A DNA stretch of 64,000 bases from Pyrenophora tritici-repentis. Lineage: Eukaryota; Ascomycota; Dothideomycetes; Pleosporales; Pleosporaceae. The notes below the pieces were generated by a model that saw nothing but the letters and a program-made list of their open reading frames with translations, did not search any database and was not told the DNA's origin. The position numbers were made by a program, and so were the translations under genes. Location of the stretch: positions 2,294,001 to 2,358,000 of the forward strand of contig NC_089395.1 in assembly GCF_003171515.1 (NCBI RefSeq), written 5' to 3'. This document shows positions 1-64,000 of the stretch, piece by piece; positions within the stretch are counted from its first letter, which is position 1, and each line of letters opens with the position of its first letter.

Positions 1-1222
1 ACGCCTCTTGATTGCTGCCAAAGATAATTGCCTGGCCAATAAGGTTAAGCGTGTGAGGGCCGCAGCGGAGGCGTCGGTGAGCAGCGTTGAAGTCGTACGC
101 GTGGGCGAGCGAGGAGACTGCAGTATCGTTGTTTGCAGCATTGTCGAGGACGAAGTAGCCGAGTTTATCACTCCCAATACTGTATTCTTGGAGCGTCTTT
201 TTAATTGTATCAGCGATAGCATCACCAGTATGAGAGCCTGCGAGATGTGGGAGGGCGATGGGGAGATCTTGTATCACTCCAGAGGCGTTAGCAAAGTGTG
301 CAACGACTCCAAAGAATCCACGCTTGCCACCCTTTGTCGTCCAACCATCAAAGCTTATGTGGATCTTGCTTGCAGCTTCTGACAGAGCGCAGACAATCTG
401 TGGCTGCATATATTGGAAGAGGCGCATTGCGTAGGTAGCTACACTGCGAGGACTTACCCACAAAGCTGCCTCTGCCTCTGGGTTTGCAAGGCTAATCATC
501 TCGCGAAAGGACGGCCTTGCAAGTAGCTCCATTGGCAAGTTGTTATCAAGAAGGCAGAACACTGCAACTTCACGAAACTGCTGGATGTTGAAGTTGCCCA
601 TCGCGTTGGCAGCCTCTTGAGAGACTGCAACACCAGTCTCCAGCGTCTGTCGTAGAGAGAGTTGCTGCCCTGTTCTTCGAGGCTTCAGGCCGTCTTTTGT
701 AAAGCCATGGCCTCGTTTCTGAAGGCCAAGATGAGCTGCAGCTGAGGAGGTGGCCTTTGATACGTCAAAAACTCCACTGCCGCCAGTGTCAATGACCTTG
801 TGGATGTGGCAGTATTTGCATACAAACCACACTCGATTCTGATCGTAGAGCTCAACAACGCGATATCCATGTTGAAAGATCCAACTCTTGACGCGCCGCC
901 CAGTTGTAAGAGGCTTCATGAACCGAGGGAGGCGATCCCAGTTAATGCCGTCAAAGTTATCGCCATTATCAGGCTCTGTATCAACACTAGCCTCTGTTGT
1001 TGCTGCTGTACCAGCCTGGCTGCCCTCAGCCGCACCCTCCTCCTCTGTTTGCGACTCGAAAAATTGCGACTCAAACGTTGTGGCCTGGCTTACGGCGGCG
1101 CCAAGGGTTTCCTGAGGCGACAGCGATCGCTGAGATAGGACAGAGGGCCTTGATAGGCGCGCCCGTTTGGCGGCGGCGGCGGCGGCAGCAGTATTGGTGG
1201 GAACTCGAGAGCGTTTGGCCAT
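1..1222 (-). CDS. hAT-family transposase, N-terminal 407 codons, truncated by window edge
   Basis: Cut-and-paste transposase of a hAT element. The frame starts at the ATG at 1222-1220 and stays open to position 1 with no stop in 407 codons. The N-terminus has a polyalanine tract coded by the GCC/GCT repeat near 1165-1190 and is rich in Ser/Thr/Glu. A BED-like zinc finger follows (FVCKYCHIHK, residues about 140-150). The hAT catalytic-domain motif ISFDGWTTKGGKRGFFG is near residue 290, and a CGPHTLNLI motif lies just before the edge (hAT C-x2-H type). No frameshift is seen, so the copy may be active. The C-terminal dimerisation domain would lie outside the window. Start chosen as the first ATG of the open frame. 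Confidence 0.85.
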   Translation of the reverse strand, partial: MAKRSRVPTNTAAAAAAAKRARLSRPSVLSQRSLSPQETLGAAVSQATTFESQFFESQTEEEGAAEGSQAGTAATTEASVDTEPDNGDNFDGINWDRLPRFMKPLTTGRRVKSWIFQHGYRVVELYDQNRVWFVCKYCHIHKVIDTGGSGVFDVSKATSSAAAHLGLQKRGHGFTKDGLKPRRTGQQLSLRQTLETGVAVSQEAANAMGNFNIQQFREVAVFCLLDNNLPMELLARPSFREMISLANPEAEAALWVSPRSVATYAMRLFQYMQPQIVCALSEAASKIHISFDGWTTKGGKRGFFGVVAHFANASGVIQDLPIALPHLAGSHTGDAIADTIKKTLQEYSIGSDKLGYFVLDNAANNDTAVSSLAHAYDFNAAHRRLRCGPHTLNLIGQAIIFGSNQEA

Positions 1223-1734
1223 CGTGGGCGATACTAAACACTAAAGAAAAATGTCTGTATAGGTAGCTAGGCAACTAGTGTTGTGTGTAAGGGATTATTA
1301 GGGAACTGAGTGAGCGAAATCGTTGTTGTATTAAGAACAGCGAAGGACTAGCTATATAGGTGCGGGGTGAAGCCTAGAAGAGGCTAGCCCCTAAGCAGAA
1401 GGAGCTAGTCCTATAAGAGGAGAGCTAGCTGGTGAGAAGTGAATGCATAGAGACTGGCTTGCCCGGCCGACAGGGATCACAAGCTAAGCGAGATAGGGGT
1501 CCAAGATAACTATCTTCAACACCAAAAACCTTCTCTTAATACGACACTACTCGCCTTACAACTCGTTAATAATAAATCAATCTAACTAATCAAATCAATC
1601 AATCTGACCTTCGCAAGTTGATTTGATTAGCTATTTTGAAAAGCTTAGATTGAGTTGATTGAGTTGGTAAAAACTCCAAATGACCAATCAAATCAATCAA
1701 TCTGACCAATCTGGATTGATTGTTGCGGAGTCTG
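1..1734 (-). mobile_element. hAT DNA transposon, right-hand part (left end outside window)
   Basis: The element contains an open transposase frame read leftwards and running off the window. Its terminus is placed at 1734, where the inward-reading end is CAGACTCCGCAACAATCAA, the same as the ends of the 162-bp MITEs at 22862, 59343 and 60085 apart from the first base. The stretch 1560-1734 is rich in repeated AATCAATC and TCTGACC motifs, typical of hAT subterminal transposase-binding repeats. The bases after 1734 (CTCCCTTG) should be one copy of the 8-bp target duplication; the other copy is outside the window. The boundary is inferred from the MITE ends. Confidence 0.75.
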
Positions 1735-1805
1735 CTCCCTTGGCGCTAAACGTCTACGTAAATAGATACGTAACGTCTTTGTCACGATCTTAGTTACAAC
1801 CAAAG

Positions 1806-2463
1806 ATGACGCCCACTGTAACTCTCTACGAACTATGCGTACCGGTCCTCCGGAAGGCCATGCAGAATCACTTGGTGGTTTTGAAGAAAGGCGAGGAGTG
1901 GTGCGAGGAGAACGGGTACCCGCACTCGAAGCTCCTCGACGCTAGACTCTCCCCTGACATGCACGTACGTCACCTCCCTTGTAATGGGAACAGAGAACTT
2001 TATCTAAAGATACTTCAACTATAGCCACTCTCCCTTCAGATCTTCTTCCAGGTCACCACTGCCACACGAGCCCTCCAGCGCCTCGCTAACATGGAAGTGC
2101 CCACATTCAACTTTGGCGCGGCCTCTTTCCAGGACCTGTACACACAGATCGAAGAGGCCTTGCAATGTTTTGAGGAAGCACGTCCGGAGTGTTTCGGCGG
2201 AAAGGACAAGATGCCTGTCACGATCGACGTGCCCAACATGTGGCATTTCGACTTGAACGGCTTGACCTATCTGCAGGAGTTTGTCATGCCAAATTTGTAA
2301 GTAACATGAATGTATTCTTGCCTGTGTGAACTTTACTGATATAGCGTCAATGCTTGACAGCTTCTTTCATAACGTGACGGCGTATGCAATCATGCGGAAT
2401 GCTGGGGTTCCTATTGGAAAGTTACATTATCTCTCAGGGGAAGATCGACTTATTGGGGCTTAA
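1806..2463 (+). CDS. DUF1993 (DinB-like fold) family protein
   Basis: Predicted 172-residue protein of the DUF1993 family, function unknown. Three exons are inferred: 1806-1964, 2040-2296 and 2361-2463, with GTACGT/CAG and GTAAGT/CAG introns that keep the frame. The N-terminal LYELCVPVLRKAMQNHL helix, a central VPTFNFGAASFQDL region and the C-terminal PNFFFHNVTAYAIMRNAG motif followed by GKLHYL match the family layout. The protein at 43424-43978 is a divergent relative with the same C-terminal pattern (PNSYFHLNTMYMLLRMTG, then GKMHYIG). It starts 72 bp from the hAT terminus at 1734, so the promoter is at or inside the transposon. Family call is firm; the biochemical role is unknown. Confidence 0.8.
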
Positions 2464-3044
2464 AGGGACCTGCTTGAGGATGTTCATAAGATTTGATATT
2501 AGATCCTAGATTTATATAGCATGTGAAGTAATCTCGATGGTCGTAGTCACATAGTTCATGAGCCGGTATTGATTAGCCAGTGACACTGTCAATTGCGGAT
2601 AGCGCATCTTCCTGTAGTAAATGACTATCTCGGTCTTTGATATTTCCGGAATTATTAAAGTCTTTTTACTTCGTTTATGTGGGCCCAGATGTATACGATA
2701 AAAACTGTAAAATCAAACACTTGTTTGTTCCCAGTCTAAATCATACCCACTCGTTCACAGAGATACAACATGTGTAGTCTGGTATGTGCTGTGGACCCTA
2801 AGAATATCTCGTATCCTCTACGATACAAGTGCAAAGTCTTTGAGTCAAATATCAATGTATTGTGTAAGTCTACCGAACTGGTAACCTCAGGTGGAGTAGC
2901 TATACATACTCAAGTGCTCCGTGCACCATGCAACAATAAAGCGACAAAAAAAGTATTTGGTATAGAAGAGAAACTCCCTATGAAGGAGAAGACCTCGTAC
3001 AAAAGAAAGGCCTTGTATAAAAGAGAAGAATGTGGACAGATTCA
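2464..3044. other. Gene-free spacer
   Basis: Lies between the ends of the DUF1993 gene and the EFE-like gene, so it should hold both terminators. AT-rich. The one open frame (2770-3048) has no recognisable domain. I see no repeat or RNA gene. Confidence 0.4.
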
Positions 3045-4379
3045 TTAGATGGACGCGCTCTTCTCAGCAGTTTGATCCACTGGGATAGTGCTGGCTACAT
3101 TCTTGCCACCCACGACTGGTGTATCCTTCCAACGAAGGCTAGGCGAATCCAATAGAGCCAATCTGCCCTCATTCCTCATGCGATCAGCGGTGATCCTCTC
3201 CGGGTAGTTGCGCATAAACATGTTGGTGAAGTGAGAGCCGTAGTGGATGCCCTCGGCAGGCTCCTGACCAGCCTCGAAGCCCGGCAGCGGCTTCATGACG
3301 GCGGAGAAGTTCGGCTCGTGGAAGTATGCGAAAGCAAATCTTTCCCTTGTGTTCAATCCGACTTTGTGGGGCGTCGAGGGAAGGAAGGAGTTGGTGATGT
3401 ATTGCATCATGTCACCCTGAGATGCTGGTCAGCTGGATTCTTTGATAAAACATATAGAGTCGGGATGACTTACAGGGAAGACAGTGAAGACATCAGGGAC
3501 AGGTGGGACGTAGACCCAACCATCGGTGTCTTCGTGCTTGCCGGCTGCGCTCTCCTTCCAGTTGGCATACGTCTCGCCCTCGATCGGAGGGCGGATGAAG
3601 AGGCCACCAACATCATCCTGGGCGGCAATAACGAGTAGGCCGTAGTCAGTATGGGAGCCGATACCGCGGCCGGCCTTGCCCTTGCCGTTGACCTTGTTGG
3701 TCTCAGGGAAACGTAGAATACGCATGTGATGCCAGCCATCTTGCGTGTACCTGGTTAGGGCATTGCCGTCCTCCATACCAAGACCCCAAGCAATGAGCTG
3801 CAACATCTTCTCACCGCTCTCGCCGAGGTAGTCCATGTAGGCTTGCATGACAGTCTTCATCTGGGTGAATGGCCAAGGGCAAGGACCATGGCATGGCCAC
3901 TGCTGCTGGACGCGAGGATCATACAGTGCAAGATCTTTTGTGACGGTGAAGATCTCGCTGTAGTCGGCGATATTGTCTGTGATTTCCTCTCCCGAAGCAA
4001 TGTATCCGGCGAAAGACTGATCATCCAAACAAGCTGCCTTCTTCTTGTAGTCCATGCCGAAGAACTTCTTGCTGCACAGAAATGCTGCATCGGCTAGCTT
4101 GCGGTTGATGGGGTCCATGGAAATCTGAAGGATGCCGTCTCGTTTCCAAGCATCGATCATGCTCTTGCCGAGCGCTCTGTCTGCTACACTTCCATTGAGA
4201 GACTCGGGAAGCTCAAACGTCTGGAGATTACCGACAGTGGCCTTGTGGTTAGGTGGCATGGTGGAAGCCTTGTAATCAGCCATGGTTGCCAACCTCCTGA
4301 CCGAGGTAGCTTGCTGTGAAGTCCGGAATAGAGTGTGCACCATCACTGGCCTGCGGATAATAGTGCGGGCAGACATCAT
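3045..4379 (-). CDS. Ethylene-forming-enzyme-like 2-oxoglutarate/Fe(II) dioxygenase
   Basis: Predicted 425-residue non-heme iron oxygenase. Exons are 4379-3474 and 3416-3045; the 57-bp intron (GTAAGT...CTCAG) joins VFP to GDMMQY in frame. Iron ligands are H243 and D245 (GSHTDYG) and H319 (STPHKV). R328 in NTRERF is the 2-oxoglutarate-binding arginine. The segments NLQTFELP, SGEE, WPCHGPCPWP, DGWHHMRILRF, IAAQDDVGGL, AYFHEPNF and HYGSHFTNMFMR strongly resemble the EFE of Pseudomonas syringae and Penicillium digitatum, which turns 2-oxoglutarate into ethylene and oxidises arginine. The first about 32 residues (MMSARTIIRRP..., Arg-rich, no acidic residues) look like a mitochondrial presequence; the second start at M33 (MADYK) would give a cytosolic form nearer the bacterial length. 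Ethylene formation is not shown: many fungal relatives may only hydroxylate. Confidence 0.85.
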
Positions 4380-5009
4380 AAAGATGTCACAATGTGTATC
4401 TTGATAAGAATGAACAAGTGGTAATGACTGGATAAAACTTGAGTTGGGGTTCGTTCGAAAGCAACGAGGTTTTTGTTTTTCATCCTCATCTGCATCTCTC
4501 TCCCAGACTTATATACAGATCCCCATTGACACTCCTTTACCTAGTCAGCCCTGTTTTGCCAGTGCAGATTGCGGAATCAGCTGATACTGACCAGGAGGTG
4601 TGCATCGGATTTCCTGGATCTGGAGGTAGCCCGCGCGCTGAACGCGTATCGTCCATGTAATACTTTCTGACCACGGAGCAGTCTAGACTACATGGCGATC
4701 AAAGTCCATGAGCCATCTGGGGATGCCTAGGAATACCTAAGGCACTGGCTTGGTATTGCGGGTATTAGGGCCGATTAGGCGAGGGTCCCTACGCACGTTA
4801 CATCTTGATCGCACCACCTAGTAATATCATGTGGAGCAACCTTCCAAGGTTCTCTTTATCCTACGCCACACTTGTGAAGATCGCGTCGGATACTGCTCTT
4901 GATTCATCTTGCTTCTAGTTCTAGGGACTTCGGGGGTCTGGATAGCAAATGTTGTTTTTGTGGTGATCGCATGAACTGCCCAAGCTTACCGCAATTACCG
5001 TAACCCTTA
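4380..5009. other. 5' region of the EFE-like gene up to pogo element A
   Basis: About 630 bp upstream of the EFE-like gene and ending at the left end of the pogo element at 5010. It should carry the EFE-like promoter. No coding region, repeat or clear operator seen. Confidence 0.35.
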
Positions 5010-7109
5010 ACGTGTCTGTGCGCGTGATGCCCATAATCGCGTGCCGCACACCCCGCAACATCAACACCAATCCACCCTTACCACTTCAACCACCCATAAC
5101 TCCACAACTATGAGTTGTATCAACGCTGCGATTGAAGCTATTGAATCGCGTGATCCCGGAGATAAATTTACATACTCTGAGGTTGCGCGCCGCTTTGGTG
5201 TTGATCGCTCTACGTTGTCGCGACGCCATCAACAGATCCGGGGCTCAAATGAAGCCAAATCACGTAATCAGCAACTCCTTCACCCACACCAGGAGCTACA
5301 GCTTCTAGAGCACATTGACGAGCTTACTGAGGCTGGCTTACCACCGACGAGGACTATGATCCAGAACTTTGCTAGTGCTATAGCCGGAAGGGCTGCCTCC
5401 CAAAGCTGGGTGACGCGCTTCTTTCACCGTCATCCCGACGCGATTATATCACGTTGGTCAACTGGTTTGGACCGCAATCGCCACCGGGCTGATTCTGTAT
5501 ACAAGTACGAGTCGTACTTTGATCTACTATCTACTAAAATGGCTCAGCACCATATTCGGGCGCAGGATGTATATAATATGGATGAGAAGGGATTCCTTAT
5601 TGGAGTGACGGGGAGGAGTAAGAGAGTGTTTAGTAAGCAGAAATATGAGACTGGGGGCTTTAAGAAAGTGATACAGGACGGCAACAGAGATTGGATCACT
5701 GTTATCGCTGCTATATGTGCTGATGGGAGTACGTTACCGCCCGCGATTATATACGAAGCTACTTCGGGCAACATGTACGCCAGATGGGTTGATGATATCG
5801 CAATTGACGATCCAGTCTACGTTACCTCAAGTCCCTCAGGGTGGACCAATGATCAGGTAGGCCTGGCATGGCTCGAACAGGTGTTTGATCGCCATACGAA
5901 GGAGAAGGCCGGCAATCACACACGCTTACTCATCCTTGACGGCCATGGGAGTCACGTTACTATGGAGTTTATTGACTACGCGATCGCCCACAATATTATG
6001 TTACTCGTACTACCCCCCATAGTACCCATACGCTGCAGCCACTCGATGTGGTAATGTTCAAACCTCTGGCAGCCGCGTACTCACTCAGCTTGCAGCACTA
6101 CCTCCAGGCGAGCCACGGTCTCTTAGCTGTGAGGAAGGATGACTTCTACCGTCTTTTCAAGCCTGCCTGGGACTCCTCTTTCATTAAGAAGCACGCGTTG
6201 AAGGCATTTAAAGCCACTGGGATAGCTCCTATAGATCCCGAAGTAGTACTTAAAAAGTTCCGAAAGTCAACACTAACAGCACCGCCGCCACTAGTGAACG
6301 TGAGTAGAGCTACTATCACGAACCTCATTAATCAGGCCTACGATCCGAGCTCTATTGCGGCCAACAACCTCTCAGAAATACTCCTCCGCCTCCAGGCTGC
6401 CAAAGAGATCGCCGAGTACGAGAAGGACGCACTGCGCGCGGCGCTACACGTTCACCAGAAGCCCCGCAATCGGCACGAACCTCCCCTAGATCTACAGCAG
6501 CGAAAAGCGTTCCATTCAGGGGCAGTTTGGTGGTCGCCGTGCAAGCTTCGAGAGGCCCGCTTCAGGCAGCTAGTGAAGGAGAAGGAGAAGGAGAAAGAGC
6601 TACTTGATAAGATAGAGTTGAAAGAGGCAAAGGAGAACAACAGGATCTATCAACTTAAGATCAAAGAGGCAGCGCGGGCGGCGCGTGAGGAGGCAAAGAA
6701 GGTGCGGGATGAAGCCAAGGCTGTAAAGGCTGCCGAACTTGACGCCAAACGACGCGATCGCGACGCTGCAAAGGCTATACAACAACCCCAATCGGGCAAG
6801 CGTAAGGCTTCAAAGCCCGCTGCAAAGCAACAGCCAAAAAAACGACGCGTGGGTGGTGCTGGCGGTGGCACTCTGGCTGAGGTGGCTGCACCGGCTCCCC
6901 CACCAACAACCACCCGACGCGGCCGGGCCGTCAATACTCCGGCAAAATATAGATAGACAAAGTTGTAGAGCTACGTCTATAGATCAATACACCGGAAAAT
7001 CTCGCGATAATAGTTATTGTACGTGGCTGCACAGCCTCAACTTTGCCGTCGTCGCGATATTGGTGGGGTGTGCGGCACGCGATTATGGGCATCACGCGCA
7101 CAGACACGT
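5010..7109 (+). mobile_element. pogo/Fot1-like DNA transposon A (2100 bp)
   Basis: Bounded by 47-bp inverted repeats that are perfect by inspection and begin ACGTGTCTGTGCGCGTGAT. A TA target dinucleotide lies on each side (5008-5009 and 7110-7111). Inside is a transposase gene broken by one base. The ends resemble those of element C (ACGTGTCCGTGCGCGTGAT), so A and C belong to related families. Confidence 0.93.
5110..6956 (+). pseudogene. pogo-type DDE transposase with a single frameshift
   Basis: Reads as one transposase over two frames. The first part (5110-6054) has the N-terminal helix-turn-helix (KFTYSEVARRFGVDRSTLSRRH), a CENP-B-like second DNA-binding domain with SWVTRFFHRH, the first catalytic Asp in YNMDEKGF and the second in LLILDGHGSH. 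The frame is lost at a run of six C at 6013-6018. Adding one C would restore the LPPHSTHTLQPLD motif seen in the intact relative at 14881-16737, with the third Asp. The second part (6048-6956) carries the rest, a Lys/Glu/Ala-rich coiled region and the C-terminal KYR shared by this group. Either a recent mutation in a homopolymer or a sequencing error. Start is the ATG at 5110. Confidence 0.88.
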
Positions 7110-7111
7110 TA

Positions 7112-8378
7112 TGGGCCATGTTCTTCCCGCGTTGGAAGTGGCCGGTTCAGTCGGGCCTACTTGTTTGTGTGCTGCCTCGGTTCGCGCTGCGCAAAGGCCG
7201 ACTTGACCGGTGCTTCTTCGTAGATTCACGTTTCGTGTTGTAAACGTTGAGGGACGATCTAGATCTACGGACCAAGAAAGTAATCAGCACTACAGGCAAC
7301 AATGCCATTGGTCTCCCGTCACTACGGGAGCGCCGCAAATATCTCGCGTACTAGCCACTTGCTTAATTCGTGTCAAAGATCCGATTCTAGCCCGCCTAGG
7401 GTTCCCGCCGGTGGTGGTGTTAGTTTGTGAGGAAGCCGGTGAGCTTTACACTGGGTTTTATATTGATTGAATGCATTCGGTTGACTCAAAAGGTGTTTAG
7501 TGACTTGGGTTCACTGTTCGCTCGGGTCGGATCGTATGAGGTTCCCACAGATAGGGTTTACCGAATCATGGTTCGAAGATGCAGTAAGCACAACGAGCGA
7601 ACAAGGTAACGAGCCATATGTTGGCAGGTTGAGAGTAAGAGGAGAGCTCTCACCAATCAATGTTTACAGCACTAAAACGCATTAAGCAGAAAATGAGGTG
7701 TTCCGATATGTGCTACTATAACACCCTACTGATGTGACAGTGGAGTTCCATGTTACCCAGTCGAAATCGTGTATGATCCCTCGAATCAACTCAAGCAAAG
7801 GAAAACATACAAAAGGAGGGGGATTTGTTGGTTTTAGTAGGAAAAATATGATTGTCCGCGACATAGACCCTTGGAGAGAGAGAAGAGTTGAGCCAGCAGA
7901 CGCATTTGACCTGCTCAGAACATGCTGTCTCATCGGAAAATCAAAATAGCTAAGAAATGATTGCCACTTCTGACACCATGGATGCTAACGGCAACATCCC
8001 CATACCTATCAAGCTCTCAACAACTTCGGTGATCTCCGGATCTACTTCTGTGGGGATAGTGGGTGCTGGAAGAATTGAAGGATTGAACTGAGGTTGTATT
8101 GTCTGAGTCTACAAACTGTATATGTAGGTGGGTGACCGTAAACAGCGCTAGTCCTAGATAGGCATCGTTCCATTACAAAGGTAAGTTGCGACTGCAGGAG
8201 CAGAGCAGCAGAGACCCCAAACCGTGACAACTTCCGACAGCCCCGGTTCGTATAAGCTAGGATGATACGGAGCGTTCCAATCTTATTCAAGCATCGCACA
8301 AACCCCATCCCAGATCAGTTGAAGCCACTCACCACATTCCATGATAACCCCTGGATCAGGTCAGCTGTATTCTTGGTC
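7112..8378. other. Gene-free stretch between pogo A and the GTPase pseudogene
   Basis: Small open frames only (for example 7210-7470, 7734-7949). None shows a domain, splice-linked neighbour or signal peptide I can defend. May contain transposon debris and the 3' end of the GTPase gene (a possible last exon ends near 8315). Confidence 0.35.
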
Positions 8379-9684
8379 TCAAATTCTGGCTGAGAACTCA
8401 CCATTCTTCTTTTTCTCGAATGTCTCAAACTGTGTCTTAAGAGTCTCTTTTTCGATCCGCATACTTTCTTCCAACGCGCTCAATACGCCTTGAAACTCTT
8501 CTCTGTTAGTCTGACTGGTTGCCATGAACCTGGTTTCTTCGTTATCGGCCTCCATCTTATCTAGCTTATCTTTCTGCTCTTGCATTTCTTCGAAGAGCTT
8601 CTTCAGCTCTGCTTTACGTTCTGCCTGCAACTTTTCAAGATCAGTGCGAAGGCGCTCCTGCGATTCTTCGCCAGCTTGAATTTTTTTGGCAAGGTCGGCT
8701 TGGAGCTCGTTGATCTGTTCCGCCGCCTCCTGGTTTGCCACTGCCAAGGCTTCCTCTTTCTCCTGCTGCAACTCTTCTATGTCTCTTCGATGCCTCTCCC
8801 GCTCCTTTGTTATGTCCTCGTTCAATTGTTGCCCTGCCTCAGTCTCCTCAAGACCTAAGCCCTCAGTGGACATTTCCTGTTGAATACGGAGCGTTATTTC
8901 TTTGCGGTTACGAACTACCGCGTTGAGTATGGCTAAAGCGGACGAGCGATCATTTTCGTCCGTGTGTCGCATGATTCAACTGCCCTTTTTCAGCATAAAG
9001 CCCCAGAAATCGTCTTGTCGCATCAGCTCTTGCTCTCGCTGAGCGCCAATACCTGGCGGAACAAGAGACCACATAGTGGTAGCAAGTATGATTCGACTGA
9101 AGCACTCTTCGCCGCAGAGTTTTTGGAACATGAAAAGGTTGCGCTTTGCAGATCCTTGCATCCTAGGGTCGATAATGCGATGTAGGAAGATCATGCCACT
9201 TAGACGTTTCTTGTTCGTATACGAGACGCCCAGCCATCCAGCAATGTCCCGGAGTACGTCAGTATCCTTCCGATCCGTGTCGTCAAAACCTGGCGTATCG
9301 ACCAGATGAACTCTGAGGTTTGCACTCAGCATGAAAGCAAACTCTCCAATCTCCTGCGTGTCTGGGTCTGTATTAGTTACTGGCGTGGTTGTACAACCGG
9401 ATTTCACTTACGTGAACGGAGGCCTTGGCCAACTCCAATCTTTTGTCCTGTACACAAATCTATGAATGAAGACTTTCCTGCTCCGGTGACTCCCATAACA
9501 CCGATGTAGACGTCTTCCACCTTCCTGCCAACGTTAGATTAATTCAACGTAGTACTCTAGATCGGGCTTACCCGGCCGATCTGTAAGCCGTGTGCTGGCC
9601 TATCTTCCATGTAGAGGACGGCATTGAACCCTTTTCCGGGGGATAAGAACCATGAGTGAAGGTGCCCTTCTGCTTCGGTGACAT
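8379..9684 (-). pseudogene. P-loop GTPase (AIG1/50S-ribosome-binding-GTPase type) with coiled-coil tail and in-frame stop
   Basis: Exons 9684-9572, 9524-9412 and 9367-8379 join in frame through 47- and 44-bp introns. The G1 P-loop is GVTGAGKSS (about residues 49-57) and G3 is DTPGFDD. The tail after about residue 180 is a long Glu/Lys/Gln coiled coil. This layout is common in fungal cytosolic GTPases of unknown role. The frame is interrupted by TGA at 8978-8976, after MLKKGS; four bases further the same frame resumes as MRHTDENDRSSALAIL, which continues the family pattern. A CGA-to-TGA change would explain it. There may be a further short exon after 8379 (GTGAGT donor at the end of the open frame, stop near 8315). 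Nonsense allele or assembly error; the family call is good. Confidence 0.75.
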
Positions 9685-9886
9685 GCTTTGGACTGAGGGC
9701 AAGGATATATCTTGTTCAAATGATGATAAGTTTCATGATCAGATGACAATCAGATAGACAGCGTCTATTTATCAATACTTTCATTGACTTGTGAGGCGTT
9801 TAACGGTTTCGGAAGATCATGCCGCAGCACCTGGGCAGTGTACGGGTCTCCATCTCTAGATCCGGTAGCTTATCATGACTGCATGA

Positions 9887-10044
9887 CAGAGATGTCAACA
9901 AGCAAGTCAAGCTGGCTTGATTCTTATCGATTGCAGATCACAGACCATTCTCTGGGACGTGCCACTGTGCACGAGCCTCTATATTGTCTGTGATCTGCAA
10001 TCGATAAGAATCAAGCCAGCTTGACTTGCTTGTTGACATCTCTG
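9887..10044. repeat. 158-bp foldback MITE of hAT type
   Basis: Two 59-bp arms form an inverted repeat that is perfect by inspection, around a loop of about 40 bp. The ends start CAGAGATGTCAACAAGCAAG. Perfect 8-bp target duplications, CTGCATGA, flank it (9879-9886 and 10045-10052). The CAACAAGCAAGTCAAGC block is shared with the ends of the relic hAT at 12341-17898, which points to that hAT family as transposase source. Confidence 0.93.
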
Positions 10045-10052
10045 CTGCATGA

Positions 10053-12332
10053 GCTGAACCATGCGCCATACATGGCCCACAAATGCTATCAGCCTAATTG
10101 GCGTATGAAGGTGTACGTTTTGAGTCAAATCAGGCAGAATTGAGAAGTTCAGAAGGCTAAAACGCTGGCTGCAGCTTCACCTGAGCAGCTTCCTCGACGA
10201 CACAGATAATGTGTATAAGGAAAACAGAGATCTGCAATATGGGTTGACCTAGACATTTTACGATCATGAGAATAAGAATAGAGGTACAATCTTATGGAAT
10301 TGCCCTTCTCTTTTGTCCATCTTCTAAGCTGGAGCGATTTTGTTAGTAGAGAGCTATTTTTGAAGCACTAACTGGTAGTTACTGACGTTTGCTTTTTATT
10401 TATATGCGTGAATCATTCTCGCGCACACAAGCTTTTTAGAAAGCTGAAAAAAATAACTGCAAATTACGTACCTAGATATATCTAGCGCCCACGAGCTCAA
10501 TATGCTTACAATCTACCCGACCGGGCCGTCAGCGACTTACGCATACACGCATACACATGCATAAAAATGCTAAGATTATGCACGTGGGATCTCCTAATAG
10601 CTTTATTGAACAAGTAAAATCGCGATATAGCTCTGAATTCCCTGGGATCATCTGTTTCCCAAAGTGGGGATACCCGTGGACAGCTTGTTGTCGACGAACG
10701 TTATCAACTGTTCAGCCGTAGTTTTCAGCTGAACATCCCGCATGTTCCCAATGCGCCCAAGATACGCCACACGAAAACAAGCAATGTTTTTTGAATCTCA
10801 GTACGAAGTTGAACAGTTCGCTATCTAGCTGACTCCCTTCTGGCCTATCGCTTTTATGCCCTCATCACATCATATAGATTTACGTACCCCGCAAGGGCAC
10901 AATCTGTCGAGGAACAGAGATCGAAAAGCCGACATCAGACTGTGGAGTATTCAAATAGAATTCTATCACAAGGCGGAGAAAGCAAATTCACGTTGACGAG
11001 AAATGCAGTACCAAGGATGAAGGTAGGGGCCACAAATCAATCGTGCATGATCCACTCGTCCATGCTACTAGCAAGATCTACGTTCGCACAGTCTATACAA
11101 GTTGCTAGAATCGGAGTTGATGGCCAAGTCTCAGCGTGCCTGAACCTGAAAGAAAAGGCGCAGAACAAAGTCGAGTGCTGAGCGAAGTCGAACACAGAGA
11201 GAACGCGTTATTGCTTGTCATTGTACGATTGTACGCTTATTCAAAGAAGTTCCTCCAGCCGGTACAATGATTGCCTTCTTCTACAATGCTATGCTATCCG
11301 GTCTTCGTTCGGTTGTGACAGAGATGAATACTAGCAGTCATCGGGTACCGCTGCATTGAGCTGAGAGCAAAAACAAGTAGGCACGACTCTACACGAGATT
11401 GTCAGCCCTAAACGTCCAACAATATGATATTAGTGAGATTCTTCCCACGACTTACCCTCGGTTGGCTGTGTAAAGGAAGAAGTTATCGCTTTTGGCAGAC
11501 TGGTGAAGGAGCTTTCGGCACGCGGCTTTACTATCGCAGTAGACAAGACGTCAACAACTGCATATGAGAACTGCGTCGATTGTCCTACGGAGTAGATACA
11601 CAAGGTTATATACATAAGATATGCGTAAGCACATAACGGCAAAGGAGTGAAAGTGAAGGTTGTAGAACATTCGGCCAAGAAGCATCGGGCCGATTCCAAG
11701 AAGGGTAGTCCTGAATGGCAACATTTACAGTCCTGACCGTCGTATTGGTTCACACAGTATTGGGCGTTGTTGGAGCTTACAATACTGCAATGAACCGGCA
11801 CAGCATTGCTTGTCCGGAACTACCGCCTGGCGCGCTACTACGGTCGAGAGGAGTACAGCCACAGTGGCAATAAAAGTAAGCTTTGCCGTTGTAGACAAGA
11901 GTGGTTGTTCGGTCTTAGTCCCAAGCGATAGTGTGTCGTTTTTGTGCCTGAAGTGGCGTGACGATCTTAGATGGTCGAATTTGGTGGAGAGATGGAATAC
12001 CGCTGGCTGCCGGTGCAGATGCAGGTGCTACTACTCATAACATAGATATTTTCTTTCACGTGCTCGCGAACCAGAATAGCCTCATGTAACATTAATTGAC
12101 ACCCAGGCATATATAAGACGTCATATGTAAGACAGATACGAGATGAAGAGGCGGTCGGCGTTCAAAACTGGATAAATCGCGGCTGAGGCAGTAAATGGTC
12201 GATAGTAGCTAACATGCTACATGCTCAATGTGAAGGTGGGCCAGCACATATTAGAGGCCATTTCCTGGGCTCATTTCGAGATCCACATGAACTGGAAATA
12301 GAGTAAGTTGTGTAACCACCCTATTTTGCTGA
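10053..12332. other. Gene-poor stretch between the foldback MITE and the nested hAT
   Basis: About 2.3 kb with no intact gene I can support. It contains scattered short open frames and one decayed small-secreted-protein-like frame (separate entry at 11430-11890). No LTRs or further inverted repeats recognised. Confidence 0.35.
11430..11890 (-). pseudogene. Possible decayed small Cys-rich secreted protein
   Basis: Read leftwards, one frame gives a hydrophobic leader (LTFIATVAVLLSTVVA) followed by DKQCCAGSLQYC. The neighbouring frame then gives SSNNAQYCVNQYDGQDCKCC, so a Cys-rich protein seems split by a +1 shift near 11780. I find no good start codon for the leader and no intron that restores the frame. 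The pattern suggests a degenerate secreted protein but is weak. Confidence 0.2.
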
Positions 12333-12582
12333 GTGTTGTGCAGGCATTCCAACAAGCGAGCCAGATCAAGCGCTTGACTTGACCGGCTTGAAGCTTGATT
12401 GTTCCCTCAAGTCAAGCTGCCTCATAGTAATTAACAAGCCAAGTCAAGCTGAGGAGGAAGCCGGCTTGAGTAGCTTGGTCAGCTTGAGCGGGGAAGAGGC
12501 AGCAGCTAGCTGCTGGTGAGGCTGCTGGTTTTGCAGTAGGAGCGATCTCGTGATAGTTTTTTAGTGTTGTAAACGTAGCTTA

Positions 12583-14726
12583 CAGTCCGTGCGCACCCAA
12601 CGAGCCAGTTCAGCCAACGAGCCACCCCAACCCCCGCTGCCTCATGAACCCACCCAACTGCGACGCGTCATAACTCTACAACCATGGACCCGATTCAAGA
12701 AGCGATTGAATATATCGAATCGCGTGGGGCTGGAGATAAATTCTCGTACCGCCAAGTTGCAAAAATATTCGGAGTTGATCGAACGACGCTGTCGCGAAGG
12801 CACTGGGGCGCACAGCAACCCCGGGGCACAGAGGCGGCCGAACATCGACGAAACCTTAACCCACAACAAGAGGATGAGCTTATCGGATACATAGAAGGGA
12901 CTACAAGAGACGGCGTACCACCTACAAGGAGTATTTTGAGAAATTTCGGCAGCGCGGTTGCGCAGCATGAGGTTTCGGATAGCTAGGTTACCCGGTTTTA
13001 ACAACGTCATCCCGACGAGCTTATCACCAAATAGGACACCGGTATGGATCGTGAGCGTCACTTAGCTGACAACAAGCGTAAATACGAGTTGTACTTCAAC
13101 TTGCTGCACTCTAAGATGCGAGAACATGGGATTGAAGAGCGCAACACGTACAATAGGGATGAGAAGGGCTTCTTTGTTGGTATCGCCCACCGCAGGAAGA
13201 GGATCTTCTCTAAGGCAGTTTATGAGTCAAAGGAGCGTACCGCGGCGATGAGAGATAGTAACAGAGAATAGGTAACGCTGCTGGCTTGCGTATGCGCTTC
13301 TGGAGAGGCATTGCCGCCCGCTCTCATCTACTAGGGCATCTCTAGGGTTCAATTAAGCTAGGTTGACGACCTGTTGGCCGAAAAATACTAGGTTTTCGTA
13401 TCCCACTCAGCTTTGGGATGGTTAAATAATAATTTAAGACTTGCCTAGCTTTAACAGGTCTTCGAACGCTATACAGCAGCCAAAGCTCGCCGGCAATAGC
13501 GCCTTCTAATCCTTGACGGCCACGCCAGCCACCTCACGCCCGATTTTTTGGAGTATTGTGAAGCCAAACGCATTATAGTTATAGTGTATCCACTACATTC
13601 TACACACAGTTTGCAGCCGTTGGATGTCGTGCTCTTTTCGCCGCTTTCGAAGCACTACACCGAGGAGCTTACCTAACGCCTCTAGCGAACCTAAGGCCTC
13701 TTAAGGATTACTAAACGCGACTTCTACAGCAACTTTTGGCCGGCTTAGAGCTCTATAATAACTCACGATCTTATATTAAAGAGTTTTTAAAGCTACAGGC
13801 GTATAGCTGATGGACGCAGACCCGGTACTTCAACGCTTCAACAACCAACCACAACAATAAGATGACGAGCCAGGAATTGGAGAGCAAGGCGATAGCGATA
13901 CCTAGCCTTAACTGCGCAAAATTTTTAACGCTGCGGTGGCTGACAAGGCCAAATTTAAAGCTAAACGGCTGTCCTAAGGCCTACACTCGCTGCAGGTTAA
14001 CAACGAGCTTTTCCGCCTCCAAAACGCGGAGCTACGCGCTGAACTCAACCTTATAAGGTCCCGCCCGTCTAAATCAACAACACTGACTACTCAAGAGGGC
14101 GACAATTGGCACGGCGGAGCTGTATTCTACAGTCCTAGGAAGCTTGCCAGCGTCCGCGCGCGCAAGGCCGCAGAACTGGACGAAGCCGCGGAGCTACAAC
14201 TCCAAAAAGCTCGCGATAGAGAGAGAAAAGCAGCAGAAGCTGCTAAGAAAAAGCGCTCTCAAGAAGCTGCAAAGGTGGCTCGACAACAAGCCAAAATTGA
14301 GAGGGATGCCAAGCAGTTACGGCAGCGTGAGGAGAAAGCTGCCGAACGGGCACTTAAAAAGCAACAACAACAAGCTGCAACCGCTTAAAAAAGTCGCGAT
14401 ACAGCAAATAAGCGTAAGCGAGAAGCCTTACATAAACTAGCAAAAAACCGACAAAGCGTCGTCGTGTTGTTGCTCCATTAAGTCGGGTTGACGCTGGTCG
14501 GCCTGAGGCGCCCTCCCCACCCAGATTTGGCCTGCGCGAGCGCCAACTTAAGACACCAGCGAGATACAAGTAGTGCAAACGCTTTAGTAGCGTCAATATA
14601 TTAATATCCCCCAAAATCTCACGATAATAGCTTTTGTGGGTGGCTCAATAACCTCATCTTTTTTGTCGTCTGATCTTGTTGGGGTGGCTCGTTGGCTGAA
14701 CTGGCTCGTTGGGTGCGCACGGACTG
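12583..14726 (+). mobile_element. pogo-like DNA transposon B (2144 bp), degenerate, inside the hAT
   Basis: Inverted repeats of about 50 bp start CAGTCCGTGCGCACCCAAC. TA lies at 12581-12582 and 14727-14728. The right-hand TA is shared with the left side of element C, which starts at 14729, so the two elements abut across a single TA. Confidence 0.92.
12684..14573 (+). pseudogene. Degenerate pogo transposase (element B)
   Basis: Starts MDPIQEAIEYIESRG, parallel to the intact element C protein (MDPIQAAIEDIE). The helix-turn-helix (FSYRQVAKIFGVDRTTLSRRH) is clear, and a C-terminal ARYK ending is recognisable before the TAG at 14571-14573. Between them are many stops and shifts. Several stops are TAG exactly where the intact relative has Trp (after S at about 12985, after K at about 13031, and near 13270 and 13355). 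TGG-to-TAG changes are what repeat-induced point mutation (RIP) produces. Not functional. Confidence 0.88.
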
Positions 14727-14728
14727 TA

Positions 14729-16835
14729 ACGTGTCCGTGCGCGTGATGCGCGGATTCGCGTGATGCGCGGGGAACACCATATCCACTACTTCAAAAATGA
14801 AGCTATTAAGCCACGTATATAAGCTGTTATTATACGAATTTATAGAGGGGGAGTAATTAGATGCTTGCGATCAACTTGTACTATCTATATTTTGATGGGA
14901 GGTTGACGTTGCGGCCACGTGATGTGAGCTTTGATGGAGGAGCTGGAGGCTCTTCTTGAACTTGAGCACCAGCGCGAGCAGCCTCAACGCGTTTTTGACG
15001 CTTGTTGTTCGATGAGGTAGCTGCTGAAGCTCTCCTCTTTCCCTTTTGGGGTAGTTGTATAGCTTTAGCAGCGTCTCTCTCCTCCTTCTGGCGCGCGCGT
15101 TCAGCTGCTTTCTCAGCTCGCTCAAGCTCCCTCATCTCCTTGAGTCTCTGCCTCTCCACACGCCTCTCCTCGAGCTCATCTTGACGCTGCAGTCGAGCCT
15201 CCTCGCGCTGCTTCTTGGACCGTGCTTTTTGGAGTTTCTCCTCCGTCTCATCTCGCTCCCGTACTGCTTCTCTAGCTCGAGCCTCACGCAGCTTGCGAGG
15301 AGACCAGAAGACAGAGCCACCGTGATACTCCTGGCGCTGTTGAAGGTCAAGAGCTTTGCCCTTCTTCCTGTGCTTCTTTTTATGTTGAAGAGCCTCCTTT
15401 AAGCCCTCGTTCTCATGCTTTAAAAGCTCATACTGCACAGAGAGATGGTGAACGCTTGAGCGCAGCTTTCTTGCCTCATACTGATGGCTATCATTAACAG
15501 CAGCTCGTACTAGCCGATCGAGCTTTCTCCAGTCATGATCAGAGAGCCCTGACGATGAGCTTCTCTCAGCTTCTGGCGTGCTAGCAAATCTACGAAGGAT
15601 AACGTTGGCATCCATCGGCCAGATCCCAGTGGCTTCGAAGGCCTTCAATATGAGGCTCTCTGTGAAGGAGGATATCCAGGCGCTCCAGAAGAGCGGGAAG
15701 AAGTCCCCTTTCTTGATTGGAATAAGGCCTTGAGCCTTATGGAGATGGTTAGTGAGCTCGTTAGAGTAGGCTTGAGAGAGTGGCTTGAACAGCACTACAT
15801 CTAGCGGCTGGAGCGTATGGGTCGAATGGGGAGGAAGGATCATGAGGAGGATCCTATGGCGATCGCAGTACTTAATAAACTCCATCGTGAGGTGAGATCC
15901 ATGGCCATCAAGGATGAGCAATCTCCATCTACCTGATCGTTGCTTTGTAGAGCGATCAAACACCTGCTCCAGCCAAGCTAGGCCTACGTTATCATTTGAC
16001 CAGCCTGTTGGAGATGATGAGACAAAGACCTCATGTTCTCCTGCCTTGATATCTTCTACCCAACTCGATCGTATAGCTCCATTTTTAGCTGCGTAGATAA
16101 GGGCTGGAGGCAGCGAGCTCCCATCAGCGCAGCAGCAGGCCAGGACTGTCAGAAACTCGCGTGATCCATCCTGGAGAGATGCTCGAACCTCCTTCTTCTC
16201 CCATTGACGCCTGCTGAATATCCTCTTACTTCTGCCTATCAAGCCAATTAAGAAGCCCTTCTCATCCATATTGTATATATCTCGAGCCTCTAGGTGATAT
16301 TCGGTGATCTTTCGATGCAGCAGCTCGAAGTAGAGTCTATACTTTGACTCAGAATCAGCCAGGTGGCGCGTACGATCCATGGCGCTGGTCCACTTTGAGA
16401 TGAGATGGATCTCGTGTCGGTTGATGAAGCGAGTAACCCAGCTCTCGCTGAGCTGCTGATGGGCTACTTCTGATGAGAAATTCCTGATCATCTCTCGTGT
16501 AGGAGGAATGCCTCGCTTTGTGAGCTTTTCGATATATCTCACAAGCTCTAGCTCTTGTTGTGGGTTGAGTTTCTGCTGGTTGAAGTTCTTGTCTCTTTCT
16601 GAGCTTGTCTGGCCCTGGTGCCTTCGGGTCAACGTAGATCTCACAACACCATGCTTAGCAGCAATTTTAGTATACGAGAACTGTTCTCCTGGCTCTAGAT
16701 TTTCAATATCTTCAATCGCAGCTTGAATTGGGTCCATATTGGTGGAGTTAACGTGTGTTGAAGGTGAAGGGGTTTGACGTGTTTTGGTGTTCCCCGCGCA
16801 TCACGCGAATCCGCGCATCACGCGCACGGACACGT
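14729..16835 (-). mobile_element. pogo-like DNA transposon C (2107 bp), apparently intact
   Basis: Inverted repeats of about 50 bp start ACGTGTCCGTGCGCGTGAT and are perfect by inspection. TA lies at 14727-14728 and 16836-16837. It carries an uninterrupted transposase, so it is a candidate autonomous element. It sits immediately next to element B, using B's flanking TA as its target. Confidence 0.94.
14881..16737 (-). CDS. pogo-type DDE transposase, intact, 618 aa
   Basis: Cut-and-paste transposase. Order of parts: N-terminal helix-turn-helix (QFSYTKIAAKHGVVRSTLTRRH, about residues 18-40); CENP-B-type DNA-binding domain ending SESWVTRFINRH; DDE_1 catalytic core with Asp in YNMDEKGFLIG, Asp in LLILDGHGSH and Asp in HTLQPLDVVLFKPL; then a long Glu/Arg/Lys coiled region from about residue 480; and a basic tail ending KYR. 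It fills the element and has a normal start and stop with no interruption, unlike elements A and B. No introns needed. Possible source of transposase for element A-type ends. Confidence 0.93.
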   Translation of the reverse strand: MDPIQAAIEDIENLEPGEQFSYTKIAAKHGVVRSTLTRRHQGQTSSERDKNFNQQKLNPQQELELVRYIEKLTKRGIPPTREMIRNFSSEVAHQQLSESWVTRFINRHEIHLISKWTSAMDRTRHLADSESKYRLYFELLHRKITEYHLEARDIYNMDEKGFLIGLIGRSKRIFSRRQWEKKEVRASLQDGSREFLTVLACCCADGSSLPPALIYAAKNGAIRSSWVEDIKAGEHEVFVSSSPTGWSNDNVGLAWLEQVFDRSTKQRSGRWRLLILDGHGSHLTMEFIKYCDRHRILLMILPPHSTHTLQPLDVVLFKPLSQAYSNELTNHLHKAQGLIPIKKGDFFPLFWSAWISSFTESLILKAFEATGIWPMDANVILRRFASTPEAERSSSSGLSDHDWRKLDRLVRAAVNDSHQYEARKLRSSVHHLSVQYELLKHENEGLKEALQHKKKHRKKGKALDLQQRQEYHGGSVFWSPRKLREARAREAVRERDETEEKLQKARSKKQREEARLQRQDELEERRVERQRLKEMRELERAEKAAERARQKEERDAAKAIQLPQKGKRRASAATSSNNKRQKRVEAARAGAQVQEEPPAPPSKLTSRGRNVNLPSKYR

Positions 16836-16837
16836 TA

Positions 16838-17733
16838 CAGTAGTAAGCGATCTATGTAACCTCACGCCGTGCATAGCATGCTCTATCCTATATTTTCTAC
16901 TACTATTAGCCTTGTATACTACGCTTTTAGTGTCGCTTTTTTACTTAGACCTTCGTCCTACACTTCTTATTGTTACTATACTCTCGTACTACGAGCAGCG
17001 CGTTAAAGCGTACGAGGCGGTAGACTACAACGCGCACAATAAGGCGCCTAAGGACCATCTCGCCATTAACTTACGTGCCGCGTGGGCTAAAATCAGCGAG
17101 TATTACGACAAGTTAGACGACTCGCCGGCGTACTACGCTGCTACAATACTCTATCCGTACTACAAAACGTACTGTGACACTGTCTGGAGCGATAAACCTG
17201 AGTAGCTCATCGCTAATAACTGCAACTTTCGCGCCCTTTAGCATCTATATAGCGCCTCACCGCGCAAGGTGAGGCGCCCTAAGGTCCTTACGAGCGACAT
17301 GGACGACGCGATTGACGGCCTTATTAACCCTAGCGCCTCCATCAACAACACTATAGACGACGACGAGTTCGAGCGGTGGAAGCGTAGCGAGCCGCGCGCG
17401 GAGAAGGGTAGCAATCACGCAAACAACCCTATTAAATACTGGGTAGAGCTACGCGATCGCTACCCTAACCTTAGCAAGCTCGCGCTCGACGTACTCTCTA
17501 TCCCAGCCTTAAGCTGCGAGTGTGAGCGCCTGTTTAGTGAGCTTGGCGACCTCCTCGAGCCGCGTCGCCGCGCTATAAAACCGCAACTTCTGGCGGCTAC
17601 ACAGTGCGTAAGACGGTGGCAAAGAGCCGGCTTAGGCGACTCCGAGGTCGCGGCTAAGTCGACGACGACGGACGACGAGATAGAGCTTTTGTACGACCTT
17701 AGTAGCTGGGGTGGCGACTATCACGAGACTTAA
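16838..17733 (+). pseudogene. hAT transposase, C-terminal remnant
   Basis: Two frames on either side of stops near 17203-17250. The first gives LRAAWAKISEYYDKLDDSPAY and the second the hAT dimerisation domain, NPIKYWVELRDRYPNLSKLA followed by ALSCECERLFSELGDLL (about 17430-17560). The N-terminal half is missing. Stops such as TAG after DKPE fall where Trp is expected in hAT proteins, consistent with RIP-like decay. Confidence 0.8.
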
Positions 17734-19679
17734 TACTAAGAAATTTTATAGTATAGACTATCAAGCTATCAAGTCAAGCCTCAAGCAAGCTACCTATCTC
17801 AGCTTGATTATGTGATCAAGTCAAGCTGCTCACCATCTCATCAAGCTTCACTCGAGCCAGTCAGCCGGCTTGACTTGACTTGCTTGTTGGAAAGTCTGGT
17901 GTTGTGAGGCTGGAGAAGATGATCATGGCAGATTGCAACGAGCCGCTTCCACTTCGCTTCGATTCGGTCCGCCAGAACGCAGAATTAGAACACGAACGAC
18001 AACCACACCCACGGTCCACGGTCTAAGCTTTGGGATGTCCTTGCGATACGAATCTCACCAACTCAACTCTTTGCATGCCGAGCTACTGCGGGTAGGACTA
18101 TAATAAGGAACAAACTACAGGGTATTACGAGATAAGTCAATACGCCATCGTATCGTCCCATCCTCGTCTCTGAACCAGCCAATTCGCGTCAAGACCTTGT
18201 CCTCCTTGATTATGGTGTCCATGCCCTTTTCTCTAATCACTGCGAGTAGACGTTCGCTACCAGCGATGAGAACCAGCACGTCGGCAATGCATTCCACATT
18301 CCGCATCATTCCGCCATAGTACCTTCTTTGTACAGATGCGAGAATGATGATGGTGATGATGAGCCATATCAAAATACTTGTGGCTAGCCAAAAGGCGACA
18401 GGATTCATCGTGAGCACTTCAACCCGGGTGGTTGTTGTAGCTGTCGTTGTGGCACTAGTATTACGGACGATGTCCTGAAACTTTGGAGCTACAGAGCCGT
18501 CAGGAGTGTATTGAGTCGGCATGTCGCGCATTGGGGTATTGACTTTGAGGTCCATGCCCCTGGGTTGATAAACGTTGCCGCCATGCTCGCGAGATAGGTT
18601 GTTGCTGGCAAAGTGCTGGAAGAAGGTTGAAAAGATCTTTTGGGATGTTTGAGCTAAGACTTCAGGATCCAGTAGGGCGGTGGGGCTAAATCCTACTTGT
18701 GCATAAGCGGCGTAGGACATGAAATCGAGGTTGAGGCCTGTTGTGTTGTCTTGCATGTTGAAGACCTTGTCCCGTAGACTTTCTCCCAAAGAGCTGCTTT
18801 GATAGCTGCCATTAGGAGCCTCCAAGCCAGCGAGAATGATATCTGCGGCGTTCAAGATTGATTTCATGAAGAATGACCCGTAGCTTTATGCTATGTTAGA
18901 TGGCACAAATTCTATGTCTAGAGCTCAACTCACCTTATGGTAACATCGAAATTGTAAACATAGCTCGGCCTACTGCCATTCCGGTAATTCGAAGTGTACG
19001 AACCGTTGTATCGACCGTCTTCAGAGAAATTACGCCATTGGAATGCATCAGACCAAGCCACATCTTCTCGAAGAGGAGTATCAAGAATGCGATGATGCTG
19101 TACTACACCCGTACTAGGCTCGACCGTAACTTCCGCTCGGCTTGATTCAAAGGTGGGCATGCAATTCAATGCTTGTATAGCAGGTGGCTCGGAAAAGTAG
19201 AGCATTTCGATGGGTGGCTCCGTTGTCCTTTCGAAATCTATGGGGCCTCGTATCCATTGGACTGTAAAATTCCCGGTGGTACTAATCAGGGTAGAAGTGT
19301 TACCATAAAGAGAATATCTTCCCGACCAATCCTCCGTCCAATAAGCAATTATGGATGAATTATCCGGTGCGTTTTCCGTGATATCAGCGCAGCATTGTGC
19401 TGAATCCGCTCGAGCAGTGAGGTAAATTGTGTAATTGCCGTCCCGAACCAGTTTCTTTGGCATGTAGTATTTATGTAATCCGGTGAAGTTGTTCATTGCC
19501 GAACTTTCGTTCTGCACATCAGACCAAAGGGCTATATTGCTGGGCCAGTCAACGGCACTGCAGTACAAACGAGCGCGAATTGCAGATGTCTGTACTGTCA
19601 GATTTTTCAACGGACGATTGTCTCCAAAGACATCTGAAACGGATACAGGCACAAAGCTCCAATCATCTTGACTCCATTC

Positions 19680-19835
19680 TGTAACGGTTTGGGCCATGCC
19701 AAGACCTATTCTGGTACAAGTTGGGTACTGCTCTCGCTACCACACTTCGTACATCCCACATTCATATATATAGCTGCCCTCCTTCATAGCTACTCCGACA
19801 ATGCAATCCCCCTCTTCCTCGTTCCCACCGCTACA
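19680..19835 (+). repeat. 5' LTR of the Copia element
   Basis: 156 bp, starts TGTAACGGTTTGGGCC and ends CCGCTACA. Matches the 3' LTR base for base by inspection. Confidence 0.95.
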
Positions 19836-19959
19836 GTTATGAGCCCGGCTTGCCGTTAATCGACTGCATTCACATCCCGCTTTAGTTAAGACTTACTGTT
19901 ATAATTAGTCTAACAGTAGACGTCTATCTTAACGACAGCAGTTATCATCAGCTATCGCC

Positions 19960-22884
19960 ATGGCTACGATGAATAGTGATCTTCTGATCACGAAGACGAC
20001 GGTGATTCTCGATCAACCGTCAGATTGGCAGAAGTGGATCTTCCTGCGCAAAGATAGCGCGCAGCGGAACGATCTATGGGCGTACGTTAACCCTAACGTT
20101 GCGACAGAAACAGTACTCAAGCTCGAAGATGAGAAGCCTGCGAAGAAAGAAGCAGGAGTTTTCTACGGACGAGGCCGAACGGCCGGCATGGTTTACGACC
20201 TCGAGCATCTCGATGAGCACGAATACCGGAAGTACTCAGCCTGGTACACTAGTTACCAGAAGGAACTAACAAAGTTCGAAAAGAAAGAACTCGCTTTAAG
20301 GCAGTTCAACAGCGAGATCGCGACAACGATCTCAGAGCGTCGACTTCATTGGATCATGAATCTAGATACGCCGCACGCACGATTGAGGAAACTCAAGAAC
20401 CAGCTCTGTCCATCGACAGCAGAGCGAGAGACTCAGCTACTCTCGCAATACCTGGCGCTTCGCAAGATGCCAAAGCGCGCCAACATTGAATCCTGGCTTG
20501 ATAGCTGGGAGGAGCTCCTTGAGCTTATGGCCGCGGCTGAGATGGCAGAAGTGAAGGGTACAAGGGCACAGCGGGACTTTCTCGACTCGGTGCAATCGAC
20601 TGATGATTCATGGGCTACATCACAAAGGATTAGCATGATCGCAAAGCAAGAGGAAGGAGAGTCCTTCTTACCAGCGGTTGATCTTGTGGGGCGATTTCGA
20701 CTATACTATCGGCAAACGAAACCAGTGGCTTCAACGCTGGGAACCTTTGCGGCGTTAGGCGACCCACAGGAAATATCACAGGATACTGATAAGTTTCGAA
20801 AGATTAACTGCCTGTGTGGAGAGAAGCATCGCTTTATTGATTGTCCGTACGTCAACTCAGCAAAGCGTAGCTCTGGATGGAAGGCGGATTCAGATATGAA
20901 GAAGAAATTCGATACTATCCGAAGCAGAGGCGAAGGCAGCAGAATCTCAGCTGTATTAAGATCAGTAGAAGCAAAGCTCGCTAAGCAAGCTCAGCAGAGT
21001 AAGCCTCAGTCAGCTGCCTTTGACGATGGAAGCACGAAAAGTGGTCGAAGCTCAAATGCTTGTCTCCAAGTAGAGGCTACTCAGCAGTCTCCATCGCTGC
21101 TAACGCGATGGATACTCGACCCAGGATCGAACCTTCACGTGTCTAATCATCGAAATTCGACTTGGCGTAAGCTTGCAGATGCTAACGCCCATGACGAGAT
21201 CTTAGCTGGAGGTCAGCGTATTCCGATCAAGGAATGGGGTGAGGTTGAGATCATGATCAACACGCCTCACGGAACATCCCAAATTAAGCTTACTTGGGTA
21301 GCGTATATCCCGAGCTTCTTTACCTCTCTTGTCGCTCTCTCACGATGCCGTACGATGGGAATTGAGTTCGACTCAGGTCGAGACTGCCTATACCAGAAGT
21401 CGCCAAAGAACGTCGTGTGTAAGCTTAGTCCCGAAGGAGGGCATTGGCTGATGGATTCGGACGAAAATGAGAGACCGCGTGTAGAAGACCTGCAGTCTAC
21501 GAGTGTAGCAGAGTCTACAAGTGTAGCAGAGTCTGTTAATGCAGCAGAAAAGAGAAGGATTCAAGCGGTGAAACCATCGTACGCTGATCGACGACCGCTT
21601 GAGCTAACGGCGGAGGAAGCCCATGAGATTTGGGGCCACCCGAGCGCTAAGGTTATCTCAAAGCTCGAGCAGGGTGTCGATGGTGTAAAGATTAAAGAAG
21701 GCACAATAGCGCCAACTTGGGAGACCTGTACGACATGTATTGAAGCAAAGCTTCATAAGTTCAAGAGCCGAAGGCCTCCGCGAGAACCAGCCACCCGACC
21801 ATTCGAAAGATTGGCTATCGATCTCGTACAGCTGCGTGAGACAGGCGAGCGCTGCTATAACGGTGACGTTTGGCTATTCCATGCGGTGTGCCAGAATTGC
21901 AAGCTTCACCTAGCCGCATGCCTACCAAACAAGTCAGCACCAATGCTCTTAACGGCAGTCGAGCGCTTGCTAGCACGAATTAAGACTCAGTATGGTGTCA
22001 AGGTTCGTGCAGTGAAAATCGACGGCGAGCGAGGATACAGCCTACTACATCAGCTCTTTCTTAACCGAGGTATTGAGATTGAAACAAGAGCTCCGTACAC
22101 TGAGGAGCAGAACGGCCTCATCGAGCGCGCTGGCTCAACAATAATCGTCCGAGCTCGCGCAATCCGAATTGGATCCGGTCTGCCCAAGGAGCTGGCCAAC
22201 GAGTGCGTCATGACCGCAGTATATCTACTCAATCGAACACCAGTCGAGTCTCTTGGCTGGAAGACGCCTTATGAAGTCGCAGGTGGACACAAGCCTTCGA
22301 TGGCTCACCTAAGCAAGATAGGCGCACAGGCGTACTACCTCAACACCAAGCTGAAGCGTGGCGACAAGATGGAGTCTCGAGCGCTTATCGGCCACTTAGT
22401 TGGATACGATTCCACCAACATTTTCAGGATATGGCTCCCAGAGTCACACACTGTTATCCGCACCCGAGACGTCGTATTTCGTCCGAATACAAGATACGAT
22501 GGCAGAACAGTCTACGCAGATTTGAGGGTGGCACGTACAGTAAAGACAGTACTTGATATCGCCGACTACGAAGGCGAGATAGAGGAACTAGAGATTAGTG
22601 AGCTTCTAGAGCTCGCTGCTCCGCTTGGTTTGCATGGCACTGAGATCCTAGAAGAGGATGAAGCACATAATCAGTTGATAGAAGAGCTATTACAGCAGTC
22701 AGCGAAAGGGGATCAGAGCCTACCAACGCCTGAGGGCACACCTGCAAGATCGATTGACCCAGGAGGATTATCAGTCTCGCCCGATGCGAGAGGAAGGAGA
22801 AGTAGGGCCGCGAGCGTTGAAGAAGAGATTAGCTTGCCAAAGGGCTACGAGCCAGTGCAAGCACAGTCCGCAACAATCAATTAA
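19960..22884 (+). CDS. Copia polyprotein, N-terminal part: Gag, protease, integrase
   Basis: 974 codons from the ATG at 19960. Gag region with a UBN2-like helical domain to about residue 270, then a zinc-knuckle-like CLCGEKHRFIDC (about residues 286-297). Aspartic protease site WILDPGSNLHVSN (about residue 385; DPG instead of DSG, as in many fungal Copia). Integrase zinc-binding HEIWGH...CTTC (about residues 560-595), then the DDE core with LAIDLVQLRE, VKIDGERGY and EEQNGLIERAG. The frame ends seven codons into the MITE at 22862, so the stop at 22882-22884 belongs to the MITE, not to the retrotransposon. Confidence 0.92.
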   Translation: MATMNSDLLITKTTVILDQPSDWQKWIFLRKDSAQRNDLWAYVNPNVATETVLKLEDEKPAKKEAGVFYGRGRTAGMVYDLEHLDEHEYRKYSAWYTSYQKELTKFEKKELALRQFNSEIATTISERRLHWIMNLDTPHARLRKLKNQLCPSTAERETQLLSQYLALRKMPKRANIESWLDSWEELLELMAAAEMAEVKGTRAQRDFLDSVQSTDDSWATSQRISMIAKQEEGESFLPAVDLVGRFRLYYRQTKPVASTLGTFAALGDPQEISQDTDKFRKINCLCGEKHRFIDCPYVNSAKRSSGWKADSDMKKKFDTIRSRGEGSRISAVLRSVEAKLAKQAQQSKPQSAAFDDGSTKSGRSSNACLQVEATQQSPSLLTRWILDPGSNLHVSNHRNSTWRKLADANAHDEILAGGQRIPIKEWGEVEIMINTPHGTSQIKLTWVAYIPSFFTSLVALSRCRTMGIEFDSGRDCLYQKSPKNVVCKLSPEGGHWLMDSDENERPRVEDLQSTSVAESTSVAESVNAAEKRRIQAVKPSYADRRPLELTAEEAHEIWGHPSAKVISKLEQGVDGVKIKEGTIAPTWETCTTCIEAKLHKFKSRRPPREPATRPFERLAIDLVQLRETGERCYNGDVWLFHAVCQNCKLHLAACLPNKSAPMLLTAVERLLARIKTQYGVKVRAVKIDGERGYSLLHQLFLNRGIEIETRAPYTEEQNGLIERAGSTIIVRARAIRIGSGLPKELANECVMTAVYLLNRTPVESLGWKTPYEVAGGHKPSMAHLSKIGAQAYYLNTKLKRGDKMESRALIGHLVGYDSTNIFRIWLPESHTVIRTRDVVFRPNTRYDGRTVYADLRVARTVKTVLDIADYEGEIEELEISELLELAAPLGLHGTEILEEDEAHNQLIEELLQQSAKGDQSLPTPEGTPARSIDPGGLSVSPDARGRRSRAASVEEEISLPKGYEPVQAQSATIN

Positions 22885-23023
22885 GTGGGTCCTAGAAGGT
22901 TCAGATTGGATTGATTGATTACCGCTTTAAGCCTAGTAGTTACCTATAGGAGTTTAAGCCCTACCTAGATAGGTAAGTGGGTCTAGGAGAGTGACCGGAT
23001 TGAATTGATTGTTGCGGAGTCTA
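22862..23023 (-). repeat. 162-bp hAT MITE, copy 1, inside the Copia polyprotein
   Basis: Same 162-bp sequence as copies 2 and 3, in the opposite orientation. Its ends are TAGACTCCGCAACAATCAA and CACAGTCCGCAACAATCAA. Perfect 8-bp duplications AGTGCAAG lie at 22854-22861 and 23024-23031. It splits a continuous polyprotein: the frames on each side align in phase once the MITE and one duplication are removed. Confidence 0.96.
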
Positions 23024-23024
23024 A

Positions 23025-24926
23025 GTGCAAGGGGGTCAAGAGGCGCCGAATCGTCGCGAAAACAACGCGCCAAGGCGGACGGATCCTGCCATTACGTCAG
23101 ATAACATCGTTGCCGGTAAACGTACTAGAGGCAGCGCTCATGCGGCGTATCTCTCCACTTTCGCAGTAACATATCTATCGACCTTTGCCTCAGCAATCAA
23201 TCCGGTTAAAGCACGAGAGCTTCACGAGCCTAAGAAGGTTCGCCTCCATCGAGACCATCTTCCACCTCCACCGAAACGTTGGTCAGATCTCGAACGCCAT
23301 CCGTTTGGCAACCGTTTCAAGCTTGCAGCACAAGCTGAAATGGACGATATAGTAAGAAAGGGCTGTTTCAAGCCAGAAGCTCACGAAGAAGGCGTCGCCG
23401 AGGGTGAGATACTGCCGCTAATGTGGGTGTTTACCTACAAATTCGATGAAGACGGCTATCTCACGAAGTTCAAGGCACGCTTAGTTGTAAGAGGCGACTT
23501 ACAACAGATATACGAGGACACATATGCGGCTACACTAGCAGCTCGGATCTTCCGATTCCTTGTTGCTCTAATGGCTGCCTTTGGCCTAAAGGCCTTCCAG
23601 TATGATGTACTGAATGCGTTTCTAAACGCAAAAGTCGACCGTAAGATCTACGTACAGACACCAGAAAGTTACGTTGATCAATTTGGTCCGCTACTACGGT
23701 TGTGGCGAGCCTTGTATGGTCTGAAGGAAGCGCCGCTGTTATGGTACAACGATCTCTGCACTTCACTGCGGAAGATGGGACTTAAGCCAGTGCCAGGCAT
23801 CCCATGTTTGTTTACAAACGAAAAGCTTATTGTCTTCTTCTACGTTGACGATATTGTGGTTCTGGTTCGACCAGAAGATCTCGCAGCTCATGAAGAGTTT
23901 GAGCGTGCGCTTAAGGATCGATACGAGATACGTTGCTTAGGTAAGCTTGGTTGGTTCTTAGGCATCCGCGTCGTACGCGATGAAGAGCAAGGGAAAGTTT
24001 GGCTGTTACAGGACTCATTTGTCGACAAGGTCGCTGCCAACTTCAAACTGCAGAAGAAATCCGGACGATACCCAGCAACTCCGCTGAATGAGGGGCTAGG
24101 CCCGAGTGATGAAGAACCAAACGCCGAGCTTACGAAGGAGTTTCAGAGCCTTACTGGCTCACTAGCATTCATCTCATGTATCACTAGACCGGACGTTGCG
24201 AAAGCGCACTCAGTGCTCGCACAGCATCTTCAGAATCCAAACCAAAAGCATCTCGCTGCCGCCAAACACGTTTGGGAGTACCTGATTGGTACTCAGTACT
24301 ACGCTATCTGCGCTACAGCACTTCGAACCGAGAGTGCGTCGTATATCACAGAGGGTGAAGCAAATGAGGCAGGAGTGGAACCGTTGTTCTTTGGTGCCTC
24401 TGATGCTGCCTTTGCCGACAATCTCGAGACGCGCAGAAGCTCGCATGGCTTTATGTTCAAGCTATACGGGATGCCGATTGACTGGAAGGCTACAGTGCAA
24501 CGCTCAGTCACAAAGTCAACTACTGAAGCAGAGCTGATGGCTCTCTCTATTGCAGGGGCTGAGATGGAGTGGTGGCAACGCGCGTTCAAGAACGTTAAGT
24601 TTGAGCTCGAGTTCACACCACAGCTCTTGTGTGATAACACAGCCACGGTTGGTATCGTTACTAAGAGAGAAGATCGGCTTCAGACAAAGCTTCGTCATGT
24701 GGATACTCATCAGATGTGGCTCCGCCAGGAAGTCGAGCAGAAGCGAATACAGGTCAATTGGGTGCCTACAGATCAGATGCCCGCAGATGGTTTGACCAAG
24801 GTACTACCTCGTCAAAAGCATGAGAGTTTTGTCAAGCAATTAGGGCTTGAAGATATCCGGAGTATTATTACTCCAAGAGAAAATAAGGAAGCAGAGAAGG
24901 GAGTTAAGCTTTCAGCGTGGAACTAG
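23025..24926 (+). CDS. Copia polyprotein, C-terminal part: reverse transcriptase and RNase H
   Basis: 633 codons open from just after the MITE; it has no natural start of its own (the first codon is GTG within the target duplication). Reverse transcriptase region includes FQYDVLNAFLNAKVD, LYGLKEAPLLWYN and the catalytic VFFYVDDIVVLV. RNase H/tether region has GASDAAFADN, SVTKSTTEAELMALS, LCDNTATVGIV and VDTHQMWLRQ, ending PADGLTKVLPRQKHESFV. The fragment is the downstream half of the polyprotein interrupted by the MITE at 22862-23023. Without translation from an upstream start it should not be expressed. Confidence 0.92.
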   Translation: MQGGQEAPNRRENNAPRRTDPAITSDNIVAGKRTRGSAHAAYLSTFAVTYLSTFASAINPVKARELHEPKKVRLHRDHLPPPPKRWSDLERHPFGNRFKLAAQAEMDDIVRKGCFKPEAHEEGVAEGEILPLMWVFTYKFDEDGYLTKFKARLVVRGDLQQIYEDTYAATLAARIFRFLVALMAAFGLKAFQYDVLNAFLNAKVDRKIYVQTPESYVDQFGPLLRLWRALYGLKEAPLLWYNDLCTSLRKMGLKPVPGIPCLFTNEKLIVFFYVDDIVVLVRPEDLAAHEEFERALKDRYEIRCLGKLGWFLGIRVVRDEEQGKVWLLQDSFVDKVAANFKLQKKSGRYPATPLNEGLGPSDEEPNAELTKEFQSLTGSLAFISCITRPDVAKAHSVLAQHLQNPNQKHLAAAKHVWEYLIGTQYYAICATALRTESASYITEGEANEAGVEPLFFGASDAAFADNLETRRSSHGFMFKLYGMPIDWKATVQRSVTKSTTEAELMALSIAGAEMEWWQRAFKNVKFELEFTPQLLCDNTATVGIVTKREDRLQTKLRHVDTHQMWLRQEVEQKRIQVNWVPTDQMPADGLTKVLPRQKHESFVKQLGLEDIRSIITPRENKEAEKGVKLSAWN

Positions 24927-25007
24927 AGTATTTTTTTATTTATTTCCGTTATTTTCACATCTCTAGTTATGGTCAGCTACTTGCTGAGAGCCGTATCTGA
25001 GAGGGTG

Positions 25008-25163
25008 TGTAACGGTTTGGGCCATGCCAAGACCTATTCTGGTACAAGTTGGGTACTGCTCTCGCTACCACACTTCGTACATCCCACATTCATATATATA
25101 GCTGCCCTCCTTCATAGCTACTCCGACAATGCAATCCCCCTCTTCCTCGTTCCCACCGCTACA
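25008..25163 (+). repeat. 3' LTR of the Copia element
   Basis: 156 bp, matches the 5' LTR. Followed directly by the target duplication CATTC and then the DUF3433 exon. Confidence 0.95.
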
Positions 25164-28078
25164 CATTCTGGTTGCGAGCCCTTTAGTGCAGTCTGTAGCA
25201 TGGCCGTGTACATCCAGTCTGTGTCCAACTCATAGAGGCTGTCAGCCACTATATTTCCGAATTCGTCTGCAGATCTTTCTCCGGTGATATTGTAGTCATA
25301 TTTCCAGAGAGATTGCTCCGTGGTCAATAATACTTGTCGGACGAATGGGAGATTGCGCAGCTCCAAGGTTTGGGGAACCTCCGAAACACTGACCAAGAAG
25401 CTGTTGCCCGAGTTGAAGAGAGCAGACATGGCTATTGTGACTGAATTGCAGATTTTAGTTGCTGCTCCAGTTTAGTATGGAAACGTGTACTTACGGACTT
25501 GAAGTAGAAATGTCGTTGCTGTGATGAGCGATAGCAGCCAATTTCGATTTTGTAGAGCTTTGAATGACGCGAACAGCCAAAATGATGATGCGTAGGACAG
25601 TGCTATTCCCTGAGAAGGGCGTTTGGCACCATGCTGCATGCTAATGTAAGGCTGCACCATCCTACAAGTGGTATCGACGGACTCCCACCAGAGCGCGATA
25701 ATGATAGCAAGCAAAGTTGGAATGATAGCGAAGGGCGATATCGTATTCACTCTGCCAAGCACCTTGACATTGGCGCGATAAGTGAAAAAGTCTTGATAAA
25801 GTTCTGACTTTTGCGCGTATCTGTGAAGCACCGTGATTCCTACAAGAAGACAAAGTGCATAAAGGCTGAGCAAAGCCAGATTTCGTAGTCTCAGCACTGG
25901 TAGTATAGGCGTGGCGTCATCAGATGGTGATCTTGTCTTTTCTGCTGTATGTCAGTGAATACCTCAATCATTCAGCGAGTACGTACCTTCATGGCTGACC
26001 CGGATAGAAGCTTCGATTTCGTCGAGACTCCCATCTCTAGAATAGAAGGTTCGATCTGCAAGCTCTTCTTTCAACACCTTTCTTGCAGCCAGGTCAAGTT
26101 TTGCGAACTTGCTTAACGTGGTTGCGTTGCCGCTACCCCAAACACTTATACCAAGAACTGTACTTGGATCTTGGTATATGTTCAGATTGCGTTTCGCTTG
26201 ACTTACCCAAAGAACGGTCAGAAGGGAAAATGATGATATGAGTAACATTGCACATATAGTCGAGGCGGCTTGTCCACTGACTAGGACTTTCCGGACATAT
26301 TCGAATCGATGGCCAGTCGTACGGTGCTCTTCTAAGATCTTCATGCTTTGGAAAGAACCACCAACAACTTCAGCGACGAATCGACGTCTCAATAGAGCAG
26401 CGATCATAGGCAAATCAGGATCGGCCATCATCTTTGAAACATCGAAATCATATGCTGCACCTAACATTGCAGCATAACCCCCCACTATAACATGGTCTGA
26501 GGGGCCCGAGGGCCTTTGAGGTGCAAACTGACTCCACTCAACATCTGTGTAAATCTTACTTAGCGCGAGTAAGTTGCTGATGGTGGAAGGGATTGGCGTG
26601 CTCATTTGTTGGAAAAGGTCCTCCTCGAATTCGACAGCCAAGGTTCCTAATGCAGATGTGGCACGGACTGGCATGGTAGCCATACTGTATTCCGAGTGGC
26701 ATGCATATGCGAGCATGGTCATGTTTTCCAGAAATCTGTCGATCGTTGTAGTGAGTGGAGAGTACCACCATGGAGTGCTCATCATAATAACTTCAGTCTC
26801 CTGACAATCTTCGTTCAGTCGAAGAGTAGCATTGCGTAAGTAAGAATCGCCCAACATTATTTCGTCGATGTCGCTCCAGGTAACCCAAGTACTTGCGAAT
26901 TGGAGGGAGGGTTCATCTTTTTCGACTATGTTGCGCGTCACGTTGACAGTGACGTTCAACTGACAACCGTGGCTGGAGTCTAGAAGGACAAAAGCTGCAT
27001 ACAGTGTATCCTCTAACCTTGATTCTTGGTCATCGTGCGCGTGTCTGAGATAGATGTCCTTCTTTTTCATGCTTAGTTTGGTACAAACTAGATCGTTGTG
27101 GAAAATGGTTGTGTCTGCCTCCCAGGTTCCCGAATTCGACACGCGAGAGTCCCAAGGTGAGCCAGAATCGTTTGGGTTCTCCGGCCAAAACGGCAAGATA
27201 ACAAAACCGTCAGTGATCCAGGGGGAAGTACTGTAACCTTGGAACATGGCGCTCATAGTTTGAAGATATGTATTTCTCTCAGACCGAGGGCGTAGCGTTG
27301 CTCCGTTCGGCATTGTCAGTTGTACAACCGCTTCAGAGCTTTTCTGCTGCACCTCTTTCGATCTCAGTAGCGCAGCAGACATAGGCGAGATTCCAAGTAT
27401 GGCGAGGATATAGATGCTCGACGAAAGAATCATGACCCAATTCCATGATCCGCCATTCCTTCTCTTCTGAAAGCCTTGTGCAAGAGTTGTCCACCACGGC
27501 TTCGTTGTCTCCAGTATAGTATAACGAGCAACTGGAGTACGTTCGCTTGCTTTTGACATTCTTGCAAAAGGATCTGTCATTTTGACAGCACCGAAAACCA
27601 TTGCAATCAACTGTCTGTAAAAAACAGCAACCAATGTAGGTATGAACGTCCAGCCCGGTATTGCCGAATCCTCCGTACACAACCCGTTGCTCTTATGGGA
27701 ATACTGATGCAACACGAGTATAACGGCGACGCAGGTGATGGAATACCCGGCGAGGATGATGATGAAGTACCAGCGGAGCGTGAAAGGCATCCATTGTGGG
27801 TCTGCATTTGTGTTAAAATGATTGGTGCAAATAAAGCGACATGAGAACTTGCGTTTGTCGGCAGGCTCCACGACGCTTGTACTAGAATTGTTAGAGACCG
27901 TTGCGCGATAGGATCGGATACTGTTCGTTCTGGAGTGCACTGGTGACGTTGATGGTAGCAGTTTCCGAGTTTCCGCCTCAGCGCGGTCTACCTCATGACG
28001 GCGGTTTACTCCGACTTGAAGCTCGACGCCTACTTGAGACTCCACTCCAAGCTCAGAGGATCCTCTGTTATTCTCCAT

Positions 28079-29676
28079 GATCTTTTGAATGATGCAAGCG
28101 CTTGGGACGATTGTCGTTAGACGGTATCTAGCCCTGTGGGGATGTTGGCTCGGGGCTCTCTGTAATCGTGAACTTGCTACGTCGTTGTAGTCTTTTGAAG
28201 TCTTTAGGAAAGCCGAAACGTGTCGTAGAACAACTGAGGCTGAAGAAGTCGGAACAACACATTACCTGAACTTCTCTTGGTTTCACTCTGTGAGCAGGTA
28301 CGACCGGGCAATTTTTGCGGCCTGTACTCAGCATGCTGCCAGACATTGTATTCTGGTTGTAGTGCTACAGCGGGACTTTGCAAGCTAGATCGCTTCCAAG
28401 AGCGGATTTATCGAGCGAGCGATGGTATAAGCGCAATATCTCAACCAATCTAACCTGCGAGCGTGCCTCGAAACCTATACCCACCTCATAAGCACAGCGC
28501 TCTGTGTCTATCCAGGTAGTTGTTTCTTCGTCGAGTAGGGCGTAGCTAACACATAGCCTTCCAAGGCTACCTGATAACGAGCTGAAATCAAAGGTAACAC
28601 ACGATAACCAGAACTGTGTACAGATTTACTAGTACGAACTTTTGCGGCGTAGTGAGGCTACACCGCATAGGCGCTTCTAAGGGAGTCGTCTACCTAAGCG
28701 TCTCTAGGCTGAGAGTTAGTAATGCGATTTGATAGCCGATAACACCTCTTACTACATACAGAAAAGATAAGGGTAGACTATCAAACTTCAATCAACCTTG
28801 TCTCTAGAGAGAAATCGTATACTCTTTACATGTCAATCATCAACCTTGCTTCTTACCATTGTACCTTGCGGTACAACAGAATAGAGCACTTGGCGAGCAT
28901 TTCATTAGCTTAACCCGAATTATACATCATTGATACTCTCTACATCATACTCCTCCACTATTATTAATATCGATCCTTCGCCTATCTGCGGACCTCAACA
29001 TTGAACTCCCTGGTTCAGATCTCCAGAGAATCGCATGCTGGGAATATTCGCGCTTCAGTGGCTCTGGAATTACTAAATCTCTGTTCTGCTAGTCCTTTGG
29101 CTTCATCTAGTGATATTAGTTGTTTAGCGAGTATTTTTTATCAATCACGCTCTTCTAAAAAGTAGAGATACTCCTTTTCTCCAATCATTTCCATCGCATA
29201 TGCCCCATCCAGCCCAGGACATCTCTGCTGACGCATACACGGCAACTCCTTTCCCCACCCATTTGCGTTGGACGTGGCATGATCGGCCAGAGATGTCACT
29301 GCTAACACAGTGCATTGAATTTTTTTACCTTGGACGTCGCTTTGTTAGATAGGTAAGCACAACCGAGCTGGGATCTCTCTGCTGACCATACGTTAGGAAT
29401 ACGAGACCACCAACACAGCTCATCGCCCCACTTTCCATAAAACCGCTAGTATGATAATCAAGCATGCTGATCATGTGCTTAATTTCTTAGACAAGCGCTG
29501 GAGTGATGGCCAAGGGAGGAGGATCGTGGCAGGTAAGACATTTTGTTGTTAAAAACCCTCCTTGTGGAATTTTCTGCCTGTACACATTCACCACCTCCTA
29601 CTTCATCCTTACCCCCCCTACCCCCCAATTCCAAAGAAAAGCACACATAGTCTTTCCCAACCATACCGTCTATCCG
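28079..29676. other. 1.6-kb gene-poor stretch upstream of the DUF3433 gene
   Basis: AT-rich, with many stops in all frames. No gene, LTR or paired inverted repeat recognised. It includes the 5' regions of both the DUF3433 gene and the small secreted protein gene that starts at 29677. Confidence 0.35.
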
Positions 29677-29943
29677 ATGCGCACTACAACTGCCATTTTC
29701 GGCGGCCTCATCTGGCTCGCCCTTGCCTCTTTCTCAAATGCCGACTGCCACTGCTGCACTTTTGGCGGTCCAGACAAAGCAATCTGCAATAACAATAACG
29801 ACGAATGCTGGTTCGGTGGCCCTGATAAATACGGGCATGGGCCAGCTCAAGGAGGGCATGGTTTCTGTTTTCTCGGTAAAATGACCTGCTGCAATCATCC
29901 GGATTACTCCCACGTTTCGTGCTACGATGGGCCGTGTAAATGA
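29677..29943 (+). CDS. Small Cys-rich secreted protein, candidate effector
   Basis: 88 residues, single exon. A signal peptide is clear (MRTTTAIFGGLIWLALASF, cleavage probably after NA at about residue 22). The mature part of about 66 residues has ten Cys (DCHCC, IC, EC, FC, TCC, SC, PC) and is rich in Gly, Asn and His. The hexapeptide FGGPDK occurs twice, about 20 residues apart, framing an N-rich loop, so the mature protein may contain a small duplicated motif. The open frame extends upstream to 29503, but the start at 29677 is chosen because it directly precedes the leader. Size, cysteines and gene-poor setting suggest an apoplastic effector or antimicrobial protein; I recognise no named family. 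Confidence 0.7.
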   Translation: MRTTTAIFGGLIWLALASFSNADCHCCTFGGPDKAICNNNNDECWFGGPDKYGHGPAQGGHGFCFLGKMTCCNHPDYSHVSCYDGPCK

Positions 29944-30360
29944 AATCAATACAGACAGCTGTATGTATGTATCAACTAGCCTACCGATGACCTTACTGAT
30001 CTGGAATTAGTCGATGGGTTCCGCGATAGGGTGGCCGTGGAAAAGGATTGTCGATAAACACCCAGAGATGCGGCAGAGGGGAGGGATCGCGAGAGGGTCT
30101 GGATAATCTTGTCATGGCGGAATAGTGGCGTCTGCTGTGATGGTTTGGAATCCTTGGGTGGCGGTTTACTATATGTCCGAATTTTGCTGCATCGTTCCCT
30201 ATGGGGTTAGGATATTCTTTTGCGTCGGGGAGTGGTCGGATAATGTATCAGGCTCTGTTAATCGTGTATCACATCCGGCTCTGAGGACCATCGCATATTT
30301 TGTTACCATCGAATTCATCTTTTACAACACATCCAACCCTTACATTAATCCCCAAAAAAC

Positions 30361-31344
30361 CTACAATTCAATGGCTTCCTGCGCCTCCTTCACGATACCT
30401 CCCCAAGCCGCCTTGGCAGGCGAAAAGTAGGCCTCGAATACGTCCTTTAGAACCTTGTCGCCCAAATCCATGTGTCCACCCTTTGTAGTCTTGAAATGCA
30501 GACCGCCCTTCTGGTCCAACTTCTTGAGCCCAATCCAGTCCTCTTTGTAGATGTCGCGATCCCTCAGGTCTGTGACCTCATTTGAGGTAGTGTTTGTGTA
30601 TGCGAACCAGCCGCTTTCCTTTGGTATGACCGTCGTATCGTCCTCGAACACGTACATGACGAAGTTGTCGAGCGCAGCGAGGTTCTTAGCATAGGTTACG
30701 TTCTTCAGTACGCGCTCGTTGTTGATATCGGCGAGGAAGTTTGAGGATTCGAGGTATTCGTCTGTAGGCTCGCCCGTTGTTTCGTCGGTGGCCTTGAAGT
30801 ACTGGGCTGGGACGAGATGGCCTTGGACCCATGTGCCCCAGGTATTGGCTTTTAGTAGGCCAATGTAGCCTTTGCATAGCCAGTCTCCATCCTTGCAGAT
30901 TTGGTATTTCGCGATGCCGTTGTGCTGGCTGCCAAACGTCACCAGATTCTTGACCTTTACTCGCTCTCCACAACGTTCGATCATTCCGCGCAGGAATTGT
31001 CCGCCTTGTGAGAAACCCAGGGCATTGAGGGCTGGTGCTTTGGAGAGGACTTCATGCTCTGCGATGTCGTCGCAGACCTTCGCGATCTGCTCTGTGACAT
31101 TGCCTAAGAACGTCGCCGTCCGGTCACTCCCGGCATCTTCATCAATGTGGATGTAGTATACATAGGTTCCCGGGTTTGTCTCGTTTGCGAGTTCACCGAC
31201 GCTACGAAGACCGTCTGCCTGGTAGTTGTCGCCTAGGCCATGCCATATGAGCAAAGGAAGAGGCTTGGACTCGGTACGGGCGGAAGTTGCGGCCAGAGTC
31301 TGTGTTACGAGAAGCAAAGTCGAGAGCGGTAGAAGATGAAGCAT
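30361..31344 (-). CDS. Palmitoyl-protein thioesterase
   Basis: Lysosomal/vacuolar-type serine hydrolase that removes fatty acyl groups from S-acylated proteins; 327 residues from the ATG at 31344. An upstream ATG in the same frame (31497) would add 51 residues without a leader, so the start directly before the signal peptide (MLHLLPLSTLLLVTQTLA) is preferred. The alpha/beta-hydrolase core shows LLIWHGLGD, the nucleophile S112 in GFSQGGQ, D235/D236 in VFEDDTTV (acid) and H291 in TKGGHMDLGD. N-glycosylation sites (NET, NVT, NTT) fit a secretory-pathway protein. Length and motif order match fungal and animal PPT1. Confidence 0.92.
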   Translation of the reverse strand: MLHLLPLSTLLLVTQTLAATSARTESKPLPLLIWHGLGDNYQADGLRSVGELANETNPGTYVYYIHIDEDAGSDRTATFLGNVTEQIAKVCDDIAEHEVLSKAPALNALGFSQGGQFLRGMIERCGERVKVKNLVTFGSQHNGIAKYQICKDGDWLCKGYIGLLKANTWGTWVQGHLVPAQYFKATDETTGEPTDEYLESSNFLADINNERVLKNVTYAKNLAALDNFVMYVFEDDTTVIPKESGWFAYTNTTSNEVTDLRDRDIYKEDWIGLKKLDQKGGLHFKTTKGGHMDLGDKVLKDVFEAYFSPAKAAWGGIVKEAQEAIEL

Positions 31345-31657
31345 TTTGGCGAATATGGAGGGAATGTGGAGGTTGTAAGATTGCGAGGCGCAAGTCAGTA
31401 ATGGACGAGGCGCGAGGCGATCTACGCGTTGGATGACGTTGGCATCGCGACTAGGCAGGTATGATCTGTAGATGGTCAAAGCGTCCTTCACGTACAATCG
31501 TCAGGTATCACGATTCGCAAGCGATGTAGGGTGCAACGTGTTGGCGTACAGGCAGAAGATACATTTACTACAAACTACAACATGGTGTATTGCCATGTTA
31601 TCCAATAAATTTTGAACACCCTAACGCCGTGCCATGCATGGATGCTTTTCAGAAGCT

Positions 31658-32887
31658 TTAGCCAGCAATCAACGGAGTCTGCACCGACTCAAGAGCAGCC
31701 TGCTTCATTGCTTTCCTTTTCTCTTTGCTGATCGAGCTCTTCTTTTCCGTCTTCTTGTTCCTCTTCGCTTCTCGGTTTGCCTGTTTCACTGCAAGCGTCT
31801 CATCATCTAGGATTTCTTCTTCCCACTCTTCCCACTTGCGCTTGCGTTCTGCAGACCTGCCCTTTGCGCCCTCAGCGAGCGTGCCTTGGTATGGTCCGTC
31901 GCGGACTTGGTCTTGATCGACCCAGAGCTCCTCAGCCAGCCAAATAGGCAACGCTTTCGTCGCAGGGCCCTTGATGTGCAAGCTACGAACATTGCGCCAG
32001 CCTTGACCGACGTGCTTGTTGACAACTTCGGAAACGACTGCGGCGGTATTTTGGACGATTTGCTCGGGTGTCATGGAGAGGTTGGCGACCTTGATCGAAG
32101 TGTTTGCCGACGGGCTCATGCTGAGGTAGGTTGAGCTCAGAGCAGATTCGATTTCCTTTGCGACGCCCTGCGCCGATCCCACTATGTTTTGCGGCTCTTT
32201 TGAATCCTTCTTTGCGCTCTTGTCGATGTATGCGCCGGCAGTGAGACGAATAGGAATAGGGCGCTTGGACTTGCTTTTGTAGAAAACCTTGCCCAAGAAC
32301 TCTGCGACGATTTTGATGATGCGATCGTCGACCAGAAAGACGTCGTATTCGGCAAGAAGTGCGCGCTTCTGCTCAAAGGCCTTGTATCGCTTCTTCAGCT
32401 TTTCCACACCGAGCACACGCTGTACCTTTTCGCGGAGGGCGGCTGGGAAAGCGCCGGAAGCCACAAGGTCCTTGTATGCTCTTTGGGGATCTTTGGTGAA
32501 GATGCATATCCGGACATCGTTGGCGATGATGGGGTGTGGTAGCTTGCTGGGAATCGTCAGTGGTGTAGGAGGCTACGATACGGGGCAAACCAACATGGCT
32601 ACAGGCTTCAAGCTCTTGGTGTTGCCAATCTGCTTCTTCGTCGACAGGCTGAGGAAGATGGGCTCGTCCACCTCTTCCGGCTCGTCCTCATCAGCTGCCA
32701 GACTCTTTACTGGCGCACTCTCCTTCTTCTCTTCAACATGTTTCTTCATGTGCGCAACGAGCGCCTTGGCCGCGCGCTCGACCTGCGACGGGTCCAATTG
32801 GTAGGGTGTACCATTTGTCGGCTTGGTGGTAAGAGGCGCCTCGGTCGCCTTTTCGGCCTTCTTGGTCAGCGTCTTTGATTTGGCCAT
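31658..32887 (-). CDS. Ribosomal L1-domain ribosome-biogenesis protein (UTP30/CIC1 type)
   Basis: Nucleolar-type protein with a ribosomal L1 fold. The first exon starts at the ATG at 32887 (MAKSKTLTKKAEK). An intron near 32543-32594 joins it to the second exon, which runs to 31658. The exact splice pair is unsure, since several junctions fit; the one giving AIKLPHP or MLLPHP is likely. The L1 domain reads ICIFTKDPQRAYKDL, FLVDDRIIKIVAEFLGKVFY, KRPIPIRL, TYLSMSPSANTSIKVANLSM and NVRSLHIKGPATKALPIW. A Lys/Arg-rich tail (about the last 60 residues) fits nucleolar targeting. Residues 80-110 are acidic. UTP30 or CIC1 cannot be separated by eye. Confidence 0.85.
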
Positions 32888-34409
32888 TGTGAAATATTGA
32901 ACTAGTGCAGTCGGCTTCTTTGCTTGTCGCTGGCTAGACCCTGATCTCAACTTTCGAACTTTTTGCCCGGCAAAATACTTTCTCCGAAGTTCCGGGCTAG
33001 GTGCGGGGCACGCTCGGCTCGATTAGGAAGCCAGATGCATCTTTCGCACCCAATCATCGCGTCGCAGCCCCCAAGCACACGACAGGACATGCGATGCCAA
33101 TGCCACCAGCCGGCGAAGATCAAACTCTTCCCTTAATTGCACATGCAAACTGTCGCATCGCTGCAGTGCCGCACAATCAGCAGGCGGACGTGCTACTCGA
33201 GATGGTACATATGCAGTCATTCCGCGTGCGTCATGACATAATCTGTGCAAACGTCCATTCACCCATTGAAACCCTCTTTTCACCAGAGCATCCATCCAAA
33301 GACTCGAAAAGTGTAAAAGTTCAACAATCAGGTATTTACTTTTACATGCTCAGGCACAGATTGCTTCACCACCCATCCTTGCCGTCCCGTTTTGAGCGAG
33401 GCGAAACCTCGTCACCGTGCGCTCGCCTGGCCATCTTTCCCACTCGACGCGTCGATACCGCTGTTCGCGTCAGCTCCACTTTGGTTGCGGGAACGTTTGG
33501 GTTTGGTGGTAGCCGCGTCGATTGCTGCACGAAGATTTTCTTTTCACTTGCGTGACGTTGCCATTTGTCTGCAAGTATACCTAGCAGGGTGGGTCAAATA
33601 CATGATTGTGCATCAAGGCACAGCACCGTTACTGACGCCTTGTTGGAATGTGTATTGTGCATATTGCCATAGACGCCCACCTCTCACAAAGCATACAATG
33701 GAGCTTCGCGTAGTCGGTTGTTGGAAAAGGGCGGTATTGGAGGCTGGAGATTGCAACCCTTGGTGTGGATGTGATCAGCCCAGCGCATACATATTACCAA
33801 TAAATATGGGCTGAACGTGGGCTCAGCTGCAGCGTAGGGGCTGGGTCTGCAAAGAAAATCAAGTTAATGACGCCGCCGCCCGGCGGTATGCATATACTAG
33901 GCGTGATGTTTGTGCTCGAGCCCGAGGCTTGCGGACTGAATTGCGGACTGAATCATAGCCGGGAAGAGTCTTGTTTGAGGCAATTCTAGACAGGAAGCGC
34001 CGTAAAGTTCAAGGCATGCAAGAGTCCTGGCAATAAGACGAGGCTCGGGCTATCGGGAATGCAATACTAGTCGGCCAACCAGTGGCTACGAGGGAGAGAA
34101 TGCGTGGTGAATTCCGGCCCTGGTGCTCCATAAGGCCCTAGCTCCTGCGCGCTACCCACACCCGCGTTCGCGACCTCTCCCACGACCGTGTTCGTGACCG
34201 TGTAGATTCGCAATTGACCTCATGGCATCCTCATCTTAACCTACGTCTTTCTTTTTCAACCCACACTGCCCCTATCTCTGTGTGTTGAACGACGTTCGCT
34301 TGTCTAGCCGCCGGCTCGTATATCTGCTACGAGACACGTCCACTCTACCCTCACAGCGGCCTCATCACGCCTTCGTCTCGCGTTCGGGCTACCTCAGCAG
34401 GCAGACGAG
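32888..34409. other. 1.5-kb intergenic region
   Basis: Divergent 5' regions of the L1-domain gene and the FHA gene. One 184-codon open frame (33001-33555) has no domain, signal peptide or coding-like bias and is not called. Confidence 0.4.
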
Positions 34410-36033
34410 ATGGCCATGTCTCCCAGCAAGAAGTTGCAGCGCTCTCCTATCGAGTCGACCGAGCCGCTGCCGGAGCCGGCTACAAGGCCGACACCAACAC
34501 TACTACCGGCCTTTGGCGAAGATGGCGTCTTCTCTTCATCACCCTTTCCGCGTCCCGCATCGATAAAACGCAAGTTTGAAGACGACTCGCCCACGTTTCC
34601 CAAGCAGCTTAAGTACTATCCAACTCCCCAGCCCACGTCGTCGACCAACATTATTTCCTCGTCGCCCCGCCATGCCCGGCCGGGCTTCGAGCACACGTTT
34701 TCTGCCCTGTCAGAGAGGACCCCACTGGGTGCCGTGCCCACTGTGGACCTGCCAGCCGACGGCGAGATTGTGCGCATGGGACGTAGTTCAAACGCCTCGG
34801 ATTACCAGCTGTCTACCAACCGCCTGATCTCACGCATCCACGTCCAAGCCGCCTACCACGCGCCAAGCCCGCTCTATCCCCATGGTTACATCGAGGTTGA
34901 ATGTCTGGGATGGAACGGAGCTAAGATCCACTGCAGAGGACGTATCTTTGACCTGGCCAAGGGCGATGTCTACACATCGGAGAACCCAGAGACGGCCATC
35001 ATGCTGGATGTGCAGGACACCCGTGTCATGATTGCCTGGCCTACCGTCCCCACCTCAAAGTTCTCCTGGGACTCGGAAGAAGAGGGCATGGCCACCCCCA
35101 CCCATAACCGTGTTCTGGAAGCCTTGGACTCTAGCCCTCCTGTCGTCCCGCGTTCACCCATTTCGAGCCCGATCCGCCCTCACGTCTTCGCCGGTCTTGG
35201 CACTACCATCCAAACGGGAAACGTCCAAGTATTCGAAGATGCCGACGCCGGCGAAGTCAGCCCCAGTGTCGACAGCCCTGATTCCGTCAATGGAACTTTT
35301 ATCCGTCCGGCTATTCCCTCAAAGACCAGCCACGACGCTCGTCCCATCGACCCCAAGGCCAGCTTCAACTTTGCTGCCGATGACTTCTCCGATAACGACG
35401 AAGAGAACGACCCTGCCGTACACTCGTTCGGTCCCTTTGGCCAGAACCTGCTCAACGGTCTTGCCTCGTTCAACGCATCGACGCCAGTTCAGTCCAACAC
35501 CCCACTCAACCGTGCACCTTTGCTGTCGCCCTCACCCACCAAACGCCGCTGCATCGAGCCCATCCGCTTCAAGGAATCACCGATCAAGAACCATGTCATC
35601 AACCAGTTGGCATTCTCGCGTATCCACTCTCAACCCTTGTCTGCTATTCACAGCAACCTCCCGGCCGAACTGAAGGCGTGCATTGCAAAGGGTACAGATG
35701 GCAAAAACAAAGAGGGAAACGGTGACTCTACACCTCTCCCCGAGCTGTCCAGGGAAGACTTGAAGAGGATTCTAGACGACACTCCTTGCGTCGGCGAAAT
35801 CCCTCGTGCCGGCAAGGACGCTGCTGGTCAGCCACTCGAAAACGAGTTCTACTACGTACCGGAGATGGACTCTAACCAGATGAGGCGGGAGACCATTACC
35901 GCTGGCACACGCAGCACGGGACTGCGTTCTGTCAGGAAGACTCACAAGGTATGTAGCACGACGGCTTCGCTTTCGTCCAGACCCTTATACTAACAAGTAC
36001 CAGCAATACTACTGGAAGAAGCCTCGCGCCTGA
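34410..36033 (+). CDS. FHA-domain nuclear protein (TOS4/PLM2-like)
   Basis: 522 residues. Exon 1 is 34410-35948; a 55-bp intron (GTATGT, TACTAAC branch, CAG) leads to a 30-bp last exon, 36004-36033, coding QYYWKKPRA. The FHA domain is about residues 100-205: EIVRMGRSSNASDYQL, then LISRIHVQAAY and the VECLGWNGAKIH strand. FHA domains bind phosphothreonine. The flanks are long, disordered and rich in Ser-Pro/Thr-Pro, typical of CDK-regulated transcription-linked proteins such as yeast Tos4 and Plm2. The tiny last exon is supported by a strong branch site and the common KQYYWKK ending. Confidence 0.85.
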
Positions 36034-37469
36034 GCATCCCTTCATGTGTATCGTATGACCAGCGACATCCCCACACTGTCTCAGTCCAACCTGTCCCCCG
36101 TCATCGCGCCGTCGCAGCCTAACGACCCCGGAACAACGAACTGCAGCGTCTACCGTTCCCACAACCCGCCAACGCAACACCGACGTCTGCGATACCCCAC
36201 ACACCGATTTGAATCCACCACCTCAATTTGTTTATTTGATCCCATTCATGCATAGCGAGGCGTTACGATACCAATTACCTTTTTTTCCTGCGGCCTCAAC
36301 GTCACGCAAACCCCTGGAGTTTCGGACGTTCCGCCATTATGTCTTTTTGTTTTCGGTTCTCAAGGACGGACATGTACACCGATCTGTCATCCTTGACAAC
36401 CCTTTCCTGGACACAACACATATACAACCAGTCCAGGATATTTCACACTTTCCCAATTCTTTTCTGCTGGTGGGAAAGATGTTTCGTTTTGGGCAATCAT
36501 CTGGGATGCTCACCATGACATCTGTTTTTTGATACGACAAATCCTCTTACGTCGTTCTCGAAATCCTGTCACGTTTCTGTTTTTGGTTTATTTACGCTTT
36601 TGCTGAGAAGATCACACACTTATGTCGCTCATGTGTTGGATCCAGCTCCCCCGATTTTGCACTTGTTTATCCCCGTTGAACGAAGATTGGAACTCGCTAT
36701 TGTTTATGTCGGTCTTTGCCATGTGCAATCCCGACTCTTACATGATGGGCGCGACGATGAGGAAGGCTGCTACGTCATTTGTTTATGGTGGTTGGAAGAG
36801 AAGGAAAAAAAATCTGCGTTTGCTTCTTCTATCTGATTTTAGTCGCTTTTGTTACGTTGTTGCTGCTTCTTCCTCTTCTTTCGATTGTTTCTTGTTCAAT
36901 ACCCAGCGATATCCCCCTCACCCACCCCCCAAAATGAAAGCTTTATAAAACCGATGAGAATGCTTGTTTGTATGTAAAGTGCTACCTGTACAAGTGTATG
37001 TACCTCGTTTGCACGGATTTCAAAATCATTTAGATTTGGGAAATTGAAATGATAAGTTTTGCTTCTTCACCAATGCCAACAACCAGGAACAAAATCCGGA
37101 TGACCGATGACGTAATGGTGAATACGATTATGACGCGCTCTCACGTGACCCCTGCACCCTCAAAGAGAGACACCAGACCATCCATCACACACACATGGTT
37201 CAACAAAGCACTCGCACTGGTTGGTGTTTGATTGATTCCATTTCACTCTACATGCCTGGATCCCCATTCATAAAGTCTCTCGATACTGGGAGAGACAAAA
37301 GACAAGCACGCCATTGAACATGATGCCATGTGGTGCCGTGGAATAAGAAAGGTAGTAGTGAAGCCTGCCCTCAGTTTCCCCATCGCATGCACCAAACGTC
37401 GCATTTCGTTTCCCACCGAGCCCGAACAAGGCTCTCTGCTTTCGCCAGACGCCGACGTGAGCGAGTCGT
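36034..37469. other. 1.4-kb intergenic region
   Basis: 3' regions of two convergent genes (FHA protein and ubiquitin-eL40). T-rich on the + strand, with no credible coding frame and no repeat. Confidence 0.4.
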
Positions 37470-38062
<593 letters not shown>

Positions 38063-38337
38063 GGTTGCGGTGTTGCTGGATCCTGGTGTCGAAGTTCGTC
38101 GGTTGACGAGGAAGGCGTAGAAACGAATTGGCAGTGTGGGCGTCCGAGCGTCGCCGGTTAGCCCGTTAGCGGTTAGCGCCGACGCTGCCCCTCACGTGCG
38201 ACACTCGCCGTTTGCTCGGTCAGCTGGTTGTAGATGGTCACATCATTAGACAAGTCATGGTAGTCATGGTGGGTCAAGAGTGTTTTGCATGTCTATTTGA
38301 ATTCACTGCCATATCAAGCTCATTTTCTCTCTCAGGC

Positions 38338-39630
38338 TCATGCGCCTTCTTTTACCTCGTCCATCTTTTCCTCGGTAGATAGCACCGCCATCAAAAGCTC
38401 GGGCATAGGCACCCCCGCCAGCCTCGCAGCTTTCTCGTAGAGCATTCTTGTCACTTCGGGGAGGTCTTCCTCGTACTCCCACGTCGGGTACTTCTTGCCC
38501 TCTTTCGGGGCGCCTGTAGTGTTCTTCATGCCTCCGATAACCGCCTGCAACACGTCCTCTTGGCTGGTCTCCGTGGTCTCCGTTGTCTCCATTGTCTTCC
38601 TCCATACGCCCCAGTCCATGACCACCGCTGTTTTCTCGTCCGCCTCCCCATAACGCTCGTAGCCATCGAGCGGATGGAGCATTTTGACGCATATCAGGAT
38701 GCAGCTGACCAGCTGTGCTTCAGGAAGCTGATGTATTTCCAGCCATCTGTTCTTGGGATCCGGAGCAAAATCATACCCAATCATCTCGCCTAACCGTCTG
38801 GTCGCATCGTATATATCGAGAGGCAGGGCGAGCTCTTTGAGGTAGCGGTGCAGGAGCAGCGGTACGTTTAGGGCCGGCCATACGATGCCGTAATCTGTGC
38901 TGTAGCTTCTTTGCAGGTCTGTGATCGTCTGGTACAATCGGTTGTAGCGAAGCGGCCTTGGGTGTAAGACGGCAATGTAGTTGGAAGGCAGACGTTTTCT
39001 CATATTGAGGGGCAGTAGCCCAGCGGCTTTACGGTATGGCAACAATTCATTGGTGACCCATGCATACATGTCGCCTGGTGTGACCGGCAAGCGCAGCGTG
39101 ATGAAACCGAGGTAGCATAATGCTACACAGTGGCGAATTCGAGGTGTATTAGATGACTTCCTCTCTCTCTTAGGCTTTGTAGTGAGATCCTCTTCGTTGG
39201 TGTTGTCTTCGTCGTCAGCCTCGTTGTCAGCCTCCGTATCACTGGCTTCCTCTTGAGGTTCTTCGCCGGGATCAACTTGACCGAGACCAAGTGCCCAGAG
39301 GTCTCTAACAACAGTTTCAAGTTCCTGTGGAAATCCTTGGTCCTTTACTAAAAACCGGATATGATGTCGCAGAATAAGCTGGACACACTCCAGGTAGAGT
39401 TCATTGGCCTTTGGGCCTTCGAAAATCTTGGGGGCTGTCGTAACATCGTCGTCAACATCCTTCTTTTTGAATCGTAGTTCACGGGCTGCAGTGTCATCTT
39501 CTTCGCGATCTTCGTTCAATTCCATGAGACCAGGTTGTTGGTGTCCTTGTTGGCAGTAGCGGTACCCGTCGCCGCCATCCTCATACCGCCTTGAGCGACA
39601 GTTGTCAATACCGCAAACCGGGCCTTTCAT
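38338..39630 (-). CDS. RRN7: RNA polymerase I core factor subunit RRN7 (TAF1B-like)
   Basis: 430 residues, single exon. The N-terminal zinc ribbon reads CGIDNCRSRRY then YRYCQQGH, the RRN7-type finger. A cyclin-like region follows (FLVKDQGFPQELETVVRDLW; LCYLGFITLRLPVTPGDMYAWV; LPYRKA; MRKRLP). An acidic insert (residues about 125-155) separates the ribbon from the cyclin fold. RRN7 works with RRN6 and RRN11 to recruit Pol I to rDNA promoters. Start is the ATG directly before the zinc ribbon. Slightly short for the family, so a C-terminal exon cannot be excluded. Confidence 0.88.
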   Translation of the reverse strand: MKGPVCGIDNCRSRRYEDGGDGYRYCQQGHQQPGLMELNEDREEDDTAARELRFKKKDVDDDVTTAPKIFEGPKANELYLECVQLILRHHIRFLVKDQGFPQELETVVRDLWALGLGQVDPGEEPQEEASDTEADNEADDEDNTNEEDLTTKPKRERKSSNTPRIRHCVALCYLGFITLRLPVTPGDMYAWVTNELLPYRKAAGLLPLNMRKRLPSNYIAVLHPRPLRYNRLYQTITDLQRSYSTDYGIVWPALNVPLLLHRYLKELALPLDIYDATRRLGEMIGYDFAPDPKNRWLEIHQLPEAQLVSCILICVKMLHPLDGYERYGEADEKTAVVMDWGVWRKTMETTETTETSQEDVLQAVIGGMKNTTGAPKEGKKYPTWEYEEDLPEVTRMLYEKAARLAGVPMPELLMAVLSTEEKMDEVKEGA

Positions 39631-40131
39631 CGTTGAGAGTAGGCTTTGATGGCTTTGCGTGCTTTCATCAGAACATGGACGGGTGAAGACAATTTCAAGC
39701 CGACAGCCTTTTACTGTAAATGTGCAGAGTTATAAAGTGAACATGACGTCCACCTAGAGTAGAAGTGACTGTTTGCTCATCTGACTAGCGCGAAAACGGA
39801 ACTTTTGACTAGCGCGAAAACGAAAAACACAGTCACCAAACGCTGCCAATTGGACACTTGAATGGTCGTAACTTCATCGCCCTTTTATTCATTGCCGTAA
39901 GCGTGAGGAATATATCTAGAAGGGGAAGTTTGTGATACGCTTCCCACACATTGCAATGCAAAGAAGCCAAACCCATCCGAAGAACGTCAAGCAGTGGTAG
40001 CCTAGTGCAACTTCGCATGCGAGAATACTACGCTTGTCACAGGGCTGTAACTTTGCACGGAATATGCAAAGAGTGTCGCAATGCCCCTAGCCTTCTGTCT
40101 GCACTCCACGCCTTGCTTCTTGCTAAACAGT

Positions 40132-40880
40132 TTAAGACTTGGGGGCCTCCTTGGCATCAATTGCAGCCTCCTCACCCATGGCAGTAAGGACAATGACGTC
40201 TGGCGACATGTTAGGATTGTACACGGAAACGATTCCAGACGCAACTTACTAGTGTCCTTGCCCTCCTCGGTAAACAACTTGTTGATCTTGTCGCCAACTT
40301 CACCATCAGGGACCTTGACGTCGTCCTTGGTGGTGCCGTCATCAGTCATGAGGGAGAGGAAACCGTCGTCGGAAACGTCGAGCTAGGTGAATTAGCCATG
40401 GTTGCGCGTGTGTCATGGTGGGCGACCTACGAGCGAGTACTCCTGACGCCTGACGTTGGGCACGTCCATGTTGTGGGTGGACGGGCAGAGTTCTTCCATC
40501 TTCTTGCTGGTGAAGATGTCGATGGCGACCAAATGGACCTTGGCGTGACCGTGCTTTCCCGTCTTGGACGTGGTCATTTCTACGATCTTGCAGGGGCGTT
40601 GCTTGATGCAGACGAAGCCGTTCTTCCTCAGAGCAGAGCACTGCATGGGGTAGGTGAGGGAAGCACCAGCATCGGCGCTGTCGAAGGTGTGCTCATGCTG
40701 TAGATTGGCGAGTTAGTATGGGGCGAATTCTAGGGAGGAAAGGGGACAGGAACGGGGCGCAAATGCTCAGAGTGCGTGGCGCAACTGGCGACAGACAGCG
40801 CGACGATGGGTGGGGTAAGAGCACATGCGGGGCGGGGTGCGAGAGGGGGAGGGACGTACCTGCGCGTCGTTGTCCGCCAT
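40132..40880 (-). CDS. Translation factor eIF5A
   Basis: 162 residues in four exons: 40880-40860 (7 codons), 40697-40431, 40382-40250 and 40199-40132; introns of 162, 48 and 50 bp. The hypusination loop is [13 protein letters not shown], with the modified lysine at about residue 55. The C-terminal OB domain reads [16 protein letters not shown] and ends [14 protein letters not shown]. It promotes elongation through poorly reactive motifs and needs deoxyhypusine synthase. Length and exon phases support a complete gene. Confidence 0.95.
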
Positions 40881-41153
40881 GGTGTTGAATGAAAGTTGGG
40901 TGCGACGGGGGAGGAAGAGGCTGAGGTCGGGGTGCTGGTCGAAGAGCAGTGGGTTGGGCGGCCGTCCTTTAATGGAGATGGAGGAAGAAGTCTGCGTGTC
41001 TGGATTTTGATTTTGGGCAGGCGCGAGGGGCAGGGTGGCGCTAGCAGATCCCTGTCTAGCGTCGGATTAAACAATGGCCGGCATGTTAGATCGAGCTGAG
41101 TACGTGACAGCTCTCATGTATGTCCTTGACATGAACATGCCTCTGTACTCAAC

Positions 41154-43233
41154 ATGTGGGGACTGGACAGGCTTTCCTCCTACTCGACGCCTACGGGCAC
41201 CCCGCCCCCACGCCGCGACTCGTACTCCCCGGCTCCGCGAAGGGGCTACCCAGCTCCTGCCCAGCCCGTGAGGCCTGGTCTAACTCCGCGCTCATCTTCT
41301 TTGACGCCGTTGGTGTCGCCCAATGCATCTTCGACAAGCTTGGCCTCTTCCGCGCGCATGCCCAATGGCGGGCCTCGTAGACGACCGACGGCAGGACCTC
41401 CCCCGAACATACCCGATCCCGTGCACGTGCTTGAGTCCATCATGGGGGGACCGCCACGTAGTTTGGCCGCTACAAATGGGAACGCGTCTGGAAACATAAT
41501 GGGAAGGCCAGAAGAGGTGGATGAGGACATTAGTTTTGGGGGCCTTAGCTTGCAAGCCTTTGCGGCGGAGACGCCAGCACCCAATTCTGTACATACATAT
41601 AGTGCTCAATCCGTCGAAGAATGTATGTGTTTATGCTCTTCGTCCCACGTCTTTGCTCATGCCAACTGCAGATGACAAGGACAAGGACAAATTCGAGGAT
41701 CTGCACAAGTCGATATTGGCATGTGACCAGGTGCTCAAGTCAGTCGAGGCCAATTTGACAAACTTCCAGTCGGACCTGGAGGCCGTTTCGGCTGAGATAG
41801 AATCGCTGCAGAACCGATCCATTGCGCTGAACACCAAGCTGGAGAACCGGAAAGTGGTCGAGAAGCTACTGGGGCCGGCCGTTGAAGACATCAGCATATC
41901 GCCTGCTATTGTTCGCAAGATTGCCGAAGGGCCAGTTGATGACAGCTTCATAGCTGCTCTAGCCGAGATTGAGAAGCGGGGGAAAACAATAAACGACAAA
42001 GCTCGGAACCATCCAGATTTGATGGCTGTTCAAGACGTGAAGCCATTGCTAAACGACCTCACCCATCGCGCAATCGAACGAATACGAGACCACATAGTCG
42101 CCCAGATCAAGGCTATCCGTTCACCGTCTATCAATGCGCAAATTATTCAACAGAATGCATTTCTAAAGTACAAAGAGCTGTATGCCTTTCTAGCCAAACA
42201 CCAGGCAGAGCTTGCACAGCAGATAGCGCAGGCATACATAAATACCATGCGCTGGTACTATCTCAACCACTTCACTCGCTACCGAACTGCCCTGGAGAAA
42301 ATCAAAGTACACGCAATGGATAGATACGATGTCTTGGGAGAAGATCCAAGCGCTAGAAGGGGAGGGACGCTGCTCGGGCAGTCACGAAATGCATCCGCTT
42401 CCTACGACGCATTTTCACTTGGACGTCGCCGTGATGCGTTGAAGAGTTCTTCGGTTAATGCGCTGCCAGCAAACGTGGCTGAGGAGGAGAAGTCGGCCCA
42501 TTACATCGAAGTACCCTTCCGAAGCTTCAATCTTGCACTCATCGACAATGCATGCTTCGAATACACCTTCATTTCTACCTACTTTGCTCCTACACAGAAC
42601 TTCCACGCCATCTCACGGACATTCAACTCCATCTTTGAGCCTACGCTGGCCGTCGGTCAGGCTGTTACAAAGTCACTCGTAGAAGCAACAACGGATACTC
42701 TTGGCATACTGCTTTGCGTCCGTCTAAACCAACACTTTGCATTCGAATTACAGCGGCGGAAAGTCCCAACTGTCGAGGGCTACATAAACGCAACAAACAT
42801 GTTGCTATGGCCACGTTACCAGCAGGTTCTGGACATGCATTGCACATCTCTCCAAAAGATCACATCGGCTCTGTCAGGCCGGCCTTCAACAGGTGCAGCA
42901 CTTCTTTCTTCCAGTTCTGCTAGCGCAACTTCAACTTCAACGGCACCGACACCGCTGACCCAGAAGTTTGCCAATCTCATCCAAGGCATACTAGCACTCT
43001 CATCGGAAGCAGGCGACGACGAGCCAGTCAGTGTATCATTGGCTCGCTTGAGGAGCGAGTATGAAGCATACATCACTAAACAGAGCAAATCCATCAGCGA
43101 TACTAGGAAGAGAGAAAGATTCTTATGCAACAACTACAGTTTGGTTTGCACTATTTTAGCCGACATCGAAGGCAAGCTTGGAGAGGAAATGATGGGGCAT
43201 TTTGAGAAACTCAGGGACAGTTTTGACAAGTAA
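41154..43233 (+). CDS. VPS52: VPS52, GARP/EARP tethering complex subunit
   Basis: 676 residues. Exon 1 41154-41622, 49-bp intron (GTATGT...CTGCAG), exon 2 41672-43233. The first about 150 residues are disordered and Pro/Ser-rich. A coiled coil follows (about 155-215: LHKSILACDQVLKSVEANL, IESLQNRSIALNTKLENR). The Vps52/Sac2 core has NAFLKYKELYAFLAKH, YYLNHFTRYRTALEKI, RSFNLALIDNACFEYTFIS and GYINATNMLLWPRYQQVLD. The protein tethers endosome-derived vesicles to the trans-Golgi. The codon spanning the intron gives Tyr, keeping EEYDKDKDKF in frame. Confidence 0.9.
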
Positions 43234-43423
43234 TTCCAGTGTTATGATCCTCAAGATGAGTCAATTCAATGTCTTCAAGGTTTCATAGTGAATTGATTCA
43301 TGTTTGATTTAGTGTTGACCTAACTACAAGAACCAAGCTTGTTAGAGTCATTCAAGCTTTCTAATCCAAATCCTTCTAGCCTGATGGAGAGATGTCGTTG
43401 AAACTCCGTAAGTTAGTCAACGC

Positions 43424-43978
43424 TTAACCCTTCAACGGGGCCCAGTCCTTGCGCGCCTGCTCGCTCATGAAGGGGCCGATGTAGTGCATCTTGCCGAGAG
43501 TGAATCCAGTCATCCTCAACAGCATGTACATAGTGTTGAGGTGGAAGTAGCTGTTGGGAATGACGAAGCTGGTGACGTGGTCTTCAACGGCAGTGATGTG
43601 GAGGGTCTTGCTGGCGACCTCAATGTCAAGCTTGTTCTGGGCGCTCTCGTTCCATGCCTTCTCGTCAACAGAGTCGATGACAGCAACGAGCTGCTTGAGG
43701 AAGTTGATGACGTCGTCGAGGGACTTGAAGGAGGTCGGGTCTAGAGTAGGTGACTTGGCCGAAGGCTTGGTGTTCTCCAATGGTCCGAGCATGAACTTGG
43801 CGAGGATGATGGGTTGCATGCGGAAGGGCAGCATGTCGCCGAATTGGGAGTCGAGGACCTCCTCATCGCTAGGGAGAGCCTCGTTCTTGGACTGCTCCTC
43901 CTTGGCGGTGGTGAGGAAGCTGATGGCGCTCGTAGCGATACCACGGAAAGTGGGGATAGAGGTCTTGTGGAAGGACAT
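43424..43978 (-). CDS. DUF1993 family protein (second copy in window)
   Basis: 184 residues, no intron. Matches DUF1993 along its length: N-terminal FRGIATSAISFLTTA helix, GDMLPFRMQPIILAKF, SFKSLDDVINFLKQLVAVI, and the C-terminal PNSYFHLNTMYMLLRMTG then GKMHYIGPF. It differs from the three-exon copy at 1806-2463 in having no introns and a longer middle part. Function unknown; fungal members are often highly expressed small cytosolic proteins. Confidence 0.88.
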   Translation of the reverse strand: MSFHKTSIPTFRGIATSAISFLTTAKEEQSKNEALPSDEEVLDSQFGDMLPFRMQPIILAKFMLGPLENTKPSAKSPTLDPTSFKSLDDVINFLKQLVAVIDSVDEKAWNESAQNKLDIEVASKTLHITAVEDHVTSFVIPNSYFHLNTMYMLLRMTGFTLGKMHYIGPFMSEQARKDWAPLKG

Positions 43979-44555
43979 TTTGAAGATGTGGTTGATGTAG
44001 GTGTGTGTTTGAGAGTGTAGAAAAGAGTTGTTATGATGAGTGAGAGAAAGTAAACGAAGGAAACGGGCGACCGACCGAAACCTTCATATACCTAGCGTAG
44101 CTGACCGTTGGGTACCCCGCTGACCGAGTTTGACCCACTATTCTCTGCCATAAACGTACTTCGATGGCCAGACTACGTGTGCCACCTTAACTCCATTAGC
44201 GTAGTGGAGATTTACTTATTTCATGTGCTATGTGAAGCTAGAACATCGAGAGATACATCTAGTCATTACAAATCGCTTACAAAGATAAAATCATGCACAA
44301 TTCAAGGTATACCGGAAGCATTGAGTTTGTAGTATCTGTGAGCGCTTGAACTCATTGTTGTCGACCTCGGGTCATCGGTGCAAATACAGCCTGCGTTTCT
44401 ACAAGATTTTCCACTAAGGGCACGGACCTCCCAAATTCTACATTCGCCACCTACCGTTTTCGCCCAAGCATTAATCTCCCCGAAACCACACCTCACGTGT
44501 TGTCATCAGGCTATCGAAGCATCTAGAATAAGAGATACTTCAGGGTGTATCAGAA

Positions 44556-46094
44556 ATGGCGAAACGAAAGCGCAACAACGTGCAGACGAATGCTGTGAAG
44601 AAACAGACCCTCAGCCTCCCGAGTCCACCCCAAGATGCAAACCCCCTGGAACCAGCGAGTGTACACTCAGTCATCTCATCTGAAGAGATTGAGGTCGCCG
44701 TGGAAACTCTCCAAATGCTTTCGGAGCATCCGCTCTTGATCAAGTCAAAAGCGTGCAAAGAGCTTAGGACGGCTGTGTATGACTTTCGTCAAGCATGCAC
44801 CACTGGCCTCAACTCAGCTGGTACGTCTGAGATCCTTACCGAAATCATAAGAGACTAAATAAATCCCCAGAGGGCAGCAACCTCACTGCACGCATCTCAG
44901 CAGCGCTCACAGATGCCAAATATATGGAGGCGCTCATCTTACTGGCAGAGATGCGCATTAGAAAAGACACACCAACACTGGGTGCCCTTTGTCGCTGGGT
45001 GCGCACTCTAGACGTAGTCTCTGGGCTCTCAATTCACGTGCAAGTGCCTAGTCAGAATGTGGTTGGTACTAATGCGCAGAACGATGAGTTGATTCGGGTG
45101 TTGGACTCTATACTAAGGGTCACTGGACCAACTGATACAACATCCCATGGAGTAGGCGTCGCATCAGGCATCTCACTACAAGATACGTGGGATCTACGAA
45201 GCACCAGTAACCCGACTCGTCAGACACGTCGCAGAATTGAGGACAAGTCAATCTTCAAATCATGCTCTCCGGACCTCAAAGATCGATTCCGCATTATCGA
45301 AACCACACCCGGACTTCAGCGCAAACCGCCGAACCTTCATCCAGCCATCTTGTACGCATCGCAAGATGATACTGTACTACTTGGCAAAGGCCCGAAAACG
45401 GAATGCTTTAAGCACCCAATTGTACCCAACCTCCGCCTCATCAAAGACGTACTATCTCCTGAGGAGTGCTCCGCAATCATCGCAGCAGGGGAGACTATAG
45501 AATTCATCCCAGATGCACCCATGCGACCGCAAGGCGAAGATACGAGCGTGCTTGCACACAATTTCTACTGGATCGTCGACCAAGCTTTCCACGACAGGCT
45601 CTGGGATAGAGTCAAGGCTTTTGTACCAGAGAATGTGGCTGGCAAACAAGTACGCGGCATCAACCGACGTTTCAGAGTATACAGATATGTGCCTGGCGCC
45701 GAGTATCGTTGTCACATCGGTAAATATCATACCCCTTTTTGTGCTGCAGAAGCTAACCCATGCAGATGGCGCATGGCCACCGTCTGGAATCAACCCTGAG
45801 ACAGACGCTTATCAATACGATGCCTCGCCTCCCAACGCTCGCCAATCTTCGCTATTCACGTTCCTTATTTACCTCAACGACGAGTTCAAGGGCGGCGAGA
45901 CGACGTTCTTCATCCCGAGTGTAAAGGAAGGTGTCATCAACGCGTATCCGGTTAAACCAATCATGGGCAGTGTGGCTGTGTTTCCGCACGGTGAGGCTCA
46001 AGGTGCGTTGCTGCATGAGGGAACGGGTGTGGTGGAAGGTGCCAAGTATGTGATTAGGACAGATGTCGAGTATGATGTTGATGCCACGGTCTGA
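44556..46094 (+). CDS. Prolyl 4-hydroxylase-type 2-oxoglutarate/Fe(II) oxygenase
   Basis: 480 residues in three exons: 44556-44820, 44871-45719 and 45766-46094 (50- and 46-bp introns). The catalytic P4Hc domain is C-terminal: H370 and D372 (HIDGAWPPSG, with the Asp codon split by the second intron), FLIYLNDEFKGGETTFF, H455 in ALLHEGTGV, and K465 for 2-oxoglutarate. The N-terminal 200 residues are basic then helical, without a domain I know. No signal peptide, so it should be cytosolic or nuclear; it may act on a non-collagen substrate. It is 1.6 kb from the repeat precursor at 47650, but a link is speculative. Confidence 0.85.
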
Positions 46095-47649
46095 AGACAT
46101 GGCTCTTGTTTGTAATCGGAAAGAAAAGTGTATATCAAGTGGCGTTATTACGGCAAGCCAATGCGATGCAAATCTTAGATATAGTACTGTTCTACCTACG
46201 CGGCTACATTACCAAAATCCCCTCCTACAGGTACCGGCCTAACTCTTCCACCACTTCAGATCAAACTCTGAAACAAGCACACAAGATCGCGAACAGGTTG
46301 TAATACTCGCACTCACAAAGCCCGTGCGGGCATGTATACGTAGGTAGATCAGTCGACTATAGCGACAAGACCTACCGCAGGACTGAAACCCTACTCTCAC
46401 TATTTCCACAAAGATAAGCGCACTCGTTCTCACCTTCCTGCCCAGCTCGATCTGTAACAACAGAGACAAGAACATCAGACCCCAAACATCCGGAAAATCC
46501 GCTTACATGAACGATTTGAAAATGCTACCGGTCTTTTCCCCTTCAAACACGAGCTTACGTTCGGGGCCGAACGGCCCGGGGTGAGAGGTCAACACCCAAT
46601 ATATATGATTTTATATAGTTAGTTACAGATTCCGTGATTATTTTGCGAAAAGATGTGCTGCCTATCTGGAAAGATTATTGTATTTAACTTGGCAAAAGAA
46701 ACATGCACACATCAACGCTATCATGCAAACAAAACACCTCAATCAACAAACAACCCACCGAAGAAGTTCCGAAAACAAACGCCCCCACCGACGACGACGA
46801 CCATGAATGCTTGAAACTCCGGATCTTCTCTACCCACGTACCCCTACCAAAGAAATTCGAAAAATTTGGCGTATACACATCATTCTTACACTGGCAGAAA
46901 GTGCCCGTGATTACCCAAGTCAGCTGCCTAGGGTTGAATATAGGGATGTCACTGTACGCAAACCGGATAGTCAGTGGGGCCGAACTACTGCTACTTGCTT
47001 TGTTACAGTACGTCATCTTGTTTTTGGGAGCTCTATTCATGCCGAAATGATAATCAAAACTTTGCTTTACACAAGTAAAACGCTCTCGATACTGTTTGAC
47101 GTGGTTGCCGGGTATGGCAGCTTCTTTGATCCTTGGCTGCTCTTGGATGTAATTTGTAGTCGCCCTGGTGAGAGGAAGTATGGGGATGACGGCGAGAACT
47201 GGCAGGGTGTGGCTTGGGTCGGGGTTGGAATCGGAAATAGCGTTGTACCGGTGGAGGGCGAGAGAGAGAAAGAGAGAGATAGATGTCATATTCAGTGTTT
47301 TTCAACCATGACCCCCTAAACCCAAGGCAAATCCACATCAATATCAAGCAAAACACATCACAAAAGAACTTTCGCAAACAGAGCCGAAAGCGAAAGAGTA
47401 GTTTGAAGATCAGTGGTATTCTGTCGATCTATTCCATTACCTAATGGTATCTACACATAAATACAAGTTCATGCAATGCTGAACATTCGTGGGTCAGGCT
47501 ATAAACGAGTGTATGTCGGACCCCAAACCGGGGGGCCCAAATGATAATACAGGGGAGGCATAAAAGGAAAAAAAAATAAACGGTAGAAGCACAAAGAGAA
47601 ATTACTCAGTGTCGGTATCAAACTCCAATCCAGTCTCTGCGGCTTTGAT
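46095..47649. other. 1.55-kb region without a recognised gene
   Basis: A 201-codon open frame on the - strand (47289-46684) overlaps others on the + strand. None has a domain or splice support. 3' ends of the P4H-like gene and the repeat precursor lie here. Confidence 0.35.
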
Positions 47650-48846
47650 CTAAGCATTGGCCTTCTTACCTCCCTTGTTGGCCTTGCCGGCATGGTGAGG
47701 AGTGCGGGTCTCGATGTCAGCGTCGCGCTGTGCCTTCTTGCCACCCTTCTTAGCCTTTCCAGCGTGGTGGGGTTCGCGGGTCTCGATCTCAGACTCGATA
47801 TCGCGCTGTGCCTTGGCTCCGCCGTTCTTGCCGGCTTTGTTGGCCTTGCCGGCGTGGTGAGGAGTGCGGGCCTCGATGTCAACGTCGCGCTGGGCCTTCT
47901 TACCACCCTTCTTGGCCTTTCCAGCGTGGTGAGGAGCGCGGGTCTCAAGGTCGTCAGTCTCGTCTTCCTCAACATCACGCTGTGCCTTCTTGCCGCCCTT
48001 GTTGGCCTTTCCGGCGTGGTGCGGATCACGCTGGTGAAGGTCTGCAAAGTGTGCGTCCTCCTCTTCCTGAGTGGCAAACTCTTGAGCCTCAGCGTCACGC
48101 TGAGCCTTCTTGCCACCCTTGTTGGCCTTGCCGGCATGGTGAGGATCACGTGTGTGAAGGTCAGCGAAGTGGGCGTCCTCTTCGGCTTGAGTAGCGAACT
48201 CCTCATCCCGCTGGTGTAGGTCGGCGAAGTGAGCATCCTCCTCTTCCTGTGTAGCGAACTCCTGAGCCTCAGCATCACGCTGGGCCTTCTTGCCGCCCTT
48301 TTTGGCCTTGCCGGCATGGTGAGGATCACGTGTGTGGAGGTCGGCGAAGTGAGCGTCCTCCTCTTCTTGTGTAGCGAATTCTTGAGCCTCAGCGTTACGC
48401 TGGGCCTTCTTGCCACCCTTTTTAGCCTTGCCGGCGTGGTGGGGCTGGCGGCGGTCGATGGTCAGGATGAGGTTGCCATTCTTGTCCTTCTGCTCAGCAG
48501 AGCGCTGTGCCTTGGCTCCGCCATTCTTGCCACCCTTGGCCTTGCCAGCGTGGTGAGGAGCACGAGTGTGGAGGTCGGCAAAGTGAGCATCCTCTTCTTC
48601 CTGGGTAGCAAACTCTTGAGCCTCAGCGTCACGCTGGGCCTTCTTGCCACCCTTGTTGGCCTTGCCGGCGTGGTGGCGTGCCTCTATTGAACGGCCTGCG
48701 AGGGCAGAAACAAGGTTGGCAACATTGATAGGACCGCTTCCTTGCATGCGTGCCTTGACGGCATTGTCGACAACCTTGTTGTTGGGAACCACGTAAGCAG
48801 TGGTGGTAGCTCCAAGAGCCAAAAGTGTGATAGCGGAGAACCTCAT
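47650..48846 (-). CDS. Secreted ten-repeat precursor protein, candidate RiPP precursor
   Basis: 398 residues, single exon. Signal peptide MRFSAITLLALGATTTA, then a leader to residue 57. Ten repeats of a basic unit, HHAGKA-(K/N)-KGGKKAQR or close variants, start at residues 58, 98, 136, 176, 236, 276, 306, 330, 360 and 384. Nine are preceded by Arg-X-Pro (X = A, D, E, Q or T); the first follows Arg directly, which marks His-His as the likely mature N-terminus. Repeats alternate with acidic spacers such as EFATQEEEDAHFADLH. No cysteine, and the only Tyr is in the leader. Arg before each X-Pro dipeptide suggests endoprotease cleavage followed by an X-Pro/X-Ala dipeptidyl peptidase, as in yeast alpha-factor maturation. 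A UstYa-family oxidase starts 1.25 kb away in the opposite direction. It could instead be a repetitive wall or effector protein. Confidence 0.75.
   Translation of the reverse strand: MRFSAITLLALGATTTAYVVPNNKVVDNAVKARMQGSGPINVANLVSALAGRSIEARHHAGKANKGGKKAQRDAEAQEFATQEEEDAHFADLHTRAPHHAGKAKGGKNGGAKAQRSAEQKDKNGNLILTIDRRQPHHAGKAKKGGKKAQRNAEAQEFATQEEEDAHFADLHTRDPHHAGKAKKGGKKAQRDAEAQEFATQEEEDAHFADLHQRDEEFATQAEEDAHFADLHTRDPHHAGKANKGGKKAQRDAEAQEFATQEEEDAHFADLHQRDPHHAGKANKGGKKAQRDVEEDETDDLETRAPHHAGKAKKGGKKAQRDVDIEARTPHHAGKANKAGKNGGAKAQRDIESEIETREPHHAGKAKKGGKKAQRDADIETRTPHHAGKANKGGKKANA
47653..48675 (-). repeat. Tandem coding repeats of the precursor
   Basis: Ten units of 15-19 codons for the basic HHAGKA module, separated by spacers of 7 to 43 codons. 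Long spacers (23 codons) in the N-terminal half are nearly identical; short ones (7-13 codons) are in the C-terminal half. The units share sequence at DNA level, so they can expand or contract by unequal crossing over. Confidence 0.85.
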
Positions 48847-50092
48847 ATTGAAAAAATGTGAAGAATGTGTCGAATAGAAAAGACTGGTATGATATCAGAT
48901 GAATGTAATAAGATCTGCCAGCAGAGAATAGAAGGAATGAAACCGAACTGAGCAGTAGTGAGAATGAATGAGCACGTTCAACGTTGGATGCCCTTTCTTC
49001 TTGGATGGTGGACATACTTTATAACTGGACTTGATCTCCACAGACGGATGGTTACTTGCGTGCACCCTCAGGGCCTGATACAGTATCGCATTGTTCAGCG
49101 GAGATGGCATGGAAGTCTAATCCCGGTCAGTTACGTCCGTCTTTCCAATCTGACAGCGGAGACGGCTGCGTCGTTTGCGGTACGCCAAACACTGGCAGTC
49201 GTGATACAGCGTCTTCCACTAACGGCGAGGCTGCAGGCACAGGCTCGAGTCAATGCGTTGGTCTTGCGGGACATGCTCGCCTAATCCCGCAATCCTGCCA
49301 TGCGGTTCAGATATGGACTGGCAGGAGACGTGACGTGCAGGTCAGAGACTGACAGGAGGCCGCTCATTGGCCCGCACTTCAGTCAGCGCGATCGCTTCCA
49401 AGCATGGAACTGTGCTGTTCCCTGCGATTCTATCCAAACCAATGCTTTTGTCGTATTATTCCCGCTGTCCAGGTGGAGAATTTTGTTGCAAATGCGTTGC
49501 AGCAGGTCAAGTCAAGCCCGGCGCTAGCGCTAACACTTGTTTTGCCTAGCGCGCCAAGCTGAAACGATGGTGTAGTGTGTGAACGACCGCTCTTGGCTAT
49601 AGTGTCCACTACGAAACCCGTCCCTCCGCTCAGCCAACGGGATACCTGAGACACGCCGCATTGAACGTCTCAGGCGCCTTGGAAAAAAGCTTGTCGAGGC
49701 CTAATTCTCGCAACGAGGTGTGTGCAAGGCTACTGCTGCCTGGTAGACAGCCCTGTAGAACTCCATTGACCGAGGAGGCGGCGTCGTTTGACAAGTCCGC
49801 GTTTCGGGGAACCTAGCTAAATGCGATACTCTACACGTATGGGACGTCCGCGTCCTATGCCGCTGGCGCTTCTTTTCTTCTTGACTTGTTCATTCAACCG
49901 AGGACTGTTCCTTTCTTTTTTCTGCCCGTAGTCCCAGGAGTCCATCTTTCTTAACTTTCTTCCAAGGTCTGGCCAACACCATCTTATTTTTTCTCCATCG
50001 CAGGTCGATTAATATTATTACATTTTGCTCTTATTCTTTAGGCCTTTATCTATACACAAACCATCGTATTACGCCTGCATCAACACCTAATC
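48847..50092. promoter_or_regulatory. Divergent intergenic region shared by the repeat precursor and the UstYa-like gene
   Basis: 1246 bp between two divergent start codons, holding both promoters. I see pyrimidine-rich tracts before the UstYa start (about 49870-50050) but no operator I can name. A shared upstream region would allow joint regulation. This is inference from layout. Confidence 0.4.
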
Positions 50093-50921
50093 ATGGAGAA
50101 GTACACAGACTCCAGCTCTGTCCAGTCCGACTCGGAGAATGCAGCCTTCCTCAACACACAGTACCAGAAGGAGGAAAGACAACAACGGCGGAGTTACATC
50201 TATCTCACGCTGTTCAACCTTTTCCTATTCACACTATCCATACTGTCATTGATATGCACTGTCATGTCTCAAAAGGACACAGCGGGCCATTCAACGGCAG
50301 CTTTGTATGATCAATTCGACATGTTCTGTATGTTCTACGCACCTACCTCTACAGCCATCTCAGCAACTAACACATTGCCCAGCCCCCACCATGCACGTGG
50401 TCGAATACTCAAAGACAACATTCGAGCTACCCGAACCCCTGGAATCATCCGTCTACGTCGGCATCAGCAACGAAACCGAGGACGCATGGATGGACATTGC
50501 CTACCTCCCCGACCAAATGGTATCCAAGGAGGACTTCCCCAAGCTCAACATGCCCGACGACGCCCTGCAAGTCACGGACCCCAAGACGGGCGAAACAGGC
50601 TACCGCGTCGGCCTCGAGGTCTTCCACCAACTACACTGCTTGAACATGCTCCGCATGGCCACTCTTCCCGAGCACTATACCAAGCTCGAATGGAGCGACA
50701 CAAACGACAAGCCCGAGCGCGTGCGCGCTCATCTCGATCATTGCATTGAAGTTCTTCGTCTGAACCTCATGTGCCTCTCCGATGTCAACGTCTTCACCTT
50801 CCACCCTAAACCTGGCAAGGAGGGATATTGGCCAGAGTACAACTCGCAGCACGTGTGCAGGAATTTTGATCAGATCAAAGATTGGGCACGTGCAAATGCC
50901 ATGCCTTATGCTGAGGTGTAA
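50093..50921 (+). CDS. UstYa-family (DUF3328) oxidase
   Basis: 257 residues. Exon 1 50093-50327, 55-bp intron (GTATGT...CCCAG), exon 2 50383-50921; the split codon gives Ser in DMFSPTMHVV. One transmembrane segment at about residues 34-58 (SYIYLTLFNLFLFTLSILSL), with a short cytosolic N-terminus. The two HxxHC motifs that define the family are HQLHC (160-164) and HLDHC (195-199), the first followed by LNMLR and the second by IEVLR. UstYa proteins are copper-type oxidases or cyclases that modify core peptides of fungal RiPPs (ustiloxin, phomopsin, asperipin, victorin); some act on other metabolites. The neighbour, a secreted multi-repeat precursor, makes a RiPP role likely here. Confidence 0.9.
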
Positions 50922-52401
50922 GCATGGGGTTTGGGTATGAGAATGACGTGTGTTGCACCTGTGTGACAGAAGTTTGTAGATATACTTGGATATGATGTTT
51001 GTGTATATAGTGGGTTTCGCTTGATCTGCAACAGTCTTGATTTGACTGTGTGAGAGCCACGAGATGAATACCAGAAATGGACATATTGATATTGCTACAC
51101 TTTTGAATCTGTCTGTGCGCCTTTTTTACTGTACGATATTGTAGCTGTGCTGGGTTATGACACGAAGATGTACATACACCGTTTAACCCACCGGCCAACA
51201 TCCCACAACTTTTGTCTCAAAATCACAAATCACAATCAAACGTCACATGTTCCATCCTCCATCCCTCCCCATAACAATAATAAATTAAATACCCTCCTGT
51301 CCTTCAAACAAGTAAAAACTGTCAAAACAAATAAACAAACAAACAAGCCAACCCTGCGCTCATCATAGAACGTCGCAAGAAGGAATTAGTCCCGGGCAAA
51401 CAACAACAACGCGCGACGGATAGAAACAAAACAAACGATTTAGTTCGATTTTCTTAGGAACGTTTGGTGTGTGGGTGGGATATAATCTCCATGACAACTG
51501 AAACTTATTCGCAAAAATTTAGCTACAGGCCATGAATCCATATACCTATTGGAAATAATTCACAATGCTTTCTTAACGGTCTTGAATGCCAATATCCCTG
51601 ATCTCCTATAGGACAATTAAACTGTAAAATACAATGACATTCTCCTCTCCAAAACATAATAGAACAAACAGTAAACTCACAAACACCTACACTACTCGGT
51701 CCGACACATTCACCCCATCCAAATAACAAAACATGAGAGTTACCTGCAAAAAGTTTCCACTTCCGTTCTTCCATTGTTATGATCCCATACCCAATGTATA
51801 CACAGTCTACATAAACACTTACCGTTACAGTTATCGGATCATGTCGTTGTCATCGCACGGATATCCACAGCGCCGAAGAACCAAATGCATGAAGAGTAGG
51901 AGTTTCAGCACTGATAATCACATCTTATCACATCCCATCACCCTGCAAACATATGTAAAAGCAACGGACAACAAAACGAACGGAGCTGGGATATGTGCGA
52001 AAGCAAAACAAACAGAGAGCGTACGCTGAATCTGTACTAGGATATGTAATGCGATTTTAGTACTGGCTTTTCTCATTTTGTAATGCACCCATGAAGAATT
52101 TACTTGTACTCCACACGGTAATGCAAACGGAAGGAATAGATGTATGAAGAAAAAAATAAGTCTATAACAAAACGCTATCATTACCAGATAGACACAAAGC
52201 TATAGACAAGACAAGTCATCCACCATCATCATCCATTCCACATCAACACTTCCTTCGCATGTATTCAACCTCGGTTCCGGAACAGAGGGGTGGGAGGGGC
52301 ACAAAAGGGTATCCAGACTCCAACCCAATGCCACACACCGCGTTTATCCAACAAAGCTTTTATTGCGAGAGACGAGAACGAGTAAAACGCACACGCATTA
52401 C
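50922..52401. other. 1.5-kb intergenic region
   Basis: 3' regions of the UstYa-like and CAP genes (convergent). A-rich with several short open frames; no coding or repeat signal I can support. Confidence 0.4.
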
Positions 52402-54212
52402 TCAACCAGCGTGTTCTACAATCTCACTGACCAACTTGCCGTCTTTGATGTAGCTCCTGAGCTGTTCTGGCAGCGGATTTTCTGTGTAGTCGTCTTCGGT
52501 GGGAAGGTTGATGTTGATGCTGCTGCATTTGCTTGTGAAGACTTCGGTGGCTAATGAGTCCTTGGACAGGTATACAGTGGCGCCGTCGACTTGATCTAAC
52601 AGGATGGTGGGTAGGGTGCCGAGGACCTGGAGGGCAAAGTTGGGGCACTTGATCACGTCCACGGAGCTGACTAGCGAATCAATGATGAGGGATGTGCGGG
52701 AGCTGTTATCGAGCGAGAGCGCGTTCGCCTTGCCGTTGATGCGGATGGTCGTGTTCTTGCAGCGGGAGATGAGGATGGAGTGGTTGATTTCGGCATCAAT
52801 TTCGATCATCTCGCCTGGAGAGTCGAAGTTGTCCTGTTAAACGTTAGTATTTAACCTTAATACTCCTGAGTCTAACCAGTGGAATGCTTACTATTATCCA
52901 CTTATTTCCGTCCAGTTCCTTCTTGGGGGGCTTCTTGGTCCGCATGCTTTCAGGCTTCTTCGCCTTTGGCGGCGCAGGGCTCTTACTCCTGCCCAAACTG
53001 CCGGTGCTATCACTGCGTGTGGGTACAGGTGCAGTCGCTCGCAGCGACGGGTTCTTGTGTGTCATTTGGCTTGGGTCGACCTTCTTCAATCCCTTGGTAA
53101 CGTCTGATCCCTTGTTGAGATCACCAAAGACGGCGTTCATGTCGGGTGTGGCCTTTTTCGCTGCCGGCGCCGCGCCTGGTGGTGGTGGAGGACCTGGTGG
53201 TGGGGGAGGACCGGGCGGCGGTGGGATACCCCCTGCGGGAGGAGCTGGAGGCATGCTAGAAGTGGCCGAAAGACCTTTTGCGGCTTCTTTGGCATCGATG
53301 CCGTTGCTGTTCCAGGCAACGCCAGTAGCGTGGTGCTTCTTGGCGTATTCGGAGAGAGCTTTGAAGAGCTTGTAGTACGCCTGGACCCATTTGACGTGGG
53401 CTTCGCCCTCCGGCCTGTGCATGTTAGCATGGTATTGTAGGAGTAATCAATTGCCGTACTTGTCGCGGTACTCCTTAAGCACCTTGTTGCCGTACATCTG
53501 AGCCCCACCAACCAGCTCATTGATGTGCTCATGGGGCTTCATGCCTCCACCTTGGCCAATTGCGACCCATCCAAGCGACCCAACACCATCCGCGACCATG
53601 GAAAGGGAATCTTTGAGCGCCGCGTCTCGGTTGCTCTGTCGGAACTCGTCTGTCTTCTCCATGCTCGCCTGAAGATCCTTGAGAAGTTCCATAAGGGTAC
53701 GGTCATCGGGTTTCTTGGCCTTGTTGGCAATGAAGAGGAATTGGCGCTGGGCGGCGAATGCCCCTTCAACTGCCTTGGACTGGCCCTCGATGACGCTTCC
53801 CAACTTGCCGCTCAACTCCAACCAGTCCTTTAGTTCTGAGTTGACCAGCTCGTCAAAGGCCTCAATTGCTGGCGGGACGCTCTCTGCAACGACTTTTGGT
53901 GCACCGACACTGGCAATTCCTGCCGTCACACCTGGTGTGGCATCTGTGGAGGCTCCATTGAGGCTGTCAACTCCGCTGTTCGGGAGGACGGTGCTGGCGA
54001 TGTCTTCGAGGCGCGATGTAGCAGCTTCAAGCCTACGTACGAACGACGTCAGTACATTGTTTCCTGTGACGCGAATCTGCCCATGTCGAATGTGGGCTTT
54101 TCCGGGCTCGCGGGCCATGGTTGGGAGTGCTCATAGGGTGTTGTAGGAGAGTTGTCTGGAAAGAAACTCACCGCTTGATGAGGGTAGTTAGATTATTCAT
54201 GTTGTTCGCCAT
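52402..54212 (-). CDS. Adenylyl cyclase-associated protein (CAP/Srv2)
   Basis: 522 residues in four exons: 54212-54172, 54032-53460, 53414-52892 and 52833-52402; introns of 139, 45 and 58 bp. The N-terminal cyclase-binding coiled coil reads NLTTLIKRLEAATSRLEDIA, followed by the helical folded domain (GWVAIGQGGGMKPHEHINEL; HVKWVQAYYKLFKALSEY). The centre is a run of Pro with Gly (residues about 290-320), then a WH2-like region (MTHKNPSLR). The C-terminal CARP beta-helix binds actin (KWIIDNFDSPGEMIEID; ILISRCKNTTIRINGKA; VYLSKDS). It recycles cofilin-bound actin and links Ras to adenylyl cyclase. An open frame extending into the first intron (MAREPGK...) is not exonic. Confidence 0.93.
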
Positions 54213-54580
54213 GCGGGGAAGGCACGTCGCAGTGTTTGTAGGGAAGGTGCGTAGGTCCAGACAGATCACTTTATGCTTGGGGTCGGGCAGGGGCAGCTGC
54301 GACGTGCTGCAATCTTGAGAATGGTTTAGGTCGTTGAAGGAAAGGTGATTTATTTGAACACAAAAGCGCCTCTAGATGTGTCCACGCTGGCGAATATAGG
54401 AATACTATAGGTAAGGAGTAGATGTGGGAGAGTAGTTCAAAGCGTCGACAGTCCGAGGCGCATGGGCTACGGCAGCCCACGTTGCGCTAGCTGTCTGCAG
54501 CCAAGACCGGGCCATTAGGCATTAGCTTACCTAGGCCGAAACCTTGGAAGCGCGTCACTTCACGCATCACAGCATCCAGC

Positions 54581-55773
54581 ATGGCCTCCGACAATGGCAA
54601 GACTGGAAATGGTCAGATAGACTTTTGCACCTTGGGCATGTTCATAATTGGTACTTGGTCATTCCATCGTGTAATATTTATTAGTAGGCGACTGAAATTC
54701 CTCAAGATGAAATCGAGTTTCCCCCACCAAAGCCCCCAGTCAAGGACATTGTTGGCGGAGCTGGCGCTTACTCCGCACTCGGCGCACGCATTTTCTCTCC
54801 ACCACCTCAGTCAAAGAGTGTAGGCTGGATTGTTGATTGCGGCTCGGATTTCCCGCCTGAACTGCGCGAGTTTATTGCACAGTGGGACACGGGTGTGCTG
54901 ATACGCGAAACGCCTGATCGGCTGACAACGCGGGGCTGGAATGGTTATGGCGAGAAGGAACATAGAGGTACACCCCCACGTCACGTGCGGAACATTGAAC
55001 ATTGGACATGGTGCTGACCTGCCCAAGCTTTTCGATACTTGACGCCAAAGCTGCGTTTGAATCATGAATCGCTCGTTGACACACCCCTGTTATGGTCCAA
55101 GTCATTCCATCTGATATGTTCGCCCCTGCGCTGCATTGATCTGGTTGAAAACATCACCGCATTACGCAAGCAGAGTGATGGCGAGAGGGCTGAATTCCAA
55201 CGTCCGGTATTCATATGGGAACCAGTACCTGATCTGTGCACGGCCGACGAGTCTGAGAATTGCTTAAAGGCACTAAAGTACGTTGACGTGGTGAGCCCCA
55301 ACAACAGTGAGCTGGGTGGCTTCTTCGGTAAGAAAACCGATGGGGAGCATCAAGTCGACTTCCGCGCAGTTGAGGAGCTATGTGATCAGTGGCTGGAGAG
55401 TGGCATTGGTCCCAATAGCGATGGAGGGGTTGTCGTGCGATGCGGGAAAGATGGCTGCTTAGTAACACGCAAAGGGCTACGCAAGTGGCTACCTGCCTAC
55501 CATCAATCAGCGGGAAAGGTGATTGATCCTACAGGCGGAGGTAACGGCTTCTTGGGTGGACTGGCGGTTGGTCTGCTAAGATGTGGTTCGGAAGTGTCGG
55601 ACAATCTGGAGGAAGCCGCCATCTGGGGCTCAATCTCGGCGAGCTTTGCCATTGAACAAGTCGGCATGCCTGTTCTCTCTCACTCTGAGAAGGGGGAAAC
55701 GTGGAACGGTGTGAGTGTCGAAAATAGGCTTTCTGATTTCAAGCAGCGGCTGGCTAGTTATATACAGCCATAG
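54581..55773 (+). CDS. MAK32-like pfkB-family protein
   Basis: 358 residues in three exons: 54581-54650, 54707-54967 and 55028-55773 (56- and 60-bp introns). It starts MASDNGKTGNGQIDFCTLG and continues DEIEFPPPKPPVKDIVGGAGAY, the sugar-binding GG motif of ribokinase-like enzymes. The C-terminal signature is DPTGGGNGFLGG (residues 277-288). In active pfkB kinases this loop is GAGD with a catalytic Asp; here the position is Asn283, as in the MAK32 branch. The protein may therefore have lost kinase activity. Yeast Mak32 is needed for stability of the L-A dsRNA virus particle; the fungal role is unknown. Confidence 0.88.
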
Positions 55774-55936
55774 CCACCGTTACTGCTCCCCGCCCAACGC
55801 CGGATATCTAGTTGTCCAACACCTTCTCTATCACACTCTGATTCTGTTTCCTCTCGTGTTCTTTGATCTGCTTGGTCCAGCTGCGCCATGGTTAGCTTCC
55901 TGGCCTGAGACATGGAATGGAGGGGTGCGCGTCGTA

Positions 55937-56284
55937 CTATCGGCTGGGGAAGAAACGGTGGCGTTCGGGCATCTTGTCGCGGTATTCGCGGTTTGCGCTC
56001 AGCATAAAAGCCATGCCGGCAATACTGGCCATGGTGAGGCCTACGACGGCCGTGTTGGCTTTCCAGTTGTTCGGCTGAGCATACCAACCACCAGATGGTG
56101 ACCAGACGTGCTTGGGGTATCTGGCGACTGTCAATTGGTCGGTTCCATAGGATTGGAAAGTCGTACATACGGGATCTTTGGTCCTCCGCCCATTGTGTTT
56201 GTGCTTGTGCGGATTCGTGGGGTTGAGCGCGTATGGAGCTTTGGTGAGGTCGTCGCTGTCGCACAGCGAGGTGCGCACGGGCAC
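55937..56284 (-). CDS. Small single-pass membrane protein, conserved-looking, probably mitochondrial
   Basis: 115 residues as an open frame. Basic, His-rich N-terminal half (NPHKHKHNGRRTKDP), then RYPKHVWSPSGGWYAQPNNW, one transmembrane segment (TAVVGLTMASIAGMAFML), and a polar tail ending HRFFPSR. Resembles small inner-membrane proteins of the respiratory chain or its assembly factors, but I cannot name the family. A short intron near 56125-56165 (GTACGA or GTATGT donor) may remove part of the middle. It is divergent from the mL44 gene. Confidence 0.6.
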   Translation of the reverse strand: MPVRTSLCDSDDLTKAPYALNPTNPHKHKHNGRRTKDPVCTTFQSYGTDQLTVARYPKHVWSPSGGWYAQPNNWKANTAVVGLTMASIAGMAFMLSANREYRDKMPERHRFFPSR

Positions 56285-56418
56285 CCGAGCTTGGCGGAAA
56301 TTCTGTCGCCATCATGGCTCGACGAACACTGAGAACACACTCCGGGCCAATTGCTGCTGCTGCTGCCGCCTCCGCCTTCCTTTATTTTTCTGCTATCTTG
56401 TCCTGTACTGTGGCCTTC

Positions 56419-57648
56419 ATGAAGCGGATCCCCCTTTCAAGATGCGCCTCGCAATTGCTGGCCCCGCCTCTTCCACATCGGCCCTCGTGCCCATATGCCG
56501 CGGCGAAGAAATTACGGAGAGACATTATACCACATAGCCACCGGATAAACGCACGCTTTCAGAGCACAGTAGCCATACCAGACGAGGGGGAATTGAAACT
56601 CGAGGCTGCCGCAAATGTCGGTGCATCACCAATAGAGGAATCAAGGACTTCTCACCCACGCCCACTCGAGAGCCTCCCATCACCACACCCTAGTGCTGCC
56701 GAGCGCTCGATAAAACTCCACGCTCTCCGGAGCCGGTTATCGCTACCAGAACGATTTCCCCTCCAAGTTCTCGCACGAACCCTTGTACATCCTTCCGCAG
56801 ACGCAAATCCCGCCTTCAACAATGCTTCGCTATCCATACTCGGACGCCAATTGCTGGGCTACTACACTTCTGAGTGGCTGATCTGCACCTACCCACGACT
56901 ACCAATGGAAGTTGTCTTCGCTGCTGTGGAAGCATACATTGGCCCCAAAGCGTTAGCCACAGTTGCTCGGGAGTGGGGTATTGAGGCGGCGGCGGAACCA
57001 GGTGGTGAAGTGGACCCAGGACTCTTACAATTCAAGAGGATAGGGGCGGGTGAGGAGCTACCAGAAGCCCTAAGACGGCAGGTACCATGGAAATGGAATG
57101 TTACCACAACCCATAAAATCTTAAAGTCGGACGCATTTGGCTCCAACAATGCAGGGCCGAGTCCACACGCACTGGAAAAGACACCAGTACCCGTTGAGGA
57201 AGCAGCACAGTCTTTTGTGCGTGCCCTCATCGGCGCTCTCCACGTACACCTTGGTTCACCTCTTGTTAAGCGCTTCTTCCGCGACCACTTCCTTAGCCGA
57301 CACCTCGACATCAGCACAATTTTCGACTTCCGCACACCGACACGCGATCTATCATGGCTATGCAGACGAGAAGGCTTCGAGCCACCCGTGGCCCGCTTAA
57401 TATCAGAAACCGGTCGTCTGAGCAGACATCCTGTTTTCGTCGTTGGCGTATACAGTGGGAGGGACAAACTCGGCGAGGCATCAGGCAGCTCACTAAATGA
57501 AGCGAGGATAAGAGCGTCGGCAGCAGCACTGAAGGCCTGGTATCTATACAAGCCAGTCCAAGTCACAGTACCTAGCAGTACCGAGGGTGAAGTAGACACG
57601 AGCAACTGGCGGCCCAACTACGTCGATTGTGGTGAGGTCATTGTATAA
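56419..57648 (+). CDS. MRPL3: Mitochondrial large-subunit ribosomal protein mL44 (MRPL3), RNase III-like
   Basis: 409 residues from the ATG at 56419, which begins an Arg-rich presequence (MKRIPLSRCASQLL...FQST). An ATG at 56314 in the same frame would add a hydrophobic 35-residue segment and is less likely. The RNase III-like fold appears as RFPLQVLARTLVHPSADANPAF then LLGYYTSEWLICTYPRLP and EAAQSFVRALIGALHVH; the acidic catalytic residues of true RNase III are not evident. A double-stranded-RNA-binding-like region follows (HPVFVVGVYSGRDKLGEASG, NEARIRASAAALKAWYLY). mL44 sits near the exit of the mitoribosome tunnel. Confidence 0.88.
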   Translation: MKRIPLSRCASQLLAPPLPHRPSCPYAAAKKLRRDIIPHSHRINARFQSTVAIPDEGELKLEAAANVGASPIEESRTSHPRPLESLPSPHPSAAERSIKLHALRSRLSLPERFPLQVLARTLVHPSADANPAFNNASLSILGRQLLGYYTSEWLICTYPRLPMEVVFAAVEAYIGPKALATVAREWGIEAAAEPGGEVDPGLLQFKRIGAGEELPEALRRQVPWKWNVTTTHKILKSDAFGSNNAGPSPHALEKTPVPVEEAAQSFVRALIGALHVHLGSPLVKRFFRDHFLSRHLDISTIFDFRTPTRDLSWLCRREGFEPPVARLISETGRLSRHPVFVVGVYSGRDKLGEASGSSLNEARIRASAAALKAWYLYKPVQVTVPSSTEGEVDTSNWRPNYVDCGEVIV

Positions 57649-58808
57649 TCCACAAGCCGACCACTCCACTTTTCAGAGAGACTACCTTGGTCACATGTTG
57701 ATACCATACTTCTCTGTTTGTACACATTTTCAGGCTAGCGGAGCATGCGATAGGGGAGTTGATGACAACTCTCAGGAAGATGACAGAACCGCACCGCTTG
57801 CGGTATGCCATGTAAAGGGGGAGCTGCAAAAAGCCGGCGCACCCAGCAGCATGGACAGCAGCGCCCATGTATCATATGTGACATCATGAGGATACCAACG
57901 ATGATCCGCAAACGTGTAGAATATTTTCAAACAAACTTTGCATCAATCACAACACATGTCAAGACTGTTCTGATTTTTTCTTCACAATGCGAACTAGCGC
58001 AAAGGATACGAGGGAATTAGTCGCGCCGTTTTGTTGTGTGGTGCTTTGTCCACTTTGAGCATTTTCCTGGGCCTCCTGAGTGAATGTCTTTGCTAAGCTT
58101 TTGTTTACTACTCCAGTTTCCATCTACACGAGTGACTCGCCTACCGGAGATGCGTTCAAGAGACCCAGACCTTCAACGAAACATTTCATCTTCGGTACCG
58201 TGGATCTTGAGCCACAGGGCAGAGAGGCCGGAGGACCCATTCTGGAACTCAGAAGAAGAAAGGATCGAGGCAACGATTGCCCCATCAACCCCTTGCCCGG
58301 GTTTTGTGATGTGAGAGCTCATATACGGTGTATGGATTAATGGGATCTGGCCGGCACCCTCAGCCGTCATCAACTGCTGCAAAGAAGGGCCTGTTGAGTA
58401 TTGTGTCAGCGCAATCTTATAAGATTATGCGGTGTACTGATCGACAGAATGTGCCCGACGCTCTCGGCAGTTGCCAGGTACTCCAATGAAGGCCCTATTG
58501 AGTATCGTGTCAGCCTCGGAATCTGTGCTCGGTGTTGTCAGATTTGAGGATTTGGATCGCTTGCAGGCGGACAATCGTTAGAAAGTAAGCACTACAGAAC
58601 GCCAGCCAAGAGCCCCTTTCTCTATGAGCGGGGTAATAGTCTAAGATTAAGTAAGGAGATGGTCTATAATTCCCGTTTCCCGCTATCAAAACCCACACAC
58701 CAACTCTACTCTCTAGTCACAGATTACATCACACTTTCAACATCGCCCAACGGCACCTACATCGTCAAAGTCGGACTATCTTTTACCTTCCACTTTAAAA
58801 ACAACGCA
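57649..58808. other. 1.2-kb intergenic region
   Basis: Between mL44 and the small secreted protein gene. Short open frames without signal or domain. The last about 150 bp before 58809 is pyrimidine/AC-rich and should be the promoter of the secreted-protein gene. Confidence 0.4.
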
Positions 58809-59188
58809 ATGGTTAATCTACGAACGGTCACGATATTGCTTAGTTTAAGTTTAGGCGCCTTCGCTGGTTTTAACGTAAGCATTACCTTTCTGCTTTTCCC
58901 TAGACTTCCATCACTGATCACTTCGCTACTTTTCTAGACATGCAAACCCGGTGGCCCCTACGGATATGGAAACTGCTGCAAAATGACAAAAGTCAATGGA
59001 AAATATGTCTTTACAGACGATTGCAAAGAATGCTTCTTTGTACATTACCCTAACCCTATCATTTATTACGAAAAGTCTAACCTGATTTGAACCTGCAGAC
59101 CGATGGCGGCTGCAAAAAGTTAGGGCATCGATGTTCATTCAGCTGGGACTCCAACGCTGTAGAAGAGGGAGCATACTGCAACAAATAA
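58809..59188 (+). CDS. Small Cys-rich secreted protein with two introns, candidate effector
   Basis: 85 residues. Exons 58809-58874, 58938-59039 and 59099-59188; introns GTAAGC...TCTAG (63 bp) and GTACAT...TGCAG (59 bp). Signal peptide is MVNLRTVTILLSLSLGAFAG. The mature part of about 65 residues has eight Cys (TC, CC, DC, EC, GC, RC, YC), an even number fitting four disulfides. The coding sequence spans three exons and no single frame shows it whole. After the TAA at 59186-59188 the same frame stays open with an acidic, Lys/Asp-rich stretch up to the MITE at 59343, so an older, longer form may have been cut by a stop. I recognise no named effector family. It lies 155 bp from a MITE. Confidence 0.65.
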
Positions 59189-59342
59189 GGGAAAAAGATT
59201 AGACGTGCAGTCGGAGCCACAAGGGAGCTGGATACTTTTGACAAAGACGACAAAGACGACTACCCTGACAGTTCAAAGATATTCAAGGAGAGTCTTTCTG
59301 GCTACAAGCCTGGAACCGAAGAATCGCATTCGCCATCCCCGC

Positions 59343-59504
59343 TAGACTCCGCAACAATCAATTCAATCCGGTCACTCTCCTAGACCCACTTACCTATCTA
59401 GGTAGGGCTTAAACTCCTATAGGTAACTACTAGGCTTAAAGCGGTAATCAATCAATCCAATCTGAACCTTCTAGGACCCACTTAATTGATTGTTGCGGAC
59501 TGTG
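59343..59504 (+). repeat. 162-bp hAT MITE, copy 2
   Basis: Perfect 8-bp target duplications ATCCCCGC at 59335-59342 and 59505-59512. The ends are TAGACTCCGCAACAATCAA on the left and CACAGTCCGCAACAATCAA on the right (read inward). Same sequence as copy 3 by inspection, and as copy 1 reversed. Confidence 0.96.
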
Positions 59505-59512
59505 ATCCCCGC

Positions 59513-60076
59513 CCCCTTCGCTATTCAATTAATCACGCACGGAAGAGAATGGCCAGTCCGACTCTTAGGCTTAGCGAGATTTAGAAGAGAAAACTATAAT
59601 CTTAATCTTAATCATACATACCTACACTATCTATGCCTTAAACTTTACTACTGTCGTGTTTACATATCCTCCCCTCCTATATCTATTCCTTTGCCCATGC
59701 ATAGCTACAACTACAACACGGCTAGACTATATTGTTGACACGGCAAAGGTGTCGAATACTAGCAGTCGTTGCAACGAACAAAGTGTATAGTATTTGATTA
59801 GTAGTGAGCAAGAGCTGGATGGAGAGATCTCCATATGTACGGTTGCGAGCTAAGCGGGAAGCTTGGTCTAACTAGTGGTCCAAGCTTCCGGCCCGGAAAA
59901 ACTCGCCGGGCTGGCTGCACGCGCATGTCCCGACATATATATATACATGATTATCTAACATTACAAACACCAAAAGTTCACAAACATGTAGCATATTTAA
60001 AAAAAACTGTGCATAAATTATCGCAAACTCTTAATGTGAGCTATTGCTCTGTTCTACTATATGTGAAGTGCAATGC
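59513..60076. other. Spacer between two MITE copies
   Basis: About 560 bp, AT-rich. It contains TGTTGACACGGCAAAGGTG at about 59733, which looks like the start of a Copia-type LTR, and TATATATA runs. No paired LTR end or coding region found, so a solo LTR is only possible. Confidence 0.3.
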
Positions 60077-60084
60077 GTTTTACT

Positions 60085-60246
60085 TAGACTCCGCAACAAT
60101 CAATTCAATCCGGTCACTCTCCTAGACCCACTTACCTATCTAGGTAGGGCTTAAACTCCTATAGGTAACTACTAGGCTTAAAGCGGTAATCAATCAATCC
60201 AATCTGAACCTTCTAGGACCCACTTAATTGATTGTTGCGGACTGTG
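60085..60246 (+). repeat. 162-bp hAT MITE, copy 3
   Basis: Perfect 8-bp target duplications GTTTTACT at 60077-60084 and 60247-60254. Same orientation as copy 2, 580 bp downstream of it, and matching it over the full 162 bp. Confidence 0.96.
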
Positions 60247-60614
60247 GTTTTACTGCACTAGACTTGAGAGTACAGGCATATAGGTTAGCATGGTGGATAT
60301 ATTGAATTGCTAAGACTCACAACAGATGGATGATTGACGTTGTTTTGTAGAAAAAACGAAGCATACTACTTAGGCCTCGTGTATGTCGTATGTAAACGTG
60401 TTACTGTATGTTGATTTGATAATTTCTCCGCAGTATTTGTGATGTAGCATGCTGGAGACCTATCCATATTTGAGCAGTTTAAAGCACCAACGTCCTTGAA
60501 ATTCATTTTTAATCTGCAAATCGGTGTATTTCCGCACTTTAGTACACAGGAAGGAATAGCCGCCTCTCTTTTGAATAACCTAAGCCACTTTTAGCTTAGG
60601 GTAGTTACTTAGAT

Positions 60615-62097
60615 ATGCCCGACCCCACAAGAAAACGAGCTCCTTCGAGACCACATTACACCGCCTTGTTTGGCAAAACATCTCTATTCCTGCTTCTATC
60701 AAAAGTCAAAAATCCACCCTTTGCAACAATGCGACGTAAGAGGAAGGCCAAGGCTGCGAGCCACGGGCCTGCCGACAACGCGTCGAATAACGGCGAGAAA
60801 AAACCAGAGTCGGGTTCCCAAAACGCCAATTCATCGTCATCTTCGACTTCAAAACCTAGCGCAAATAATCCCAATGCACCTTCAAAGGACCTCGCCTCTC
60901 AGATGAGAAAGATGGTAATTGAGGCTGCTGATCCCCCGCCAAACCCCATTCCAAACGGCGTAGAAGCGGAGATGGCGGAAGTAAAAAAAACTCGTTGTTA
61001 CTATGCCCCGCGAGAAGCTTCGACGTCGGCTTAAAGTGCATTGGCCATGTTTGGTAGAGAAAGGCGACCCAGAAGGCTGGACGCGAGAACATAACCTGTG
61101 GTACATACAAGAAGAGATGAAGCGCGAGGAACAGGTAACCGCAGCATTTACCTCACTCAAAGAGAAGCTTGAACAAGGCAAGAAAGTACCTATCCAAAGC
61201 CCTTACTTAGGCCCTTTATCTTATTAAGGTTACTGGAGATTACATTCCAGTCAGGCCTACACAAAGTACTTCTTGCCCAAGATCGATAACATGGACTTTG
61301 CAGAATGGGACGAACCCACAGACCCAGCTCACAAGATGAATTTCTACGACCCGAGTTGTCGGACCGCTGATAATCCTCTCTATAAAATGCGCGACATGCA
61401 GCCTAGCTTTGGCGACATCGATATAGATTGTGGTGGGGCGGAACTGAGGGGATCCCTGAAGAAATTTACCTGGCCCGAGTACGCATCACTCGACCCCATC
61501 ATTGTCAAAACGACAGGCAGGTCCAGGAGGTTGAAGATGTGGTTCACAGGCGATGGATTCATGCGCATGGAACTCCTCATGGGCTCTAAAGATGATTTTA
61601 GAAACGAATGCGGGGTACCGGTAATATGGTCCGGCATAGAGATGACTGAATTTCGCAGTCAGGAGGAGGCGAAGGAGTGGAGGGCAGAGAGAAAGGCTAT
61701 GGAAGAGGAAGAAGAAAAAGAACGAAAAGCGGCACTTGTGGCCGCAGAAAAAAAGAAACAAGAAGAAAGGGCTAAAGACGAGGCAGCCAGACTCGCCAGA
61801 GAAAAAGAGAGGAAGAAGATATTGGCCAGGTTGCGGGAAATGCGCGATGCTGGCGAGATTACCAAGACGGAAGAGCGGCAGATGTATCTCGAGGAAATGG
61901 AAGAATACGATTACAAACAGCTCACTGACGTCGATACGGATGACGACGATGATGACGAAGACGACGACGATGATGAAGACGACGATGAAGACGATGAAGA
62001 CGATGAAGACGATGAGTCACCCGAGCCACCACAATCTCCCTTGTCCTCGTCGGGACAGGAAGATTGGTCGAGTTCGGAGGAATCAGATGGAGAATAA
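60615..62097 (+). pseudogene. Acidic-tailed hypothetical protein gene, broken by a shift and a stop
   Basis: Three pieces read as one protein. The N-terminal part (to 61034; start at 60615 or the ATG at 60729, MRRKRKAK) is basic then Ser/Asn-rich. Near the A8 run at 60983-60990 the frame must shift by one to continue as REKLRRRLKVHWPCLVEKGD and EHNLWYIQEEMKREEQ. This second piece stops at TAA 61225-61227, and the same frame resumes directly as YTKYFLPKIDNMDFAEWDEP. The C-terminal piece has a Glu/Lys/Arg coiled coil (about 61650-61920) and an Asp/Glu run from a GAC/GAT/GAA repeat (61935-62020). I know no family. It could be a real gene with unusual introns, but no GT-AG pair restores both breaks. 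Confidence 0.5.
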
Positions 62098-63271
62098 CTA
62101 GCGAAATAGAAACGATATTGACGTTTGAAAAGGCCGCAGGGCAGGACGTGAAAGTCAGGATAGCACCACCATCCTGTGTAGTCGAGATACGGATTGACGG
62201 AAAGGAGCTTATGCTTTTTGCCTCTACATACAATACGTGATATTGCCAGGGAGATCTATGCAATATAATGGCTTGGACGAGGTCACCGCCAGAAAACCCT
62301 CATCATGTACGCTTGTGAACATTACACACTCCTGCATAGTCGCCGTCATCATATTAAACCCAACACACGCACTACTACACACTTGCACATACACAACAAC
62401 ATGTGAAGTGTTCATAATAAATATCATTCACTACTGTTATCCCAAAGCAACTATGAAGCTCCTTCTCTTATGTCATGCCGCAATCATGTCTAATGCATAC
62501 ACTTCATCTCATCCTATCCGATGCGCTGGCATCGCAGTCCTCTCATAAAAGCATAAAATCAACGGGGGGCGCTGAACGCAAGAAGGGGTATCAAAGGTCC
62601 AACCCAGAAAGAAGAAGAAGAAGAAGCAAAAAGAGAACTATGTTAAAAGACGGGTTGGTCAGTAAGTAGAAGAAGAATGTGAAGAAAACGCTTAAAATTC
62701 AAGGCCGAGCCAAGGCAAGAAAGAAGGGAGGGAAGAAAAAACCCGCATCCGCCATCTAAACCCGCAAGATTTGAAAAGAGGCAAAATAGTTCCATCGTAT
62801 TCCTGTTCAACTGTGTCGTGTCCCCATGTGGCGTGGCCCCACCGAACAGGTTTCCAGTTTCTCCAAGTTTCACAAAACCACATACACGACCGCACTTCGG
62901 GAACAAGCGCGTTTCAGGACCACCCGCCTACCCGCCTTGCCAAGAAATACGGGCCCGCCTACCGCCCTCCTCCTACAAAACGTGACCCCTCGTCTTGCGC
63001 GTGTCGAGTTATCGTATTGTGTCGTGTCGACGCCAAACGCCGTTTCGTCAAGTGTCACCTTGGCAGGGCAAAGAAGGGAAGGAAACTCCACTTTCATGTC
63101 TGACGTTTTCACGCCCGACAAATTCCGGCGCGCATACATGTTCCGCGTTGAATCTAATGCCCGAGTAAGGGTATTTGTCCGTGAGTGTTCCAGAAGCCAC
63201 ACGGACGGCTTCGGAGAAAAACGGAGTGAAAGGGGAGGTGGTATCCTGGTTAGTCATTGTCTTTTTACTGT
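62098..63271. other. 1.2-kb intergenic region
   Basis: Between two convergent genes. Purine-rich around 62590-62750. No coding frame or repeat I can support. Confidence 0.4.
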
Positions 63272-64000
63272 CTACCACCCCCCAGCAGGTTCCAAACGCC
63301 GCGTTTGCGTCTGGAAGTAGCCGTCGAAGACGCTGAGCTCGGGCTTCCTTGCTTGCGTCGGTGGGGGCGCAGGGTGCTCTGAGATATCGACTAGCGTTGC
63401 CGTGTTATTGTTGCCGTTGCTGCTGCCGTTATTGTTAATGCCTAGCGAGGCAGCGGCCTGACCGCTGTAGCCCCCGGAGTCAAGGCTGCGTCGCCGGCCG
63501 CCAGTTGCACGACCGCTGTTCAAGCTGTTGAGCACGGACGTCATCTTAATGCGTTCTTTGGGACGGGGCAGCAACATCTTCTCGATGAGTGTGAGCCATT
63601 CGGCTTCGGCCTTGAGTTGGCGCAGTTTGCGGCCAGACCCGATGAGCCCGTTGCGTAGATGCGATGTTGTGGCTGCGTGCAGTCTGTTGCGCCAACTGGC
63701 GACACGGTCGAGGTGCTGGTGGTAGGATGCATCATCTGTATTCGCGGATCTGTATTGCGCGAATACGGAGAGGGATTGCCCCTGGGCTACTGTCATCATG
63801 GAGAGGAATACGCAGCCAAGGGAGAATACGTCGGCCATGCGCTTGCCCCGTGATACAATGGTCTCGGGCGCAGCGTATACGTAAGATTGATCCTGGAAGT
63901 ATGCGTGCAACTGATCCATATGCTGCGAGTTTGCCGTTATGGGGCTGAATGTATCGATGTTTTGCCCGATATCGAATGGTGCTAGAAAGATGCGGGCACC
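63272..64000 (-). CDS. Protein kinase, C-lobe and tail, truncated by window edge
   Basis: 242 codons, open to the right edge. The activation-segment end is YVYAAPE (APE motif), followed by SRGKRMADVFSLGCVFLSMM, the F-helix region of Ser/Thr kinases with its invariant Asp (DVFSLG). The C-lobe ends with the RPKERIKMTSVL motif (invariant Arg). A disordered Asn/Gly/Ser-rich tail follows, ending RRLEPAGGW. At the edge the preceding segment reads ARIFLAPFDIG where a DFG loop might be expected, but too little is visible to judge. The catalytic loop lies outside. Subfamily unknown. Confidence 0.8.
   Translation of the reverse strand, partial: GARIFLAPFDIGQNIDTFSPITANSQHMDQLHAYFQDQSYVYAAPETIVSRGKRMADVFSLGCVFLSMMTVAQGQSLSVFAQYRSANTDDASYHQHLDRVASWRNRLHAATTSHLRNGLIGSGRKLRQLKAEAEWLTLIEKMLLPRPKERIKMTSVLNSLNSGRATGGRRRSLDSGGYSGQAAASLGINNNGSSNGNNNTATLVDISEHPAPPPTQARKPELSVFDGYFQTQTRRLEPAGGW

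Follow-up and report, generated by a model that had tools for sequence, protein, structure and literature searches.

A candidate two-gene peptide pathway locus pairing a tandem-repeat precursor with a UstYa oxidase in Pyrenophora tritici-repentis

Results

The precursor and UstYa genes are divergently transcribed

We analysed a window of 64,000 nucleotides from P. tritici-repentis (contig NC_089395.1, positions 2,294,001 to 2,358,000); coordinates below are positions in this window. As a sequence-only reading of the same DNA had proposed, a repeat precursor gene really is paired at this locus with a UstYa gene (DUF3328), the two being divergent with a start-to-start distance of 1,247 bp. The features are as follows.

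47650..48846 (-): single-exon gene for the 398-aa repeat precursor, stop included (sequence and homologue P0002)
48796..48846 (-): putative signal peptide spanning residues 1-17 (by inspection; similar in P0002)
48676..48795 (-): conserved leader, residues 18-57 (comparison with Didymella exigua)
47653..48675 (-): repeat array, residues 58-398, holding ten basic HHAGKA units (sequence)
48562..48630 (-): acidic peptide unit 1, DAEA-QEFATQEEEDAHFADLHT-R (sequence)
48328..48396 (-): acidic peptide unit 2, NAEA-QEF... (sequence)
48208..48276 (-): acidic peptide unit 3 (sequence)
48148..48207 (-): short acidic unit, DEEFATQAEEDAHFADLHTR (sequence)
48028..48096 (-): acidic peptide unit 4 (sequence)
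48847..50092: shared divergent intergenic region of 1.25 kb between the two genes
49018..49023 (-): TATAAA, 177 bp 5' of the precursor ATG (consensus match only)
50093..50921 (+): UstYa/DUF3328 gene, 257 aa, exons 50093-50327 and 50383-50921 (Pfam)
50625..50639 (+): first HxxHC motif, HQLHC (sequence, alignment)
50730..50744 (+): second HxxHC motif, HLDHC (sequence, alignment)

The precursor carries ten near-identical basic units

The precursor with ten HHAGKA units proved to be an intact ORF of 398 aa, with no internal stops in its own frame compared with 3 and 25 in the other two frames of the same strand. ORFs that overlap the array on the opposite strand or in another frame (e.g. 47692-48219 and 47499-48416) were set aside as shadows of the repeat. 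The N-terminus, MRFSAITLLALGATTTA followed by YV, is signal-like by inspection, and the cleavage context, likewise judged by inspection, is TTA, compared with an AxA-type site in D. exigua. The units are histidine- and lysine-rich, and the earlier statement that they lack Tyr was correct: Tyr is absent beyond residue 18 in both the precursor and its D. exigua homologue.

Synonymous-site difference was 44% among the HHAGKA copies (n = 10; pN 0.000) and 79% among the EFATQxEEDAHFADLH copies (n = 5; pS 0.79, pN 0.015); because the copies were chosen by their peptide, which makes pN partly circular, pS is the informative figure. With synonymous divergence this high, the repeats are not the product of recent slippage.

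Arg-delimited units resemble kexin- and Ste13-type substrates

The precursor follows an Arg-delimited plan, [LI]xxR, then x-P, then HHAGK...KKAQ-R, then acidic units. An [I/L]xxR site precedes each of the ten HH units, placing Ile or Leu at P4 in 10/10 cases, and x-P stands between the Arg site and HH in 9/10 units (5/6 in D. exigua), with the P fixed. Taking all Arg sites together, L, I or V occupied P4 at 13/22, compared with 6.6% of mature residues; this was matched in 0/20,000 composition draws (44/20,000 with A and P counted), and in D. exigua the corresponding counts were 21/28 and 25/28 (0/20,000 draws for both), although Arg sites within repeats are not independent of each other. LxxR is recognised as an extended form of the Kex2 motif (PMC8528282, in the available text), and XA or XP directly following a Kex2 site is described as a Ste13 signature (available text of PMC6339444). 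The genome has one whole-genome match to P_proprotein (kexin-type) and two to DPPIV_N.

The nine C-terminal Arg sites (KAQR) carry Lys at P4 and Gln at P2 and are a poor Kex2 match. The final HH unit ends in ..KKANA-stop in place of the ..AQR of the other units, so that the protein appears to terminate at a unit boundary, as if Arg were the limit. Only one KR/RR site is present (RR at residues 132-133), most Arg sites being monobasic, and KK occurs in 8/10 HH units. The ten basic units between Arg sites fit the definition of Kex2-processed repeat proteins (KEPs), at least 3 similar units of at least 8 aa between Kex2 sites. Cleavage would yield putative cationic peptides, HHAGKA(N/K)KGGKKAQ and variants, with a calculated charge of ∼ +4 to +5. 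Calculated average masses are 1431.6 for HHAGKANKGGKKAQ, 1445.7 for its Lys variant and 2118.1 for the acidic QEFATQEEEDAHFADLHT.

The unit plan is shared with Didymella exigua

A full-length protein search, which scored the 7995 candidates sharing most words and covered proteins of ∼219-696 aa only, returned a sole homologue of the precursor, P0002 of D. exigua (E 1.9e-37). With the leader removed, P0002 still scored 147 bits, compared with at most 45 in 100 shuffles, and within residues 1-57 the two proteins are identical at 37/57 aligned positions. None of the 50 candidates of a leader-only search (residues 1-64) scored at E ≤10, and the genome showed no paralogue. Because repeat genes may be unannotated and the candidates were limited by size and shared words, the lack of an annotated homologue in P. 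teres and other species does not imply that the gene is absent there.

D. exigua keeps the unit plan, including HHxGK and the acidic QEF...DAH[FW]ADLHT; the acidic peptide is conserved in 13/19 alignment columns (one column a gap), and DAH[FW]ADLHTR at 9/10 positions. In the precursor it occurs as four full copies and one short copy and is absent from five further acidic pieces. Hence the acidic blocks, earlier read as spacers, include conserved peptides, as the retention of one of them in D. exigua indicates.

The neighbouring gene encodes a UstYa protein

The claim of a DUF3328 gene with both HxxHC motifs, divergent from the precursor and 1.25 kb away, held on every point. The spliced protein (single GT..AG intron, 50328-50382) scored 197 bits against Pfam UstYa (PF11807; cut-off 25) and begins with a hydrophobic helix, transmembrane by inspection. 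It is 95% identical to its P. teres counterpart, in a model of which both HxxHC motifs lie on predicted helices (157-171 and 189-210). A fold search of the model against the PDB gave no match at E ≤0.001 (best 1.5), and by sequence no solved relative was clear (best E 0.26).

The gene falls in a clade of 59 rows (support 100/99) that broadly tracks genera, and UstYa looks to have been vertically inherited within Pleosporales. Orthologues are present in Alternaria (P0006, P0007), and no D. exigua name was among the 120 UstYa proteins listed, each row being a 90% cluster. The HxxHC residues are altered in 12/44 aligned orthologues, which means that the gene can persist without this site.

Genomic setting and other UstYa loci

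We scanned 20 window sequences with Pfam (18 of the 34 ORFs of at least 180 aa, one shorter ORF and the spliced UstYa protein). The scanned neighbours were mostly housekeeping genes, the others including a 2OG oxygenase and a gene for a DUF1993 protein. No transporter, methyltransferase, tyrosinase, peptidase or regulator was among these 20 sequences, though one could lie in an intron-split gene or in an ORF outside this set. The genome holds ∼14 UstYa loci by our grouping, and a scan of 274 kb, taking in the window and the surroundings of 11 of the other 13, gave the precursor as the only signal-like, Arg-flanked repeat match.

Other repeat ORFs near UstYa genes were considered and rejected. 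L028 484-1326(-), with RCATPE repeats, and L029 2461-3762(+), with a PQG-rich start, lack a signal-like start in their full sequences; L012, L024, L026 and window 13978-14385 were set aside on summary scan output only. The short-period repeat of L025 2999-3391(-) had no Pfam match.

Discussion

A proposed pathway

We consider it slightly better than an even prospect that this is a two-gene locus in which a kexin-processed repeat protein gives rise to cationic His-His peptides and acidic peptides, one of them probably oxidised by UstYa. The signal peptide would direct the precursor into the secretory pathway, Golgi kexin would cleave behind [L/I]xxR, and x-P as well as D/N-A and E-A dipeptides would be removed by a Ste13-like dipeptidyl aminopeptidase, a cleavage model drawn from site anatomy common to two genera. 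This would release ten cationic peptides starting with His-His and four to five acidic peptides. The membrane-bound UstYa, of the binuclear-copper type, would then oxidise one peptide; as no Tyr is present, the likeliest target is the cationic peptide at its His-His end. Such oxidation is suggested by adjacency, by the known chemistry of the family and by the link between di-His KEPs and DUF3328 reported in the literature. The product would be secreted and might, as the vertical descent of UstYa weakly hints, have a general rather than strain-specific role in pleosporalean fungi. A 2OG oxygenase (44924-46094) acting as hydroxylase of the Pro in x-P-HH was not adopted, because its gene model has no signal peptide by inspection and x-P is trimmed off in the proposed model.

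A narrower version is tentative, and we regard it as doubtful: here the pathway would be pleosporalean and vertically inherited, and UstYa would introduce a His-centred cross-link or hydroxylation at the His-His end of a Lys-rich peptide free of Tyr, made alongside a conserved acidic partner from the same precursor. We know of no His-centred cross-link or hydroxylation for the UstYa family, whose reactions on ribosomal peptides are, to our knowledge, on Tyr or other non-His residues.

The kind of locus is already known, because a di-His KEP type, G-8, is listed for Pyrenophora and relatives; this prior listing, like the conserved acidic peptide and the Kex2/Ste13-like boundaries, had been missed by the sequence-only reading. 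G-8 and G-3 are widespread types of secreted repeat precursor in which P accompanies a di-histidine motif, within a KEP-DUF3328 pairing that is enriched in fungi (Umemura 2020, PMC7329392). The earlier suggestion of a peptide pathway is thus supported in part, by the real pairing, the published enrichment and the di-His types, which also agree with its proviso of a different target residue, for instance His.

Alternative explanations

The foremost alternative, possible though in our judgement unlikely, is that KEP peptides act unmodified as linear signals, cell-wall or antimicrobial peptides, UstYa serving something else and the adjacency being historical. Consistent with this, 6120/7878 KEPs lack a DUF3328 gene within 15 genes (PMC7329392), Ste13-like trimming resembles that of alpha-pheromones, themselves linear, the UstYa orthologue is retained despite altered HxxHC residues in 12/44 rows, the repeats lack Tyr, and peptides of charge ∼ +4 to +5 resemble ordinary antimicrobial or wall-binding peptides. 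However, the two genes are closely and divergently spaced in a genome with ∼14 UstYa loci, the surroundings of 11 other UstYa loci showed no further signal-bearing repeat precursor, and a DUF3328 gene is found within 15 genes of G-8 in 45/49 cases and of G-3 in 57/64 (PMC7329392).

In a variant of the preferred pathway, improbable in our view, UstYa instead acts on Phe, Trp, His or Asp of the acidic QEF...DAH[F/W]ADLHT, the basic units being counter-charged carriers or a second product. The peptide is conserved in D. exigua and retains an aromatic residue there, and differences among its copies are nearly all synonymous, but it has fewer copies (four full and one short, against ten), and the survey characterises the Tyr-less, DUF3328-linked G-3 and G-8 types by HH together with P, a description that suits the basic unit (PMC7329392). 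Less probable still is secretion of an uncut His/Lys-rich metal-binding or wall protein: the single KR/RR site, the largely monobasic Arg sites, the poor KAQR sites and repeats that could bind metal or wall polymers would suit it, whereas the aliphatic P4 at all ten pre-HH sites, the x-P and D/N-A-E-A dipeptides after sites, the end at a unit boundary and the plan preserved in D. exigua argue against it.

Significance

Taking the UstYa pathway as the preferred reading, the locus is probably a little-studied peptide pathway of a plant-associated fungus, and, if true, a locus of two genes whose di-His substrate lacks Tyr would be a clean system for copper-enzyme chemistry on histidine. In its available text, a survey of 187 Pleosporaceae genomes reports RiPP cluster families in just three genera, Alternaria, Curvularia and Bipolaris, and hence none in its 30 Pyrenophora genomes (PMC12278603); as this locus suggests, antiSMASH-type surveys can miss precursor/UstYa pairs.

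Several observations count against the pathway, among them the single precursor homologue, the absence of a D. exigua name from the UstYa rows listed, the altered HxxHC residues in 12/44 orthologues, the KAQR sites and the lack of accessory genes in the scanned sequences. Alternaria, too, has UstYa orthologues yet stands outside the list of G-8 genera, which names Pyrenophora, Bipolaris, Parastagonospora, Ascochyta and others (PMC7329392). Literature listings, which leave out many subscription papers, showed no product attributable to a di-His, DUF3328-linked precursor, the strings HHK, HHG, HHA and PHH had no match in the RiPP main texts examined, and the precursor peptide strings had none in the literature searched. 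The available text of PMC8146201, PMC5915480 and PMC9410150 held nothing specific to the locus.

Comparison with known systems

The precursor is likely of the G-8 family, matched by description and not by sequence: x-P-HH gives the HH with P, a DUF3328 gene is adjacent and the genus is among those listed. The published detection relied on dibasic sites (PMC7329392), whereas the Arg sites here are mostly monobasic and LxxR-like; since KK is present in 8/10 units, a dibasic rule would probably catch this precursor too. Two figures of the same survey speak against the pathway: Tyr is present in 65.6% of the repeats of DUF3328-linked KEPs, and overall the HH content differs little (5.7% with DUF3328, 3.9% without).

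With dikaritins (ustiloxin, phomopsin, asperipin-2a) the locus shares a signal-like start, tandem repeats with protease sites and an adjacent UstYa/DUF3328 gene with two HxxHC motifs. It differs in having no Tyr-containing core to be joined through a ring, and in the lack of further pathway genes among the 20 window sequences, so a likeness to ustiloxin, phomopsin or victorin cores is not supported.

Precursors of alpha-type sexual pheromones similarly have a Kex2-like site followed by x-P/x-A dipeptides that are trimmed to a fixed N-terminus. Their peptide carries a Trp/Cys motif that is absent here; the present peptide is unrelated, there is a UstYa neighbour, and two peptides alternate.

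Finally, CctR, a copper enzyme of the DUF3328 family and the cyclochlorotine hydroxylase, has a transmembrane helix and HxxHC(x)nHxxHC on helices, as predicted for the P. teres orthologue of the present UstYa, but acts on a nonribosomal peptide (PMC12435403, available text).

The repeat precursor and its homologue

The two genes of the candidate pathway are placed as follows.
47650-48846, minus strand: precursor ORF, a single uninterrupted frame of 398 codons
50093-50327 and 50383-50921, plus strand: UstYa gene, two exons whose 257-aa product has two HxxHC motifs and a hydrophobic helix

The sequence-only reading described ten HHAGKA-led repeats without Tyr in a secreted-type precursor, and the sequence bore this out: the 398-codon frame is intact, and the protein has a signal-like start and a leader followed by ten units, each of which opens with HHAGKA and lacks Tyr. 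Cutting the precursor after every Arg gave a regular series of ten basic pieces with acidic pieces between them; the basic pieces read HHAGKA[KN]KGGKKAQR, with two longer variants carrying an NGGAKAQR tail and a final piece that runs into the stop codon as KKANA, in place of the Arg that closes the other units. Arg is encoded by CGT or CGC at 22 of 24 positions and Lys by AAG in 94% of cases, an AAG bias above that of eight of the nine other window coding stretches compared (the exception being DUF1993). Such codon use is compatible with a real and perhaps well-expressed gene.

A protein search with the full-length precursor returned one match, a 397-aa protein of Didymella exigua (P0002, E 1.9e-37). 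With the leaders removed, the two proteins aligned at 147 bits, compared with at most 45 in 100 shuffles. Across the leader (residues 1-57), they share the same residue at 37 of 57 aligned positions. A protein search with the leader only gave no homologue, and no paralogue of the precursor was found in the window's own genome. In the middle of P0002, one spacer holds seven short pieces in a row (SVDSR SVVDAR SVDAR SVHAR SVHAR SVDAR SIDAR), and P4 of the site that closes each piece is V or I.

The acidic blocks had been read as spacers, a description that fails for the unit QEFATQEEEDAHFADLHT-R, present in the precursor in four full copies and one short copy: its D. exigua counterpart, QEFDQAADDAHWADLHT-R, also occurs in four copies, and 13 of 19 alignment columns are conserved. 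The QEF peptide is absent from the five other acidic pieces of the precursor. Within the window gene, the acidic-unit copies differ at 79% of synonymous versus 1.5% of nonsynonymous sites and the HHAGKA copies at 44% versus 0%, the low nonsynonymous values being partly circular because the copies compared were chosen by peptide. As every Arg-defined basic unit (10 of 10) has HHAGKA, no diverged copy was left out of the latter comparison.

Predicted processing sites

P4 is Ile or Leu at all ten Arg sites directly preceding HH units and Lys at the nine Arg sites following basic units. Overall, L/I/V occupy P4 at 13 of the 22 Arg sites counted in the precursor, where they make up 6.6% of mature-part residues, and at 21 of 28 sites in the D. 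exigua homologue (25 of 28 for L/I/V/A/P). The L/I/V counts were matched in 0 of 20,000 composition draws for both proteins, and the L/I/V/A/P count was reached in 44 of 20,000 draws for the precursor and in none for D. exigua, values that serve as a guide only, repeat sites being non-independent. An aliphatic P4 (LxxR) belongs to the extended Kex2 motif described in PMC8528282.

Between the cut and HH lies x-P in 9 of 10 precursor units (x being A, Q, D, T or E, and P invariant) and in 5 of 6 units of D. exigua; the first unit of both homologues begins directly with HH. On its N-side, the acidic unit reads D/N-A-E-A-QEF in four copies of the precursor, and in D. exigua QEF directly follows VEAR or IDAR. 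XA and XP dipeptides after the cut are a Ste13 signature according to PMC6339444, and Ste13-like trimming would yield one common N-terminus in both homologues. That both proteins converge on HH... and QEF... once these dipeptides are removed is the strongest argument that these would be the true N-termini of the peptides. Confidence is lower for the predicted C-terminal ends, since KAQR matches Kex2 only weakly, even though the last unit terminates at the very point that Arg occupies in the others. Profile searches of the genome matched one P_proprotein and two DPPIV_N domains. Overall, we consider it very probable that this is a genuine kexin-processed repeat precursor.

The UstYa-type enzyme

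The divergent DUF3328 protein with both HxxHC motifs, placed 1.25 kb away by the sequence-only reading, was confirmed: the start codons lie 1,247 bp apart, and the Pfam UstYa match scores 197 bits. The protein is 95% identical to that of Pyrenophora teres and 85% to that of P. seminiperda, which places the source in Pyrenophora, near P. teres but probably distinct from it. A search at E up to 1e-30 gave 137 proteins, and a tree of 104 rows was built from the window protein and those 103 of the best 120 that have at least 185 aa. The window protein groups with Pyrenophora. Members of a 59-row clade (100/99) come from Pyrenophora, Alternaria, Bipolaris/Curvularia/Exserohilum, Didymella/Ascochyta, Phaeosphaeria and others, the named ones belonging to Pleosporales. 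Groups inside this clade broadly match genera, with weak deep forks, some unnamed rows and a bootstrap that is not fully settled, and because of this broad match the UstYa gene looks vertically inherited.

In an alignment of 44 of the 59 clade rows (the 15 omitted being mostly partial or unnamed), all six HxxHC residues are kept in 32 orthologues and altered in 12 (P0027, P0036, P0041-P0044, P0046-P0048, P0051, P0055 and P0056 among the relatives found), for instance to HQLQC...YLDHC. Genera with altered residues include Paraphaeosphaeria, Bimuria, Didymosphaeria, Pleomassaria and Lophiotrema. Outside the motifs, these 12 proteins are conserved. Possibly, the altered orthologues are pseudo-enzymes or have a changed metal site. 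Modelled with AlphaFold2 (mean pLDDT 78, pTM 0.63), the P. teres orthologue carries its HxxHC motifs on helices 157-171 and 189-210, a predicted placement that agrees with CctR, in which, as reported in PMC12435403, the motif builds a binuclear copper centre and which is located in Golgi, endosomes and vacuoles.

Association of the two genes

Whether the pairing exceeds chance was considered from the genome and from published work. UstYa profile matches in the 40.9-Mb, 41-contig genome amounted to at least 23 exons, grouped into 14 loci; at 2.5 kb per locus, ∼0.1% of the genome lies within 1.25 kb of a UstYa gene, a figure that is no test, the pair having been picked by eye. A repeat scan covered the window and the surroundings of 11 of the 13 other UstYa loci (ten with ∼10 kb on each side, one with 10 kb in total), 274 kb altogether, and was blind to intron-split precursors and to fewer than three close repeats. 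It left the precursor as the sole match that combines Arg-flanked units with a signal-like start. Two further repeats lie on contig G000 C2 near other UstYa genes. One, an ORF ∼9 kb away (neighbourhood L028, 484-1326, minus strand), has seven RCATPE-like repeats and no signal-like start; the other, ∼3 kb away (neighbourhood L025, 2999-3391, minus strand), is a short-period repeat, RAVAE.SRL-like on one strand, that has no Pfam match and is perhaps a minisatellite.

The published survey of kexin-processed repeat proteins (KEPs; PMC7329392) is better evidence for pairing than this local arithmetic. It reports a DUF3328 gene no more than 15 genes away for 1758 of 7878 KEPs, a frequency that peaks at the adjacent gene, and within 15 genes for 57 of 64 and 45 of 49 KEPs of the di-histidine types G-3 and G-8, respectively, the G-8 genera including Pyrenophora, Parastagonospora, Bipolaris, Exserohilum, Epicoccum and Ascochyta. 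Against this, the same source gives Tyr in 65.6% of repeats of DUF3328-linked KEPs and an overall HH content that is alike with (5.7%) and without (3.9%) DUF3328, and Alternaria, which has a UstYa orthologue, is missing from its G-8 genus list. We put at even chances that the neighbouring UstYa modifies one precursor peptide, and we favour the His-His end as the likelier target because the repeats lack Tyr and the published DUF3328-linked di-His types are marked by HH with P.

Neighbouring genes

Pfam-matched genes in the window comprise Rrn7, Vps52, DUF1993, a 2OG-Fe(II) oxygenase, the precursor/UstYa pair, CAP, a PfkB kinase and an RNase III/mL44-like protein. Two of them are placed as follows.
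43427-43978, minus strand: DUF1993 gene, ∼3.7 kb from the precursor
44924-45719 and 45766-46094, plus strand: 2OG-Fe(II) oxygenase (PF13640, 32.4 bits, cut-off 27)

Removal of the single 46-nt intron of the oxygenase yields its HxD motif. DUF1993 is also carried by a lichen RiPP clan with DUF3328, according to PMC12048977. Of 20 window sequences scanned (UstYa, one shorter ORF and 18 of the 34 ORFs that reach 180 aa), none matched a transporter, tyrosinase, methyltransferase, peptidase or regulator, though intron-split genes or the remaining ORFs could hide one. By inspection, ORFs at 5041-6956 resemble a split DDE transposase, one at 14881-16737 a 618-codon DDE transposase and those at 19960-24926 a two-ORF Copia-type element.

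Comparison with known systems

A search of the available literature for the pathway product and the peptide strings found nothing. Among 187 Pleosporaceae genomes, RiPP cluster families are reported in PMC12278603 from three genera, Pyrenophora not being one of them, and the locus therefore seems to have escaped that pipeline. The pathway would operate like those of dikaritins. However, classical dikaritins have a Tyr core and accessory genes, whereas the precursor has no Tyr core and no accessory gene was detected among the scanned sequences; by the tests made, therefore, the locus is not a classical dikaritin. The precursor is probably a member of the di-His KEP type already published, to which it is likened by description and not by sequence; its novelty is thus modest in kind, and the chemistry would be truly new if modification were shown.
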